From an uncultured Aquimarina sp. (GTDB taxonomy: Bacteria > Bacteroidota > Bacteroidia > Flavobacteriales > Flavobacteriaceae): a DNA stretch of 64,000 bases. Location: the NCBI RefSeq assembly GCF_947492405.1, contig NZ_CANLMP010000008.1, positions 161,435-225,434 of the forward strand. Reading direction: 5' to 3'. Below the pieces are notes generated by a model. The model did no database searches. It saw only the letters and a program-made list of their open reading frames with translations, and was not told the origin of the DNA. Both the position numbers and the translations under genes were made by a program. Numbering within the stretch: the stretch's first letter is position 1; every line of letters begins with the position of its first letter. This document shows, in pieces, positions 1 to 64,000 of the stretch.

Positions 1-1942
1 TATATTGCGATGTAGGTTGCCCATTTACTACACTTGATGCAAATGATAATTTGCTACCACCTATATCTTGCTGTCCTGTAACACCATATCCCAATCGTAG
101 TTTAAGATTACTTAGAGTTTGGGAATCTGCTAAGAAGTTTTCATCAGAAATATTCCAGGCAAATGCTGCTGCCGGGAAATTACCCCATCTGTTTTCTTCG
201 CTAAACCTTGATGTCCCATCTCTTCTATAAGATAGAGTAAACAAATACTTTTCATTAATAGAGAAATTTGCTCTCCCAAAAAAAGCAAGAAGAACTAGAT
301 TAGGATCTGTAGTAAAGTCAGGGATAGTACTTTCATTATCATCTCTTTGTTCATTGGTAGTAAATCTATCTACTTCAAATTTTTGATAAGAATAACCACC
401 TGTTACATCTAAGCCAATGCTTCCTATATCCTTTTTATAATTTAAAAAACCATCAAAAAGTGTGTTTTTTCTATACTGTGTTTCATCAACTCTTGATCCT
501 ACAAACGTACCATCGTCTAATCGTATACTACTGATACTTTCTCTGGATAATTCATTGAATTCTTCACTATCTGTTTCGTCAAAACCAACATTAACAGTAC
601 CTGTTAGCTCTGGGAAAGAAGGCAAAGCATAGCTTACTTTGAAATTACCATAAATTCTCTGAACTTCACTACGGTTTTCTCTTTGTAATAACGCGGCAAC
701 TGGATTTCTTGTCCCATTAAGAGGAGTTATATTACCACTACCGTCATCAGTGAAGTATTCGTTGAAACCTCCAAAAGGAGATGTTGGATCATATATAGGT
801 TGAGTTGGATTAAAACGTATAGCAGCGCCTTCCTGGCCACCTGCAAATCTGTTTTTCTCCCAAGACGCATTAGCGTTTAAGTTTATTTTTAAACTACCGT
901 TAAGTAATGTAGGGTTTAGAACTAAAGAGGCTGAACTTCTTTCGAATTCACTAGTTAACCTTAAACCTGGTTGGTTTAAATGACCCAATGATAATCTAAC
1001 AGGAAGAACATCAAATAATGATCCTCTAATGGATAGATTGTTGTCTGTAGAAACTACACTTTTATAAATTTCTTCTTGCCAATCAGTATTAGCATTACCT
1101 AATAACCCAATATCCTGAGGTCTTCTTTCTGCTATCAAAGCTCTATACTCATCTGCAGAAAAAACATCTATGGTTTTAGGTAAGGTAAATAAACCACTCT
1201 GAAAGTTATAATCTACTTTTAAACCCTTGCTACCTTTTATTGTTTCGATAATAATAACCCCCGCAGAAGCTCTATTTCCATAAATAGCAGTTGCAGATGC
1301 ATCTTTTAATACTGTAAAAGATTTTATATTATTAGGGTTAATTGTTGATAGAATAGATCTTGCTCCTTTAGCATTTTCGTTACTTAAAGGGAGACCATCT
1401 ACAACAATAAGTGGATCGTTAGAGGCATTTAATGAACCTCCACCTCGAATACGAATGTTGGAATTTCCTCCTGGATCTCCTGGTGTGTTGATTACTACAC
1501 CAGCAACACGACCATTTAAAAGGTTTTCTGGAGTCACAATATTACCACTGTTAAAATCATCAGCAGTTACTGTACTTACAGAACCTGTTAAATCTTTCTT
1601 TCTGGCAGCACCATAACCAATGACTACTACCTGCTCTAGTTCTGCTGCATCTTCCTGTAACGCAACATCGATTCTTTCAGTTCCGGAATAAGTAAATTCC
1701 TGAGGAAGAAAGCCTACATAGGAAAATTCAATGACATCCCCATTGTTTACTCCGTTTAAAACGTAATTTCCATCAAAATCAGTAGAAGTTCCGTTTGTTG
1801 TTCCCTTTAGTATGATATTAACACCGGGGATCGGTTGACCATTTCCAGCATCAGTAACAGTACCACTGACCGATGACTGTGCAAAAAAGCTCATTGGTAT
1901 CAACCACAATAAAAACAATGCGCTTTTAGTAAATGTTTTCAT
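1..1942 (-). CDS. SusC/RagA-type TonB-dependent outer membrane receptor, N-terminal part (runs off the left edge)
   Basis: Reverse-strand reading from CAT at 1940-1942 gives MKTFTKSALFLLWLIPMSFFAQSSVSGTVTDAGNGQPIPGVNIILKGTTNGTSTDFDGNY..., then a TonB-box/plug region (VVVIGYGAARKKDLTGSVSTV...). Absent from the ORF track because it has no stop inside the window. Confidence 0.93.
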   Translation of the reverse strand, partial: MKTFTKSALFLLWLIPMSFFAQSSVSGTVTDAGNGQPIPGVNIILKGTTNGTSTDFDGNYVLNGVNNGDVIEFSYVGFLPQEFTYSGTERIDVALQEDAAELEQVVVIGYGAARKKDLTGSVSTVTADDFNSGNIVTPENLLNGRVAGVVINTPGDPGGNSNIRIRGGGSLNASNDPLIVVDGLPLSNENAKGARSILSTINPNNIKSFTVLKDASATAIYGNRASAGVIIIETIKGSKGLKVDYNFQSGLFTLPKTIDVFSADEYRALIAERRPQDIGLLGNANTDWQEEIYKSVVSTDNNLSIRGSLFDVLPVRLSLGHLNQPGLRLTSEFERSSASLVLNPTLLNGSLKINLNANASWEKNRFAGGQEGAAIRFNPTQPIYDPTSPFGGFNEYFTDDGSGNITPLNGTRNPVAALLQRENRSEVQRIYGNFKVSYALPSFPELTGTVNVGFDETDSEEFNELSRESISSIRLDDGTFVGSRVDETQYRKNTLFDGFLNYKKDIGSIGLDVTGGYSYQKFEVDRFTTNEQRDDNESTIPDFTTDPNLVLLAFFGRANFSINEKYLFTLSYRRDGTSRFSEENRWGNFPAAAFAWNISDENFLADSQTLSNLKLRLGYGVTGQQDIGGSKLSFASSVVNGQPTSQY

Positions 1943-2051
1943 ATAAATTTAAATTAGTTTTTAATTGTTTTTAGCCTTATATTTTCACTTTCTGAAAGCC
2001 AATGTATGTAAAATCTATGTTAAATTTGAGCTACGGTGTAGCCGTAACCTT

Positions 2052-2067
2052 ACGAAAACGTTTGCGT
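2052..2067. promoter_or_regulatory. Candidate LacI-family operator ACGAAAACGTTTGCGT in the susC/lacI divergent intergenic region
   Basis: Near-palindrome (7 of 8 pairs) with central CG, typical of LacI-family operators, between divergent susC and the LacI regulator. Confidence 0.55.
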
Positions 2068-2167
2068 GTGGATAACTTTTAAAATTATGTTAAAATTTTA
2101 AGGGTAATTGTGATCATATCGCATATTTTCGCAACAAATTTTAACTTTTAATAAAAATTCAAGGGAA

Positions 2168-3190
2168 ATGAAGCAAAAAGTTACGTTAAAACAAATAGCA
2201 AAAGAACTAGATGTGTCTATCTCAACAGTGTCAAAAGCATTAAAAGATAGTGTAGAGATAAGTTTAGATACTCGACAAAAGGTAAAAGCTTTCGCTAAGT
2301 TGTATAATTATAAGCCTAACAACATTGCACTTAGCCTGAAAAACAGAAAAACCAAAACAATTGGAGTCATAATTCCTGAGATTGTTCATCATTTTTTTAC
2401 TACGGTAATTGGAGGTGTTGAGAAGGTTGCCAATGAAAAAGGCTATAATGTAATTATATGTTCTTCAAACAATTCTTTTGATAAAGAAGTAATTAACCTG
2501 GAAATGCTAGCCAGCGGAAGCGCTGATGGTTTTATTCTATCCGTCGCAAAAGAAACACAACAAAAAAAGGATTATCATCATATAGAAGAAACAATGAGTC
2601 AAGGGATGCCAGTCGTACTTTTTGACAGGATAATTGACGAGCTTGTGTGTGATAAGGTGATTATTGATGATGGAAAAGGTGCTCAGACAGCCACTAATCA
2701 CTTGTTATCTTTAGGATGTAAAAAGATAGCTATTCTTACAACTGTAGATTACATAAGTGTGGGTAAGCTTAGAACCAATGGGTATTTAAGAGCATTAAGA
2801 GCTTATGATATTACTGCTCGTGAAGACTATATTCTAAAAATAGAAGATATTGATAATTGCGAATCAGAAATTTCAGATTTCCTTGAAGATAAAGATGTGG
2901 ATGCAATTTTTGCTGTTAATGAACTATTTGCAGTAACTGCAGCAAGAGTTCTAAATGAACAAGGTAAAAAAGTGCCTGATGATGTATCTATTGTAGGGTT
3001 TACAGATGGTATATTATCAAAGCATTTTATCCCTAGTTTAACAACAATCAGTCAGCACGGAGAAGAAATGGGTGTAAGAGCAGCAAAGCTTCTTATAGAC
3101 AAGCTTGAAGGGGAAGAAGATATTCCCGAAGAATATAAAACGGTAATCATAGATACCAGCTTGATCCAAAGGCAATCCACAAAAAAATAA
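2168..3190 (+). CDS. LacI family transcriptional regulator
   Basis: N-terminal LacI HTH (VTLKQIAKELDVSISTVSKALKDS) plus periplasmic-binding-like effector domain. Confidence 0.95.
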   Translation: MKQKVTLKQIAKELDVSISTVSKALKDSVEISLDTRQKVKAFAKLYNYKPNNIALSLKNRKTKTIGVIIPEIVHHFFTTVIGGVEKVANEKGYNVIICSSNNSFDKEVINLEMLASGSADGFILSVAKETQQKKDYHHIEETMSQGMPVVLFDRIIDELVCDKVIIDDGKGAQTATNHLLSLGCKKIAILTTVDYISVGKLRTNGYLRALRAYDITAREDYILKIEDIDNCESEISDFLEDKDVDAIFAVNELFAVTAARVLNEQGKKVPDDVSIVGFTDGILSKHFIPSLTTISQHGEEMGVRAAKLLIDKLEGEEDIPEEYKTVIIDTSLIQRQSTKK

Positions 3191-3322
3191 CACACTAAAA
3201 ACTATTTTATTTAAAATATTATAATATATTTGATCCCTATCAGAACTTATATTTTCACTTTCTACTAAAATAAGTTTTGATGAGTGTACGCGCTTATCAA
3301 GTAATAATCAAACATTTACTTA

Positions 3323-4678
3323 ATGAACAAGCGTAAGCTAAGTTTCTGGGAAATATGGAACATGAGTTTCGGTTTCTTAGGAATACAAATGGGATTTGCT
3401 TTACAGAATGCAAATGCTAGTCGAATACTACAAATTTTTGGAGCGGATGTTCATGAATTATCATGGTTTTGGATTGTTGCTCCGTTAACAGGTTTAATAG
3501 TTCAGCCAATAATAGGATATTACAGTGATAAAACTTGGACTCGTTTAGGACGTAGAAGGCCATTTTTTCTTACGGGAGCTATTCTTGCATCTATTGGGCT
3601 TTTATTAATGCCTAATGCAGATATGTTTACTGCATTTTTACCATCGTTGTGGGTAGGAGCAGGAATGCTTATGATAATGGATGCTTCATTTAATGTTGCA
3701 ATGGAACCATTTCGTGCCTTAGTTGCAGATAATTTACCTTCTGATCAGCGTACACTTGGTTTCAGTGTTCAGACTATTTTAATTGGAATAGGAGCTGTTA
3801 TTGGTTCTTGGTTACCATATGTACTTGCGAATTGGTTTAATGTATCTAATGAAGCACAAGTAGGTGAAGTACCATTACATTTGCTGTTATCCTTTATTAT
3901 CGGAGCTGTTGTTTTAGTTAGTAGTATCTTATTAACTGTATTTACAACAAAAGAGTATTCCCCTGAAGAACTTAGTCAATTTGATGAAGATCCTGAAGAA
4001 ATTATAGAAGAAGAGAAGTCTTCGTTAATGAATATTTTTTCGGATTTTAGAAAGATGCCGTTAACTATGAAACAGTTAAGCGGTGTTCAATTCTTTTCTT
4101 GGTTTGGATTATTTGGTATGTGGGTTTTTTCTACACCAGCGATAGCACATCATGTATATGGATTGCCACTAGATGATCATAGTAGCGAAGCATATCAAAA
4201 TGCAGGTGATTGGGTAGGTGTATTATTTGGAGTGTATAATGCTGTATCTGCTGTATTCGCATTCTTTCTCCCTTATATTGCTCTTAAAATAGGGAGAAAA
4301 TTGACACATTCAGTTTCTTTAGTGATAGGTGGACTGGGACTTATATCAATTTACTTAGTGCCTAACGAAGATTGGTTAATGCTATCTATGGTAGGTATTG
4401 GAATTGCCTGGGCAAGTATTTTGGCAATGCCATATGCTATATTAGCAGGCTCAATACCAGCAAGGAAAATGGGAGTTTATATGGGAATATTTAATTTCTT
4501 CATCGTGCTTCCACAAATTATTAATGCCATTATTGGTGGACCTGTAGTAAAATATTTTTATGGAGGTAATCCTATTTACGCTTTAGTGATTAGTGGTATT
4601 TCATTTATAATCGCAGCCTTATTGGTTGTTAGAGTGAAAGATGTGGACGATAAGACTTTATTAAACAAAATTAACTAG
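3323..4678 (+). CDS. MFS sugar (maltose-type) transporter
   Basis: Multi-TM protein with SLC45-like motifs (PIIGYYSDKTWTRLGRRRPFF); located in a maltose locus. Confidence 0.85.
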   Translation: MNKRKLSFWEIWNMSFGFLGIQMGFALQNANASRILQIFGADVHELSWFWIVAPLTGLIVQPIIGYYSDKTWTRLGRRRPFFLTGAILASIGLLLMPNADMFTAFLPSLWVGAGMLMIMDASFNVAMEPFRALVADNLPSDQRTLGFSVQTILIGIGAVIGSWLPYVLANWFNVSNEAQVGEVPLHLLLSFIIGAVVLVSSILLTVFTTKEYSPEELSQFDEDPEEIIEEEKSSLMNIFSDFRKMPLTMKQLSGVQFFSWFGLFGMWVFSTPAIAHHVYGLPLDDHSSEAYQNAGDWVGVLFGVYNAVSAVFAFFLPYIALKIGRKLTHSVSLVIGGLGLISIYLVPNEDWLMLSMVGIGIAWASILAMPYAILAGSIPARKMGVYMGIFNFFIVLPQIINAIIGGPVVKYFYGGNPIYALVISGISFIIAALLVVRVKDVDDKTLLNKIN

Positions 4679-4684
4679 TAGAGA

Positions 4685-5350
4685 ATGACAAAAAAAGCAT
4701 TCATATTTGATCTAGATGGTGTCATAGTAGACACAGCTAAATACCATTTTTTAGCATGGCAAAATTTAGCCAACGGTCTTGGTATATCTTTTTCTGAGGA
4801 ACAAAACGAACAACTAAAAGGAGTTAGCCGAATACGATCTTTAGAAAAAATTTTAGAATGGGGAAATAAAACCATTTCAGAAGAAGAATTTACAACCTTA
4901 ATGGCCAAAAAGAATGAAGAATATCTAAATTATATTGAGACCATGGATACATCCGAAATTCTTCCGGACGTACCTAGAGTTTTAGAATATCTTTTAACCA
5001 AAGATCAAGCTGTAGCACTGGGTTCTGCCAGTAAGAATGCAAGGATTATTTTGGATAAGGTATTATTAAAAGAGAAATTTCATGCTATTGTAGATGGTAC
5101 GGATGTGTCAAAAGCAAAACCGGATCCCGAAGTATTTTTAATTGGAGCGCAAAAACTGGGGGTAGCTCCTAAAGATTGTGTCGTTTTTGAAGATTCAGTA
5201 GCAGGAATTCAAGCTGCTAATATTGCCAATATGATAAGTATTGGTATTGGAGATGCAAATGTTTTACATGAAGCGGATTACATATTTAATAATTTTACAG
5301 AAATTACAGAAGAGTTTATTAACCAATTAGTTATAACCGAAAAAGTTTGA
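4685..5350 (+). CDS. pgmB: Beta-phosphoglucomutase (HAD superfamily)
   Basis: HAD motif FIFDLDGVIVDTAKYHFLAW; GSASKNA and KPDPEVF motifs; adjacent to GH65. Confidence 0.93.
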   Translation: MTKKAFIFDLDGVIVDTAKYHFLAWQNLANGLGISFSEEQNEQLKGVSRIRSLEKILEWGNKTISEEEFTTLMAKKNEEYLNYIETMDTSEILPDVPRVLEYLLTKDQAVALGSASKNARIILDKVLLKEKFHAIVDGTDVSKAKPDPEVFLIGAQKLGVAPKDCVVFEDSVAGIQAANIANMISIGIGDANVLHEADYIFNNFTEITEEFINQLVITEKV

Positions 5351-5434
5351 GAATAATAAGGAGTCGCCTGAGTAAATACAATGTTTGATACTTAGGCAAG
5401 TCTCCTTAGCAACTAAAAATAAAAAAGAGAACCG

Positions 5435-7741
5435 ATGAATCAGGATTATATTAAACCAGATAACTGGTCTATAATTGAAGAAGGATTTGATGTAGAAAGA
5501 GTTAAGTCCTCAGAAAGTCTTTTTAGTATAGGTAACGGTGCGATGGGGCAGCGTGCAAATTTTGAAGAGACATATACAGGCCCTACTTTTCAGGGAAGTT
5601 ATATTGCAGGAGTATATTATCCTGATAAAACCAGAGTAGGTTGGTGGAAAAATGGGTATCCAGAGTATTTTGCCAAAGTACTTAATGCTCCAAATTGGAT
5701 CGGGATTAATGTAGAGATCAATGGAGAAAAATTAAACTTGCATAAATGCAAAACAATATCAGGTTTTCGTAGAGAACTTAATATGAAAGAAGGTTGGTAT
5801 CAGCGTTCGTTTAATGCAATTTTGCAAAATAATACCGAAATTACAGTTAAATCAACAAGGTTTTTAAGCTTAGATTTAGATGAAGTTGGTGCTATTAAGT
5901 ATGAAGTAACTCCAGTAAATAAAGATGCAGTAGTTAAGTTTATACCATATTTAGATTCTGGAATTACTAATGAGGATACTAACTGGGATGACAAATTCTG
6001 GGATACATACGAAGTGTCACATAAAGGTAATTCAGCATACATATCGTCTAAAACGATGAAGACAGAATTTCATGTATGTACAGGAATGCTCAATCAATTA
6101 TATCTTGACGAAAAATTACAAGATGTTTACCCAACGGTTGAAACGAACAAAACCTATGCAGGTCTTAGTTATGAAGTAGATGTAGCAAAAGGAAGAACCG
6201 CTGCAATTCATAAATTTGGTGGATATACCGTTTCATTAAATCATAAGCAAGAAGATATAGCATCTGCGAGTGCAGCCGTATTAAAACAAGCGTCTGAATC
6301 TGGTTTTGAAGCATTATTAGATCTTCAAAAGAAGGCTTGGTCCAAAATTTGGGAAATGGCAGATATAGCTATTGATGGAGATGTAAAGGCACAACAAGGT
6401 ATTCGTTTTAATATTTTTCAGCTAAATCAGACGTATTTAGGTAAAGACGCCAGATTAAATATTGGTCCAAAAGGATTTACAGGAGAGAAATATGGAGGAA
6501 GCACTTATTGGGATACAGAAGCATATTGTATTCCTTTTTATATGGCTACCAAAAATCAAAATGTAGCGAGAAGTTTATTACAATATCGCTATAACCACCT
6601 AGAGAAAGCTATAGAGAATGCTGAAAAACTAGGTTTTACTAATGGAGCAGCATTGTATCCAATGGTAACTATGAATGGAGAAGAGTGTCATAATGAATGG
6701 GAGATTACGTTCGAAGAAATTCACCGAAACGGTGCGATGACATTTGCTATCTATAATTATCTACGCTATACTAATGATTATAGCTATATCCCGGAGATGG
6801 GATTGGAAGTGATGATCGCCATTGCTCGTTTTTGGCATCAAAGAGCAACATTTTCTACAGACAAAGAAAAGTACGTTATTTTAGGTGTTACTGGACCTAA
6901 TGAATATGAAAACAATATCAATAATAACTGGTATACTAATTATTTAGCAAAATGGTGTATAGAATATTGTGTTGAAAATATTGAAAAAGTTAGGTCAGAG
7001 TATAAAGCGGATTATGATAGAATTATAGAGAAGACTAAACTAGATCAAAAAGAAATTAATGCAATGCTTGAGGTTGCAGAAAAGATGTATTTCCCTTACT
7101 CAGAAAAACATCAGGTCTATCTTCAGCAAGATGGTTTCTTGGATAAAGAATTAATTACAGTAGATAAATTAGACCAATCTCAACGCCCTATTAATCAGAA
7201 ATGGAGCTGGGATAGAATCTTAAGGTCTCCTTATATTAAGCAAGCTGATACCTTACAAGGTTTCTATATGTTTGAAGATCAATTTACCAGAGAGGAATTA
7301 GAACGTCATTTTGATTTTTATGAACCATTTACAGTTCATGAATCATCTCTTTCTCCTTGCGTTCATAGTATCCAGGCGGCTACATTAGATAGAATGGATC
7401 AAGCATATACTTTTTATCTACGAACATCAAGATTAGATCTTGATGATTATAATAAAGAAGTAGAAGAAGGTCTTCATATTACTAGTATGGCTGGAACTTG
7501 GATGAGTATTGTAGAAGGTTTTGGAGGTTTGAGAGTTAAGAACAATGCATTGTCTTTTACTCCTAAAATCCCTAAAGAATGGAAAGGATATACATTCAAT
7601 GTAAACTTTAGAAATAGTATATTAAAAGTGAACGTTTCCCAGGATGGAACTACCTTTAACTTAGAAGGAGAACACGAGTTATTGATATATGTAGATGGTA
7701 AAGAATTTACGATCTCACCCAATAGTTTAATGACCGTTTAA
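5435..7741 (+). CDS. Glycoside hydrolase family 65 (maltose phosphorylase-type)
   Basis: 768 aa; GH65 catalytic region MNGEECHNEWEITFEEIHRNGAM; downstream of pgmB. Confidence 0.93.
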   Translation: MNQDYIKPDNWSIIEEGFDVERVKSSESLFSIGNGAMGQRANFEETYTGPTFQGSYIAGVYYPDKTRVGWWKNGYPEYFAKVLNAPNWIGINVEINGEKLNLHKCKTISGFRRELNMKEGWYQRSFNAILQNNTEITVKSTRFLSLDLDEVGAIKYEVTPVNKDAVVKFIPYLDSGITNEDTNWDDKFWDTYEVSHKGNSAYISSKTMKTEFHVCTGMLNQLYLDEKLQDVYPTVETNKTYAGLSYEVDVAKGRTAAIHKFGGYTVSLNHKQEDIASASAAVLKQASESGFEALLDLQKKAWSKIWEMADIAIDGDVKAQQGIRFNIFQLNQTYLGKDARLNIGPKGFTGEKYGGSTYWDTEAYCIPFYMATKNQNVARSLLQYRYNHLEKAIENAEKLGFTNGAALYPMVTMNGEECHNEWEITFEEIHRNGAMTFAIYNYLRYTNDYSYIPEMGLEVMIAIARFWHQRATFSTDKEKYVILGVTGPNEYENNINNNWYTNYLAKWCIEYCVENIEKVRSEYKADYDRIIEKTKLDQKEINAMLEVAEKMYFPYSEKHQVYLQQDGFLDKELITVDKLDQSQRPINQKWSWDRILRSPYIKQADTLQGFYMFEDQFTREELERHFDFYEPFTVHESSLSPCVHSIQAATLDRMDQAYTFYLRTSRLDLDDYNKEVEEGLHITSMAGTWMSIVEGFGGLRVKNNALSFTPKIPKEWKGYTFNVNFRNSILKVNVSQDGTTFNLEGEHELLIYVDGKEFTISPNSLMTV

Positions 7742-7762
7742 TTCATTTTACAAATGGAACAC

Positions 7763-7800
7763 TTAAACACCCCAAAAGCAACAGTTTTTGGGGTGTTTAA
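7763..7800. terminator. 15-bp perfect inverted repeat (terminator/processing hairpin) between GH65 and GH13
   Basis: TTAAACACCCCAAAA (7763-7777), loop GCAACAGT, TTTTGGGGTGTTTAA (7786-7800). Confidence 0.75.
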
Positions 7801-7834
7801 TTCAATAGAGATTATACAAATCAAAATTAGATCT

Positions 7835-9697
7835 ATGAAGAGTATGTTAACATTGCTTTTTGGGTTATTCATTTCGCTAACCTATGGGCAGATAGATAAA
7901 ATAGAACCTCCATTTTGGTGGGCTGACATGCAATCTAATCAATTGCAATTGATGTGTTATGGTAAAGAAATAGCCAAGTACGATATATCAATAGATAGTA
8001 TAGTAATTAGTGATGTTACTAAGACAGAGAATCCTAATTATGTTTTTGTTACTATTAATACTAAAGATATTAAGCCTGGAAAAGTGGTTATTAACTTTAA
8101 AGAAAAAGATAATGTGGCCTTTTCACAAGTATATGAGTTTAAAGCTAGAAGAGAAGGTTCTGCCGATAGAAAAGGATTTGATAGTAGCGATGTCATGTAT
8201 TTAATTATGCCAGATCGTTTCGCTAATGGAGATACAACTAATGATTCTCATAAAGATACCGAAGAAAAAGCTAATCGATCTAATCCTGGAGGACGTCACG
8301 GAGGCGATATTCAAGGTGTAATTGATCATTTAGATTATCTGAATGATTTAGGAGCAACGGCACTTTGGAGCACACCATTGTTAGAAGATAACGAACCGAT
8401 ATATTCTTATCATACGTATGCACAAAGCGATCTTTACAAGATAGATCCTAGATATGGTACCAATGAGGATTATAAAAGATTAGCTTCAGAGATGCATAAA
8501 TTAGATATGAAACTAATTATGGATTATGTAACTAATCACTGGGGATCTAAACACTGGATGATTAAAGATTTACCAACAAAAGACTGGATACATCAGTGGC
8601 CAGAAGGATTCAGAAGAAGTAACTACCGTATGACAACACAATTCGATACGAATGCTTCAGCTATAGATGCTAAAGGATGTATGAATGGATGGTTTGATAC
8701 AACAATGCCCGATATGAACCAAAGTAATCCTTTACTCCTTAATTATATTACGCAGAATGCAATTTGGTGGATAGAATACGCGGATCTTGATGGTTTTAGA
8801 GTGGATACATACTCATACAATGATAAAGAAGGAATTGCTAAATGGACAAAAGCCATTATGGATGAATATCCAAATTTTAACATTGTAGGAGAGGTTTGGA
8901 TGCATGACCAAGCGCAAATGGCGTACTGGCAAAAAGACAGCAAAATTGGGGCTATCGACAATTACAACTCACATTTACCTTCAGTAATGGATTTTACGTT
9001 ACATGATGCAGTAATGGTAATGTTCAATGAAGAAGGTAGCTCTTGGGATAAAGGAATGATTAGAGCTTATGATAATTTCACAAATGACTTCTTGTATCCA
9101 GATATCGATAATATATTGCTGTTTGCAGGTAATCATGATACTAATAGGATTAATGAGATTTACCAAAGTGATATCAGTAAATATAAAATGGCAATGACTT
9201 TAATATTTACTACGAGAGGGATTCCACAGATCTATTATGGAGATGAAATAGGAATGTTAGGAAATCGTGATAAAAAAGGCGATGGAGATATTCGTAGAGA
9301 TTTTCCTGGAGGCTGGCCAGATGATAAGAGAAGTGCTTTTGTAGCAGAAGGAGTTTCAGATAACATTGGCGGAAGAACCAAAGATGAAGAAGCATTCCAT
9401 GGATTTACTAAAAAAGTACTGAACTGGAGGAAGAAAAGTGATGCTATTCATAATGGAAAACTATTGCAGTATATACCATTTAATAATGTATATGTGTATT
9501 TCAGATATACAGAAAAAGAAAGTGTAATGGTTATTATTAATAATAATTCAGAAGATCAAAATATTGATATTAATCGTTTTAAAGAAGGATTAAAGGATTT
9601 TAAAGTAGGAAAAGATATCATTACGGATAGTACAATTGATGTTACTGAAAATATGATAGTTCCTGCCAGAACATCAATGATCATTTCCTTAAAATAA
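7835..9697 (+). CDS. Secreted GH13 alpha-amylase / neopullulanase-like (SusA-type)
   Basis: Track ORF begins at 7754, but the signal peptide MKSMLTLLFGLFISLTYGQ starts at 7835 and the upstream part crosses a hairpin. GH13 motifs: DYVTNH, DGFRVDTY, VGEVWM, AGNHDTNR. Confidence 0.92.
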   Translation: MKSMLTLLFGLFISLTYGQIDKIEPPFWWADMQSNQLQLMCYGKEIAKYDISIDSIVISDVTKTENPNYVFVTINTKDIKPGKVVINFKEKDNVAFSQVYEFKARREGSADRKGFDSSDVMYLIMPDRFANGDTTNDSHKDTEEKANRSNPGGRHGGDIQGVIDHLDYLNDLGATALWSTPLLEDNEPIYSYHTYAQSDLYKIDPRYGTNEDYKRLASEMHKLDMKLIMDYVTNHWGSKHWMIKDLPTKDWIHQWPEGFRRSNYRMTTQFDTNASAIDAKGCMNGWFDTTMPDMNQSNPLLLNYITQNAIWWIEYADLDGFRVDTYSYNDKEGIAKWTKAIMDEYPNFNIVGEVWMHDQAQMAYWQKDSKIGAIDNYNSHLPSVMDFTLHDAVMVMFNEEGSSWDKGMIRAYDNFTNDFLYPDIDNILLFAGNHDTNRINEIYQSDISKYKMAMTLIFTTRGIPQIYYGDEIGMLGNRDKKGDGDIRRDFPGGWPDDKRSAFVAEGVSDNIGGRTKDEEAFHGFTKKVLNWRKKSDAIHNGKLLQYIPFNNVYVYFRYTEKESVMVIINNNSEDQNIDINRFKEGLKDFKVGKDIITDSTIDVTENMIVPARTSMIISLK

Positions 9698-9721
9698 ACT
9701 AAAAAACTAAATTATAAAATA

Positions 9722-11107
9722 ATGAAAAAAGTAATTTTCTGTCTTGCTTTAGCAGGTGTTGTATTTTCCTGCGGAAAGACAAAAAAAGAAGAAACGGTTG
9801 CTAAAGTAGAAACTGTTATTGAAGAAATTAGTAAAGAACTATCTCCAGTAGATGAAGCTATGATGGAGAATGCTGTGATTTACGAAGCAAATATTCGTCA
9901 ATATTCTGAAGAAGGATCTTTTAAAGCGTTTACTAAAGATATTCCTACATTGAAGAGTTTGGGAGTAAAAGTTCTTTGGGTAATGCCGATATATCCAATA
10001 TCTACCACTAAAAGTAAAGGGTCTTTAGGGAGCTATTATGCAATTTCAGATTATACCAAAGTAAATCCAGAATTTGGAACTATAGAAGATTTCAGAGAAT
10101 TAGTAAAAACGGCTCACGAAAATGGAATTTATGTAGTATTAGATTGGGTTGCAAATCATACTGGATGGGATCACGTTTGGTTAAAAGAACATCCAGAATT
10201 TTACACCAAAGATGATAAAGGAGAAATCACACATACCGTAGGAACTGATTGGACGGATGTAGCGGATCTTAATTATGATAACAAAGAAATGAGAGCAGAA
10301 ATGCTTAAAGCAATGAAGTACTGGGTACAAGAAGAAGGAATAGATGGATTCCGTTGTGATGTAGCAGGAATGGTGCCAGTTGATTTTTGGGATAACACAG
10401 TTACAGAGCTTAAAAAAATTAAACCTGTGTTTATGCTGGCAGAAGGCTGGGAACCAGAATTAATGGAAAATGCTTTTGATATGGGATATGGATGGGATAC
10501 ACATCACGTTATGAATCATATTGCAAAAGGAGAAAATACCGTAGCAGCTTGGGATAAAAGAATGGTTCAGGTAGATTCTATGTATGCAGATGATGATATC
10601 TTAATGAATTTTACTTCTAATCATGACGAAAATTCTTGGAATGGAACTGTTCAAGAAAGAATGGGGGATTCTAAAGAGATGTTTGCGGCATTATCTTATG
10701 TTGCTCCAGGAATGCCATTGATTTATTCTGGACAAGAATATGATATGAATAAGCGTTTACTTTTCTTCGAGAAAGATACTATTATCAAAAAGAAAGGAGT
10801 GTTCTTTCCATTATATGAGAAACTCGGAAAACTTAAAAATGAGAATCCTGCCCTACACGGTGGTAAGAATGCTGCGTCTTATAGTCGTATTAAAACCTCG
10901 GTAGATGATAAAGTTTTGGTGTTCAAAAGAGAAAAAGAAGGTAATAAGGTTGTTTTTGTTGCTAATATGACGAAAGAGCCAGTAAAGTTTACATCAGATT
11001 ACGAAGGAAAGTTTAAAGACTACCTTTCCGGAGAATATATTGACGGTGTTAAAGGAACAGAATACGAGTTAAATGCTTGGCAGTATTTGATTTTGATTCA
11101 ACAATAA
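9722..11107 (+). CDS. GH13 alpha-amylase lipoprotein
   Basis: Lipobox LAGVVFSCGK; GH13 motifs DWVANHTG, DGFRCDVAG, FTSNHDENS. Confidence 0.92.
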   Translation: MKKVIFCLALAGVVFSCGKTKKEETVAKVETVIEEISKELSPVDEAMMENAVIYEANIRQYSEEGSFKAFTKDIPTLKSLGVKVLWVMPIYPISTTKSKGSLGSYYAISDYTKVNPEFGTIEDFRELVKTAHENGIYVVLDWVANHTGWDHVWLKEHPEFYTKDDKGEITHTVGTDWTDVADLNYDNKEMRAEMLKAMKYWVQEEGIDGFRCDVAGMVPVDFWDNTVTELKKIKPVFMLAEGWEPELMENAFDMGYGWDTHHVMNHIAKGENTVAAWDKRMVQVDSMYADDDILMNFTSNHDENSWNGTVQERMGDSKEMFAALSYVAPGMPLIYSGQEYDMNKRLLFFEKDTIIKKKGVFFPLYEKLGKLKNENPALHGGKNAASYSRIKTSVDDKVLVFKREKEGNKVVFVANMTKEPVKFTSDYEGKFKDYLSGEYIDGVKGTEYELNAWQYLILIQQ

Positions 11108-11134
11108 TAATAGATCATTTATATGATATATTTT

Positions 11135-11170
11135 AAAGAGGTCACTTGTTAAAGTGGCCTCTTTATTTTT
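11135..11170 (+). terminator. Rho-independent terminator
   Basis: AAAGAGGTCACTT-GTTA-AAGTGGCCTCTTT followed by ATTTTT, after the GH13 operon. Confidence 0.85.
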
Positions 11171-11195
11171 AAATTTTATAACAAACGATTTGCTG

Positions 11196-14100
11196 TTAAA
11201 ATTTGATAATTCTCTTAATAGTTTGTTTCTCTTTAGTTTGTATATTGATTATATAAACACCTGATTCTAATCCTGATAAATTAAAAGTGTTTTTGGTTGT
11301 CTCAAGTACTTTTTTACCGTTATAATCAAAAACTGTTACTTTATCTGTAGGGATGCTTATATATACATTGCCCTTTGTGGGATTTGGATATATGGTGAAT
11401 GTATCATTGTCAAATTCATTTGTACTAAGTAATTCATCATAAATAATATTAAATTCTAATGCAGGTAAATTTCCATCACCAGATACAGTAGTAGCAATAT
11501 TTGCATCAATATTTAGAGTAATTACTCCTGTTGCGGTAGGAATAACTTCAACAGTATACATAGCGTCTGAACCAGAAAAATTAGTTAGTGATCCATTTGT
11601 AATAATGATATCATTTATATCAAAATTTAGAACACTTTCAGAAAATGTTATAGTTATAGGAATAGGATTAGCATCTGTAGGAGAACTTTCTGTAGAAGTA
11701 ATGATTACAGTTGGTTCATCATTAGCGCTTGTAATTGTTATAGTAAACGTTTGATCTGCCGAAGTATCAATTCCTCCATTAGTAGTTCCACCATCATCTG
11801 ATAGATTAACTGTAACTGTAGTTACACCAGTTGCATTTGCAGCAGGTGTATAGGTTAGATTTCCAGTAGCTTCATCAATAGAAGGTTGACTACTGAATAG
11901 CACATTATTATCATTGGTTACATTAAAAGTAAGAGTTTGTGTATTTCCATCACCATCATCAATGCTTGATGCAAATCCATTTACTGTTTGCGCTCCTGCA
12001 TCTTCTAGTATAGTTTGATCCGGACTGACAGGTATAGAAAAACTAGGAACATCATTTACTTCATTTATAGTAATGGTAAAGGTTTGATCTGTCGAAGTAT
12101 CAATTCCTCCATTAGCAGTTCCACCATCATCTGATAGATTTACGGTAATCGTTGTACTTCCCGATGCATTTGCAGCAGGCGTATAGGTTAGATTTCCAGT
12201 AGCTTCATCAATAGAAGGTTGACTACTGAATAGCGCATTATCATCATTTGTTACATTAAAAGTAAGGATTTGTGTATTTCCATCACCATCATCAATGCTT
12301 GATGCAAATCCATTTACAGTTTGCGCTCCTGCATCTTCTAGTATAGTTTGATCCGGACTGACAGGTATAGAAAAACTCGGAGGATCATTTACTTCATTTA
12401 TAGTAATGGTAAAGGTTTGATCTGCCGAAGTATCAATTCCTCCATTGGCAGTCCCTCCATCATCTGATAGATTAACTGTAACTGTAGTTACACCAGTTGC
12501 ATTTGCAGCAGGCGTATAGGTTAGATTTCCAGTAGCTTCATCAATAGAAGGTTGACTACTGAATAGCGCATTATTATCATTTGTTAGATTAAAAGTAAGG
12601 GTTTGCGTATTTCCATCACCATCATCAATGCTTGATGCAAATCCATTTACTGTTTGCGCTCCTGCATCTTCTAGTACAGTTTGATCCGGACTGACAGGTA
12701 TAGAAAAGCTCGGAACATCATTCACTTCATTTATAGTAATGGTAAACGTCTGATCTGCCGAAGTATCAATTCCTCCATTGGCAGTCCCCCCATCATCTGA
12801 TAGATTAACTGTAACTGTAGTTACACCAGTTGCATTTGCAGCAGGCGTATAGGTTAGATTTCCAGTAGCTTCATCAATAGAAGGTTGACTACTGAATAGT
12901 ACATTATTATCATTTGTTACATTAAAAGTAAGGGTTTGTGTATTTCCATCACCATCATCAATAGCGGATACAAATCCATTTACTGTTTGCGCTCCTGCAT
13001 CTTCTAGTACAGTTTGATCCGGACTAACAGGTATAGAAAAGCTCGGAACATCATTCACTTCATTTATAGTAATGGTAAAGGTTTGATCTGCCGAAGTATC
13101 AATTCCTCCATTAGCAGTCCCTCCATCATCTGATAGATTAACTGTAACTGTAGTTACACCAGTTGCATTTGCAGCAGGCGTATAGGTTAGATTTCCAGTA
13201 GCTTCATCAATAGAAGGTTGACTACTGAATAGTGCATTATTATCATTTGCTACATTAAAAGTAAGGATTTGTGTATTTCCGTCACCATCATCAATGCTTG
13301 ATGCAAATCCATTTACTGTTTGCGCTCCTGCATCTTCTAGTACAGTTTGATCCGGACTGACAGGTATAGAAAAACTCGGGGCTGAATTAGGTGGAGTAGT
13401 ATCTATAGTGTAATTATCTGAATTTGCTGCAATTCCCATATTTCCAGCAGCATCGGTGTATCCCGTTCCTACACTAATTATGTTTGTCGCATCCTGTAAA
13501 TTTTGGGTAGGAGTAAATACTCCCGTATATATTGTTGTATCAGCTGTAATTGTAAAGCCGCTTAAAGTTCCATTCTGTACAGTTACATCAGCCTCAGTAA
13601 ATCCAACAGGTACTTCACTAAATGTAAAAGTGATGATAGAAGTTTCACCTACTGTAAGAGTAACATCAGAAAGAGTAATACTTACTGTTGGCGATATTAG
13701 ATCTCCTAAAAAAGCATTTCCGGTAAAATTGCCAGTTACATCATCCGGATGAGTATAGTTTCCAAAACTCCAATTATTTGTTGAGTCATATATTTGAATT
13801 AAGCAATCACCGATCGAACTATTACAAGTAGTAGGTCCAGTATAAATACCTTGCTCAGGGATCAGTAATATCTGAGCACTTGATAATCCTGTATTAGTGC
13901 TGTTAAATGGAAAACTATTATCTCCATCAATTGCTGTAAGAAAAACACCAGGACTCGCTCTTGTTCCGGTTACCGCTACGATATCTTCTGCAGCGGCTAA
14001 ATCAAATCCAGCATTGATTTCGTCAATAATACCTATGGACGCCATTTCCATATTTCCATCCGCATCGGTAATATTGATTACCGTTCCTGCATCGATGGTG

Positions 14101-14387
14101 CTACCAGTATTATTAGTCCAGATTAAATCTCCTTCATTTACAGGGCTTGAAAATTGAGTTCCATCCCATTCTTCATCTATAAATGTTATGGTAGTTCCAT
14201 CAATAGCATCATCTAATAGAATAAAAGAAAATCCATCTTCTTGATCTGCACCTCCATTATCTGTATGAAAAGCAACAAAAGCAATATCACCTGGAGCGTC
14301 TATTAAATTATTTTGATTTTGAGAAAAAGCCTTGAATGAAATAAAAATTACCATTAACAAAGCTATGGTGAGGGTCTTTTTTTTCAT
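11196..14387 (-). CDS. Large secreted protein with cadherin/Ig-like repeats and a T9SS type A sorting domain
   Basis: Signal peptide; five about 111-aa repeats (PSFSIPVSPDQTVLEDAGAQTVNGF...FTITINEVND); C-terminal T9SS-like FTIYPNPTKGNVYISI...GVYIINIQTKEKQTIKRIIKF. Confidence 0.9.
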   Translation of the reverse strand: MKKKTLTIALLMVIFISFKAFSQNQNNLIDAPGDIAFVAFHTDNGGADQEDGFSFILLDDAIDGTTITFIDEEWDGTQFSSPVNEGDLIWTNNTGSTIDAGTVINITDADGNMEMASIGIIDEINAGFDLAAAEDIVAVTGTRASPGVFLTAIDGDNSFPFNSTNTGLSSAQILLIPEQGIYTGPTTCNSSIGDCLIQIYDSTNNWSFGNYTHPDDVTGNFTGNAFLGDLISPTVSITLSDVTLTVGETSIITFTFSEVPVGFTEADVTVQNGTLSGFTITADTTIYTGVFTPTQNLQDATNIISVGTGYTDAAGNMGIAANSDNYTIDTTPPNSAPSFSIPVSPDQTVLEDAGAQTVNGFASSIDDGDGNTQILTFNVANDNNALFSSQPSIDEATGNLTYTPAANATGVTTVTVNLSDDGGTANGGIDTSADQTFTITINEVNDVPSFSIPVSPDQTVLEDAGAQTVNGFVSAIDDGDGNTQTLTFNVTNDNNVLFSSQPSIDEATGNLTYTPAANATGVTTVTVNLSDDGGTANGGIDTSADQTFTITINEVNDVPSFSIPVSPDQTVLEDAGAQTVNGFASSIDDGDGNTQTLTFNLTNDNNALFSSQPSIDEATGNLTYTPAANATGVTTVTVNLSDDGGTANGGIDTSADQTFTITINEVNDPPSFSIPVSPDQTILEDAGAQTVNGFASSIDDGDGNTQILTFNVTNDDNALFSSQPSIDEATGNLTYTPAANASGSTTITVNLSDDGGTANGGIDTSTDQTFTITINEVNDVPSFSIPVSPDQTILEDAGAQTVNGFASSIDDGDGNTQTLTFNVTNDNNVLFSSQPSIDEATGNLTYTPAANATGVTTVTVNLSDDGGTTNGGIDTSADQTFTITITSANDEPTVIITSTESSPTDANPIPITITFSESVLNFDINDIIITNGSLTNFSGSDAMYTVEVIPTATGVITLNIDANIATTVSGDGNLPALEFNIIYDELLSTNEFDNDTFTIYPNPTKGNVYISIPTDKVTVFDYNGKKVLETTKNTFNLSGLESGVYIINIQTKEKQTIKRIIKF
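11718..13382 (-). repeat. Five tandem near-identical 333-bp (111-aa) coding repeats
   Basis: The landmark ACAGGTATAGAAAA recurs at 12028, 12361, 12694, 13027 and 13360, exactly 333 bp apart. Confidence 0.95.
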
Positions 14388-14629
14388 ATCAGTAATAAAA
14401 TTAATTTGGGTGAATCTATGACTATTTTGTGCCCATAAAGATACTAAATATGAATGAGGCTTATGTTTATATGAAAGTATCTTATTAATGTTATTTAGAT
14501 TATCTAGGTTTTGAGAATACCAAAATCAGTAATAAACTATTTTGTGATAATACTTTTTTCTTAACTTATTTCATGAAAATGTGTTAAAACCATACATTTT
14601 TTGTCAGTAATTACTGAATTTATTAACCG

Positions 14630-14639
14630 AAAACGTTTT
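14630..14639. promoter_or_regulatory. Candidate LacI-family operator core AAAACGTTTT upstream of pfkA
   Basis: Perfect 10-bp palindrome; shares the 11-mer CGAAAACGTTT (14628-14638) with 2053-2063 in the susC/lacI region. Confidence 0.4.
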
Positions 14640-14691
14640 AGATTTTGGGTAAATTAGGTTATTGTGGTCAATAACGATAGATTTGACTTCA

Positions 14692-16724
<2,033 letters not shown>

Positions 16725-16746
16725 TAAGGAGTAATAAAATTATATT

Positions 16747-16780
16747 GCCCCGGTTATGATAAAAAAATCGGGGCTTTTTC
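16747..16780 (+). terminator. Rho-independent terminator after gap
   Basis: GCCCCG...CGGGGC hairpin followed by TTTTTC. Confidence 0.75.
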
Positions 16781-16812
16781 TTAGCTAACACACACAACTA
16801 ATATACTTTCAA

Positions 16813-17682
16813 ATGATTTTAATAGCTGACGGTGGTTCTACTAAATGCGATTGGATTCTTCTAAATGAATCTGGTGAAATTGTATTTAAAACCCGTACAG
16901 AAGGATTGAATCCTGCTGTATTTGAGAAGTCTTTACTAGAAAAAAGAGTTCGTGCTAATGCAGAGCTAACGGCTCATAGCACAACGATTGAAGCAGTTCA
17001 CTTTTATGGAGCCGGATGTGGTACCGAAAAGCCAGCGGCTATGTTAAAGAAAATATTTGAAGACTTTTTTATCAATGCAGACGTAATTGTTAGAGAAGAT
17101 ATGGTAGCTGCGGTATATGCAGCTACTACAGAACCCGGAATTGTTTGTATTTTAGGTACTGGATCCAATAGCTGTTACTACGATGGAGATGATATTCATA
17201 TGGCTGTAGATTCTTTGGGGTATATCCTTATGGATGAGGCAAGTGGTAACTATTTTGGAAAACGATTGATAAGAGATTATTATTATAAAAGAATGCCTCC
17301 AGAAGTTACTGGGGAATTCGAGAAGCGTTTTGATCTTTCTTCAGATTCTATAAAGGAGAATTTGTATAAAAAAGAAAACCCAAATACCTATTTGGCATCT
17401 TTTGCTGAGTTTATTTTTACAAGTGAGCGTAATGGATACTTTTATAAAATTATTACAGAAGGTATTCAGGAATTTGTAGAAACAAGAGTGTTGTGTTTTC
17501 CTGAAGCTCAAAATGTTCCAGTTCACTTTATTGGGTCTATAGCACATTTCAGTGAAGATATCATTAGAGCAGCAGTATGGCCATACCATTTGACTGTTGG
17601 AAATATCGTAAGAAGACCAATTGATGGTATTATAGATTACTACAGAAATGATGTCTTGAAAAAGAGACCAAATAACGTTTAG
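16813..17682 (+). CDS. BadF/N-acetylglucosamine kinase-like ATPase
   Basis: ASKHA motifs ILIADGGSTKCDWIL, CILGTGSNSCYYDG, DEASGNYFGKRLI. Confidence 0.85.
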   Translation: MILIADGGSTKCDWILLNESGEIVFKTRTEGLNPAVFEKSLLEKRVRANAELTAHSTTIEAVHFYGAGCGTEKPAAMLKKIFEDFFINADVIVREDMVAAVYAATTEPGIVCILGTGSNSCYYDGDDIHMAVDSLGYILMDEASGNYFGKRLIRDYYYKRMPPEVTGEFEKRFDLSSDSIKENLYKKENPNTYLASFAEFIFTSERNGYFYKIITEGIQEFVETRVLCFPEAQNVPVHFIGSIAHFSEDIIRAAVWPYHLTVGNIVRRPIDGIIDYYRNDVLKKRPNNV

Positions 17683-17703
17683 ATTTTAGAAAAAAAGGAG
17701 TGA

Positions 17704-18078
17704 TTAATGATAATGTTCTAATATTATCAAGTTTTCTCCTTTTTTCATTTTCCATAAACTAGCTACGAAAAAGTATCCTCCTTTGAAATCTTCATAGTCA
17801 CAACCTACGAAATAATCATCATCATCTTTGATAATCTTTTCGCAGATATGATTTTTCATGCTATTGTTCCAAAAATTTTCATTTTCTTCTTTTGCAATCC
17901 AATCGATAACATCTCTTTCAGAAATGATTCCTAGTTGAGTATCCTTGTTTATGATAAGCTCATTAACTTCTATCTCTTTGAGATATTTAATAAACTCTTT
18001 ACTAATGATTTCTTCTTTCCAGATTTTTTTGGAATCCCAGTTCATTAGGTATTTTGTATTTTCCTGATGTGTTTTCAC
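17704..18078 (-). CDS. Hypothetical protein (124 aa)
   Basis: Intact ORF with ATG and no overlapping better ORF. Confidence 0.6.
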   Translation of the reverse strand: MKTHQENTKYLMNWDSKKIWKEEIISKEFIKYLKEIEVNELIINKDTQLGIISERDVIDWIAKEENENFWNNSMKNHICEKIIKDDDDYFVGCDYEDFKGGYFFVASLWKMKKGENLIILEHYH

Positions 18079-18126
18079 GTTACTTTTTTGGGGAATATAA
18101 TCCGCAAAAATATATAATTTTACGTA

Positions 18127-19956
18127 TTATATAGTGTAATTTAAGGTAATTCTTGTGCCTTTGCCTGGTGTAGAACTTATAAAGATTCGACCATTTATAT
18201 AATTCATTCGTTCTTTCATAAAGAAAAGACCCATTCCTCCTTCTGCATTATTTTTTGGCTTAGTAGGGATATTGTCAAGATCGAATCCTTGACCATTATC
18301 GTCTATAATGATACTCAATATTGATTCTGAGCTGTTTATGGAGATTAGGATATAATCTGATTTAGCATATTTAATAGCATTGTTTACAGCTTCTTGCGTT
18401 ACGCGATATAAATTTGTTTCTACTAAAGAGTCAAAACGAGGTTCAGTATCAGATTTGTTTTCAAAAACAATATTTTTACCTGTTAATTTAGACAGTTCTT
18501 TTGTCATTTTCTGAAGAGCAATGCTTATCCCATAATCTTTTAATTCTGGAGGGGTGAGATTAAATGTGGCTGTTCTGATACCTAATATGAGATCTTTTGA
18601 TAGCTTTTTGAGCCCTTCAATTTTTTGATTTGTCTTTTCAATATTATCCGTATTAATAGATTCAATATTGAACTTTAATGCTGTAAGCATTTGTCCAATA
18701 CTATCGTGGATCTCTTTTGCAATTCGTTTTCGTTCCTCTTCCTGAGCTTCAACAATCATACTTGCGTTGGACTTCTGTAATTCTTCTTTTTGTTGATACT
18801 CTAAGTCATTTAATCGTTCTATTTCCTGCTGAGCCTCTTTTCTTTTAGAGATGTCAGAGCAAAGCACCAATCTTTCTGAGTTACCAGATTCTTTAAACAC
18901 ATTCAGGATCGAAATGTCTAACCACATCTTTTCACCGTCGTTAGATGTAAATTCAAATTCTTCATTAAAAACTCCGCCTTTATTTTGAGAAATAAGTTGA
19001 AGTAACCTGTTTGTTTGCAGTTCACTTAAATTCATAAGCTCCGCCAGATTTTTTGAATGGTATCCTGGATCTAGATGTAACACTTTACCGAAGCGTTCTC
19101 CCAGACTTTTTACCATACCAAACTCATTTACTCGAGCATATAATAAGGTTTGATCTAAAGCCTTGGTAAGTGATAATAATTCTTGTACATTTTCATTCTG
19201 AATTTTCCTTAATTTTTCTGCATTTGAAGCCATATTTGTAGCTTCTTTTTGCGAATAAAGAAGATCGGATATGTTTTTTTTGATACTTAAAGCTACAGGT
19301 CGGAATAATAGGAAAAATTCAAAAACCAGAATTAAAATAATTAAACAAAACAAGATGTATTCGATCTTTTTAAGTCTGGATATTTTTTCCTGAGCATCTT
19401 TTTCGTATCTAAACACAATGGCATCCATTTGCCTAAGAAAAAAGGGTTCATTAAAAATGACACTTTCGAGATGAGGTTTTAGAATTTCAGGATTGACAGA
19501 ATCTTTTTTTGCTATTGCCAGTATTTGTAGGCTATTTTCATAAATGGTTTCGAAGTAGGGTTGTAAAACCAAAAACATTCGTTTTATCTCGGTGCTATCA
19601 TTTTTTCCTTTGGGTATCGAGTCATTGTATCTTTTGAGTCTTTCGTGAGATGTTTTCCAAAGATCTATGGTTGTCTCTAATTCTGATAGATATCGTTTTC
19701 TTGATTTGTCATTTTTAATATAAGAAAGTAATAAAATCTCTTTAGATAGTTTTTGACTGAGCATTCGTTGTCTACCGGAAATATTGATAATCTTAGAATC
19801 ATCAATTTGAGAGCTTAGATACTGCTGAATAAAAAATTGCGCTCCAATAGTAAATAGAGCGATAGCTCCTAAAGCAATAATGTAAATTTTACTTAGGCGA
19901 TTAAAAGTTTGATGATCTAATGATGTTAATTTGTTCAATACAAATGAATTATGCAA
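18127..19956 (-). CDS. NarX-like sensor histidine kinase with N-terminal NIT/PilJ-type periplasmic domain, PAS and HisKA_3/HATPase
   Basis: N-terminal TM then INISGRQRMLSQKLSKEILLL (P-box-like), second TM, PAS, EEERKRIAKEIHDSIGQMLTALKFNIE (HisKA_3), DDNGQGFD and GGMGLFFMKER ATPase motifs. Confidence 0.88.
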   Translation of the reverse strand: MHNSFVLNKLTSLDHQTFNRLSKIYIIALGAIALFTIGAQFFIQQYLSSQIDDSKIINISGRQRMLSQKLSKEILLLSYIKNDKSRKRYLSELETTIDLWKTSHERLKRYNDSIPKGKNDSTEIKRMFLVLQPYFETIYENSLQILAIAKKDSVNPEILKPHLESVIFNEPFFLRQMDAIVFRYEKDAQEKISRLKKIEYILFCLIILILVFEFFLLFRPVALSIKKNISDLLYSQKEATNMASNAEKLRKIQNENVQELLSLTKALDQTLLYARVNEFGMVKSLGERFGKVLHLDPGYHSKNLAELMNLSELQTNRLLQLISQNKGGVFNEEFEFTSNDGEKMWLDISILNVFKESGNSERLVLCSDISKRKEAQQEIERLNDLEYQQKEELQKSNASMIVEAQEEERKRIAKEIHDSIGQMLTALKFNIESINTDNIEKTNQKIEGLKKLSKDLILGIRTATFNLTPPELKDYGISIALQKMTKELSKLTGKNIVFENKSDTEPRFDSLVETNLYRVTQEAVNNAIKYAKSDYILISINSSESILSIIIDDNGQGFDLDNIPTKPKNNAEGGMGLFFMKERMNYINGRIFISSTPGKGTRITLNYTI

Positions 19957-20533
19957 TAGCTTGCTTAATCATATCTAACCCTTTTTCTGTATATGATAGT
20001 TTTAATGCTGCTTGATGACCTTTTTCAGACATTTTTCTCCAGGTTTTTTGTAAAATATCAATAACCTTTTCTGAACTGTGTTTTTCGTAGAATTCTGAGT
20101 AGTAAAATTCTAGAAAAACAAGGCAGATAACATCTTCTAATATTTGAGTATCCTCGTCTTTTTTTAACTTTTTCTTTTGTATGAGAAAAGATACTCTATC
20201 TATAGTTTCTTTATCGTACCCTACTTCCTGAAGTATTCCTGAAGCCTTTTCTGCATGAAACTTTTTTAACTCTTCTCTCCATTTTAAATAACCCACTCGA
20301 TCCATCGGATAATTGTTACGAGGAATTTCCCATCTGCATAAATGCTGGGCTCTTGCAGCTAGCTGCAACGCTTCTGATGCTTCAGAAGTATAATTATTAA
20401 GAGATTGACTCATTCGTTGACCGTAGATCAATTCTTTAGGAATAGATTCTCCTTTAACGATTTCTTTATTTGGGTCTTTTGCATTTGCTTTGTCAAAAAA
20501 AGAAAATGCAGCGGCTAATTTTGTGGTTGGCAT
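19949..20533 (-). CDS. DUF4202-type protein
   Basis: 194 aa, FSFFDKANAKDPNKEIV...ARAQHLCRWEIPRNNYPMDRVGYLKWREEL; overlaps the kinase start by 8 nt, so translationally coupled. Confidence 0.75.
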   Translation of the reverse strand: MPTTKLAAAFSFFDKANAKDPNKEIVKGESIPKELIYGQRMSQSLNNYTSEASEALQLAARAQHLCRWEIPRNNYPMDRVGYLKWREELKKFHAEKASGILQEVGYDKETIDRVSFLIQKKKLKKDEDTQILEDVICLVFLEFYYSEFYEKHSSEKVIDILQKTWRKMSEKGHQAALKLSYTEKGLDMIKQAIA

Positions 20534-20588
20534 AAAAGGAATGATGTTATAATACGTGCTAATTTAAGGTTTTTAGCAATAAAACGTA

Positions 20589-20966
20589 TTATTCTTCGAA
20601 ACCAATAAATACAATACCATCTTCTATTTTTACAGGATATGTCGCGATAGCAGTAAGATCCCCATTCAGATTTTCACCAGTTTCTAATGAAAAAGTCTTT
20701 TTATGAAGAGGGCAAGCAACTTTAGGTATTCCGTTATGATCGCCGATCATTCCTCTACTAAGTACCATTTCATTTTTTTCAGGTGATAAATTTTGGGTAG
20801 CATACCATTTGTTTAATCTGTTAAAATTAAATACGGCAATTTGTAGATCTTTATATTTAACACAAGCTCCTCCATCTTTAGGAAAAACATCAACTGATGC
20901 AGCTTTAAACCAAACTTTTACATCTTCTAATTTGGTGGTTTTATATTTTGTTAGAATTTCTTCCAT
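20589..20966 (-). CDS. nirD: Nitrite reductase (NADH) small subunit, Rieske-like
   Basis: MEEILTKYKTTKLEDVKVWFKA...VACPLHKKTFSLETGE; the track ORF extends to 21002 but the ATG at 20966 is more likely. Confidence 0.9.
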   Translation of the reverse strand: MEEILTKYKTTKLEDVKVWFKAASVDVFPKDGGACVKYKDLQIAVFNFNRLNKWYATQNLSPEKNEMVLSRGMIGDHNGIPKVACPLHKKTFSLETGENLNGDLTAIATYPVKIEDGIVFIGFEE

Positions 20967-20992
20967 GTTATTTTGAATTATAAGCTGTTTTA

Positions 20993-23512
20993 TTATTTCC
21001 AAGGTTCTGGCATTTTTTGTTCTCTCATAGGTACAAAAACAATGTTGTCATCCTCTTCGTCACTATTAACAAAATGGTTAAATCTTTTCATTATTTCAGG
21101 ATCGTTGATAGCCTGAGTCCACTCACATTCAAACTTGTTTACTAAAGTTTTCATTTCATTTTCTAAATCCTTAGCAATGCCTAGCTTATCATCAATAATT
21201 ACTTCTTTTAGATAATCTAACCCGCCTTCCAGGCGTTCTTGCCAAGCTGCAGTTCTTTGTAATGGTTTTGCTGTACGCATGTAAAACATTAAGTAACGAT
21301 CTAAATATTTAATTACAGTTTCGTTATCAATTTGTTCTGCAAATAATTCTGCGTGTCTTGGTGTTGCTCCACCGTTTCCGCCAACATATAAGTTCCATCC
21401 ACCTTCTACAGCAATTAAACCAAAATCTTTTCCGCGAGCTTCTGCACATTCACGAATGCATCCAGAAACTCCACCTTTAATTTTATGAGGAGCACGAATT
21501 CCTCTGTATCTATTTTCAAGTTCAATACCAAAACTTACACTTTCATCCATTCCATAACGACACCAAGTTGATCCTACACAAGTTTTTACAGTACGTAAAG
21601 ATTTACCATATGCATGACCGCTTTCAAAACCATTGTCAATTAGATCTTTCCATATTAACGGTAATTGATTTAATGTTGCGCCAAATAAATCGATACGTAC
21701 ACCGCCCGTTACTTTGGTGTATAAATCATACTTTTTAGCAATTTCTCCAAGAGCGATTAATTTATCAGGTGTAATTTCTCCTCCAGGAACTCTAGGTACT
21801 ACAGAATATGTTCCGTTACGCTGTATGTTTGCTAAGAAGCGATCATTAGAATCCTGGATAGCATATTCTTTATTGGCGGTATCAGCATTAATAGTAGCCA
21901 TTAAGGAAGCAACCAGTGGTTTACATAATTCGCATCCATGACCTCCATTTCCGTGGTTGTCTAAAACTTCATCAAATGTAGTATACCCTTTTACTTGAAT
22001 GATTTTGTATAAATCTTGTCTACTTAACTCAAAATGCTCACAAACCCCATCTTTAATTTCAATACCTAAGGATTTTAGTGTAGCATTTGTTAAATCAGTA
22101 ACCATAGGTTTACAACCACCACAACCGGTTCCAGCTTTAGTGCAACCAATTACTCCGGAAACATCTGTGGCTTCTCCTTTTTCAATTGCTCCGCAAATTT
22201 GTCCTTTAGTAACGCTTTCACATGAACAGATTTGAGCATCATCAGGTAGATCCATAACATCTCCAAGAAGTCCACCACCATCACCACCGCGACTACCTAA
22301 TATAAGATCTTCTGGTTCCTCCGGAAGTTTCATTCCGTTAATGTATATTTGGAATAAAGAATTATAATCTGATGAATCACCAATTAAAATCCCTCCTAAT
22401 AGTTTTTTGCCGTCTTTAGAAACATTTATTTTTTTATAAATGCCTTTACGTTTATTTTCATATGTAATCTCATCTATTGTTTCTTTAGCTTCATTAAGTG
22501 CATCACCAAAACTTGCTACTTCTGTGCCAATTAGTTTTAACTGAGTTGACATGTCAATAGATTCTGGCATTTCTGCATTACCACCAGTAATTTGTTGTAC
22601 AGCAACTTCTGCCATATCATAGCCAGGGGCAACTAAACCATAAATCATACTATTTAGTAAAGCACACTCTCCAATAGCATAAATGTTTTCATCAGAGGTC
22701 TGCATTTTCTGGTTTACAAGAATACCTCCACGAGTTCCGACTTCTAATCCACATTCTTTTGCCACTTCATCGCGGGGACGTATGCCTGCAGATACAACTA
22801 GCATATCTACTTTTAATTCGGTATCATCAATATATTGTAAACCTTCAATAGACTTTTCTCCTTGTAAAAACTGTGTTTGTTTTGAAAGATGAACTTTTAA
22901 ACCTAAATCTTCTATTTTGGCTTGTAGCATATCACTTGCACCCTTATCTAGTTGCCTAGGCATAAGTCTTGGAGCAAATTCTACAACATGAGCGTTTAAT
23001 CCTAAGTTTTTAACTGCGTTTGCAGCTTCCAGGCCTAACAATCCGCCTCCAAGTACTGCTGCTTCAGTTTTTCCTTGTGCTTTTAATTTCTTAGCGTAAG
23101 CTTCTGTCGCTTCAAGATCTTCAATAGTTCTATAAACAAAAACCCCTTCTTTATCAACTCCTTGAATAGGAGGAACGAATGCAGAAGATCCTGTTGCTAA
23201 TACTAAATAATCGTAAGTATACGTATCTCCACGATGATTAGCGACAGTTTTATTTGCTCTATTAATCTCTGTGATCATTTCTGAAGTGTGAAGATCGATA
23301 TTATTGTCTTCATACCAGTTTGCAGATGACATACTTAAATCTTCGGCAGTTTTACCGTCATAGAATTCACTTAGATGTACTCTGTCATATGCGCGTCTGG
23401 GTTCTTCTCCAAAAACTATAAGTTTATAATCAGGAAATTTTTCTGAAGCTACAAACTTCTCACAGAACTTATAACCTACCATTCCATTACCTATTACTAC
23501 TACCTTCTTCAT
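20993..23512 (-). CDS. nirB: Nitrite reductase (NAD(P)H) large subunit
   Basis: 839 aa: FAD/NAD domain, BFD-like CSCESVTKGQICGAI..GCGGCKP, siroheme Cys motifs CVGSTWCRYG and CIRECAEARGKDFG. Confidence 0.96.
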   Translation of the reverse strand: MKKVVVIGNGMVGYKFCEKFVASEKFPDYKLIVFGEEPRRAYDRVHLSEFYDGKTAEDLSMSSANWYEDNNIDLHTSEMITEINRANKTVANHRGDTYTYDYLVLATGSSAFVPPIQGVDKEGVFVYRTIEDLEATEAYAKKLKAQGKTEAAVLGGGLLGLEAANAVKNLGLNAHVVEFAPRLMPRQLDKGASDMLQAKIEDLGLKVHLSKQTQFLQGEKSIEGLQYIDDTELKVDMLVVSAGIRPRDEVAKECGLEVGTRGGILVNQKMQTSDENIYAIGECALLNSMIYGLVAPGYDMAEVAVQQITGGNAEMPESIDMSTQLKLIGTEVASFGDALNEAKETIDEITYENKRKGIYKKINVSKDGKKLLGGILIGDSSDYNSLFQIYINGMKLPEEPEDLILGSRGGDGGGLLGDVMDLPDDAQICSCESVTKGQICGAIEKGEATDVSGVIGCTKAGTGCGGCKPMVTDLTNATLKSLGIEIKDGVCEHFELSRQDLYKIIQVKGYTTFDEVLDNHGNGGHGCELCKPLVASLMATINADTANKEYAIQDSNDRFLANIQRNGTYSVVPRVPGGEITPDKLIALGEIAKKYDLYTKVTGGVRIDLFGATLNQLPLIWKDLIDNGFESGHAYGKSLRTVKTCVGSTWCRYGMDESVSFGIELENRYRGIRAPHKIKGGVSGCIRECAEARGKDFGLIAVEGGWNLYVGGNGGATPRHAELFAEQIDNETVIKYLDRYLMFYMRTAKPLQRTAAWQERLEGGLDYLKEVIIDDKLGIAKDLENEMKTLVNKFECEWTQAINDPEIMKRFNHFVNSDEEDDNIVFVPMREQKMPEPWK

Positions 23513-23532
23513 TAGTTACGTATTTATTAGTT

Positions 23533-23555
23533 CAAAATTAAGTATTAATACGTAT
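23533..23555 (-). promoter_or_regulatory. Palindromic operator overlapping -7 box (nirB copy)
   Basis: Minus strand ATACGTATTAATACTTAATTTTG; core AMGTA-N4-TACTT then TAATTTTG (TAnnTTTG). Confidence 0.65.
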
Positions 23556-23613
23556 TTAGCTAGTAAGAATTACGTAATTATGACTACTGGAAATTGAGAA
23601 TTTTAAAATAATT

Positions 23614-23650
23614 CATAAAAAAACCTGCGAAATCAGTTTCGCAGGTTCTA
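23614..23650 (-). terminator. Rho-independent terminator of the porin-like gene
   Basis: AACCTGCGAAA-TCAG-TTTCGCAGGTT, 11-bp stem, with a T tract on the minus strand. Confidence 0.85.
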
Positions 23651-23669
23651 GAAATATCTTTTTAAAGAC

Positions 23670-25004
23670 TTATTGCAGAGGTTTAGGACTCCACTTAAGG
23701 AAATTAGGTTTAATCACTAATTGAACCCATCCCCAGTTTTGTAATCCACTTGGATTAGGTTGATTTTTTAGAAACTCCATTCCCTCTCCAGCAAACATTT
23801 GTGAATATCCAACTTTTACGGATGCATAGGGTAGTAATTTTTGTGTAAATACAATATCTACTTCCGTTCCAAGGTATTTGTCTGCCTCTGATCCATCCGT
23901 ATCATCTATAAGAGTAGCTGCTGATGAGAAATAATGTCCTTTGATAAGAAGACTTGAGGATTTTCCAAATTTAAAATTTGCTTTGGCATATATATCAGTT
24001 AAACCCACAGAGTTTGCATGGTTTCCAACATAAAAGTAATCCATATATCCATTAAACTTATGATTGGTACCATAAAGAGGAAAGAAAGAATAGTTTTTTC
24101 CATCCGTTTCGTTTTGATCTGTACCACTTTGGATTTCAAAACCACCTCCAATACCAACAGTACCAATTTTCCCATTGGCTTCTAGTCCAACTAAATATGC
24201 AGAAAGATCAGTAGATGGACTTGCAGGATCAGTGGTATCAGGGCCTTCTCCTGCTTGTAAATATGCATTTAAAGCAAGACCTACTCCTCCTAGTTTAAAT
24301 TTAGAATGTGTACCAAATGTATGGGTATGATAGAATCCATCTGTAGGAGTACCATTTATTACATTCTGAAATGTGTTATTTAATGCTAAAAAACTGAGCG
24401 TCGCTTTTTCTGAAGCTTTCCAGGTTAAGTGTGCATACTCCATGGCTTTATAGCTAAAAAAACCAGTAACATTATATATTGTTCCTGTTTGATTACCTGG
24501 AAGTGCATCTAGATCATTCTGACTAAATGCAAAACCAAGATCTAATTTGATCTTTTCGTTTCCATATCTTATTAAAGCTAAGTCATGAAAACGACCTTGT
24601 AATGCCCAATCTAAACCACCTAAGATTCTCTGATCATCGTATGATATCATTTGTCGACCTACTTTAGTGGACCAACCTTTTCCGAATGCCAAGGATGCCC
24701 AGGCTTCTGCAACTTGTAAATTATTATTAGCATCATTATCCAGAATCTGTCTGGTATCTCCCCATACTCTTACATCCTGAATACTAAAATGAGCTTTGAA
24801 TTTTTCGGAAGTGTACCCAAATTTTAGCCTGGCTCTCTGTTGCACAAAAGCAGCAGGATCCGCTCCTTGAGGAACCAGATTATTGAATCCATGACGATAT
24901 TCAAATCGATCTCTAAAATCTAAATCAATACTTAATTCCTGAGCTTTCCCCTTAGATACTAATACTAGTAAAAATAGTATAGTATAATGTAACTTGTTTT
25001 TCAT
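23670..25004 (-). CDS. Outer membrane beta-barrel porin-like protein (alginate-export-like)
   Basis: Signal peptide MKNKLHYTILFLLVLVSKGKAQ; barrel-type sequence (DLDFRDRFEYRHGF, QQRARLKFGY, WGDTRQILDND, GRQMISYDDQRILGGLDWALQGR). Confidence 0.7.
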   Translation of the reverse strand: MKNKLHYTILFLLVLVSKGKAQELSIDLDFRDRFEYRHGFNNLVPQGADPAAFVQQRARLKFGYTSEKFKAHFSIQDVRVWGDTRQILDNDANNNLQVAEAWASLAFGKGWSTKVGRQMISYDDQRILGGLDWALQGRFHDLALIRYGNEKIKLDLGFAFSQNDLDALPGNQTGTIYNVTGFFSYKAMEYAHLTWKASEKATLSFLALNNTFQNVINGTPTDGFYHTHTFGTHSKFKLGGVGLALNAYLQAGEGPDTTDPASPSTDLSAYLVGLEANGKIGTVGIGGGFEIQSGTDQNETDGKNYSFFPLYGTNHKFNGYMDYFYVGNHANSVGLTDIYAKANFKFGKSSSLLIKGHYFSSAATLIDDTDGSEADKYLGTEVDIVFTQKLLPYASVKVGYSQMFAGEGMEFLKNQPNPSGLQNWGWVQLVIKPNFLKWSPKPLQ

Positions 25005-25099
25005 TTCTTAAGTTTTTCGTTTGTTGTGCGAGCGTGCTACTCACACTATTGCTATGTTCTTTTCAATTAATTCTATTAGCTGATACATTAATTGAATGA

Positions 25100-25122
25100 C
25101 AAATCTAAGTATTAATACTTAT
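25100..25122 (-). promoter_or_regulatory. Palindromic operator overlapping -7 box (porin copy)
   Basis: TAAGTATTAATACTTA is a perfect 16-bp palindrome (25106-25121), followed on the minus strand by TAGATTTG (TAnnTTTG). Confidence 0.7.
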
Positions 25123-25262
25123 TTTTAATGTTTTTATTAGATAAAAATACTTAGTTATAATTTTAGGATTATTAATTTTGTAGAGCTATTTTTGAATTAT
25201 TCATATATTTGATGGATTAACAACTTTGGCGGAAAGATCAGTTTAATTAGGTATTAGAAAAT

Positions 25263-25946
25263 ATGGTTAGTATTGTATTGGTAGATGATCATTTTTTGGT
25301 AAGAGATGGTATCCGTTCGCTTTTGGAAGATGAAAATCAATATGAGGTGATTGGGGAAGCATCCGATGGGCGAGAAGCCATAGATTTAGTTCAGTCTTTA
25401 CAACCGGATATTGTAATATGTGATATAAGAATGCCTGAAATGTCAGGTATTGAGACAGTAGAACAACTTACAGCTTTGTCGGTATCATCTAAAACTATTA
25501 TGTTGTCGATGCACGATTCTGATGAATATATCTTACAATCTATAAATGCTGGAGCTGATGGATACTTATTGAAGGATGCAGGAAAAGAAGAATTTCTTAA
25601 AGCATTGTCGACTGTAAGTAAAGGAAATAAGTACTTTAGTGGAGATGTATCTTCAATATTGGTTAAGAATTTACTTAAGGGCGTAGAGAACGAGAATGAA
25701 GAAGAAGTAGTTCAGTTAACCAAAGAGAGCATAAACGTAAATAATAATCCGTTCGATCTTACAAAAAGAGAAAATCAAATACTCAAGTTGGCTGTTTCAG
25801 GTATGACTAATAAAGATATTGCAGTAGAACTGGATATAAGTAAAAGAACTACAGAAGTACATCGTTTTAATTTGATGAAAAAAATGGGTGTCAAAAATGT
25901 ACTGGAACTAAGTAATAAGGCCAGAAAATACAATATGATTTCCTGA
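25263..25946 (+). CDS. NarL/LuxR-family response regulator
   Basis: Receiver (VSIVLVDDHFLVRDGIRSLLED...DIVICDIRMPEMSG) plus LuxR HTH (LTKRENQILKLAVSGMTNKDIAVELDISKRTTEVHRFNLMKKMG). Confidence 0.93.
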   Translation: MVSIVLVDDHFLVRDGIRSLLEDENQYEVIGEASDGREAIDLVQSLQPDIVICDIRMPEMSGIETVEQLTALSVSSKTIMLSMHDSDEYILQSINAGADGYLLKDAGKEEFLKALSTVSKGNKYFSGDVSSILVKNLLKGVENENEEEVVQLTKESINVNNNPFDLTKRENQILKLAVSGMTNKDIAVELDISKRTTEVHRFNLMKKMGVKNVLELSNKARKYNMIS

Positions 25947-25965
25947 CCCTTTGTTTTTTTCGTAT

Positions 25966-26799
25966 TTAATCATTAGAAATACTTTCGTACAAACCGGTAA
26001 TTTTATTGAATGATTTGGTTAGCTGATTAGTAGTTGAAAATATTTCTTGTAATTGAAATTCCCCATTGAATAAGCCTTTTGGATTTGTTTGGAATTTCTC
26101 CCATATCCCCATAATGGACCCTAGCTCTTCTTCGATTTCAGTAGTGTTATAACTACTAATTAGTAGGTTTCCTATTACAGTGTCAAATTCAGTATATACG
26201 CTAGTAAGTACTTTTCTGTATTCCGCACTCTCCTGGGTAAACATTGTAGAAGCTGTGTAATATAAACACAATCTTTGAGAGAGCATTCTTTGTTTTCCTG
26301 ACACATTTATTGTGTTTACCAATTCTTTATTTTTGTTTTGGAAAAATTGATTGTTATAACTAAAGTTATTTTCAATACTGACAACGACATCATTACATGC
26401 TTTTAATAATGATGTATTCATTTTCATTATTCTTATACAATTTTGGGGGTTAGGCGTACTTGTAACAACTTCCTTGAAAACTCCCCATAATTGCTCTACC
26501 TTTTTTATAGATAACTTAACTGAAGAGCTTGATGCATTTTTCGTCAATATTTGTAACTGTTTTTCAAAAATAAATTTACTAGAATTTAATTCTTTCCTTA
26601 TCGATGCATCACTTATTCCTTTTGCAAGTAATAAATAGGCTTTAGACATTTTTTGAGATAACATTCGTTGTTTCCCAGATATATTTATTGCCTTTCCGTA
26701 AGTAATAGCGCCGAAGTTGTTGGATTGAGAAAATGCAATATTGCAGGTGAAAAGGATAACGCAAATAATTAATAAAGTGTTGGTTTTCTTCTTTTTCAT
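25966..26799 (-). CDS. Secreted stand-alone protein with two NIT/PilJ-type sensor motifs
   Basis: Signal peptide, then AINISGKQRMLSQKMSKAYLLLAKG and TINVSGKQRMLSQRLCLYYTAS; no kinase or C-terminal TM domain. Confidence 0.8.
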   Translation of the reverse strand: MKKKKTNTLLIICVILFTCNIAFSQSNNFGAITYGKAINISGKQRMLSQKMSKAYLLLAKGISDASIRKELNSSKFIFEKQLQILTKNASSSSVKLSIKKVEQLWGVFKEVVTSTPNPQNCIRIMKMNTSLLKACNDVVVSIENNFSYNNQFFQNKNKELVNTINVSGKQRMLSQRLCLYYTASTMFTQESAEYRKVLTSVYTEFDTVIGNLLISSYNTTEIEEELGSIMGIWEKFQTNPKGLFNGEFQLQEIFSTTNQLTKSFNKITGLYESISND

Positions 26800-27162
26800 A
26801 AGTAAGTTTTTAAATTATTTATAGGGATTGGATGTATTAAATTGGGTTTAATACTAATTTATTATGAGGGAAAATATCTACGTTTAAAAGGGGTCTTTTT
26901 TTCAAAATACTTACTTTTTTTTGACAAAACCAAATATTTGATACTTAGTTTTAAGATGAACTTTTCATCTTTTAATCAATGTAAGGTAAAGCCATAATTA
27001 TAGTATGTTTAAAGAGTTATTAATCTGTTTAATAATTGTTTAAGGTAGGATTTGTGATTCTAGAAGGTTTTATTATCAATCTTGTAATTATCTAGTTCTA
27101 AAATTAACAAATACGTAATTAAAGTTTTAAATACTTACTTTTTTGATTAAAACTTATTTTTA

Positions 27163-27185
27163 GTAAGTGTTTATACTTAGTTTTG
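27163..27185 (+). promoter_or_regulatory. Palindromic operator overlapping -7 box (narK copy)
   Basis: GTAAGTGTTTATACTTAGTTTTG: core AAGTG-TTTA-TACTT (one mismatch), then TAGTTTTG. Confidence 0.6.
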
Positions 27186-27234
27186 ATGCGTAATTTATAA
27201 TTAGTAAAAATTTTAATATCAAAATAATTTAAAT

Positions 27235-28635
27235 ATGGATGTCTTAGGAAGGTCTACAACACTAAAACTTTTAAACTTAAAGAGTCTGCCAATTCGGACT
27301 TTCTGGATAACTTCAATAGCTTTTTTCTTATGCTTTTTTGCTTGGTTTGGTATTGTTCCTTTTATGCCTGATGTAATTAGAGATTTAGGTTTAACACCGG
27401 ATCAAAAATGGAATTCTATTATTGTAGCAGTTACTGGAACGGTTTTCGCTAGGCTTTTGATAGGTAAATTATGTGATAAGTATGGACCTCGTATGTGTTA
27501 TACTTGGTTATTGATGTTAGGAGCTATTCCTGTAATCTTGTTAGGTTTGGTTCAGACTCCTATGCAGTTTATTATATGTAGACTTTTTATTGGGTTTATA
27601 GGTGCGTCATTTGTAATAACACAATTTCATACATCTATTATGTTTGCTTCGAATATAGTAGGTACGGCTAATGCAACTTCTGCTGGATGGGGTAATCTTG
27701 GTGGTGGAGCAAATAGATTAGGTATGCCTCTTATAGCTGCTGCTGTTGTGAGTTTTGGTGTGGCGGAGACCGAAGCGTGGCGATATTGCATGGTGGTTGC
27801 TGGTATTGTTTGTTTTTTAATGGGGATTGTGTATTACTTTTTTACACAGGATACTCCAAACGGAAATTATAAAGAATTAAAAGCGAAAGGAGCTTTGCCT
27901 CAATCAAAAAAAGATGAAATTAGTTTTTTGTCCGCGATTAAAGATTATAGAGTTTGGATTCTTTTTGTAGTGTATGCTGCTTGTTTTGGTATGGAGTTAA
28001 CTGTTTATGGTACTATGGATGATTATCTTCAGAATACATTTGGATTAGAGAGGGCTACAGCAGGTAATTTAGTTCTTTCCTTTGCTTTAATGAATATTTT
28101 TGCAAGAACATTAGGAGGTTTTTTTGGAGATAAATTTGGAAAACTAAAAGGATTACGCGGACGTGTATTATTTTTAGCCGTTATTCTTGCGGTAGAAGGA
28201 CTTATGCTTTCTTTGTTTTCTGGAATGAGTGGATTGGCATTTGGTATTGTCTTTTTAGTAGGTTTTAGTTTAACCGTTCAGATGGCAGAAGGAGCTACGT
28301 TTTCCGTTGTTCCCTTTATTAATAAAAAAGCAATAGGGTCTATTTCTGGAATTGTAGGAGCTGGAGGAAATGTAGGGGCTTTTGTTGCTGCGATGGTATT
28401 AAAATCTAAATCTGCTGTAGCTGAGAAACTAGCTATTTCGAAAAACCAAAATCTAGGGCAAGAAGCGATGGATGCAGCTCAGGCAATTGCTTCTTCAGAA
28501 GCTGTGTCTGAAGGATATTTTTTAATAGGAGGTTTTGTGGTTCTAACGGCAATTGTTTCTTTAACAATAAAATTTTCTACGGAAGATGAAAAAGCTATAG
28601 CGCATGAGATAAAAGGTGTTGCTGTGTCAAGCTAA
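27235..28635 (+). CDS. narK: NarK-type nitrate/nitrite MFS transporter
   Basis: FCLFFAWFGIVPFMPDV-type start, GWGNLGGGANRL and GSISGIVGAGGNVGA (nitrate signature) motifs. Confidence 0.9.
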   Translation: MDVLGRSTTLKLLNLKSLPIRTFWITSIAFFLCFFAWFGIVPFMPDVIRDLGLTPDQKWNSIIVAVTGTVFARLLIGKLCDKYGPRMCYTWLLMLGAIPVILLGLVQTPMQFIICRLFIGFIGASFVITQFHTSIMFASNIVGTANATSAGWGNLGGGANRLGMPLIAAAVVSFGVAETEAWRYCMVVAGIVCFLMGIVYYFFTQDTPNGNYKELKAKGALPQSKKDEISFLSAIKDYRVWILFVVYAACFGMELTVYGTMDDYLQNTFGLERATAGNLVLSFALMNIFARTLGGFFGDKFGKLKGLRGRVLFLAVILAVEGLMLSLFSGMSGLAFGIVFLVGFSLTVQMAEGATFSVVPFINKKAIGSISGIVGAGGNVGAFVAAMVLKSKSAVAEKLAISKNQNLGQEAMDAAQAIASSEAVSEGYFLIGGFVVLTAIVSLTIKFSTEDEKAIAHEIKGVAVSS

Positions 28636-28665
28636 GGTTTCTGTGCGGTTACCCTATAGGAAAAA

Positions 28666-28713
28666 AAAGGCCTTTATATAGATGAGGAAACAATCTATAT
28701 AAAGGTCTTTTTG
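28666..28713 (+). terminator. Rho-independent terminator of narK
   Basis: AAAGGCCTTTATATAGAT-GAGGAAACA-ATCTATATAAAGGTCTTT, 18-bp stem with one G-U, then a T tract. Confidence 0.85.
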
Positions 28714-29028
28714 TTTTGGTTAGGCTAATTAAATTTAAATAAATACAGAGTCAAAACTCATTTAATACGTAGTTAATGAATAATTGTAAGAAACACTTTA
28801 GCTATTTATTAGTGGAAGTTATTGAATGATATTAGTCGTTTTTTGATGCTTTCTTGATAAAATATTTTTTTAGCGCACTGATATTTAGGGTTTTTGTTAA
28901 TTTATTTTTCGTGCTTATTGTCATTCTTTCAAAAATAAGCACCTATTTTTTTCTAGAAAATAAAATTTGCTAAGTATTTTTTATAAATCATAAATACTTA
29001 GTTAAATACGTATTTTTAAAATATTTAA

Positions 29029-29051
29029 TTAAGTATTTATACTTACTTTTG
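29029..29051 (+). promoter_or_regulatory. Palindromic operator overlapping -7 box (nrt operon copy)
   Basis: TTAAGTATTTATACTTACTTTTG: AAGTA-TTTA-TACTT then TACTTTTG. Confidence 0.7.
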
Positions 29052-29088
29052 AAGTGTTCTATTAGCTGAATAATAAAAAAAGTAAATT

Positions 29089-30495
29089 ATGATAAAACTT
29101 AATTTTAAAATTATAGCAGTACTCACGGTTTTTACATTGCTGTCCTGCGCAGGAGAAAAGAAAAAAGAAATAGCATCAAGCGATGCGAGTTTAAAAGAAG
29201 AAGCATCCAAGTTAGCAATAGAGAAGCCACAATTAACTTTTGGTTTTATAAAACTAACAGATATGGCTCCTTTGGCAATAGCTAAAGAAAAAGGTTTTTT
29301 TGAAGACGAAGGACTATTTGTTTCTGTAGAGGCACAGTCAAACTGGAAGAATGTGTTAGATCGTGTTATTGATGGGCAGTTAGATGGCTCTCATATGTTA
29401 GCAGGTCAGCCTATTGCTGCTGGAGCAGGTTTTGGTAGACAAGCCGAATTAGTTACTCCTTTTTCTATGGATTTAAATGGAAATGGTATCACAGTGTCTA
29501 ATGATGTTTGGTCTAAAATGAAACCCAATGTACCGAAAAGTGAAGACGGAAAACCAATTCATCCTATTTCTGCCGAAGCATTGAAGCCAGTAATAGAATC
29601 ATATAAGAATGATGGAAAGGCTTTTAAGATGGGAATGGTGTTTCCGGTATCAACACATAACTATGAAATAAGATACTGGTTAGCTGCAGCAGGGATTAAT
29701 CCTGGTATGTATTCTAAAGATAATATTCAAGGGCAAATTGATGCAGATGTGTTACTTTCTGTAACTCCACCACCACAAATGCCAGCAACACTTGAGGCAG
29801 GTACTATATATGGATACTGTGTTGGAGAACCATGGAATCAGCAAGCTGTTTTTAAAGGAATTGGTGTTCCTGTAGTTACGAACTATGATATCTGGAAAAA
29901 CAATCCAGAGAAAGTATTTGTGATGACCAAGAAATTTGTGGAGCAGTATCCTAATACGGCAACCGCTGTAACGAAAGCGTTGATTAGAGCAGGTAAATGG
30001 TTGGATACGCCAGGTAACCGTCCGGAAGCTGTAAAAATATTATCAATGCCAGAATATGTTGGAGCAGATGAGGTAGTATTAGCGAATTCTATGACTGGTA
30101 CTTTTGAGTTCGAAAAAGGGGATAAAAGAGAAATGCCAGATTTCAATGTTTTCTATAGACATGATGCTACATATCCTTTCTACTCTGATGGTATATGGTT
30201 TCTGACTCAAATGAGACGATGGGGACAGATTCCAGATAGTAAGCCTGCAGCATGGTATGATAAAACGATTAAAGATATTTATCGTCCTGATATCTGGACA
30301 AAAGCAGCTAAACTCTTGGTTGATGAAGGTCATCTTGAGGCTTCAGAGTTGCCTGAAACAGATGGATATAAGCCAGCAACTACTGATTTTATTGATGGTA
30401 ATAAGTATGATGCTAAAGATCCAATAGGGTACATCAATAGTTTTGGTATTGGAAATAAAGAAAATACGGAAGGTGTTTCAAGCATTGAGAAATAA
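29089..30495 (+). CDS. nrtA: NrtA/CmpA-type nitrate ABC transporter substrate-binding lipoprotein
   Basis: Lipobox [34 protein letters not shown]; followed by permease and two ATPases. Confidence 0.88.
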
Positions 30496-30621
30496 AAAGA
30501 GAATCCTCTCTTTTTGTTTCTCCTTCCAGTGAAAAATGAACAAAAGTAATCTAATGTCTCTAGTGTAGAAAATGATGTATTTTAAAATGACTGGAGCGAA
30601 TAAGTTTTTAAAAGAAATAAA

Positions 30622-31719
30622 ATGAAAGATAGATCTATACATATTCTCAATTTTGTAGGATTAGGTTTTTTTGAACCGGCCATAAGGTTGGCTACTGGTG
30701 AGGAAATAAAGAAAAATTTAATTGCTTTATTTAAAAAAGTGTTACTGCCATTATTATCTGTAGGATTGTTTTTGGTGTTATGGCATTCCGGTGCTACATA
30801 TCTTTATAATGTAGAAAAAGATGCACGAATAGAAAAGGCACTAGCAGATCAAGGAGAAGCTGCAGCTTTAGAGATGCGGACTTGTATTGAATCAGGAGAT
30901 ATAAGCTGTCAACCTAATACGTTGCCATCGCCCGCACAGGTTTGGACTGCATATCAGTCACTTTTGGCAGATCATAGAGTAATATCTGATAAAAAGACAG
31001 CTTTTGCTGAAAAAGTAGCTGTAACAAATACTAAAAGAGAGGCACAAGGGTTGGCGCCAATTACATATACAGGAAGACCATCATTTGTAGATCAGATATT
31101 TACAAGTCTAAAAACAGTATTTGCAGGATTCTTACTAGCGTTATTTATTGCGGTTCCTATCGGTATTATGTTAGGATTAAGTAAAACACTGAGGTCATCA
31201 GTAAACTGGCTGATTCAGATATTCAAACCGGTTTCTCCTGTTGTTTGGTTATTATTAGTGTTTATGATTGTAAAAACGTTAACTCGTGGTTCTGACTCTG
31301 ATAGCTCTTTTATTATTTCATTTATAAGTGTTGGTTTATGTTCCATGTGGGCAACATTAGTAAACACGAGTATGGGAGTTTCTTCAGTTGATAAAGATTA
31401 TATAAATGTGGCTAAAGTACTTCAATTAAGTGTTGCGCAAAAAGTGTTTAAGATCATTTTGCCATCTTCATTTCCTTTAATATTTACAGGATTGAGAATC
31501 ACTTTGTCGGTAGCTTGGATGGTGTTAATTGCTATAGAGTTATTAGCACAAAGTCCCGGATTAGGTTCTTTTGTTTGGGAGGAATTTCAGAATGGAGCAA
31601 ATGACTCTAACTCTAAAATTATCGTAGCAATGTTCATAATTGGTATTATAGGGTTTTTATTGGACCGCATTATGTTAACGATACAAAAGTTTGTCACTTT
31701 TACTGAAGAAACGGCTTAA
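30622..31719 (+). CDS. nrtB: Nitrate ABC transporter permease (NrtB-like)
   Basis: BPD-transport permease core ([25 protein letters not shown] ... [19 protein letters not shown]). Confidence 0.88.
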
Positions 31720-31732
31720 AATACAGGTTATT

Positions 31733-32596
31733 ATGGCATATATAGAATTAAGAAATGTATCCAAATCTTTTGGAACTGGAAAAGATCGTACGCAAGTCTT
31801 GTCTAATATTAATTTAGAAATTGAAGAAGGAGAGTTTGTTGCCATTGTAGGTTTTACTGGTAGTGGAAAGACAACTTTGATAAATCTAATATCTGGTTTA
31901 TTGATGCCTGATGAGGGTCAGGTACTGTTTAAAGGAGAGCCGGTAACAGGGCCGAGTCATGAGAGAGGTGTCATTTTTCAGAATTACTCATTATTACCTT
32001 GGTTGAATGTTCGTAATAATGTGGGTATGGCAGTGAAAGAAGCATTTAAGAAAATGTCTAAAAAAGATAGAAGCAAACGTGTTGAAGAGTATGTTGAAAT
32101 GGTAAATCTTTCGCCCGCTATAGGTAAATTACCAAAAGAACTTTCTGGAGGTATGCGACAACGCGTATCTGTTACGAGGGCTTTATCTATGAGTCCTGAT
32201 GTGATTTTGATGGATGAACCATTAAGTGCATTAGATGCTTTGACTAGGGGTAATTTACAAGAGGAGATTCTGAATATTTGGAACAAAGATAAGAAGACCG
32301 CTTTATTGATCACTAATGATGTGGATGAAGGGATTTTAATGGCAGATCGGATCATTCCATTAAAACCCGGACCTAAGGCTACGCTTGGACCCGAATATAA
32401 AATTAATCTGGAGCGTCCCAGAGATAAAACAGCGCTTAATCATAACGATGATTATAAACAACTCCGTAATGGTATTATGGAATATCTTATTCAGATAGGA
32501 GAACAAAGAGCTTCTAAAAAAGAAAGCAATCATGTGTTGCCTGATATTAAACCAAGAGTTAAAACTGCACCTTTTAGAAGAATGAGTTTTAGCTAA
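31733..32596 (+). CDS. Nitrate ABC transporter ATP-binding protein
   Basis: Walker [20 protein letters not shown] signature, [10 protein letters not shown]. Start MAYIELRN at 31733 rather than 31691, which overlaps nrtB. Confidence 0.9.
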
Positions 32597-32607
32597 AATA
32601 GAGTAAA

Positions 32608-33432
32608 ATGGAAACATTAAAAGAATTAAAAGAGGTAAGAAGATCAGATAATGGATTGTTTGAGGATAAGTATATGTTAGATATTTCTCAATTGACTAAA
32701 ATATATCCAACTCCTAAAGGAGATTATGTGGTTTTAGATGATCTTGATTTAAAAGTAAAACATGAAGAGTTTATTTCCATTATAGGTCATTCTGGTTGTG
32801 GTAAATCTACATTACTTACTATGATTGCAGGACTTAATCCTATTTCTAGAGGAACAATTGTAGCTGATAATCAAACAATTAAAGGTCCTGGTCCTGATAG
32901 AGGAGTTATATTTCAGTCGCCTAGCTTACTACCTTGGATGACAGCATATGATAATGTGATGTTGGGTGTTAAGCAGGTGTTTGGACACGGAACAAAAAAA
33001 GATAGAGATGATATTGTAAAATATTACTTATCAAAAGTAGGTCTAGAAGATGCTATGCATAAGAAGGCAAAAGAACTGTCTCAAGGGATGCAACAACGTG
33101 TTGGAATAGCACGCGCATTTGCATTAAAACCAAAGGTTTTGTTGTTAGATGAGCCATTCGGGATGTTGGATTCCCTTACAAGAGGAGAATTGCAAGATGT
33201 GCTGATAGAAGTTTGGAATCAGGAAAAAATTACAGCTATTATGATTACTCATGATGTTGATGAATCTATTTTTCTGGCAGATCGAGTGATTATGATGACA
33301 AGTGGTCCAAGAGCTAAAGTTGGAGATATATTGGAAATAGATTTTGAACGCCCTCGTTTAAGAAAAGATGTTTTAGAGCATCCTGACTACTATAAATATA
33401 GAGAACATTTGATAAATTTTCTAGAACACTAG
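32608..33432 (+). CDS. Nitrate ABC transporter ATP-binding protein (second)
   Basis: Walker [35 protein letters not shown]. Confidence 0.9.
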
Positions 33433-33466
33433 AGTTTTACAAAGAAAAACATTCAATTTTTAGGAT

Positions 33467-33520
33467 ACACCTTATAATGTTATTTAGGGATAAATGGCAG
33501 TATAAGGTGTTTTTTTATTT
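33467..33520 (+). terminator. Putative terminator of the nrt operon
   Basis: ACACCTTATA...TATAAGGTGT (10-bp stem, long loop) followed by TTTTTT. Confidence 0.55.
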
Positions 33521-33816
33521 ACTTGTTTATGCTGGTAACGCTCAAATAAGCATATACTATACTAACTACACTTACTAAATATCAAAATTTCACTAATTCA
33601 AATTGCAGAAAAAATAATTTAACTAAATGTTTTTTTGTTAAAATGTAATAATTAATGTTTTACCCCTAATTTTTTAGGGGTCATTTGCTTTTTTATATGT
33701 TTTATGTATAGATTTGTCTTAAATTAATAGGGTTAAATTGATTAAATTAATGTTTATTTTTATTACAACCCTGTAAAATAAGGGGTTATTGTTTAAGAAA
33801 AAATCGAAAAAAGAAT

Positions 33817-34146
33817 ATGAATATAGAAGAGTTGATAATGGTGTCAATTACGGAATTTTTAGATGTTGAGGTGCATAGGGATACAGGAAACCTTGATTTC
33901 TCTTCCAAAATAGAAATCGTAAAAAAACGTATTACTAATAAAGTCAAAAATAGCCCGGATGCTTATGGCATGGTGAGTGGTTTTGAAGGATATGAATATG
34001 AAATGTTTTTTAGTAGTAACCCTAATGATATGATCAAAATTGATGGATGGATTCCTATTGATACTAGTAGGATTGAAAAAGCAGATAAAATAGACGAATA
34101 TATAGAAATTGGATTGCTTAGAAGAATAGGCAGTTCCTTAAGCTAA
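33817..34146 (+). CDS. Small uncharacterised protein, paralog A
   Basis: 109 aa, strongly similar to the next ORF (SKIEIVKKRITNKVKNSP; YEYEMFFSSNPNDMIKIDGWIPIDT). Confidence 0.8.
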   Translation: MNIEELIMVSITEFLDVEVHRDTGNLDFSSKIEIVKKRITNKVKNSPDAYGMVSGFEGYEYEMFFSSNPNDMIKIDGWIPIDTSRIEKADKIDEYIEIGLLRRIGSSLS

Positions 34147-34237
34147 CAAACATTAGTTATTAATTTTTTGTTAATAAATCATTATGCTTAGCCAAATTTA
34201 TAATTATGGAAATATTAACCCAAAAATAGAATGAATA

Positions 34238-34564
34238 ATGAAAGTAAATGAATTAATCACTGAAGCTATTACAGAGTTCTTAGAAGTAGAAGTAAGCAGA
34301 GATACTGGTAACCTGAATTTTGCTTCTAAAATAGAAATCGTAAAAAAACGTATCACTAATAAAGTTAAAAATAGTCCAGAATCATATGGGGTAAATAATA
34401 ACTCCGATGCATATGAGTATGAAATGTTTTTTAGTAGTAATCCTAATGATATGATTAAAATTGATGGATGGATACCTATTGATACAGGAAAAATTAAAAA
34501 AGCCGATAAGATAGAAGAGTATATAGAAATAGGTTTATTGAGGAAAATTGAAAAAGCTGCCTAA
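34238..34564 (+). CDS. Small uncharacterised protein, paralog B
   Basis: 108 aa tandem paralog of 33817..34146. Confidence 0.8.
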   Translation: MKVNELITEAITEFLEVEVSRDTGNLNFASKIEIVKKRITNKVKNSPESYGVNNNSDAYEYEMFFSSNPNDMIKIDGWIPIDTGKIKKADKIEEYIEIGLLRKIEKAA

Positions 34565-34853
34565 GCTGTAACGTTATAGTTCATAAATTTTTCTAAAAAG
34601 GAATAAGTTTTAAGCTCTGTTTGTGGAATATTGGTATATTTAATCTAATATTTGTGCATACAGAGCTTGTTTCTTTGGATATGATTTTAGGATCTTATTA
34701 AGGAATGTATTTTGTACTCCGGAAAGAAAACGCTTTTTTGACTATTTATATCATACTATATACATTAGTATTTGTGAAAATATATAAGGTTTATCCTAAA
34801 TAATTTAGTGTTTGAAACCTTAAAGACTAGTAGCTTTAAGTGTTTCTTGTGTT

Positions 34854-34888
34854 GCCGGTTATGAGAAGTTGTAACCGGCTTTTTTTTT
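34854..34888 (+). terminator. Plus-strand terminator overlapping the ccsA stop codon
   Basis: GCCGGTTA...TAACCGGC followed by nine T. Confidence 0.65.
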
Positions 34889-36682
34889 ACTATTTTTTTT
34901 TATTAAAGGTATTATCGAGATAATACAAGCTATTGGTATGATAATATATATCCAATAGGGAATAGGAAAAGGATCTCCCTTTGCATAAGAATGTAATCCA
35001 GATAAGTAATAGTTTACTCCAAAAAAAGTCATAATAAGACTTCCTAAAGCAAATAAGCTACATACATTGTACATGTATATGTAGTTTTTAGGGATTATAA
35101 TTCTTATATGAAGTACAAAGGAATAGATAATAATGCTTATCAGAGCCCAGGTCTCTTTGGGATCCCAACCCCAATATCTTCCCCATGACTCATTTGCCCA
35201 AATACCTCCCAAAAAGGTGCCGATAGTTAGCATGTATAAACCAATCGTACTAGTAATTTGATTAATATTCGTGAGTTTTTTTATGGTATTTTCTGTTTCC
35301 ATATGATCAGAAAAGGTGTTAATACACATTAGTAACAGAGAAATTAATGAAAGAAGAGATCCTAGTGCTAAAAAACCATAACTACCGGTTATGATCGCCA
35401 CGTGAATTAATAGCCAATATGATTTTAACACAGGAACTAAATTAGTAATCTCAGGATTCATTAAACTTCCGTGTGCAATCCCAATTAAGCAGATAGCTAA
35501 TATGGATGCAGTGGCCGGAGCAAACGAGCTTTTTTTGTGAAAAATAAATCCAGCTAGCATTCCTACCCAGGAAATGAATATACTAGCTTCATAACCATTG
35601 CTCCAAGGAGCATGTCCCGAAATGTACCAGCGCAATATAATTCCAAAGCCTTGCAAAATGAATAAAACAAAAACTAAAAAAAGTATGTAGCCAATGATTT
35701 TTTTTAATAAATTATTGTAGGGTTTAAATGTTATTACAAAACTAAGGAGTACTAATAACATTCCCAGAAAAGAATATCCAATAAGACACCATAAAAATAT
35801 TGGATTGTTGTTAAACCATATCTCTAAACTTACTTTTGTGTCCGATAATATAATCGTTGTTCCGTTATTTTCCTGAAACCTTTTGATTAAATCAATAGTT
35901 TCATCTGCTTTTTGCCAATCTCTATTTTTAATACCAATGGTAAGATTTGTAAAGTAGGTAGGCGTAATTTTTGAATAAAAAAGTTGATCGTCTTCATTGA
36001 ATGTTGCTTCTTTCTCCATCGGAGCATACCATTTCAAGGATGGATCATCTTTTTTAGGAAAAATCTTAAGAAATTGTCCATTAAAGATCCCCCATATAAT
36101 ATTAACTCGTTCGTCGATTTTAATGATGTTTTTATCAAAAACGGAACGTTTTCCAGGGGCTTTTTCATAAGCTCTATTAACGAGAGGCTCCAGTTTGTAG
36201 TTGCCTTGAAAGTCAAAAAACTGTGAAGCGCTTGTGTAACCTAAAGTATTGATGTCAATTAATTCTTTTAGTCCATTAATTGCTTTTTTTTCAATCTTAA
36301 TAAATGCTATTAGTTGCCATGAATCAGGCTTATACTGCATTCCTAAGAATATTTGGGTCGGAGTAAGTTGTTGTTTTTTGTTTTCTTTATCAAAATAACT
36401 GAAGCTGCTTTTGCCATGGATTTTCCTGACCAATTCTAATGATAATGTACTAATTGGTTTTATTCTTCCTTGGAAATCTTGAACCTGAACAGTGGCAAAC
36501 TTTTCTGCGTGGTTAATGTCAATGAGTTGTCTGTTGATTAATTCGTATGGTTCTAAGTGATGTAATTGTTGTGCTTGTATTTGGCTAACAAAAAGGATTA
36601 GAAAGCTTAAAACTTTAAATGGGATGTTTTTTTTCAATTTAATAGTTTTAGTGTTAATCCAAAATGAGAACTTTTCCAACAT
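34859..36682 (-). CDS. ccsA: Cytochrome c biogenesis protein CcsA-type
   Basis: Multi-TM with the WGWDPKETWALISIIIYS tryptophan-rich motif; downstream of ResB. Confidence 0.88.
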   Translation of the reverse strand: MLEKFSFWINTKTIKLKKNIPFKVLSFLILFVSQIQAQQLHHLEPYELINRQLIDINHAEKFATVQVQDFQGRIKPISTLSLELVRKIHGKSSFSYFDKENKKQQLTPTQIFLGMQYKPDSWQLIAFIKIEKKAINGLKELIDINTLGYTSASQFFDFQGNYKLEPLVNRAYEKAPGKRSVFDKNIIKIDERVNIIWGIFNGQFLKIFPKKDDPSLKWYAPMEKEATFNEDDQLFYSKITPTYFTNLTIGIKNRDWQKADETIDLIKRFQENNGTTIILSDTKVSLEIWFNNNPIFLWCLIGYSFLGMLLVLLSFVITFKPYNNLLKKIIGYILFLVFVLFILQGFGIILRWYISGHAPWSNGYEASIFISWVGMLAGFIFHKKSSFAPATASILAICLIGIAHGSLMNPEITNLVPVLKSYWLLIHVAIITGSYGFLALGSLLSLISLLLMCINTFSDHMETENTIKKLTNINQITSTIGLYMLTIGTFLGGIWANESWGRYWGWDPKETWALISIIIYSFVLHIRIIIPKNYIYMYNVCSLFALGSLIMTFFGVNYYLSGLHSYAKGDPFPIPYWIYIIIPIACIISIIPLIKKNSKKKAGYNFS

Positions 36683-38019
36683 AGACTCAGTAACATTCCC
36701 AGAGCTAATAGTGCATAACCAAAATAAGTAGTAAATGTTCCCCAGTAATCGTGATTTACGGAAAGAATAGTGCCGCTTTCATCAGGAAGATAGGCAGATT
36801 GAAAAAAACGATATCCACTATGGTTCAGAACATTATTCATGAAAATAGTATAGTCAAAAATCCTGTGTTTTTCTTGAATTTCTACATTACTGTAAAAAGC
36901 TGATGGACTATTAGATCCAGGGTATCGCTCTAGTATAAAGTCTTTTAGAAAAATAGAGAAAGGTAGTTTAATTGGTTTGGAACCATATCGAAGGTTTATA
37001 TGAATACCGTTTATAAATAAAGTTCTATAAGGATTCATGTATCCCGGACCTCCAAATAATGTGATTTCTTTTGTTTCCTTACCAGACTCCAAGGATATTG
37101 TAATAGCAGCTTCTGGGTTTTTAATTTCCGGATCTTTTTCCTTTGAAATGATTTCTAAATATTTGTTTTCTGATATTTGATTAAAAACTATAGGTGTGTT
37201 GTTGATTTCACTAAGTGCTTTAAATTGTAATGGAACAAGACTGTCTTTAGGGTAAAAACTAGCCTTATTTAGTATCATAGAAAAGTAATTCGTGCTTTTT
37301 GGAAATGATGCTGACCAAGTGTCATTCTTTTTAGTAATAAAAATGTCTTTTTTGGATTTATGTTGGCTTTCAAAAGCGATTGGGATTCCATAAATTGTTT
37401 CTCGTGTTCCTTTTTTGATGTAAAAATCTTTTCTCTCATCACTGTCTGCAATTACAATGTGTATATAAGTCGCTCCTTGGGTAGTATCTTTCAGGTTATA
37501 ATGTGCTCTCGGAATATATTTCTTTAGATTTACTTTAATATTCTTATTTTCAAAATCGTAATCTTCATGAATATTATTGAAGCCAAGTTCGCTCATAAAA
37601 ATAGGGTCGCTGGAAAAGTTCTTATTAATTGAACCATTACCCATCTCTAATTGCAAGTAGCTATCTATAGAGATCATCCTGTTACTGGCAGTATCTTCTT
37701 TTATGGTCATTAATGCTTCATAACCTCTATATCTGGTGATTCCAGAACCTAGAATTATGATAATGAATGCTAAGTGAAATAAAAAAACAGGAGCTTTTTG
37801 CCAACTAAAAAGATTATATTTAGTGATATTACCTATAAAGTTAAAAGTAAGAAGGAGTATCAATATTTCAAACCATTTAGCATTGTAGACTAGTGCTTTG
37901 GCGGTTTCGGTTCCATAATCATTCTCTATAAAAGTTGCAGCAGCCATTGCGATTGCAAATACAATTAATAGTATTCCGCTTGTGCGATTAGAAAAAAGTA
38001 TGTTCAATACGTGTTTCAA
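36634..38019 (-). CDS. ResB/Ccs1-type cytochrome c biogenesis protein
   Basis: Four-TM layout with a large periplasmic loop (FLFHLAFIIIILGSGITRYRGYEALMTIKE; YWGTFTTYFGYALLALGMLLSL). Confidence 0.8.
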   Translation of the reverse strand: MKHVLNILFSNRTSGILLIVFAIAMAAATFIENDYGTETAKALVYNAKWFEILILLLTFNFIGNITKYNLFSWQKAPVFLFHLAFIIIILGSGITRYRGYEALMTIKEDTASNRMISIDSYLQLEMGNGSINKNFSSDPIFMSELGFNNIHEDYDFENKNIKVNLKKYIPRAHYNLKDTTQGATYIHIVIADSDERKDFYIKKGTRETIYGIPIAFESQHKSKKDIFITKKNDTWSASFPKSTNYFSMILNKASFYPKDSLVPLQFKALSEINNTPIVFNQISENKYLEIISKEKDPEIKNPEAAITISLESGKETKEITLFGGPGYMNPYRTLFINGIHINLRYGSKPIKLPFSIFLKDFILERYPGSNSPSAFYSNVEIQEKHRIFDYTIFMNNVLNHSGYRFFQSAYLPDESGTILSVNHDYWGTFTTYFGYALLALGMLLSLCWKSSHFGLTLKLLN

Positions 38020-38080
38020 TAGTGTTTCTTTTTTTGATATCTTCCTGGTTTTAACCTCTTCGTTTTCTATATCAAGAATA

Positions 38081-38449
38081 TTATTCTTGCATTCCTAGTT
38101 TAACCCATTTTTTGATCATTTCTATCGCACAACTATCGATTTTAACTCCTTTTCGATAAGGCATAGGAATGAACCCCTGAGCGTGGGTGATAGAACCTAT
38201 TAATTGTCCGCTTTCCCCAGATTTTTTTAAGCTTGAGTAGTCAAAAATTTTATTTCTAGAAGCCTTTTCTTTGTAAACATCTTGAGCGTGACATTTAAAG
38301 CAATGAACTTCTATTAGTGATGCTATCTGATCATTGTAAGTTACATTCTGCGGGATATCACATATTTGTTTTGGTTCTCCATTGCAGGATGTGAAATTGA
38401 TGAATAATGTTAGCAAGAGTGTTAGCTTTATTATTGTAGTAGAGTTCAT
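38081..38449 (-). CDS. Monohaem c-type cytochrome lipoprotein
   Basis: Lipobox INFTSCNG; one CFKCH haem motif. Confidence 0.8.
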   Translation of the reverse strand: MNSTTIIKLTLLLTLFINFTSCNGEPKQICDIPQNVTYNDQIASLIEVHCFKCHAQDVYKEKASRNKIFDYSSLKKSGESGQLIGSITHAQGFIPMPYRKGVKIDSCAIEMIKKWVKLGMQE

Positions 38450-38484
38450 GATAGGTTTATTTTGGGTTCAAATGTCTTAGAGTG

Positions 38485-39204
38485 TTATTTAACGGAGTAT
38501 TTCTTTTTCATTTTTAACCATTCTTCTTCACTTAATGGTTGGTGTTTCTTTTTGTTAGAAAAAGGATCTGGACCTCCTTTTAGGTATTCTTGAATTTTTT
38601 CTAACGGAACGGTATCTTTCATTTTTTCTGCTACTTTATAAATGTGATTTCCATGAAAATCGTGACATTGTAGACAGGTGTTCCATTGTTTGTTGGCAAT
38701 CAATTCTTCATGAGGTGTATCAATAGGATCATTTTTCACTTCTAAATCATAGTGACAATTCACACAGAATGCAGCATCTTTAAGAACTATTCTGGTATCA
38801 TTGTGTTCTCTATGGCAAGTTTCGCATTCTGTAGCGTTTATACTAGCAATTGCTTCTTTAAATCTAGGTTCTAGAAAACGATGAGTAGGGTGGCGGTCAT
38901 TGGGTCTATCGTGACATTCCAGACATTTTTTGTTATCTACATTTTCAGTCCCAAAATCGGCTTTGGTTTTACGCATTCCAAATGTATAAGCTATATTAGA
39001 TTGTAGTTGTTGTATTAAATTTCCTTTTGCATCAGTATGACATGCATTACAAGACAATCCTTCATGCCCTGTATTAAGAGGTCCTAGACTCAAAAAGTTT
39101 TCTGTTTTTTTTAGAGGTAAAACGATATATATAATGATGCCGATAGTGATTCCAATTATAGAGCCAATCCGTTGTCTTTTTCGTAATGGATTTTTGCTAA
39201 ACAT
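38485..39204 (-). CDS. Membrane-anchored pentahaem cytochrome c
   Basis: One N-terminal TM and five CXXCH motifs: CNACH, CLECH, CETCH, CVNCH, CLQCH. Confidence 0.85.
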   Translation of the reverse strand: MFSKNPLRKRQRIGSIIGITIGIIIYIVLPLKKTENFLSLGPLNTGHEGLSCNACHTDAKGNLIQQLQSNIAYTFGMRKTKADFGTENVDNKKCLECHDRPNDRHPTHRFLEPRFKEAIASINATECETCHREHNDTRIVLKDAAFCVNCHYDLEVKNDPIDTPHEELIANKQWNTCLQCHDFHGNHIYKVAEKMKDTVPLEKIQEYLKGGPDPFSNKKKHQPLSEEEWLKMKKKYSVK

Positions 39205-39210
39205 ATAGTT

Positions 39211-40251
39211 TTAATCGTTTAAGAAGCTAATACTAACGTTACTAGAAGCTGGAAAGCTTATGCAGGTTAAGATATCTCCATTAGCAACTTCTTCTTCTGT
39301 TAAAAAATGACCATCTATCATCTTTACTTTTCCTTTTACACATTTTGCTTTACAACTGCTGCACATGCCTGATCTACAAGAGTATGGTAGCATTATGTTT
39401 TCGGACATTGCTCCTTGTAGAATTGTTTTGTCTCCCGGAACGCTTATCTGGTGCTTCTTTTTTTCCTGGTAGATAACTACATTGCTTATTAAGTCTTTAG
39501 CATCACTGGATGTTATAAAATTGGCACTAAAGGCTTCTAGTTTAATTTGATTTCTGGCAATACCATTATTGGCTAATATTTCTTTTGCTTTATCCATAAA
39601 ACCTTGTGGACCGCACATCATGTATTTCCCATCAGCATATTTTAACATATGTGTTTCCATGATTTCGGTAATTAGCTCCTCATTTAGTAAATCTTGATGG
39701 TAGTTTAGTTTGTTAGAGTTGTTTTTTTCTAGCACATGTTGAGTGCTTAAGCGTTCTTGGTATTTTTCTTCAAGATCTTCTAATGCCTTTTTAAATATGA
39801 TGGATTCCTCATTTTTATTAGCATAAATTAATACGATTTTGGATAGAGGTTCTTTTTCTAAAACTGTTTTAATAATAGAGAATATAGGTGTTATACCGCT
39901 TCCTCCTGCAAAAAAAACATAGTTGTGTTTTGCTTTTTTATTAGGTTCTATATAAAAACTACCTGAAGGTTTTTCAATTTCTATTTTTTGTCCCGCTGTT
40001 AATTTTTCACAGATATAATTAGATACTAGCCCTTTTTGTACTTTCTTGACTGTTATTCTTAGAAATTTGTCAGTGAATGGACTACTACTAAAAGAATAAG
40101 CTCTTTTTTCAATTTTATTTTTAATTGGGATTTTTACAGTAAGAAATTGCCCTGGTTTGTATTTGATTTTCTTAAATAATCCACCTTTATTAAGAATAAC
40201 ACTAACAGCATCTTCAGTTTCGTGAATTATCTCTTTGACAGTTAACAGCAT
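39211..40251 (-). CDS. FAD/NAD(P)-binding ferredoxin reductase with C-terminal plant-type [2Fe-2S]
   Basis: RAYSFSSSP (FAD), GGSGITPIFSIIK (NAD), C-terminal CRSGMCSSCKAKCVKG (2Fe-2S). The ATG at 40251 is preferred over the track start at 40365, which overlaps the upstream gene. Confidence 0.88.
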   Translation of the reverse strand: MLLTVKEIIHETEDAVSVILNKGGLFKKIKYKPGQFLTVKIPIKNKIEKRAYSFSSSPFTDKFLRITVKKVQKGLVSNYICEKLTAGQKIEIEKPSGSFYIEPNKKAKHNYVFFAGGSGITPIFSIIKTVLEKEPLSKIVLIYANKNEESIIFKKALEDLEEKYQERLSTQHVLEKNNSNKLNYHQDLLNEELITEIMETHMLKYADGKYMMCGPQGFMDKAKEILANNGIARNQIKLEAFSANFITSSDAKDLISNVVIYQEKKKHQISVPGDKTILQGAMSENIMLPYSCRSGMCSSCKAKCVKGKVKMIDGHFLTEEEVANGDILTCISFPASSNVSISFLND

Positions 40252-40265
40252 AATATTTTGTTTTT

Positions 40266-40763
40266 TTATTTGTAATAAAACACAACGCCAATATGAAAAA
40301 CTACTAAAAATGTAATTACTACAGAGAGCAGTACATGGATGATCATCCATGATTTGAAGATCCATTCTTTTTGACTTTTGATAATGTCAAGATTGACTGT
40401 GCCTAAAATCATGTTAATGAAAAATATATAGGATAAGAGCGCTAAGTATCCATATCCAAACTCCAATGCATGTATGTAGAAAAATATTGGCGAAACAACT
40501 CCAATCCACTTGTGTAAGCTTGTAAAACGGATGGTGTGTTTTCTTAATTTTTTGGACACTCTGGTCAGGGTAAGTATCCATTGAAACAATATGAATGCTC
40601 CAACAAATACTCCGGACCATCGTTTATATTCTTCATTGAGTTGAAGATCGTATAGCCATCGCCACTTTAGATCTAAAAGATATTGTAGGATATAGAATAC
40701 AAATAGACTAAATCCGATAAACAAAAAGCTATATGATTTTTTCACTCTATCCGAAATATTCAT
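40266..40763 (-). CDS. Small diheme b-type membrane protein (ferric reductase/NOX-like 4-TM core)
   Basis: 165 aa; two H-X13-H pairs: LHKWIGVVSPIFFYIH and IHVLLSVVITFLVVFH. Confidence 0.7.
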   Translation of the reverse strand: MNISDRVKKSYSFLFIGFSLFVFYILQYLLDLKWRWLYDLQLNEEYKRWSGVFVGAFILFQWILTLTRVSKKLRKHTIRFTSLHKWIGVVSPIFFYIHALEFGYGYLALLSYIFFINMILGTVNLDIIKSQKEWIFKSWMIIHVLLSVVITFLVVFHIGVVFYYK

Positions 40764-40765
40764 TT

Positions 40766-41635
40766 TTAATTAGAAGCTAAGTCTTTTATTTTATTGGTTT
40801 TCTTGTTGTTGTCAGCAAGCAATAATTTTTCAAGACTATGATATGAAGCTAATTTTCTTACACTATCAATAAATACTTCTGCTGTTGGCAGATAGAAACC
40901 TTTAGAAGGCCATTTATTGCCAATTTGCGGTTTTGTACTATCATTTTTAAAAGCTGCTATTTCTTCGAGATAGGCATTGTAGATTGCTTTTGTACCATTT
41001 CTGTACGCATTTATAACTCCTATAGCTTCTTTATACGACAAGGAATCAGAAGGATATTGCCAGGTAGTTGCTCCCATAACATCACCTAGTTTCCAATCAG
41101 TTTTTGTAGTGCTTTTATGATCGTTGTGGCAATTAACACAAGGAGCTGCTACAGCGAGATCTGCAAACATGGAGGTGTATAATTTCTGATCTTCTTCATA
41201 GAAATGCTGAGGTTTTTGATCAATCTTTATTTTGGTAAATAGCTCTGCTTGCTTTCCTTGAAATTTATTGGAAGCATTAATAGGGAAATCAGAGCCTAGG
41301 TATAGTCCTAGTGGCACATCGCTTTTTCTGATATCAGAAGAAATCCCTCTTAAGAATAACGCAGGAAGCGGGCCAGCTTCTACTTCGTCATCTTGCCAGT
41401 CTTCATCGAATTTTAATCCTTGTTTTTTTCCAGCTCCTACAATTCCTTTAGTATATAATGTTCTTGTGATATCGTTTTCTTCTGCAACCAAGGTAAGTAC
41501 GTCTGCTACCGCTAGTACTTTGTCTGATGATTCATTTGATGCGGTTTCTTCTGGTATGCCGCCACAAGATTGAAGAATAACAGAATATCCTGTTACTAGT
41601 AAGAAAAATATCCCCTTTGCTTTTAAATGATTCAT
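40766..41635 (-). CDS. DUF3365 (Tll0287-like) haem lipoprotein
   Basis: Lipobox VILQSCGG; CVNCHNDHKSTTKTDWKLGDVMGA haem motif. Confidence 0.8.
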   Translation of the reverse strand: MNHLKAKGIFFLLVTGYSVILQSCGGIPEETASNESSDKVLAVADVLTLVAEENDITRTLYTKGIVGAGKKQGLKFDEDWQDDEVEAGPLPALFLRGISSDIRKSDVPLGLYLGSDFPINASNKFQGKQAELFTKIKIDQKPQHFYEEDQKLYTSMFADLAVAAPCVNCHNDHKSTTKTDWKLGDVMGATTWQYPSDSLSYKEAIGVINAYRNGTKAIYNAYLEEIAAFKNDSTKPQIGNKWPSKGFYLPTAEVFIDSVRKLASYHSLEKLLLADNNKKTNKIKDLASN

Positions 41636-41671
41636 ATTGTTATGTTTTAGGTTAATTACTTTACTAATATT

Positions 41672-42100
41672 TTATGCTACCTCTCCATACGCGGCAGTTT
41701 TCATAACTGATGCCATAATACTATAGGTGTCAGCCCAAGCGGTTTCTACTTCTGGTGTAAAATCTTCTCCAAGTCCAGTTTCCAAGGTGCTTAGTAATGC
41801 AGCGCCCACTGTGTCATAATGAGAAGATTCTACTTTGTAATCCACATGCCTTTTTCCTAAATCTTGTAATATAGGTATGAGTCTATCTATATTACTTAGT
41901 CCTGCTACTGCAGAAGAAAGCATAGTCATTAATTTGTTTCCTTGTCCTTTCATAGCTTCGGCATCGTCGGCTGGAAATATCTTTTTTAATTCAGGATCCA
42001 ATTCGAAAAGCTTATTATAAAAAATTCCTGCAGCTGTCTCTGCAATAGGTGCTACTTTACTAAAGGACGTTTGTACCAATTCAATTGTGCGTTTTTCCAT
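41672..42100 (-). CDS. Single-domain globin (flavohaemoglobin globin-domain type)
   Basis: 142 aa, globin fold sequence FYNKLFELDPELKKIFP...LGKRHVDYKVESSHYDTVGAALLSTLE; no fused reductase. Confidence 0.88.
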   Translation of the reverse strand: MEKRTIELVQTSFSKVAPIAETAAGIFYNKLFELDPELKKIFPADDAEAMKGQGNKLMTMLSSAVAGLSNIDRLIPILQDLGKRHVDYKVESSHYDTVGAALLSTLETGLGEDFTPEVETAWADTYSIMASVMKTAAYGEVA

Positions 42101-42127
42101 AATTACGTTTTTTAAAGTGAGATAATG

Positions 42128-42150
42128 AAAAATTAAGTATTTATACTTAA
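42128..42150 (-). promoter_or_regulatory. Palindromic operator near -7 box (globin operon copy)
   Basis: AATTAAGTA-TTTA-TACTTAATT (42131-42152), 9-nt arms; on the minus strand followed by TAATTTTT, one mismatch to TAnnTTTG. Confidence 0.7.
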
Positions 42151-42630
42151 TTATGTTTCAAATATATTTTAATATTTGACAAAACACAAATATTGAATAT
42201 TCAATAAAAATGAATTTATACGTTATTTTTTTCTTTAAAAAACATGTATTGTTATTATAATTTAATTATTTAACTTTTTTATTAATAATAGTGTAATTTA
42301 GAATTTATGATATTGCATAACTTCTAAAAATACGTATTTGAACTTAATAAGTACGTTTTATGATAATCGTTTTATTCTGTTCTTTTTTTGCAAAAATGAT
42401 AATTACTGCTATCTAAAATACTTTTTAGAATATATAATATTAAGCTTTGGTATATAATAAGGAGAACCTGTTTTTTATATATAGTACAGTGCTTTTAGTC
42501 GGTTTTAATTTTAAATATAAGGGAATCAATACGTCTCTTTTTTCCGAAAAATGTTTTTTTGATATGTTCTTTTATGGATTTCATAATTCACAATGCTATT
42601 TGAAGTCTTCTCTTATAATTTGATTTGTTT

Positions 42631-42653
42631 TTAAGTAATAATACTTAATTTTG
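42631..42653 (+). promoter_or_regulatory. Palindromic operator between -33 TTTG and -7 TAATTTTG (nasA copy)
   Basis: TTAAGTAATAATACTTAATTTTG; a TTTG at 42624-42627 lies 18 nt upstream of TAATTTTG. Confidence 0.72.
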
Positions 42654-42684
42654 TGATTGTGTTTAATTGTAACAAAACTCTTTT

Positions 42685-45600
42685 ATGGCATTTAAATCTT
42701 ATAAGACTACTTGTTCGTATTGTGGTGTTGGTTGTGGAATAATAGCTAAAAAAGATCCTAAGGGAGTAATTACCGTAGAGGGAGATCCTGATCATCCTGT
42801 AAACAAAGGGATGTTATGTTCTAAAGGAATGAATTTACATCACGTTGTTCAGGATAAAAGTGATAGGATTTTGTATCCAGAGATGCGATGGAGTAAAGGA
42901 CATGAGCGTCAGCGAGTATCTTGGGATCAGGCTTTTGATCGTGCAACAGCGGTTTTTAATACTATTATTGATAAATATGGACCTGATAGCGTTGGGTTTT
43001 ATGTTTCAGGACAATGTCTTACAGAAGAGTATTACTTGGTAAACAAACTGACCAAAGGATTTATTGGGACTAATAATATAGATACGAATTCTAGATTATG
43101 CATGAGTTCCGCCGTTGTCGGGTATAAACAGGCGTTAGGTGAAGATAGTGTTCCGATTGCGTATGATGATATAGAGTTAGCGGATTGTTTTATGATTGCT
43201 GGAGCCAATCCTGCTTGGTGTCACCCGATTTTATTCAGAAGAATTGAAGCACATAAAGAACAAAATCCAGATACCAAAATTATTGTAGTTGATCCAAGAA
43301 AAACGCAATCCTGTGATATTGCGGATTTACATTTACAAATTATACCAGGTACAGATGTAGTATTGTATAATGCTATTGCTAAACGATTAATTGATCGAAG
43401 AAAAATTGATAAAAATTTTATAGCAAACCATACAGATAATTACGAATCGTTAAAAGAGTCTTTGCAATCTACCTCATTAACAGAGGCAGCAAAAATATGT
43501 GGAATTACTCTTGCTGATATAAAAAAAGCTGCTTCTTATATAAGCAATGCTAAAGGTTTTATAACACTTTGGGCGATGGGACTAAATCAGAGTTCTATAG
43601 GAGTCAATAAAAATAATGCACTTTTAAATTTATCCTTACTTACTGGGCATATCGGAAAACCAGGATCTGGTCCTTTTTCATTAACAGGACAACCTAACGC
43701 AATGGGAGGTAGAGAGGTAGGAGGAATGGCGAACCTATTGGCTGCACATAAAGATTTAAGTAATAAAGAACATAGAACAGAAGTTGCGAATTTTTGGGGA
43801 GGAAAAGAGATTTCTGAGAAACCAGGATTAACAGCTACAGAGATGTTTGATGCTCTGGAAAGTGGAAAACTAAAAGCAGTATGGGTTATATGTACAAATC
43901 CTTTAGTAAGTCTTCCTAATGCTAATAAGGTCGAAAAAGCTTTACAAAATGCTAAGTTTGTTGTTGTCCAGGATATCTCACATCGTTCAGAAACATTAGA
44001 GTATGCGGATTTAGTTTTGCCAGCTGCTGGTTGGGCAGAAAAAGAAGGAACAATGACTAATAGTGAGCGACGGATTACTTATTTGAATAAGGTGGTTGAT
44101 CCTCCTGGAGAAGCATTACCAGATTCAGAAATCCTTTGGAGGTTTGCACAACGAATGGGATACCGTGGGTTTGATTATACATCTGTAGAAGAGGTGTATA
44201 AAGAGCATTGTCGTTTGACTAAAAGCACAAATATTGATATTACTGGTTTAAATTACGATCGACTAAAAAATGAAGGTAGTTTTCAGTGGCCAGTGCCAGA
44301 AAGTAATCATTCAGGAACTGCACGTTTGTTTGAGGATAAGCGTTTTTATACAGATACAGGTAATGCAAAGTTTATAGTACCAAGATTTACCAAACCAACT
44401 TCAGAATTATTAACAGAGAAACATCCATTGATTTTAACAACTGGTAGAGTACGTGATCAATGGCATACCAGAACTAAAACAGGAAAAGTAAATAGATTAT
44501 TAACACACATCCCACATCCTTTTCTGGAAATGAACCAAGTAGACGCTTTTCTCAGAAAGATGAAAGATGGTGATATTGCTGTTGTAGAGAGTAAACGAGG
44601 AAAAGTACAGGTTAAGGTAAAGGTTAGTGATACTATTGGCAAGGGAGTGGTGTTCTTACCTATGCATTGGGGTAAAGTACTGGGAAATGATTATGGAAGA
44701 GCTAATAATCTAACAACTAGTATTGTTGATCCTATTTCTAAAGAACCTGATTTTAAGTTCTCTGCGGTGCAAGTTTCAAAATTTATAAAAGAAAAGCAGA
44801 AGATTTGTATTATTGGTGCTGGTACTGCAGCATATCGCTTTATACAAACGTATAGAGAGCATAATATGGAAGATGAGATCACCGTATTTTCCAAAGAGCC
44901 ATATCCTTTTTATAATCGTGTTTTACTACCAGAATATGTAAGCGAAGAACTTACCTGGGAGCAATTACAAAAAATGCGAGAAGGTAGTATGGAATCTCTT
45001 AATGTTACTTTATCTACAAGCAATCCAATTGCTGAGATCAACAGAGAGGAAAAGTATCTTGTAGATAGCAAAGGAGAAAAGCATCAGTATGATGTGGTCT
45101 TAATGGCTACAGGTAGTCGGGCTTTTGTCCCAAAAGAAGTACCTATCCATTTGCCAGGAAGATTTACTATGAGAGATCGCGGTGATGCAGATAAACTAAA
45201 GACATATCTTGATGATACCGGTTTGCCCGAAAACAAACAACATGTAACCATTGTAGGAGGTGGATTATTAGGTTTAGAACTGGCGGCAGCACTACGTAAA
45301 AAAGAAGTGAAAATTACTATCATACAACGAGGAAATCGATTGATGGAACGCCAGCTGGATATTGTAGCTAGTCGTTTGTTGGCAGAAGATGTGCGTGAAA
45401 AAGGGATACAAATTCATTTTGATAATGAGGTTGATACAGTATTTAATCAGGATTCTGGATCCTTATTAGTAAACCTGAAATCAGGAAAATCATTTACTTG
45501 CAATGCTGTAGTTTATTCTATTGGTACTATTCCTAATATTGATTTAGCGAAGGCTGTAGGTGTCACCTGTCGTCGCGGAATTGTAGTAAATCAATATTTA

Positions 45601-46203
45601 CAATCTAGTGATCCAGATATTTTTGCAGTAGGAGAAATCGCCGAATTCGAAGGAAATTTATTCGGAATTACAGCTGCAGCAGAGCAACAGGCTGATGTAG
45701 TAGCAAAATACCTTTTAGGAGATTTTAGCGCAATTTATAAAGGGTCTGTATTTATGAATATTCTGAAATTTGAAGATTTGGATCTTTGTAGTATTGGTAA
45801 TATTGATATGCCAAAAGATGATCCTACCTATGAAGAAGTTATTTTTATGGATGTAGGTAAGCGATTTTATAAGCGATGTATTATTAAAAACGATTGGCTG
45901 GTAGGAGCAATTTTGATGGGTGATAAGAGTGAGTTTGCAGACTTTAAAAGACTGATCGAAGAGAAAATAGAATTATCAGAAAAAAGAGAAGAATTGCTTA
46001 GATCATCACAACCTGATGAACCTGTACTTGGTAAATTGATTTGTTCTTGTAGTCAGGTAGGCGAAGGTAATCTAGAAGAAGCTATAAAATCTGGTTGTGA
46101 AGATTTCTCAGAACTTTGCATTAAAACAGGAGCAGGATTGGGTTGTGGAAGTTGTAAACCAGAAGTAAAAGAAGTGTTGAATAATGTAATGCAATTAGCT
46201 TAG
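42685..46203 (+). CDS. Assimilatory nitrate reductase: NasA molybdopterin subunit fused to NasB-like FAD/NAD domain and BFD-like [2Fe-2S]
   Basis: N-terminal CSYCGVGCG...CSKG (4Fe-4S), NasA motifs (GFYVSGQCLTEEYY, LTGQPNAMGGREVGG), then KICIIGAGTAAYRFIQTYRE (FAD), ICSCSQVGEGNLEEAI...GAGLGCGSCKPEV (BFD). Confidence 0.93.
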   Translation: MAFKSYKTTCSYCGVGCGIIAKKDPKGVITVEGDPDHPVNKGMLCSKGMNLHHVVQDKSDRILYPEMRWSKGHERQRVSWDQAFDRATAVFNTIIDKYGPDSVGFYVSGQCLTEEYYLVNKLTKGFIGTNNIDTNSRLCMSSAVVGYKQALGEDSVPIAYDDIELADCFMIAGANPAWCHPILFRRIEAHKEQNPDTKIIVVDPRKTQSCDIADLHLQIIPGTDVVLYNAIAKRLIDRRKIDKNFIANHTDNYESLKESLQSTSLTEAAKICGITLADIKKAASYISNAKGFITLWAMGLNQSSIGVNKNNALLNLSLLTGHIGKPGSGPFSLTGQPNAMGGREVGGMANLLAAHKDLSNKEHRTEVANFWGGKEISEKPGLTATEMFDALESGKLKAVWVICTNPLVSLPNANKVEKALQNAKFVVVQDISHRSETLEYADLVLPAAGWAEKEGTMTNSERRITYLNKVVDPPGEALPDSEILWRFAQRMGYRGFDYTSVEEVYKEHCRLTKSTNIDITGLNYDRLKNEGSFQWPVPESNHSGTARLFEDKRFYTDTGNAKFIVPRFTKPTSELLTEKHPLILTTGRVRDQWHTRTKTGKVNRLLTHIPHPFLEMNQVDAFLRKMKDGDIAVVESKRGKVQVKVKVSDTIGKGVVFLPMHWGKVLGNDYGRANNLTTSIVDPISKEPDFKFSAVQVSKFIKEKQKICIIGAGTAAYRFIQTYREHNMEDEITVFSKEPYPFYNRVLLPEYVSEELTWEQLQKMREGSMESLNVTLSTSNPIAEINREEKYLVDSKGEKHQYDVVLMATGSRAFVPKEVPIHLPGRFTMRDRGDADKLKTYLDDTGLPENKQHVTIVGGGLLGLELAAALRKKEVKITIIQRGNRLMERQLDIVASRLLAEDVREKGIQIHFDNEVDTVFNQDSGSLLVNLKSGKSFTCNAVVYSIGTIPNIDLAKAVGVTCRRGIVVNQYLQSSDPDIFAVGEIAEFEGNLFGITAAAEQQADVVAKYLLGDFSAIYKGSVFMNILKFEDLDLCSIGNIDMPKDDPTYEEVIFMDVGKRFYKRCIIKNDWLVGAILMGDKSEFADFKRLIEEKIELSEKREELLRSSQPDEPVLGKLICSCSQVGEGNLEEAIKSGCEDFSELCIKTGAGLGCGSCKPEVKEVLNNVMQLA

Positions 46204-46205
46204 GT

Positions 46206-47642
46206 ATGGAAGAATTTATGCATAGAGTAAATATCAAAGGTGGAATTTTATCTCCTAGTGAATTGCAGCGAATCATTATGTATGCAGAGGATCTGGGATT
46301 AGATACTTTTCATTTTGGATCCAGACAGGATATCATATTCCCATCAAAAGATACTAAAGGAAATATAGTCTCTGAACATGAATCATTTAATACTGATTTT
46401 TTTGCTCCAGAAACTGAGCAGAATATAAGTTGTTCCTACGTTTCTATAGATATTTTTAATTCTACAGTTTGGTTACGTGGTACGACCTATTTATATATTT
46501 TGGAGCAGTTTCGATATAAGCCAACACTAAAAATTAACATCTCAGATCCCCAACAACAAATGGTTTCTTTATTCTCAGGAGATCTTAATTTTATTGCATC
46601 TGCAAATGAAGATTATTGGTATCTATTCTTGAAATTACCAGGATGGGAAGAAGTGTTTTATCCAGTTTTAATATTTACCTGGGATATTGCAAAAGTGGCT
46701 CAGGAAATCGAAAAGATATATCAAAAAGTGAATAATGTTGAGGAGCTTTTTCAATTCCTCAACGAAAGTATTGATACGAATAATCGAGTTATAGAGAAAT
46801 CATTAAGTGTTAGTTTTAAACCATTTCCGTATTATGAAGGAATGAATAAAATGGGAATCAATCAATATTGGTTAGGATTGTATTGGAGAAATAATCAATA
46901 TGATCTAAAATTCCTTAAGGCAATTTGTGAGTTTTGTATTGAATATAGAATAGGTAAAATATGTTTAACTCCTTGGAAATCTTTTATCATAAAAGGAATT
47001 CCAAAGGAATGTAAATTACCATTAGAAAAGCTGTTAGGTCAGTTTGGAATTAATGTTCGTCATTCTGCATTAGAGTTAAATTGGCATTTGCCGGTAGCTA
47101 GTCAAAAAGCTCTGGATCTAAAAAAGTTCTTGGTCATGAATTTTGATCAAAATGATATTAGTACGTATGGTATGACTTTTACCATAAGCATTAGGCGTAA
47201 TCAAAAAAGATATTTTACGTCTGTTGTTATAGAAGAAAATAAAACACCTGAAGCGATAAAAGATTTTGTTATCAGACCAACTTATAATGTCTTGTATGCT
47301 AAAAATTTTGATCCTAATACGCGAAAATATATTGTATATGCGCAGGATATAGATCAAATGGATTTACCGGCTATATTGTTAGAATTAACAAAAGCTTATT
47401 TCCAGAATTTGGGAGAAGGTGACGAAGAAAGTTTTGGAGGAATTCGTGTTAAAAATGAGAAAACAGAGATCGAAGTATATCAATGTAAAGATTGTCAAAC
47501 AATATATGATCCATCTATAGGAGATCTTGTGTCGGATATTCCAGCAGGAACAGAGTTTAAAGACTTGCCAGAAACTTATCAATGTGCATTGTGTGAGTCT
47601 TCCAAAGATAGCTTTGAGAAAATGATATTAGAAGTGGTTTAG
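46206..47642 (+). CDS. Nitrite/sulfite-reductase-like scaffold protein with C-terminal rubredoxin domain
   Basis: NIR_SIR ferredoxin-like halves (HRVNIKGGILSPSELQRIIMYAEDLGLDTFHFGSRQDIIF; GKICLTPWKSFIIKG); C-terminal YQCKDCQTIYDPSIGD...YQCALCE (rubredoxin); 3 bp after the nasA stop. Confidence 0.8.
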   Translation: MEEFMHRVNIKGGILSPSELQRIIMYAEDLGLDTFHFGSRQDIIFPSKDTKGNIVSEHESFNTDFFAPETEQNISCSYVSIDIFNSTVWLRGTTYLYILEQFRYKPTLKINISDPQQQMVSLFSGDLNFIASANEDYWYLFLKLPGWEEVFYPVLIFTWDIAKVAQEIEKIYQKVNNVEELFQFLNESIDTNNRVIEKSLSVSFKPFPYYEGMNKMGINQYWLGLYWRNNQYDLKFLKAICEFCIEYRIGKICLTPWKSFIIKGIPKECKLPLEKLLGQFGINVRHSALELNWHLPVASQKALDLKKFLVMNFDQNDISTYGMTFTISIRRNQKRYFTSVVIEENKTPEAIKDFVIRPTYNVLYAKNFDPNTRKYIVYAQDIDQMDLPAILLELTKAYFQNLGEGDEESFGGIRVKNEKTEIEVYQCKDCQTIYDPSIGDLVSDIPAGTEFKDLPETYQCALCESSKDSFEKMILEVV

Positions 47643-47733
47643 GAGACTAAATAAGTATAGAGATTAGATTTTTTTATACTTTCTGTAGACCGATAGTACA
47701 TCGTTCCATCATACAGGATTGTCATAATGCATT

Positions 47734-47756
47734 GTCACATTGAGCTTGTCGAAGTG
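47734..47756. repeat. Possible dispersed REP-like fragment GTCACATTGAGCTTGTCGAAGTG
   Basis: Imperfect dyad in intergenic DNA; resembles short intergenic repeats of Bacteroidota genomes. Confidence 0.35.
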
Positions 47757-47815
47757 TTGTTATATGCACTCTAACATAGTTTTGAGATCATTTCTGCTAA
47801 GTATTTTAATTGATA

Positions 47816-48331
47816 TTATTTATTATGAAAATCCCTGTTCTTCACTGGTACATCTTCTTGTACATATAGGTCAACAATCGTGCGAACCTGACCAGAGAAT
47901 TGAGCATGTCTGTAACGTAATTGTAGACTGTCTTTACTAAGATATGTAATCTGAAAATTTTTATAATCTTTTTCTATGTTCATCATTTCAGGAAGTTGAT
48001 CACTTTTTAATTTGATAAAGTAGTGCCCTTTTTTACTTTGTGTGATCTCCCAATCAGCGATAAGCGATGGGCCACAATCGTGCTGTTCACTATTATTATC
48101 CTTCATAGTCATGTCGGGTTTATAAATGGTTCTATATGATAAGAAACAACCTGCCATATTCATTCGTGTACCATCATTATGTCGTTTTGCTATTTTCCAG
48201 GTTTTACCTGATATACCTGCAATAAGCTCAATAGAATTTTCAGGAATTTGATAAGGTTCTTTATTGCTTTTAGAACAAGAGAATGTTATAATCACGAAAG
48301 CTAATAACAATGTAGGATAGTATTTTTTCAT
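47816..48331 (-). CDS. Hypothetical lipoprotein
   Basis: Lipobox FVIITFSCSKS; 171 aa. Confidence 0.7.
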   Translation of the reverse strand: MKKYYPTLLLAFVIITFSCSKSNKEPYQIPENSIELIAGISGKTWKIAKRHNDGTRMNMAGCFLSYRTIYKPDMTMKDNNSEQHDCGPSLIADWEITQSKKGHYFIKLKSDQLPEMMNIEKDYKNFQITYLSKDSLQLRYRHAQFSGQVRTIVDLYVQEDVPVKNRDFHNK

Positions 48332-48538
48332 AATGTAAAGTTAGTGGCTTTATTTTGATCAAAAACTATTCCCATTTGAGATAATAACTATTACTCTTTT
48401 CCTCAGATAATAATCTCAAAGCAACAATAATTTTAGTTTTCGGTTTAAAGAGTGATGCTTAATGCTTATAATAAATAAAAAACGTCATCTTAATTTTTAT
48501 TCCTAAGTTCGCAATACACATAAACTTGTTACATTGCA

Positions 48539-49012
48539 ATGAAAGCAGCTACAGTAAGAGAATTAAAATTAGAACTAAACAATTGTTCACAACAGGAATT
48601 AGTAGCATTGTGTCTGCGATTATCTAAATTCAAAAAAGAAAATAAAGAATTACTTACATACTTGCTTTACGAAGCATCTGATGAAGACCATTATATAGCA
48701 GAAGTACGACAAGAAATCACCAAAGAGTTCGATCTTATTAATACCAGTAGTTATTACTACATAAAAAAAAGTGTTCGTAAAATTCTACGTATCAGTAAAA
48801 AGTATATCCGGTATTCTGGCAAAAAAGAAACAGAGGTAGAAATATTACTTCATTTCTGTTCAGAATTAAAAAATATGCGTCCTTCTATTAGAAATAACAA
48901 CGTATTGCTAGGGATTTATGAACGTCAAATAGCTAGTACTAAAAAAATCATAACTACTCTGCACGAAGATCTACAATATGATTATGAGCAAATGTTAGAT
49001 GCTCTGGGATAG
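48539..49012 (+). CDS. Hypothetical protein (157 aa)
   Basis: Intact ORF with codon usage consistent with neighbours. Confidence 0.65.
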   Translation: MKAATVRELKLELNNCSQQELVALCLRLSKFKKENKELLTYLLYEASDEDHYIAEVRQEITKEFDLINTSSYYYIKKSVRKILRISKKYIRYSGKKETEVEILLHFCSELKNMRPSIRNNNVLLGIYERQIASTKKIITTLHEDLQYDYEQMLDALG

Positions 49013-49015
49013 TTT

Positions 49016-50467
49016 CTATCCTTTGATCAATTTTAGAATATAATCCAGCTGACTATCTTTTCCTTGCATCAGATCTTCTACAGAAAGCAGTACTGTGCGA
49101 TCCGGAATAACACCAGAGCCTTTGGGAACGGTCTTGTCTTTTACGTAATGTGTTATTTTTTCCATAGACATTACCATAATAATCTTACTACCAGGTAACT
49201 CATAATAGACTGGAAATTGACCTGTATGAAAATAATAACCACCACCAGTTTCTTCTCCTACCAAAAGAATATCTGGATCGTTTTTAGCTAATAATACTAA
49301 GGCAGAACCTGCAGAAAAAGTTGTTCCATCAGCTAATACATAAACTTTACCATGAAATCTATCTCTATTAGGAATCATCATGGTTTCCAGATCATCAAAA
49401 TCCAGTTTCCATCCATCATATTTTGGATGATTATAGAATTTATCTTTTAAAAACTCTTTCTCGCCATATGTTCGGGTAACATATTTCCGTTCTGGAACTT
49501 CTAGTGAAGAAACAAAAGCACCGGTTCTTTGCTTATATAATTTGTTGGTGACAAAAGAAAAAAGATTAACAGAATTTGGTCTGAAACCACCATCATTGTT
49601 TCGTAGATCAATAATGAGATGCTTCATTTTCTTTTTATTAATTTGCTTAAAGAGTTTAATCAAACGAGATTTAAATGCGCTAATGTCTACTCCAAAAGAG
49701 TTAACAACCAAAACCGCTGTTTTCAGATCTTTTTTATAGTATACAAAAGGTTCTTTAGTATTAATATGTTTTGAGAAAAAAGCAACTTTATCTTCTTCCT
49801 GATGATATTTTGAAAAATAAGAGTTTCGGTTAATATTTCGGTGTTTTACATTCACAAAAGATTCTGCCTCCAGCGTGATTGTTTTCTCAGTACCATTTGG
49901 TTCTATATAATCAATTGTGTACTCTTTTTGTAGACCATATTCGTATGTGTAAAATAGGCCAAACTTTAGTTCGATATCTCGATATTTTCTGGTTAGATTA
50001 TAACCATCGGTAGGAGTATATTTTTTTAGGGCTTCCAGAATTTGTGTTGTAGGTTTATCTTGTATTTTGATAATTTTCGAACCTATAGGTATCCCAAAAT
50101 CATCCGTATCTATATAAAATTCTGCTTGTATGATCTTCAGAATTAGCGGAAAATAATACTGTGTAGTATTAAGTGTATTAGGTGCAAAAAGTAACAAATG
50201 CCCATCCCTTATCTGGTCAGTAACCTCTTGCATCTTCTTGAATACTTCGATATCAGAAATCTCTTCTGTTATTGATTCTTTGGTAACACCTAAAACAGAA
50301 TCCAGATCACTTTCACTAATATATTCATAAAGTGACGGATGTCCTTTTTTTAGTATGTTTTCGAAGATTTTAAAATCTTGTAGAGCCTTTTCTAGCGTTA
50401 GGTTTTTCTGAGCAAATAGCGTAGTAGATGTGATGACTAAAATTACAATACACAAAATGCGATTCAT
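49016..50467 (-). CDS. S41 family peptidase-like secreted protein
   Basis: Signal peptide; LIIDLRNNDGG and VLADGTTFSAGSALVLLAK tail-protease motifs. Confidence 0.85.
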   Translation of the reverse strand: MNRILCIVILVITSTTLFAQKNLTLEKALQDFKIFENILKKGHPSLYEYISESDLDSVLGVTKESITEEISDIEVFKKMQEVTDQIRDGHLLLFAPNTLNTTQYYFPLILKIIQAEFYIDTDDFGIPIGSKIIKIQDKPTTQILEALKKYTPTDGYNLTRKYRDIELKFGLFYTYEYGLQKEYTIDYIEPNGTEKTITLEAESFVNVKHRNINRNSYFSKYHQEEDKVAFFSKHINTKEPFVYYKKDLKTAVLVVNSFGVDISAFKSRLIKLFKQINKKKMKHLIIDLRNNDGGFRPNSVNLFSFVTNKLYKQRTGAFVSSLEVPERKYVTRTYGEKEFLKDKFYNHPKYDGWKLDFDDLETMMIPNRDRFHGKVYVLADGTTFSAGSALVLLAKNDPDILLVGEETGGGYYFHTGQFPVYYELPGSKIIMVMSMEKITHYVKDKTVPKGSGVIPDRTVLLSVEDLMQGKDSQLDYILKLIKG

Positions 50468-50587
50468 GTGATAATTATTAATATATAATCTATAAAGACT
50501 TTTTATAAGAAAAGATGTGACAACCCCTTGTTTTCTGAAATGTAAAAGTAATAAATTAGAGGTAGGTAGTTATTACGAACAATAAAA

Positions 50588-50620
50588 AAAACAGGTGCTT
50601 TTTATAGCACCTGTTTTTTC
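50588..50620. terminator. Bidirectional rho-independent terminator
   Basis: AAAAACAGGTGCT-TTTTAT-AGCACCTGTTTTTT. Confidence 0.85.
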
Positions 50621-50641
50621 GAAAAACGTATTGAAATATGA

Positions 50642-51949
50642 TCAATTCAATTTTCGCAATTGTTTCTTTATTTTGCGAATCGCAGATTCTATTGGTTTGT
50701 CAGGTTCAATTACGTTATATTCTCCCCAAAATTCTGGATCAGAAAACCCTGAAGCCTCATCACTGATAACCACAGAAGATTTTAAACGATCTTTTGGTCT
50801 TACATTTTCGTTATTCGGGTTCTTTTTCCAATCGGTAATGGCCATTTCGATATTTAGCTTGTATGTAGAATTAAATAATTTCTTTTTCCAATTAACTTTA
50901 AAAACAAGATCAATTTTTCCATACCCATAGAACCATTTACCATTAGCTTCTCTATAATTCATATTATAAGTAGCTACAGTAGGATACACTTTGGCTCTCG
51001 TTGGTTTTTTTCTAACAAATAATCTACTGGCCTTATCTCTGTCTTCTAGATTTAAGCTAAAAACGGCTTTTGTTAATGCCAATGTTTCAGAATCTATATA
51101 TAATTTTCCATAATAATACAGATCATCTATATTAGGACGTTGCTTAAAATTAAGAACGTAAATATATCGATCATTAATTTTAGTGGATTTATCAAAGCTA
51201 AACTCATAGATTTTTAAGATATCTTCTGTAAAAAGAAGATCTGGGTTTTTCATAACATCGATAAACAATGTGCTTGATGGTCCTCCTTGAAGTTTTAGAG
51301 TAAGTGTGTCTAGCTTTTTGTAATCCGCACTTTTTCTGGCTTTGTATAGTTTAATAATATCGGTTTTACCAGATACATAAGGCTTTTTATATACATCAAC
51401 TACGGCTTCAGAAAGTGATACATAGGTTCTTCTTCTTTTGATAGTTTCACGATAAAAAGCGGTCATGATAGTGTTGTCATTTTGGTAGTTTGCACCACGT
51501 CTTTTCATAACAGCTTTAATAAGTGCTTCTGGATCCGTAGGATCGATATTTACTTCAGATAGTTCTGTTATCGTTGCACTTAATTTAATTTTTGTTTTAT
51601 CTCCTTTCAATGAAGAAAGTGAAACTACTTGATCTCTATACCCAAGAAAAGATACTGTGATTTTATCATCAGTAGCAGTTTTTGGCACTTTTAACAAAAA
51701 TTCACCTTCTCGATTGGTAATCGTCGAGATGTTAGTTCCATTCAATAAAATTGTTGCAGATACTAATGGTTCATTAGAGTCTTTATCCACTACAATCCCT
51801 TTATACTCATCATAATTTACACCATTCTGGATATCGGTGTCTTGAAAAAAGCTAAATGCTTGTAGACTATTGGAGTATCCAATAATTAGAAATATACAGA
51901 ATAAAAATGTGATACCATTTTTACGTAAAAAAATACTTTTTTTGTCCAT
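50642..51949 (-). CDS. Carboxypeptidase-like regulatory domain outer-membrane-associated protein
   Basis: N-terminal EYKGIVVDKDSNEPLVSATILLNGTNISTITNREGEFLLKVP (CarboxypepD_reg-like). Confidence 0.8.
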   Translation of the reverse strand: MDKKSIFLRKNGITFLFCIFLIIGYSNSLQAFSFFQDTDIQNGVNYDEYKGIVVDKDSNEPLVSATILLNGTNISTITNREGEFLLKVPKTATDDKITVSFLGYRDQVVSLSSLKGDKTKIKLSATITELSEVNIDPTDPEALIKAVMKRRGANYQNDNTIMTAFYRETIKRRRTYVSLSEAVVDVYKKPYVSGKTDIIKLYKARKSADYKKLDTLTLKLQGGPSSTLFIDVMKNPDLLFTEDILKIYEFSFDKSTKINDRYIYVLNFKQRPNIDDLYYYGKLYIDSETLALTKAVFSLNLEDRDKASRLFVRKKPTRAKVYPTVATYNMNYREANGKWFYGYGKIDLVFKVNWKKKLFNSTYKLNIEMAITDWKKNPNNENVRPKDRLKSSVVISDEASGFSDPEFWGEYNVIEPDKPIESAIRKIKKQLRKLN

Positions 51950-52178
51950 ATCAGATTCATTCAGTTAATAATTGCATTCTTTAATTTTTGAGGTAGAATG
52001 TCGATTATACAAGATACTAAAATTACAGATGATTTTCAGAATACAATAGTTAAAAATGAGCTAATATGGCGGTCTTTTCGTTGTTTATAAATAAACATGA
52101 TCGTTCCTTAATAATAGGTTTTAGGACATTTTTTATAAAATATGTTATCTTTTATGCTAAAGAAAGGTTTTCTTAATG

Positions 52179-53582
52179 TTAATGATAACCACTGTGATCG
52201 CCAAACCAATTTCTAAGTTTTATATTAAGTATTTCTGTAGTAAAAGGTTTGGTAATATAATCATCTAATCCTTTTGCAATAAATCGTTCTGCGTCACCAG
52301 GTAGGGCGTTAGAGGTAATTGCAATAACAGGAGGTACTTTTTTATAACCTTTACGGATCAATTTACAGGTTTCTACACCGTCTAATTCCGGAAGATTGAT
52401 ATCCATTAAAATAAGATCATAAACATCTTCTTCAAACATTTCTAGAGCTTTTCTTCCATTTTTAGCGACATCGGCCGTACAACCCAGGTACTTAAGAATT
52501 TGTTTGGAAACAAGTATATTGGTGTCAGAATCTTCTACTAACAAAACATGAAGATCGAATTTTTGATCTTTGCTCTTATCAAAAACTTTGTCAATTGTTG
52601 GTGCTATTGTATCAGATATTTTAGTTTTGAAAGTAAACCAAAAATTGCTCCCTTTTCCTACTTCGCTATGTACACCTAATTTTCCATTCATTAGATCCAC
52701 TAATTTTTTACTGATAGTAAGTCCTAATCCACTTCCTTCTCCAATTAAAATAGCATCGTTATGTACTTGGCTAAAACGATTAAAAAGAGACTCCTGATCT
52801 TGTTTACTAATACCAATTCCAGAATCAATCACTTCTATTTTAATGGTCAGTTCTTCATTTTTTTTGGAAACTAAAGATGATTTTATGGTAATCGTACCTT
52901 TATTGGTAAATTTGATGGCGTTACCGATAAGGTTGGATAATATTTGTATCAACCTGTTATCATCTGCATAAATATGTTCTGGCAAGGTATCGGGATATTC
53001 AGAAACCAGGTCAATTCCTTTTGCTTTGCTATTGGCAAGAAATAGATCTACATTTTGATTTATTAACTTTTTAAGATTAATTCCTTTGGGAGATAGTGTA
53101 AACTTTCCCGCTTCCATTTTTGATAAATCTAGAATCTGGTTTAAAATATCTAATAAATTCTGTGAAGATTGATGAATCGTGGTAACATATTCTTTTTGTA
53201 AATCATTTAATTCGGTATTTTTAAATAGTAAATCAATCATACCTATAACACCCACCATAGGCGTCCTAATTTCGTGACTCATATTAGCTAAGAAATCCTG
53301 TTTAAATTTAGAAGCTTGAAGGATTTGCGTGTTCTTCTCTTTCAGTTTATCCAAGTTACGTCCTCCAAACATGGCGAACAAACCAAGAAATAGGGGAGCA
53401 GTATCAATAATATAATGAATTGGATATTGTTTTTGTACATATACGATAGAATTCCATGAAAAATCCAATCCCATTTTTGTAATATCTATACTCGTAGCCA
53501 AAATAGGAAACATACAGCCAAATAATATTCCGTATATGGTGTATATGGCTGCTTCAGATTTTAACCATGATTTTTTATTCAT
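52179..53582 (-). CDS. Hybrid histidine kinase with C-terminal receiver
   Basis: FLANMSHEIRTPMVGVIGM (HisKA), GSGLGLTISKKLV (HATPase), VLLVEDSDTN...LILMDINLPELDG (REC). Confidence 0.92.
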   Translation of the reverse strand: MNKKSWLKSEAAIYTIYGILFGCMFPILATSIDITKMGLDFSWNSIVYVQKQYPIHYIIDTAPLFLGLFAMFGGRNLDKLKEKNTQILQASKFKQDFLANMSHEIRTPMVGVIGMIDLLFKNTELNDLQKEYVTTIHQSSQNLLDILNQILDLSKMEAGKFTLSPKGINLKKLINQNVDLFLANSKAKGIDLVSEYPDTLPEHIYADDNRLIQILSNLIGNAIKFTNKGTITIKSSLVSKKNEELTIKIEVIDSGIGISKQDQESLFNRFSQVHNDAILIGEGSGLGLTISKKLVDLMNGKLGVHSEVGKGSNFWFTFKTKISDTIAPTIDKVFDKSKDQKFDLHVLLVEDSDTNILVSKQILKYLGCTADVAKNGRKALEMFEEDVYDLILMDINLPELDGVETCKLIRKGYKKVPPVIAITSNALPGDAERFIAKGLDDYITKPFTTEILNIKLRNWFGDHSGYH

Positions 53583-53712
53583 AGAATATGTTTTGTGCTT
53601 AGATCTTACGTTAGTTAATCTTCAGATAAGGTTGTTTTAGGGGCCTTATTAGGATATAAGCCTAAATATAATGGTTTTTTTGGAAATGTATGACAAAAAG
53701 AATATTCAGAAA

Positions 53713-54741
53713 CTAACCACCTATACTTGTCATACTTCTATTTTTAGAATGTAACTCTGGGTCTTTTAATTTTTCTGGAGTATCCATTCCTCCTCTGGTG
53801 GCAAATTTATGTTCTAATGCAGATTGTATAACAGGAAGTATAGGTTGTTCTGCTCTTAGTGGTTGTAATAATGAAAATTCTTTACCAGAGAATAAACAAT
53901 TTTTTAGTTTACCGTCTGCAGTGATGCGGATGCGATTACAGCTGTCACAAAAAGGATTAGTAACAGAGCTGATAATTGCAAAACTGCCTATATATCCAGT
54001 GATTTTATAGTTTCTGGAAGTATCATTAGGTGCATCGTCTAATCGCGTTAGTTGCAAAGGAAAAGTGTAATTTACCTTATCCAAGATTTCCTGTTGTGTT
54101 ACCAGTTTGTCCATATTCCATTGATTTCCATCAAATGGCATAAATTCTATAAAACGAACAACGATATTTTGATCTTTAGTTAGATTAATGAAATCAATAA
54201 TTTCATTCTCATTAAAGTTTTTTATTAAAACAATATTCAATTTGACTTTGAAACCTTCTTTTTGAAAAAGCTGTATCGTACTCCAAACTTTTTGGAATTC
54301 ATTACGGCGTGTAATTTTCTCAAACTTATCTTTATGAAGTGAATCTATACTGATGGTAATAGTCCTCACTCCGCTATCTTTTAATATTGGGATAAAACGA
54401 TCTGCCAATACTCCATTGGTTGTAATCCCTAATTCTACAGGTAAACTGGCTAGTTTTTCCAGTATCAAAGGAAAATCTTTTCGTACCATAGGTTCTCCGC
54501 CGGTTAGTCTAATTTTGGTAACCCCAAATTCTACAAATTCTTTGGCAATCATATAGATTTCGTCTGCAGACATCAGATGTTCTTTTGGACTTAGCGGAAT
54601 CCCGTTAGCAGGCATGCAATAGGTGCATCTAAGATTACATTTTTCTGTCAATGAAATCCTAAGATATGTATGTTTACGACCGAAACTATCTGTTAATATG
54701 TTTTGATTTTCTTTAATCACATTACTATCTTTAATTTCCAT
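53713..54741 (-). CDS. moaA: GTP 3',8-cyclase MoaA
   Basis: Radical SAM CNLRCTYCMPANG, second CFSGKEFS...FCDSC cluster region. Track start is 54753; MEIKDS at 54741 is likely. Confidence 0.94.
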   Translation of the reverse strand: MEIKDSNVIKENQNILTDSFGRKHTYLRISLTEKCNLRCTYCMPANGIPLSPKEHLMSADEIYMIAKEFVEFGVTKIRLTGGEPMVRKDFPLILEKLASLPVELGITTNGVLADRFIPILKDSGVRTITISIDSLHKDKFEKITRRNEFQKVWSTIQLFQKEGFKVKLNIVLIKNFNENEIIDFINLTKDQNIVVRFIEFMPFDGNQWNMDKLVTQQEILDKVNYTFPLQLTRLDDAPNDTSRNYKITGYIGSFAIISSVTNPFCDSCNRIRITADGKLKNCLFSGKEFSLLQPLRAEQPILPVIQSALEHKFATRGGMDTPEKLKDPELHSKNRSMTSIGG

Positions 54742-55645
54742 CGTGTTTAGCACCTTTCAGAATCCTAAAGGTATGTAATATCGCAGGAAAAACTGCTTCC
54801 ATGGATTCTCTGGCACCATTTGTAGAACCTGGCAAAGCGAGGACTACAGATTCTCCAATTACTCCAGCGACACTTCTGGAGAGCATAGCATATGGCATAC
54901 GATCCTGTCCATAAGTACGTATTGCTTCTTCGATTCCTGGAATACGACGCTCGATTAAAGGTAAAATTGCTTCTGGTGTTACATCGCGTGGCGACAATCC
55001 TGTACCACCGGTAAAAATTATAAGATCATTACCAGCTTTTTCTAATTGTTTTACTTGCTGCTGGATCTGATCTATTTCATCAGGAATAATCGTGTAGGTA
55101 TTAATAGTAACTCCGCATTCTTCTAGCTTGGTTATGATAGCTTTACCAGCTCTATCTTCTTTCTGTCCAGCTGATATAGAATCGGAACATACTATTACTC
55201 CAGCGGTAAAAGGTTCTCCACTATCACGGTAACTAGATTTGCCACCTTTCTTACGTAGTAGTTTGATATGTTGTATTTCTACATTTTTATCTACAGGTTT
55301 TAGCATGTCATACATCGTTAGGGCAACCACAGATGCACCATGCATGGCTTCAACCTCCACACCTGTTTTATAGATTGTTTTTACGGTCATCTCAATCGTA
55401 ATTTCGAGATTGTTGATTTTGTAATCTATAGCTGTATATTCAATAGGCAATGGGTGACAGTCCGGAATCATATCACTGGTTCTTTTTACTGCAAACAAAC
55501 CTGCAGTTTTTGCCATTTCAAAAACATCGCCTTTCGGAATATTCCTGGATACAATAGCTTCTATAGTTTCTGTACTTCCGACTTTAACGATTGCTTGCGC
55601 TACTGCGGTACGAAGGGTATTATTTTTATGTGTAATATCTACCAT
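54731..55645 (-). CDS. moaCB: Bifunctional MoaC/MoaB (Mog-like) protein
   Basis: N-terminal MoaC (MVDITHKNNTLRTAVAQA...CHPLP...VEAMHGASVVALTMYDMLK); C-terminal MoaB (AGVIVCSDSISAGQKEDRAG...TGGTGLSPRDVTPEA). Confidence 0.92.
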   Translation of the reverse strand: MVDITHKNNTLRTAVAQAIVKVGSTETIEAIVSRNIPKGDVFEMAKTAGLFAVKRTSDMIPDCHPLPIEYTAIDYKINNLEITIEMTVKTIYKTGVEVEAMHGASVVALTMYDMLKPVDKNVEIQHIKLLRKKGGKSSYRDSGEPFTAGVIVCSDSISAGQKEDRAGKAIITKLEECGVTINTYTIIPDEIDQIQQQVKQLEKAGNDLIIFTGGTGLSPRDVTPEAILPLIERRIPGIEEAIRTYGQDRMPYAMLSRSVAGVIGESVVLALPGSTNGARESMEAVFPAILHTFRILKGAKHDGN

Positions 55646-55726
55646 TTAGATTGTTTGATTGTATTTTTTTGTTTAATTGTTTATTAGGATTTCAATTGCG
55701 ATTTTTTCAATGCCTAACTACATACA

Positions 55727-56167
55727 TTAAACTTTGTTTACTTTCCAAACGTGAGTTTCATCTTCAAAAACTTCTTTTCCGAATACAGGCACTTCTTTTT
55801 TTATTTCTTCTACTAAAAATTCTAATGCTTCAAAAGCAACTTTTCTATGTGGAGCAGAAACGAATACGAAAAGACAGATTTCACCGGCTTTTACCTTTCC
55901 CAAACTATGATAAATATGCATACAAGTAAGATCGTACTTACTAAAAGTTGCTTCACGAATTTCATGAAATTTACCTTCTGCCATCTCAGTATAAGCAGAA
56001 TAATCGATCGCTTGAACAATTTTTCCTTCAATTTTATCTGCTCGTACTTGGCCTAAAAATATATCGTGTGCCCCGATCGTAGTTTTAGTTTGATGCTTTT
56101 CTATAGAATTTGCGATAAAAGAAGGGGTGATAGGTCCTTCTATAAAAACTGTTTTTCTTTTATTCAT
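55727..56167 (-). CDS. moaE: Molybdopterin synthase catalytic subunit
   Basis: GAHDIFLGQVRAD, HSLGKVKAGEICLFVFVSAPHR. Confidence 0.92.
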   Translation of the reverse strand: MNKRKTVFIEGPITPSFIANSIEKHQTKTTIGAHDIFLGQVRADKIEGKIVQAIDYSAYTEMAEGKFHEIREATFSKYDLTCMHIYHSLGKVKAGEICLFVFVSAPHRKVAFEALEFLVEEIKKEVPVFGKEVFEDETHVWKVNKV

Positions 56168-56180
56168 TGTTTTATTTTTT

Positions 56181-56420
56181 TTAACCGCCAGAAAAAGGAG
56201 GTAATAATGCTATTTCGTTATTAGGATTAAGCAAGGTGTCGTTTGCCGAAATTTCTTTATCGATTGCTACTTTAAATGATAAATGTTGCAAATTTTGATA
56301 TTTATCTTTTAATAGATTTTCTAGTTGATCTACATTACTGTTAGATTCCAATAAAATAATTTCTTCATTACAACCTGTAACTTCTGCAATCATTCCGAAA
56401 TATAAAACCTTTAATTCCAT
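56181..56420 (-). CDS. moaD: Molybdopterin synthase sulfur carrier subunit
   Basis: 79 aa ending ALLPPFSGG (C-terminal GG). Confidence 0.93.
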   Translation of the reverse strand: MELKVLYFGMIAEVTGCNEEIILLESNSNVDQLENLLKDKYQNLQHLSFKVAIDKEISANDTLLNPNNEIALLPPFSGG

Positions 56421-56983
56421 TGACTTGCTTCTTTATATTGTTGAGGTGTATTGATGTTTTTTACATAAGGTTCTATACTTTCTGAAATAGGAATGCTTTT
56501 TACTTTTAATTTAGAAAGTGTTTTTCTGAGACTAAGATGTTGTTTTTGAATACTTTCAAAAAATGTTGTTTCTACCGACTTATTATATAAAGTAATCAGA
56601 GGAATATCCTCATATGTTACAACATCATAATTGGATTCATATTCAGAAATAAGATTATTAAGAACAAGAGGTTTTACAAAAGGGACATCACAACTTAAAA
56701 CTAAATTCTGTGTTGTTTTGGTATGTTTTAAACCAGTATAAATACCACCAATAGGACCTTGATCAGGAATAATATCCGGAACACAAGGATAACCAAATGT
56801 TTGGTAGTGGGTATTAGCTGTAATGATTAGAATTTTATCAGTAATCGTTTCTATTGCTTGTATGATATGTTGTATAAATGGCGTTCCTCTATGAAGTTTT
56901 AAACCTTTATCCTGACCCATTCTACTGCTTTTTCCACCAGCGAGTATAATTCCTGTTATATCCTGATCTTTTCCTAAAATCAT
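56411..56983 (-). CDS. mobA: Molybdenum cofactor guanylyltransferase
   Basis: GIILAGGKSSRMGQDKGL; start MILGKD at 56983 (track ORF extends to 57022). Confidence 0.92.
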   Translation of the reverse strand: MILGKDQDITGIILAGGKSSRMGQDKGLKLHRGTPFIQHIIQAIETITDKILIITANTHYQTFGYPCVPDIIPDQGPIGGIYTGLKHTKTTQNLVLSCDVPFVKPLVLNNLISEYESNYDVVTYEDIPLITLYNKSVETTFFESIQKQHLSLRKTLSKLKVKSIPISESIEPYVKNINTPQQYKEASQWN

Positions 56984-57312
56984 AGCTGTAACTCTTTTAG
57001 TTGTTGATCTAGAAAATCCCAACAGTTTTTATTAATATTTTCGAAAGCAGTTATCATTTTTACTCCGTATGCTGTAATTTCTGTTCCGCCACCACCGCTA
57101 CCACCAGTATTAGTAATAATGACAGGATTTGAGGCGTTTTTGTTAATAGAATCAACTAAATTCCAAGCTTTCTTATATGACATTCCCAAAGATTTAGCAG
57201 CTTTAGAAAGAGAACCTTCTACCATAATTGCTTTTAAGACTTTAATTCGTCCTTCTCCAAGAAAAACCCCTTCTTCTCCTTCTATCCAAATTCTACTTTT
57301 TATATGATACAT
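56980..57312 (-). CDS. ModE-like winged-HTH regulator (DNA-binding domain only)
   Basis: GEGRIKVLKAIMVEGSLSKAAKSLGMSYKKAWNLVDSIN; overlaps mobA; no TOBE domains. Confidence 0.82.
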   Translation of the reverse strand: MYHIKSRIWIEGEEGVFLGEGRIKVLKAIMVEGSLSKAAKSLGMSYKKAWNLVDSINKNASNPVIITNTGGSGGGGTEITAYGVKMITAFENINKNCWDFLDQQLKELQL

Positions 57313-57454
57313 GAAAGCGTTGTTTCCTGCAAGATATAACGAAAAATACAAAGAATAAACTCTTTCAGAAATTTTTATGATTTATTCAATAAAAAAGGAG
57401 TGTACTAATTTATACTAAAATAAATGCTGTATTCTTTTTGAAAAAGAGAAAAAA

Positions 57455-58630
57455 CTATATAGGTAATAAAATAGTTTCAGCTGATTTTCCCTTTTCAATA
57501 TTATCTATGTGTTCTGGGACATAAACTAATGCATTGGCAATAGCATAGGTATATAACATAGCAGAACTTTGACCTTCCAGAATTTCTACAGTTTCACCGG
57601 ATACTTTTGCTTTAAGAAACTGTGCTCTATCTCCTTTCTTAACGAAGTCTTTGGTTATAATTTTTGTGGTTCTGTTAAGACCTATTGCGTTAATCCCCAT
57701 CATTTTTTGGATGATTGGTAGTACATAGATATAAAAACAAGTGAGTGAAGAAGCAGGATTACCAGGTAGCGCAAAAATCATAGTCTTGTTGTTGATACCA
57801 AAAAATAAAGGTTTTCCAGGTTTTTGCTTAATCTTATAAAACAACTCTTCGGTATGTAGTTCTGATAAAGCTTCTTTTACAAAATCATAATCTCCAACAG
57901 AAATACCACCACTAATTAATACTAGATCATTATCGTTTATAGCTTGTCGTATTGTTTCTTTAGTACTTTCATATTCATCCTGTACTACATATTTGTTAAT
58001 TTCTTTGATATGTAATTGTTCCAATACAGTCTCTAATTGTATAGAGTTACTTTCGTAAATTTTTCCTTCTTTAAGTTTTTCTCCAGGGGTTATAAGCTCA
58101 TTACCAGTAGTAATAATTGCGACATTTGGAGGAGCGTAAACGGCAACTTTAGTTACTCCTAAACCGGCTAGAAATCCAATGCCTGCAGGAGTTAATTTTG
58201 TTCCTTTAATTAATGCTGTATCTCCTTCTTTTATTTGTTCTCCTATTGCTCTAATATTTTGATTGGGGTGTATTTCGCTATCAATAGTTATAGTGTTTTC
58301 TGATCTATTGACTTTTTCCTGAATTACTACAGTATTAGCATCATCGGGAACTCTCGCTCCAGTAAAAATACGAACACCTTGTCCTGGTTTTAATAAATAA
58401 TTTTGTGAATCTCCTGCTTTTACTTCGCCAATAATCTGATACGAATTTTTATCATGAAGTAACAATGCATAGCCATCCATTGCAGATTGTCTGAAGGGAG
58501 GCATATGTATTCGAGAGATGATATCCTCACCAAGGTTTAATCCATTTGCATCCTTTAATAGAACGGTTTTTGGATTTGGAGTATAGGGTATTTTTGAAAT
58601 TATAGATAACGCTGTCGATACGGAAATCAT
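57455..58630 (-). CDS. moeA: Molybdopterin molybdenumtransferase
   Basis: MPPFRQSAMDGYAL, TGNELI, SGGISVGDYDFVKE, ALPGNPASS. Confidence 0.94.
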   Translation of the reverse strand: MISVSTALSIISKIPYTPNPKTVLLKDANGLNLGEDIISRIHMPPFRQSAMDGYALLLHDKNSYQIIGEVKAGDSQNYLLKPGQGVRIFTGARVPDDANTVVIQEKVNRSENTITIDSEIHPNQNIRAIGEQIKEGDTALIKGTKLTPAGIGFLAGLGVTKVAVYAPPNVAIITTGNELITPGEKLKEGKIYESNSIQLETVLEQLHIKEINKYVVQDEYESTKETIRQAINDNDLVLISGGISVGDYDFVKEALSELHTEELFYKIKQKPGKPLFFGINNKTMIFALPGNPASSLTCFYIYVLPIIQKMMGINAIGLNRTTKIITKDFVKKGDRAQFLKAKVSGETVEILEGQSSAMLYTYAIANALVYVPEHIDNIEKGKSAETILLPI

Positions 58631-58713
58631 ACACAATTATTTTGTTTCAAAAATATCGTTTTGTTCGGAAGAAACCTAAATTTTAGATTGTACAAAAAAA
58701 AAGTTTAAAAGTG

Positions 58714-58750
58714 TAATAAAAAAAGCACGGCAATTACTGCCGTGCTATCA
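58714..58750 (-). terminator. Rho-independent terminator
   Basis: AGCACGGCA-ATTAC-TGCCGTGCT with a T tract on the minus strand. Confidence 0.85.
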
Positions 58751-58775
58751 TAAAACCTTACTTTTTATGATTGAT

Positions 58776-59309
58776 TTAATTTTTAAAAACTATTTTTCTT
58801 AGTTTATACCCTTCTACTTTAATAAGATATGTTTTGGGATCCACATAATTATGGATGTATTCATCAATTATACCGCTATCTAATAATCTTCCAGAAAGTG
58901 TATAAAGACTATATTTAACTCCAGTGGGTATTTCTCTTACGTGCTTAAAAGTTTTATTTCCAGTGTTTTGCTGACAAGTGGAGTCTGCTAGAAATCTATC
59001 TATAAAGGTAACTCTTCCTTTTTTCTCTCCTTCTAAAGTAACCGTTGCTGTTTCATCCACATCAAGAATTCCATTTCCAGAAATATCTCCTAAAATGACT
59101 AAACAAGCATTTCTAATCTTAATGCGAACTCCATTTTCTATATGTAAACTTTCTGTTATAAAAATTACTCCTTCTTCAGTATTTTCATCTAATCCGTTAA
59201 TTACGGTATTCTCGGTCACAGACATTAATTTATAAGAAATGTCGATTTTTACATTCGCAAATGTTACACTTGCAAAAAGTAATGTTAATAGGGGTAATAG
59301 TTTTTTCAT
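58776..59309 (-). CDS. Small secreted protein with a T9SS-like C-terminal tail
   Basis: Signal peptide MKKLLPLLTLLFASVTFA; C-terminus YSLYTLSGRLLDSG...KTYLIKVEGYKLRKIVFKN. Confidence 0.7.
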   Translation of the reverse strand: MKKLLPLLTLLFASVTFANVKIDISYKLMSVTENTVINGLDENTEEGVIFITESLHIENGVRIKIRNACLVILGDISGNGILDVDETATVTLEGEKKGRVTFIDRFLADSTCQQNTGNKTFKHVREIPTGVKYSLYTLSGRLLDSGIIDEYIHNYVDPKTYLIKVEGYKLRKIVFKN

Positions 59310-59658
59310 AAGGTTCAGTTTTTGGGTTAAACTGTAATTAAAAAAGTAAGTTTTTTCTTACGTTAAGAGTGTTTTTATCGTTGTAAAACACATAATCAAC
59401 GACAAGATACATTTTTTTTATGTTAAAACCGTACTTTTTCAGTTTAAATATTGATTTTTATAACATTAATTTTCCAAAATATCTCGTTAGACCTATAAAT
59501 ACGGGTGTTTAGACAAATGTTAAATTTTATATTTTTATTAACATGTTGATTGTTAGTTTGTTGCTTTTTTACTCTAAATCATAGAAAATAGCAATGATCT
59601 ACTTTTTTAGTTGTTATTTTTAAATTAGGTAATGATTTAAGGATATTTAATTCTAAAT

Positions 59659-61992
59659 TTGGTTATAATGATCGTCAAACTATTATTATTTTTCCAAGGA
59701 TTCAGTGTTTGGTTTAAAAACCTTTTAAGAGAATTAACTAATAATATGATTAGTATTTTTTTTATTGGGGCAGTCTATCTGGCACTATGGCACTTTCCTC
59801 AAACGGTAGATCTACTGTTGATTCTTAATCAAGCCGATACTTTTCTATTAGAAGTTCCTTTATATTTTAGTTTACTTATAATCGCAGCCTTCTTAATATG
59901 GAATGCTCCTAAATATTTTTATTTTCATAATTATAAAGATATTTCTCTTTCTAATCTTATAGGTTTTATTCCTAATCAACATTATAAATTTCAGGATAGA
60001 AGTGAGTCAGCTAGTTATCCTTATATGACTAGAATTCATATGAGAAAAACATTGCCAAGAATTCTCGCTATCCTATTATTAGCAATATCAGCACTGAGCA
60101 TTCTTAATGCAATGGAATTATTTGGTTTAGAAAATACCTATACAAAATTTCTAGACCCAACGAATACTCTAATATTGATTATTTTTTTGTTGTTATTATT
60201 ATCCGAACCTAAACTATATAAAGTTTTAAAAGGATTTCTTAGCCGAAGTTCTAAAACAACGATTATTTTTTTTGGTGTTTCCATTGGATTAATACTTTTA
60301 ATAATATCATTAGGAACCTTAAATACACAAGCTGAGAAAGATTTAGGTAAGCTGTTTCTTTCTAACTGTGCTTTAGCACTTTTGTTTTCTACCTTATCGT
60401 TTAATAGCTATAGGTTTCTTAACGGTTTTCCAAAGAAACTTTTTTATGGAATGATTATATCATCTGGTTTTATATTGTTGATTACATTTTTGATTCTGAA
60501 TTTCTATCCTTATCTGGCGAGTGGTGTAAATCCCTTATCTATCTTGATTCTTTCTTTGCTAAGTCTTTTTATGATTTGTTTCTTATTAATTTTGATGGGT
60601 AAAAGGATTAAGCTACCACTTCTTTCAATTGTTACTGTGTTTTGTGTTTTTTCTGCTAGGTTCTTTTCTGACACATCAGACCATTATCAGCTCAACCTTA
60701 AGGAAACCACAGTTCTTAGACCTACATTAGATACTTATATATATCATTGGTTAAAGAGTAGGGAAGAGATTATTAAAAATAATAATAAAACTTTTCCTAT
60801 TATAATGGTTTCTGCAGAAGGAGGAGGGTCTAGAGCCGGACTTTGGTCATTTTTGGTGCATAGTTACTTGTATGAAAAGTCTAATGGAGCTTATTTCGAA
60901 GAGAACTTACTTTCATTAACAGGTGCTTCTGGAGGTAGTGTAGGGAATTCTATGTTTTTTGCAGAAGCAAGAAATACAAGCCTCAATAGAGAAAAGTCTA
61001 ATTTTAGAATTCCTAAAGGTGTAGAATATCCTAATCTTACATATAAGGCTAGTATTATATATAAAGAAAATTATCTATCGGTAGCTTTACTTTCTTTATT
61101 GGGAAGAGATTTGTTTAAAGAAGTTACTAGTCTATTTAATTTTAAAAACAGGGGACAACTATTAGAAGAACAATGGACCCAAGCTCATGAAAAGTATTTT
61201 TATGATAAAGAAGGTCAAAATATCCTTGATAAAGAGTTTTTATCTTTTTATAAAAATATTCCAAACGATAGTTTGCATAGTACAGATCAACAGATTCCTC
61301 CCTTATTATTAATTAATACAACACATACACAAACCGGAAATTATAATATTATCAGTCCGGTAAGGTATTCCCATTTAAGACCATTAACAGGGATGAATGA
61401 TTTTTTGGATAATGTACAATCCAGCTATCCTAATAATTCTATCGCACTTGCTACGGCTATGCGTATTAATGCCAGTTTTCCCTATATAACGCCAGTTGGT
61501 GAGATTAGAAAAATTACGGATACGGATATATTAAAATCTGATCAATATGCGGATGCTGGATATTATGATAATATTGGAGGTAGGGTATCTAGAGGTATAG
61601 AAGAGGTATTAAAAAAAGTATTACATGATTCTTTTCCAGATCTAAAAGAGAAAGTAAGAATTAAACATTTGGTTATAGCTAATGAAGAAGAGCATAAGAT
61701 CGCCAAAACAACCACACAGCTTGAAGCTCCATTAACTACATTAAGAAATGTACGATATGGACATACTCAGGAAATTTTAAAGAGATTAGAAAGTAATTAT
61801 ATTATTAACCTAAAACAAACTAAAATAATACCGTCTTCCGTGTCTCTGTTACCTGATGACATAAATAAGGAAGAATTAGCTATTAAACCTGTTTTACCCC
61901 TTGGGCGTTATTTATCTACTATTGCAATTCGGTCTATGGAGGCGCGATTAGAAGAAGTAAGTGGAGAATTGGATTTAATTATAGAAGAATAA
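59659..61992 (+). CDS. Membrane protein with C-terminal patatin-like phospholipase domain
   Basis: Multi-TM N-terminal half; VSAEGGGSRAGLWS oxyanion motif, LTGASGGSVGNS (GXSXG), YADAGYYDNIGG. Confidence 0.8.
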   Translation: MVIMIVKLLLFFQGFSVWFKNLLRELTNNMISIFFIGAVYLALWHFPQTVDLLLILNQADTFLLEVPLYFSLLIIAAFLIWNAPKYFYFHNYKDISLSNLIGFIPNQHYKFQDRSESASYPYMTRIHMRKTLPRILAILLLAISALSILNAMELFGLENTYTKFLDPTNTLILIIFLLLLLSEPKLYKVLKGFLSRSSKTTIIFFGVSIGLILLIISLGTLNTQAEKDLGKLFLSNCALALLFSTLSFNSYRFLNGFPKKLFYGMIISSGFILLITFLILNFYPYLASGVNPLSILILSLLSLFMICFLLILMGKRIKLPLLSIVTVFCVFSARFFSDTSDHYQLNLKETTVLRPTLDTYIYHWLKSREEIIKNNNKTFPIIMVSAEGGGSRAGLWSFLVHSYLYEKSNGAYFEENLLSLTGASGGSVGNSMFFAEARNTSLNREKSNFRIPKGVEYPNLTYKASIIYKENYLSVALLSLLGRDLFKEVTSLFNFKNRGQLLEEQWTQAHEKYFYDKEGQNILDKEFLSFYKNIPNDSLHSTDQQIPPLLLINTTHTQTGNYNIISPVRYSHLRPLTGMNDFLDNVQSSYPNNSIALATAMRINASFPYITPVGEIRKITDTDILKSDQYADAGYYDNIGGRVSRGIEEVLKKVLHDSFPDLKEKVRIKHLVIANEEEHKIAKTTTQLEAPLTTLRNVRYGHTQEILKRLESNYIINLKQTKIIPSSVSLLPDDINKEELAIKPVLPLGRYLSTIAIRSMEARLEEVSGELDLIIEE

Positions 61993-62044
61993 AGTCATTT
62001 GTCATTTTTTTTTGTATTTTTGTCGTGATAAATTCATTTGTATT

Positions 62045-62497
62045 ATGAGCGCAGTATCCCCATTAGATTACGATGGTTTAGAAAGTGAAGGTTTGTTAAG
62101 GTATCTTAATTTGGATATTCCTCTACGTAATATTTACGATTTTATAGAATTATCTCGTAACGGGATAGATAAAAGAGCATTAGTACATCTTGCGAAAACG
62201 ATCGATTTTGATCTAAGTGAATTAGCACACGTTTTGCATTTATCGGAACGTACTATACAACGCTATGAATTAAATAAGAAGTTGAGTACAGAGGCAAGTG
62301 CGAAAGCACTACAATTAGCTAAACTTTATGCTAGGGGTGAGAATATTTTTGGTGATTTAGACCGTTTCAAGCGATGGATGGAACATCCCAATATAGCATT
62401 AGCTACCAAAAAGCCTAAAGAACTTCTTGATACTACATTTGGATTTCAATTATTAAATGAAGAGTTAGTTCGTATAGAGCACGGAATTTTTGCATAA
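62045..62497 (+). CDS. Xre/MbcA/ParS-type antitoxin (DUF2384)
   Basis: SELAHVLHLSERTIQRYELNKKLSTEASAKALQLAKLYARGENIFGDLDRFKRWM; start MSAVSP at 62045; overlaps the toxin by 1 nt. Confidence 0.88.
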   Translation: MSAVSPLDYDGLESEGLLRYLNLDIPLRNIYDFIELSRNGIDKRALVHLAKTIDFDLSELAHVLHLSERTIQRYELNKKLSTEASAKALQLAKLYARGENIFGDLDRFKRWMEHPNIALATKKPKELLDTTFGFQLLNEELVRIEHGIFA

Positions 62498-62952
62498 TGC
62501 TGGTATATAGAATTGCTAAACAAAAATATATAAAAGACTTAACCGGTATTGGTGCAAAAACTGTTGGTGGTAGATGGAATCCCAAAGGGGTTGCAGTCTT
62601 ATACACAAGTACTACTGTGGCTCTTTCCGTTCTCGAAGTACTTGCGCATCTTCCAGCTGCATATTTTCCTGATAATATGGCAATTGCTACGATAGAATTA
62701 CCAGATGAATTAACTTCTACAATAGATATTAAAGAATTACCAAAAGATTGGAATAAGATTCCTCCATCTACAGGTATTCAACATTTTGCAATGAATTGGA
62801 TATCAGAGAATGTTCAATTAGGATTAAAGGTTCCTAGTATTATAGTACCTAGAGAACAAAATCTTCTTATTAATCCTTTGCATCCCGATTTTGATTTAGT
62901 AAAACTGATCGAAATAGAACCTTTTAGTTTTGATACTCGTTTGCTAAAGTAG
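62497..62952 (+). CDS. RES domain toxin
   Basis: MLVYRIAKQKYIKDLTGIGAKTVGGRWNPKGVAVLYTSTTVALSVLEVLAHL, conserved RES-domain R, E and S positions. Confidence 0.9.
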   Translation: MLVYRIAKQKYIKDLTGIGAKTVGGRWNPKGVAVLYTSTTVALSVLEVLAHLPAAYFPDNMAIATIELPDELTSTIDIKELPKDWNKIPPSTGIQHFAMNWISENVQLGLKVPSIIVPREQNLLINPLHPDFDLVKLIEIEPFSFDTRLLK

Positions 62953-63254
62953 ATTTTGAAGTTTGTGGAAGTTCTAAGATTTGAATTAGGGTTATGAATC
63001 TCAATTTTACAATAGAATCATCTTATTTCTCTAATGATTTAAGCTTAATATTTTGTTAATCAAAAAAGTTTAGATGTATGTTAAATATTGTTAATCAATA
63101 GTTTGTGATTGTTTTTTGTATCGCTTTAAGTTAAATTTTTATAAAGAATTTCCTACATTTTTACAATTTATATATCTTTCCGGGTTCGATATGAGTAACG
63201 AATCCTCAATTTATACGTCATATTCAGAAGAACTAAACTTAATATACTAATAAA

Positions 63255-64000
63255 ATGATTAAAAAAATGAGAAAAGTGTATTTTTTGGCAACATTGATAA
63301 TTGCTTTTGCAAGTTGCAAAAATGAAGTCAAGAAAGATGGTGAAAATCAGCCTGAAACAATAGCTGAGGTAGAAAAAATACCGGGTATTGTTTTGAGTAA
63401 TATGGATACAAGTATTAGTCCAAAAGAAGATTTTTACAACTATGTTAATGGTAGTTGGATGAAAAATACAGAAATTCCAGAAGATAGAACTCGATGGGGA
63501 GGTTTTGGTGTATTAAGAAAAAAAACAGACTATGATGTACTCGAGATTCTTGAAAAGGCAAAGTCTAGTGGTAAATATTCTGCAGGAACTGATCAATATA
63601 AAGCTTTATTGATTTATGAATCGATTATAGATACTGTAGCGAGAGATAAAGCTGGTGTGACCCCATTACAACCTACTTTAGATAAAATTGCTGGAATAAA
63701 GAATTTAAATGACTTACAAACGGTTTTGGCTACAGAAATAGCAGCTTCTGCTCCATTCGCAGGATTAGTTTCTTTTCCTAACTTAAGTAATAGTGAGATC
63801 AATGCTCCATACATTTCTACTGGAGGATTGGGGTTACCGGATCGTGATTATTATCTGGATCAAGATGAAAAATCTGTAGAGATTAGAGGTCAGTACGTGG
63901 ATCATATTACGCGAATGCTTCAATACATTGGAGAAACAGAGAAACAAGCACGTAAAAATGCGGAAACTATTTTAGCAATTGAAACTAAATTAGCAGAACC
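63255..64000 (+). CDS. M13 family metallopeptidase lipoprotein, N-terminal part (runs off the right edge)
   Basis: Reads MIKKMRKVYFLATLIIAFASCKNEVKKDG...SPKEDFYNYVNGSWMKNTEIPEDRTRWGGF...YISTGGLGLPDRDYYLDQDEKS without a stop to the window end. Confidence 0.9.
   Translation, partial: MIKKMRKVYFLATLIIAFASCKNEVKKDGENQPETIAEVEKIPGIVLSNMDTSISPKEDFYNYVNGSWMKNTEIPEDRTRWGGFGVLRKKTDYDVLEILEKAKSSGKYSAGTDQYKALLIYESIIDTVARDKAGVTPLQPTLDKIAGIKNLNDLQTVLATEIAASAPFAGLVSFPNLSNSEINAPYISTGGLGLPDRDYYLDQDEKSVEIRGQYVDHITRMLQYIGETEKQARKNAETILAIETKLAE

Follow-up and report, generated by a model that had tools for sequence, protein, structure and literature searches.

In Bradyrhizobium japonicum, narK-bjgb-flp-nasC and nrt-type ABC genes form a nitrate-inducible nitrate-assimilation locus under NasS-NasT, in which genetic tests showed that Bjgb–Flp protects against nitric oxide (NO) during nitrate assimilation, mainly at low O2; the mutants are NO-sensitive, and Flp also supports NasC (PMC4724949). 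Some members of the DUF3365 family of haem proteins are NO sensors with a signalling domain attached; its stand-alone members have been assigned redox rather than NO roles, the tested stand-alone example carrying an axial Cys (PMC12889525). A member without the axial Cys binds NO and releases it slowly, whereas an axial-Cys member releases it fast; release was still fast in a Cys-to-Ala variant (PMC12889525). DUF3365 proteins make superoxide with O2, and fusions of DUF3365 to cytochrome c are reported in Flavobacteria only (PMC12889525), which is consistent with an electron-transfer partnership. The locus described here brings a globin, a flavoprotein reductase and a DUF3365 protein together in a single operon. 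It lies in a 6.37-Mb Flavobacteriaceae genome whose closest records are Aquimarina, within a 64,000-nucleotide stretch of DNA that was analysed at its full length (the window).

Layout of the operon and extent of the conserved unit

Eight minus-strand ORFs within 34859-42100 encode, in order of transcription, a globin, a DUF3365 lipoprotein, a membrane b protein (b165), a reductase (FNR), a pentahaem cytochrome, a monohaem lipoprotein, ResB and CcsA (Table 1). This order and strand, already given in the initial annotation, were borne out by the ORF coordinates and by Pfam and NCBIfam matches. The reductase had been read as a 384-aa frame, which extends back into the b165 gene; its homologues, of about 342 aa, share a start methionine that places the real start at 40251 and shortens the protein to 346 aa. 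The short gaps that had been claimed throughout hold for most junctions (globin–DUF3365, 36 bp; DUF3365–b165, 2 bp; b165–FNR, 14 bp; FNR–pentahaem, 6 bp; pentahaem–monohaem, 35 bp; monohaem–ResB, about 61 bp), but between ResB and CcsA there is a 49-bp overlap. Nearby are nirB and nirD, genes for a porin, an MFS transporter, a NarL-like regulator and PilJ/NarX-type sensor proteins, nrtABCD, Mo-cofactor genes and the gene for a nitrate reductase of 1172 aa in which NasA is joined to an FAD part resembling NirB. An Rfam search of the locus gave no match.

Table 1 Operon genes, neighbouring nitrate-related genes and regulatory sites, by position in the window
Feature	Position	Strand	Description
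nirB	20993-23512	-	regional gene with operator in front
Operator	23538..23555	.	before nirB
Porin	23670-25004	-	operator between porin and NarL-like regulator
Operator	25105..25122	.	between porin and NarL-like regulator genes
NarL-like regulator	25263-25946	+	
Weaker operator	27163..27180	.	1 mismatch in 16-bp core; before MFS nitrate/nitrite transporter
MFS nitrate/nitrite transporter	27235-28635		weaker operator in front
Operator	29029..29046	.	before nrtA
nrtA	29089-30495		operator in front
CcsA-type cytochrome c maturation protein	34859..36682	-	PF01578; CcsB 175.8 bits
ResB-like cytochrome c maturation protein	36634..38019	-	PF05140; Aquimarina-only accessory
Monohaem c lipoprotein	38081..38449	-	CFKCH; Aquimarina-only accessory
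Pentahaem cytochrome c	38485..39204	-	N-terminal anchor; class III/CXXCH domains, five CXXCH
FAD / NAD(P)H / [2Fe-2S] reductase (FNR)	39211..40251	-	346 aa; PaaE/Hcr architecture; PF00970, PF00175, PF00111
b165	40266..40763	-	165 aa, ~5 TM, putative dihaem b protein; two HX13H (H84/H98, H143/H157)
DUF3365/Tll0287 (sCache_heme) lipoprotein	40766..41635	-	PF11845 above cut-off; one CXXCH; lipobox Cys24
Single-domain globin	41672..42100	-	142 aa; PF00042, 3.8e-19
Operator TTAAGTATTTATACTTAA	42133..42150	.	exact palindrome, before globin, 33 bp from ATG
-7 promoter box TATATTTG	42159..42166	-	Bacteroidota type (TAnnTTTG), just upstream of globin operator
Second exact operator copy	42631..42648	.	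before nasA
nasA	42685-46203		second exact operator copy in front

The loci for comparison came from a search of 85,462 species genomes with an alignment of DUF3365 proteins; the best 80 of 120 were analysed, essentially all of them from Flavobacteriaceae. The order DUF3365–b165–FNR–pentahaem on one strand is found in every one of these best 80 of 120 loci, and a globin gene lies directly upstream in 71/80. The neighbourhood is thus conserved far outside the strain, so that the lack of conservation named in the initial annotation as refuting its proposal is not seen, and the conserved unit is five genes (globin, DUF3365, b165, FNR and pentahaem) rather than the eight originally proposed. The monohaem–ResB–CcsA tail, found only in Aquimarina among the best 80 of 120 loci, is an addition of that genus; the monohaem lipoprotein is present in 21/80, every one Aquimarina. 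All nine loci without an upstream globin (best 80 of 120) are likewise Aquimarina. Six of them (L041, L043, L044, L046, L049 and L050) carry, beyond the core and on the other strand, a tandem di-globin with two globin domains and a C-terminal KPWWK-aromatic-W tail, preceded in several of the six by an operator copy just upstream; of the remaining three, two are interrupted by contig ends.

Flammeovirga kamogawensis (Cytophagales, another class) carries hemA–globin–DUF3365–b–FNR–pentahaem on a 640-kb plasmid, where the operator is absent and nitrate genes are lacking within 12 kb. The presence of the five genes there without nearby nitrate genes marks the core as a self-contained module. A b165 profile recovered only our own genome from a 396-genome phylum-wide sample, beyond which, as Flammeovirga shows, rarer carriers exist; an IMG/VR search with b165 returned no relatives. 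No earlier description of the module was found in the literature searched, which covers few subscription journals. The five genes thus appear to be undescribed as a set.

Cofactor sites of the encoded proteins

Sequence comparison with the PDB placed the globin closest to the HGbI-type globin 3s1i, Vitreoscilla haemoglobin 1vhb and the Hmp globin domain 1gvh (3e-18 for 1gvh). It keeps Tyr28, Gln53, His85 and Tyr95, which by comparison with Hmp we take to be positions B10, E7, F8 and G5, and which are conserved in at least 69/71 homologues (best 80 of 120 loci). The FNR scored 244 bits with the PaaE model, 175 bits with Hcr and 136 bits with Hmp, each under the equivalog cut-off, and matched 3ozu/1cqx at 1e-22 in the PDB sequence comparison. 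The four paired His of b165 are invariant in 80/80 homologues (best 80 of 120 loci) and also in Flammeovirga; the AlphaFold model of this protein reached a pLDDT of 86, its match to Ferric_reduct PF01794 (22.8 bits) fell under the 28-bit cut-off, and PDB sequence and fold searches gave no significant match. In the pentahaem cytochrome, six further His (H47, H105, H134, H165, H184 and H187) are invariant, enough to give each haem bis-His ligation, as would suit an electron wire; all five c haems are thus probably bis-His, judging by these residues.

The AlphaFold model of the DUF3365 lipoprotein, which carries no haem placement, has the Cache/Tll0287 fold, with 5B82 (Tll0287) as top match (probability 1.00, E 4.5e-3, TM 0.54 by target). 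The mature part contains the CXXCH cysteines only, with no axial Cys of the redox (Tll0287/P. putida) type, in 79/80 homologues (best 80 of 120 loci). The sixth ligand site of its haem appears open, but invariant Met156 or His173 could be the sixth ligand. The globin and DUF3365 haems are likely the only ones in the core with an open site. Taken together, the domains and the conserved His and CXXCH motifs support the path set out in the initial annotation, from NAD(P)H through FAD and 2Fe-2S to two b haems and then c haems; the conserved residues indicate bis-His coordination of both b haems.

The genome contains three CcsA copies, one in the operon, one linked to nrf and one at C1:122434. The operon-type copies group in a clade distinct from that of the nrf-linked copy, and an origin of the operon ResB–CcsA by borrowing from the nrf operon is not supported. 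The terminal acceptor had been called unknown on the ground that no nrfA lies in the window; nrfA is indeed absent from the window, but the conclusion is misleading because nrfHA, with its own ResB–CcsA, lies elsewhere in the same genome (G000:C1:~372,400-377,700). The matches of this genome to the COX1 family over the cut-off are, in our reading of the sequences, aa3 and cbb3 oxidases only, and NorB was not found among them.

Shared operator and genomic company

The palindrome TAAGTA-N4-TACTTA has six strict sites in the 6.37-Mb genome, five of them in the locus, and the chance of five sites clustering in a 25-kb stretch is about 6e-12; the operator that the initial annotation had seen as common to the operon and the nrt/nas genes is thereby confirmed as specific. 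With up to two mismatches, it precedes 62/71 globins among the best 80 of 120 loci, where sites also lie before nrtA (62), Crp/Fnr (34), narK (18) and nasA (16), against about 18 expected by shuffling in all 80 loci together. The -7 box lies 15-18 bp before the operator start in 50/62 loci (best 80 of 120). This near-fixed distance suggests that the operator probably overlaps the transcription start, as is typical of a repressor. The NarL-type heptamer is TACYYMT, arranged 7-2-7 in E. coli; the half-site TACTTAT/TACTTAA resembles it, but its orientation and 4-bp spacing are unlike the E. coli arrangement. An FNR-type operator (TTGATNNNNATCAA) showed no excess over shuffles before the core. The adjacent Crp/Fnr protein was rejected as the regulator acting on the operator in our strain, whose genome has no orthologue of it. 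The common operator suggests that the core is switched together with the nitrate-use genes and would be induced by nitrate.

Near the core, the best 80 of 120 loci contain nrtA (58/80), a Crp/Fnr gene (55/80), nasA (28/80), nirB (12/80), napA (12/80) and nrfHA (8/80), and the examples of NapA and NrfA pass the NCBI equivalog models. Co-occurrence was assessed by Fisher test in 151 family genomes, one per genus, without phylogenetic correction. The core is present in 11/151, and all 11 encode NrtA, NasA and NirB; NrfA occurs in 9/11, NapA in 8/11 and either in 10/11. The 13 NrtA-positive, nitrate-assimilating genomes without the core had NrfA in 0/13 and NapA in 1/13. The core therefore marks organisms with the assimilatory set, usually together with a dissimilatory nitrate or nitrite enzyme, and organisms with the assimilatory set plus NrfA or NapA can be expected to produce NO when O2 is low.

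Proposed role and comparison with known systems

We propose, with about even confidence, that the module is a defence against NO and nitrosative stress with two arms, its presumed substrate being NO that arises from nitrate reduction, and its presumed inducer nitrate. In the cytoplasmic arm, the NAD(P)H-FAD-2Fe-2S reductase would keep its putative partner, the globin, reduced, and the globin would remove NO by dioxygenation with O2 or otherwise by slow reduction; the two would together amount to a flavohaemoglobin split over two proteins. In the membrane arm, the same reductase would pass electrons to the two-haem b protein, which in the presumed direction would carry them through the membrane; the pentahaem wire would then relay them to the DUF3365 haem, the likely site at which NO (or nitrite) would be bound and reduced. 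In Aquimarina, the dedicated ResB–CcsA pair would attach the c haems.

The NO/nitrite-linked role raised in the initial annotation thus remains the leading hypothesis, and several lines of evidence argue for it. The globin and FNR match both flavohaemoglobin halves, with the catalytic-pocket residues of the globin conserved, and the DUF3365 protein resembles the slow-release NO binder in lacking the axial Cys (PMC12889525). The operon has its operator in common with nrtA, nasA, nirB and narK in the window, and with nrtA and a Crp/Fnr gene in relatives. Among the 151 genomes, the core occurs only with Nrt, Nas and NirB, mostly with NrfA or NapA as well, and no NorB was found in our own genome; the bjgb-flp genes provide a precedent (PMC4724949). 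On the other side, the FNR is nearer to PaaE/Hcr than to Hmp, the tandem di-globin stands apart from the FNR gene, and the Flammeovirga module has neither the operator nor a nearby nitrate gene. The redox role of stand-alone DUF3365 proteins, the fast-release Cys-to-Ala variant (PMC12889525) and a possible Met156 or His173 ligand also weaken NO defence as an explanation, as does the small number of core-positive genomes (n=11), compared without phylogenetic correction. It is a tentative and less probable proposal that the module is an NAD(P)H-driven transmembrane NO (or nitrite) reductase of a new kind, with the DUF3365/Cache haem as periplasmic catalytic site, a dihaem-b/pentahaem-c wire and the globin as cytoplasmic partner.

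The main rival, which we consider unlikely, is a transmembrane NAD(P)H dehydrogenase that would feed periplasmic NapA or NrfA, bypassing quinol, for redox balance, the globin being an accessory NO scavenger. The core does co-occur strongly with NrfA (9/11 core-positive versus 15/140 core-negative genomes) and directly adjoins nap or nrf genes in many relatives, and the pentahaem profile weakly matches NrfH. However, 15 strongly NrfA-positive genomes without NrtA/NirB all lack the core (0/15), one genome (G111) has the core with both NrfA and NapA absent, the nrfHA locus of our own genome has no operator copies, and no such genes lie near the Flammeovirga core. The absence of the core from the sampled NrfA-positive genomes without Nas and from 13/24 nitrate-assimilating genomes also disfavours the general redox-balancing role that had been suggested earlier.

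A ferric, metal or extracellular-electron-transfer reductase of the split NOX/ferric-reductase type, nitrate-regulated by chance, is very unlikely. An FNR, a membrane protein with two HX13H motifs and a multihaem c cytochrome do follow the general plan of transmembrane ferric reductases, and b165 weakly matches Ferric_reduct, but no module-specific iron-uptake or outer-membrane cytochrome/porin partner was seen, and the globin partner and nitrate operator are consistent. We give an equally low probability to a sensory complex in which the DUF3365 lipoprotein would sense periplasmic NO or redox state while the other proteins tune its own redox state: the family has sensors fused to signalling domains (PMC12889525) and a Crp/Fnr or NarL-type regulator lies near many of the best 80 of 120 loci, yet no core protein has a signal-output domain and Aquimarina lacks an orthologue of the adjacent Crp/Fnr. 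An O2- or ROS-linked role, with the globin as supplier of O2 or the b protein as an NADPH-oxidase-like source of superoxide, is extremely improbable even though the b protein, whose dehydrogenase is separate, is similar to the haem core of NOX and DUF3365 proteins yield superoxide with O2 (PMC12889525), since the pentahaem cytochrome after every copy found points to onward transfer rather than release to O2 and nitrate regulation would be left unexplained.

As a proposed defence against NO, the module suggests how nitrate-using marine Bacteroidota may handle NO where, as in this genome, NorB is not found. No function has been established for stand-alone DUF3365 haem proteins; the one in this operon is a fixed part of a defined electron-transfer module in all of the best 80 of 120 loci, and the near-constant globin and nitrate-regulon operator beside it make its function directly testable. 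Compared with other DUF3365/Tll0287 sCache_heme proteins, the operon lipoprotein has the same fold and CXXCH and, like the NO-binding type, no axial Cys (PMC12889525), but it is longer, has no signalling-domain fusion and is fixed in an electron-transfer operon. Like NOX, ferric reductase and MsrQ-type proteins, b165 has two His pairs on two TM helices and a gene beside that of a cytoplasmic FNR; it differs in being only 165 aa long, in scoring below the Ferric_reduct cut-off, in lacking a PDB match and in having a pentahaem c cytochrome as next carrier. The FNR shares the FAD-NAD-2Fe-2S architecture of Hcr, but falls under the Hcr cut-off, and the operon has no Hcp. The operon encodes homologues of both halves of flavohaemoglobin Hmp, globin and FAD/NAD reductase, but these are separate genes without C-terminal fusion in all loci examined (best 80 of 120), the reductase has an extra 2Fe-2S domain, and a transmembrane haem arm is added. 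By analogy, the closest tested precedent is Bjgb–Flp of Bradyrhizobium, where a single-domain globin and a separate NAD(P)H flavoprotein gene likewise lie in a nitrate-assimilation locus, but where the DUF3365 protein, membrane b protein and multihaem c cytochrome of our operon are not reported (PMC4724949).

Operator placement

The spacing from the Bacteroidota -7 box to the palindromic operator was fixed at 7-10 bp in the window and 62 other loci, and the operator probably covers the start point of transcription, a placement suggesting that a repressor acts there. Only one strict operator site was found beyond the nitrate locus in the window's own genome; adjoining it was a porin-like gene, similar to the nitrate locus's Alginate_exp-type porin.

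Neighbouring and related genes

The nitrate reductase carries a NirB-like FAD/BFD part fused onto NasA, and nearly all nitrate-assimilating relatives sampled had the same length class. The DUF4202 protein gene was also kept in Maribacter/Cellulophaga loci. The tandem paralogues, whose ~108-aa products matched no Pfam family, had homologues in most related Aquimarina loci.

Tandem di-globin proteins (~290 aa, two globin domains), tabulated for two loci, were also observed at L043, L044, L046, and L050, with a conserved C-terminus, KPWWK(F/V)W; several loci carried a nitrate operator copy immediately upstream of the gene. In Flammeovirga kamogawensis, hemA lay immediately 5' of the five-gene core.

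Coordinates of the features discussed
Feature	Position	Context
Nitrate operator and Bacteroidota -7 box	window 42133-42166	
Strict operator site	G000:C1:1145648 (L122)	outside nitrate locus
Tandem paralogous genes	window 33817-34146, 34238-34564	between nrtD and operon
Tandem di-globin gene	L041:14436-15308	
Tandem di-globin gene	L049:16791-17672	
Nitrate reductase, 1172 aa	window 42685-46203	
DUF4202 protein gene	window 19949-20533	adjoins nirBD and NarX-like kinase gene
hemA and five-gene core	L129:10090-15256	Flammeovirga kamogawensis p1
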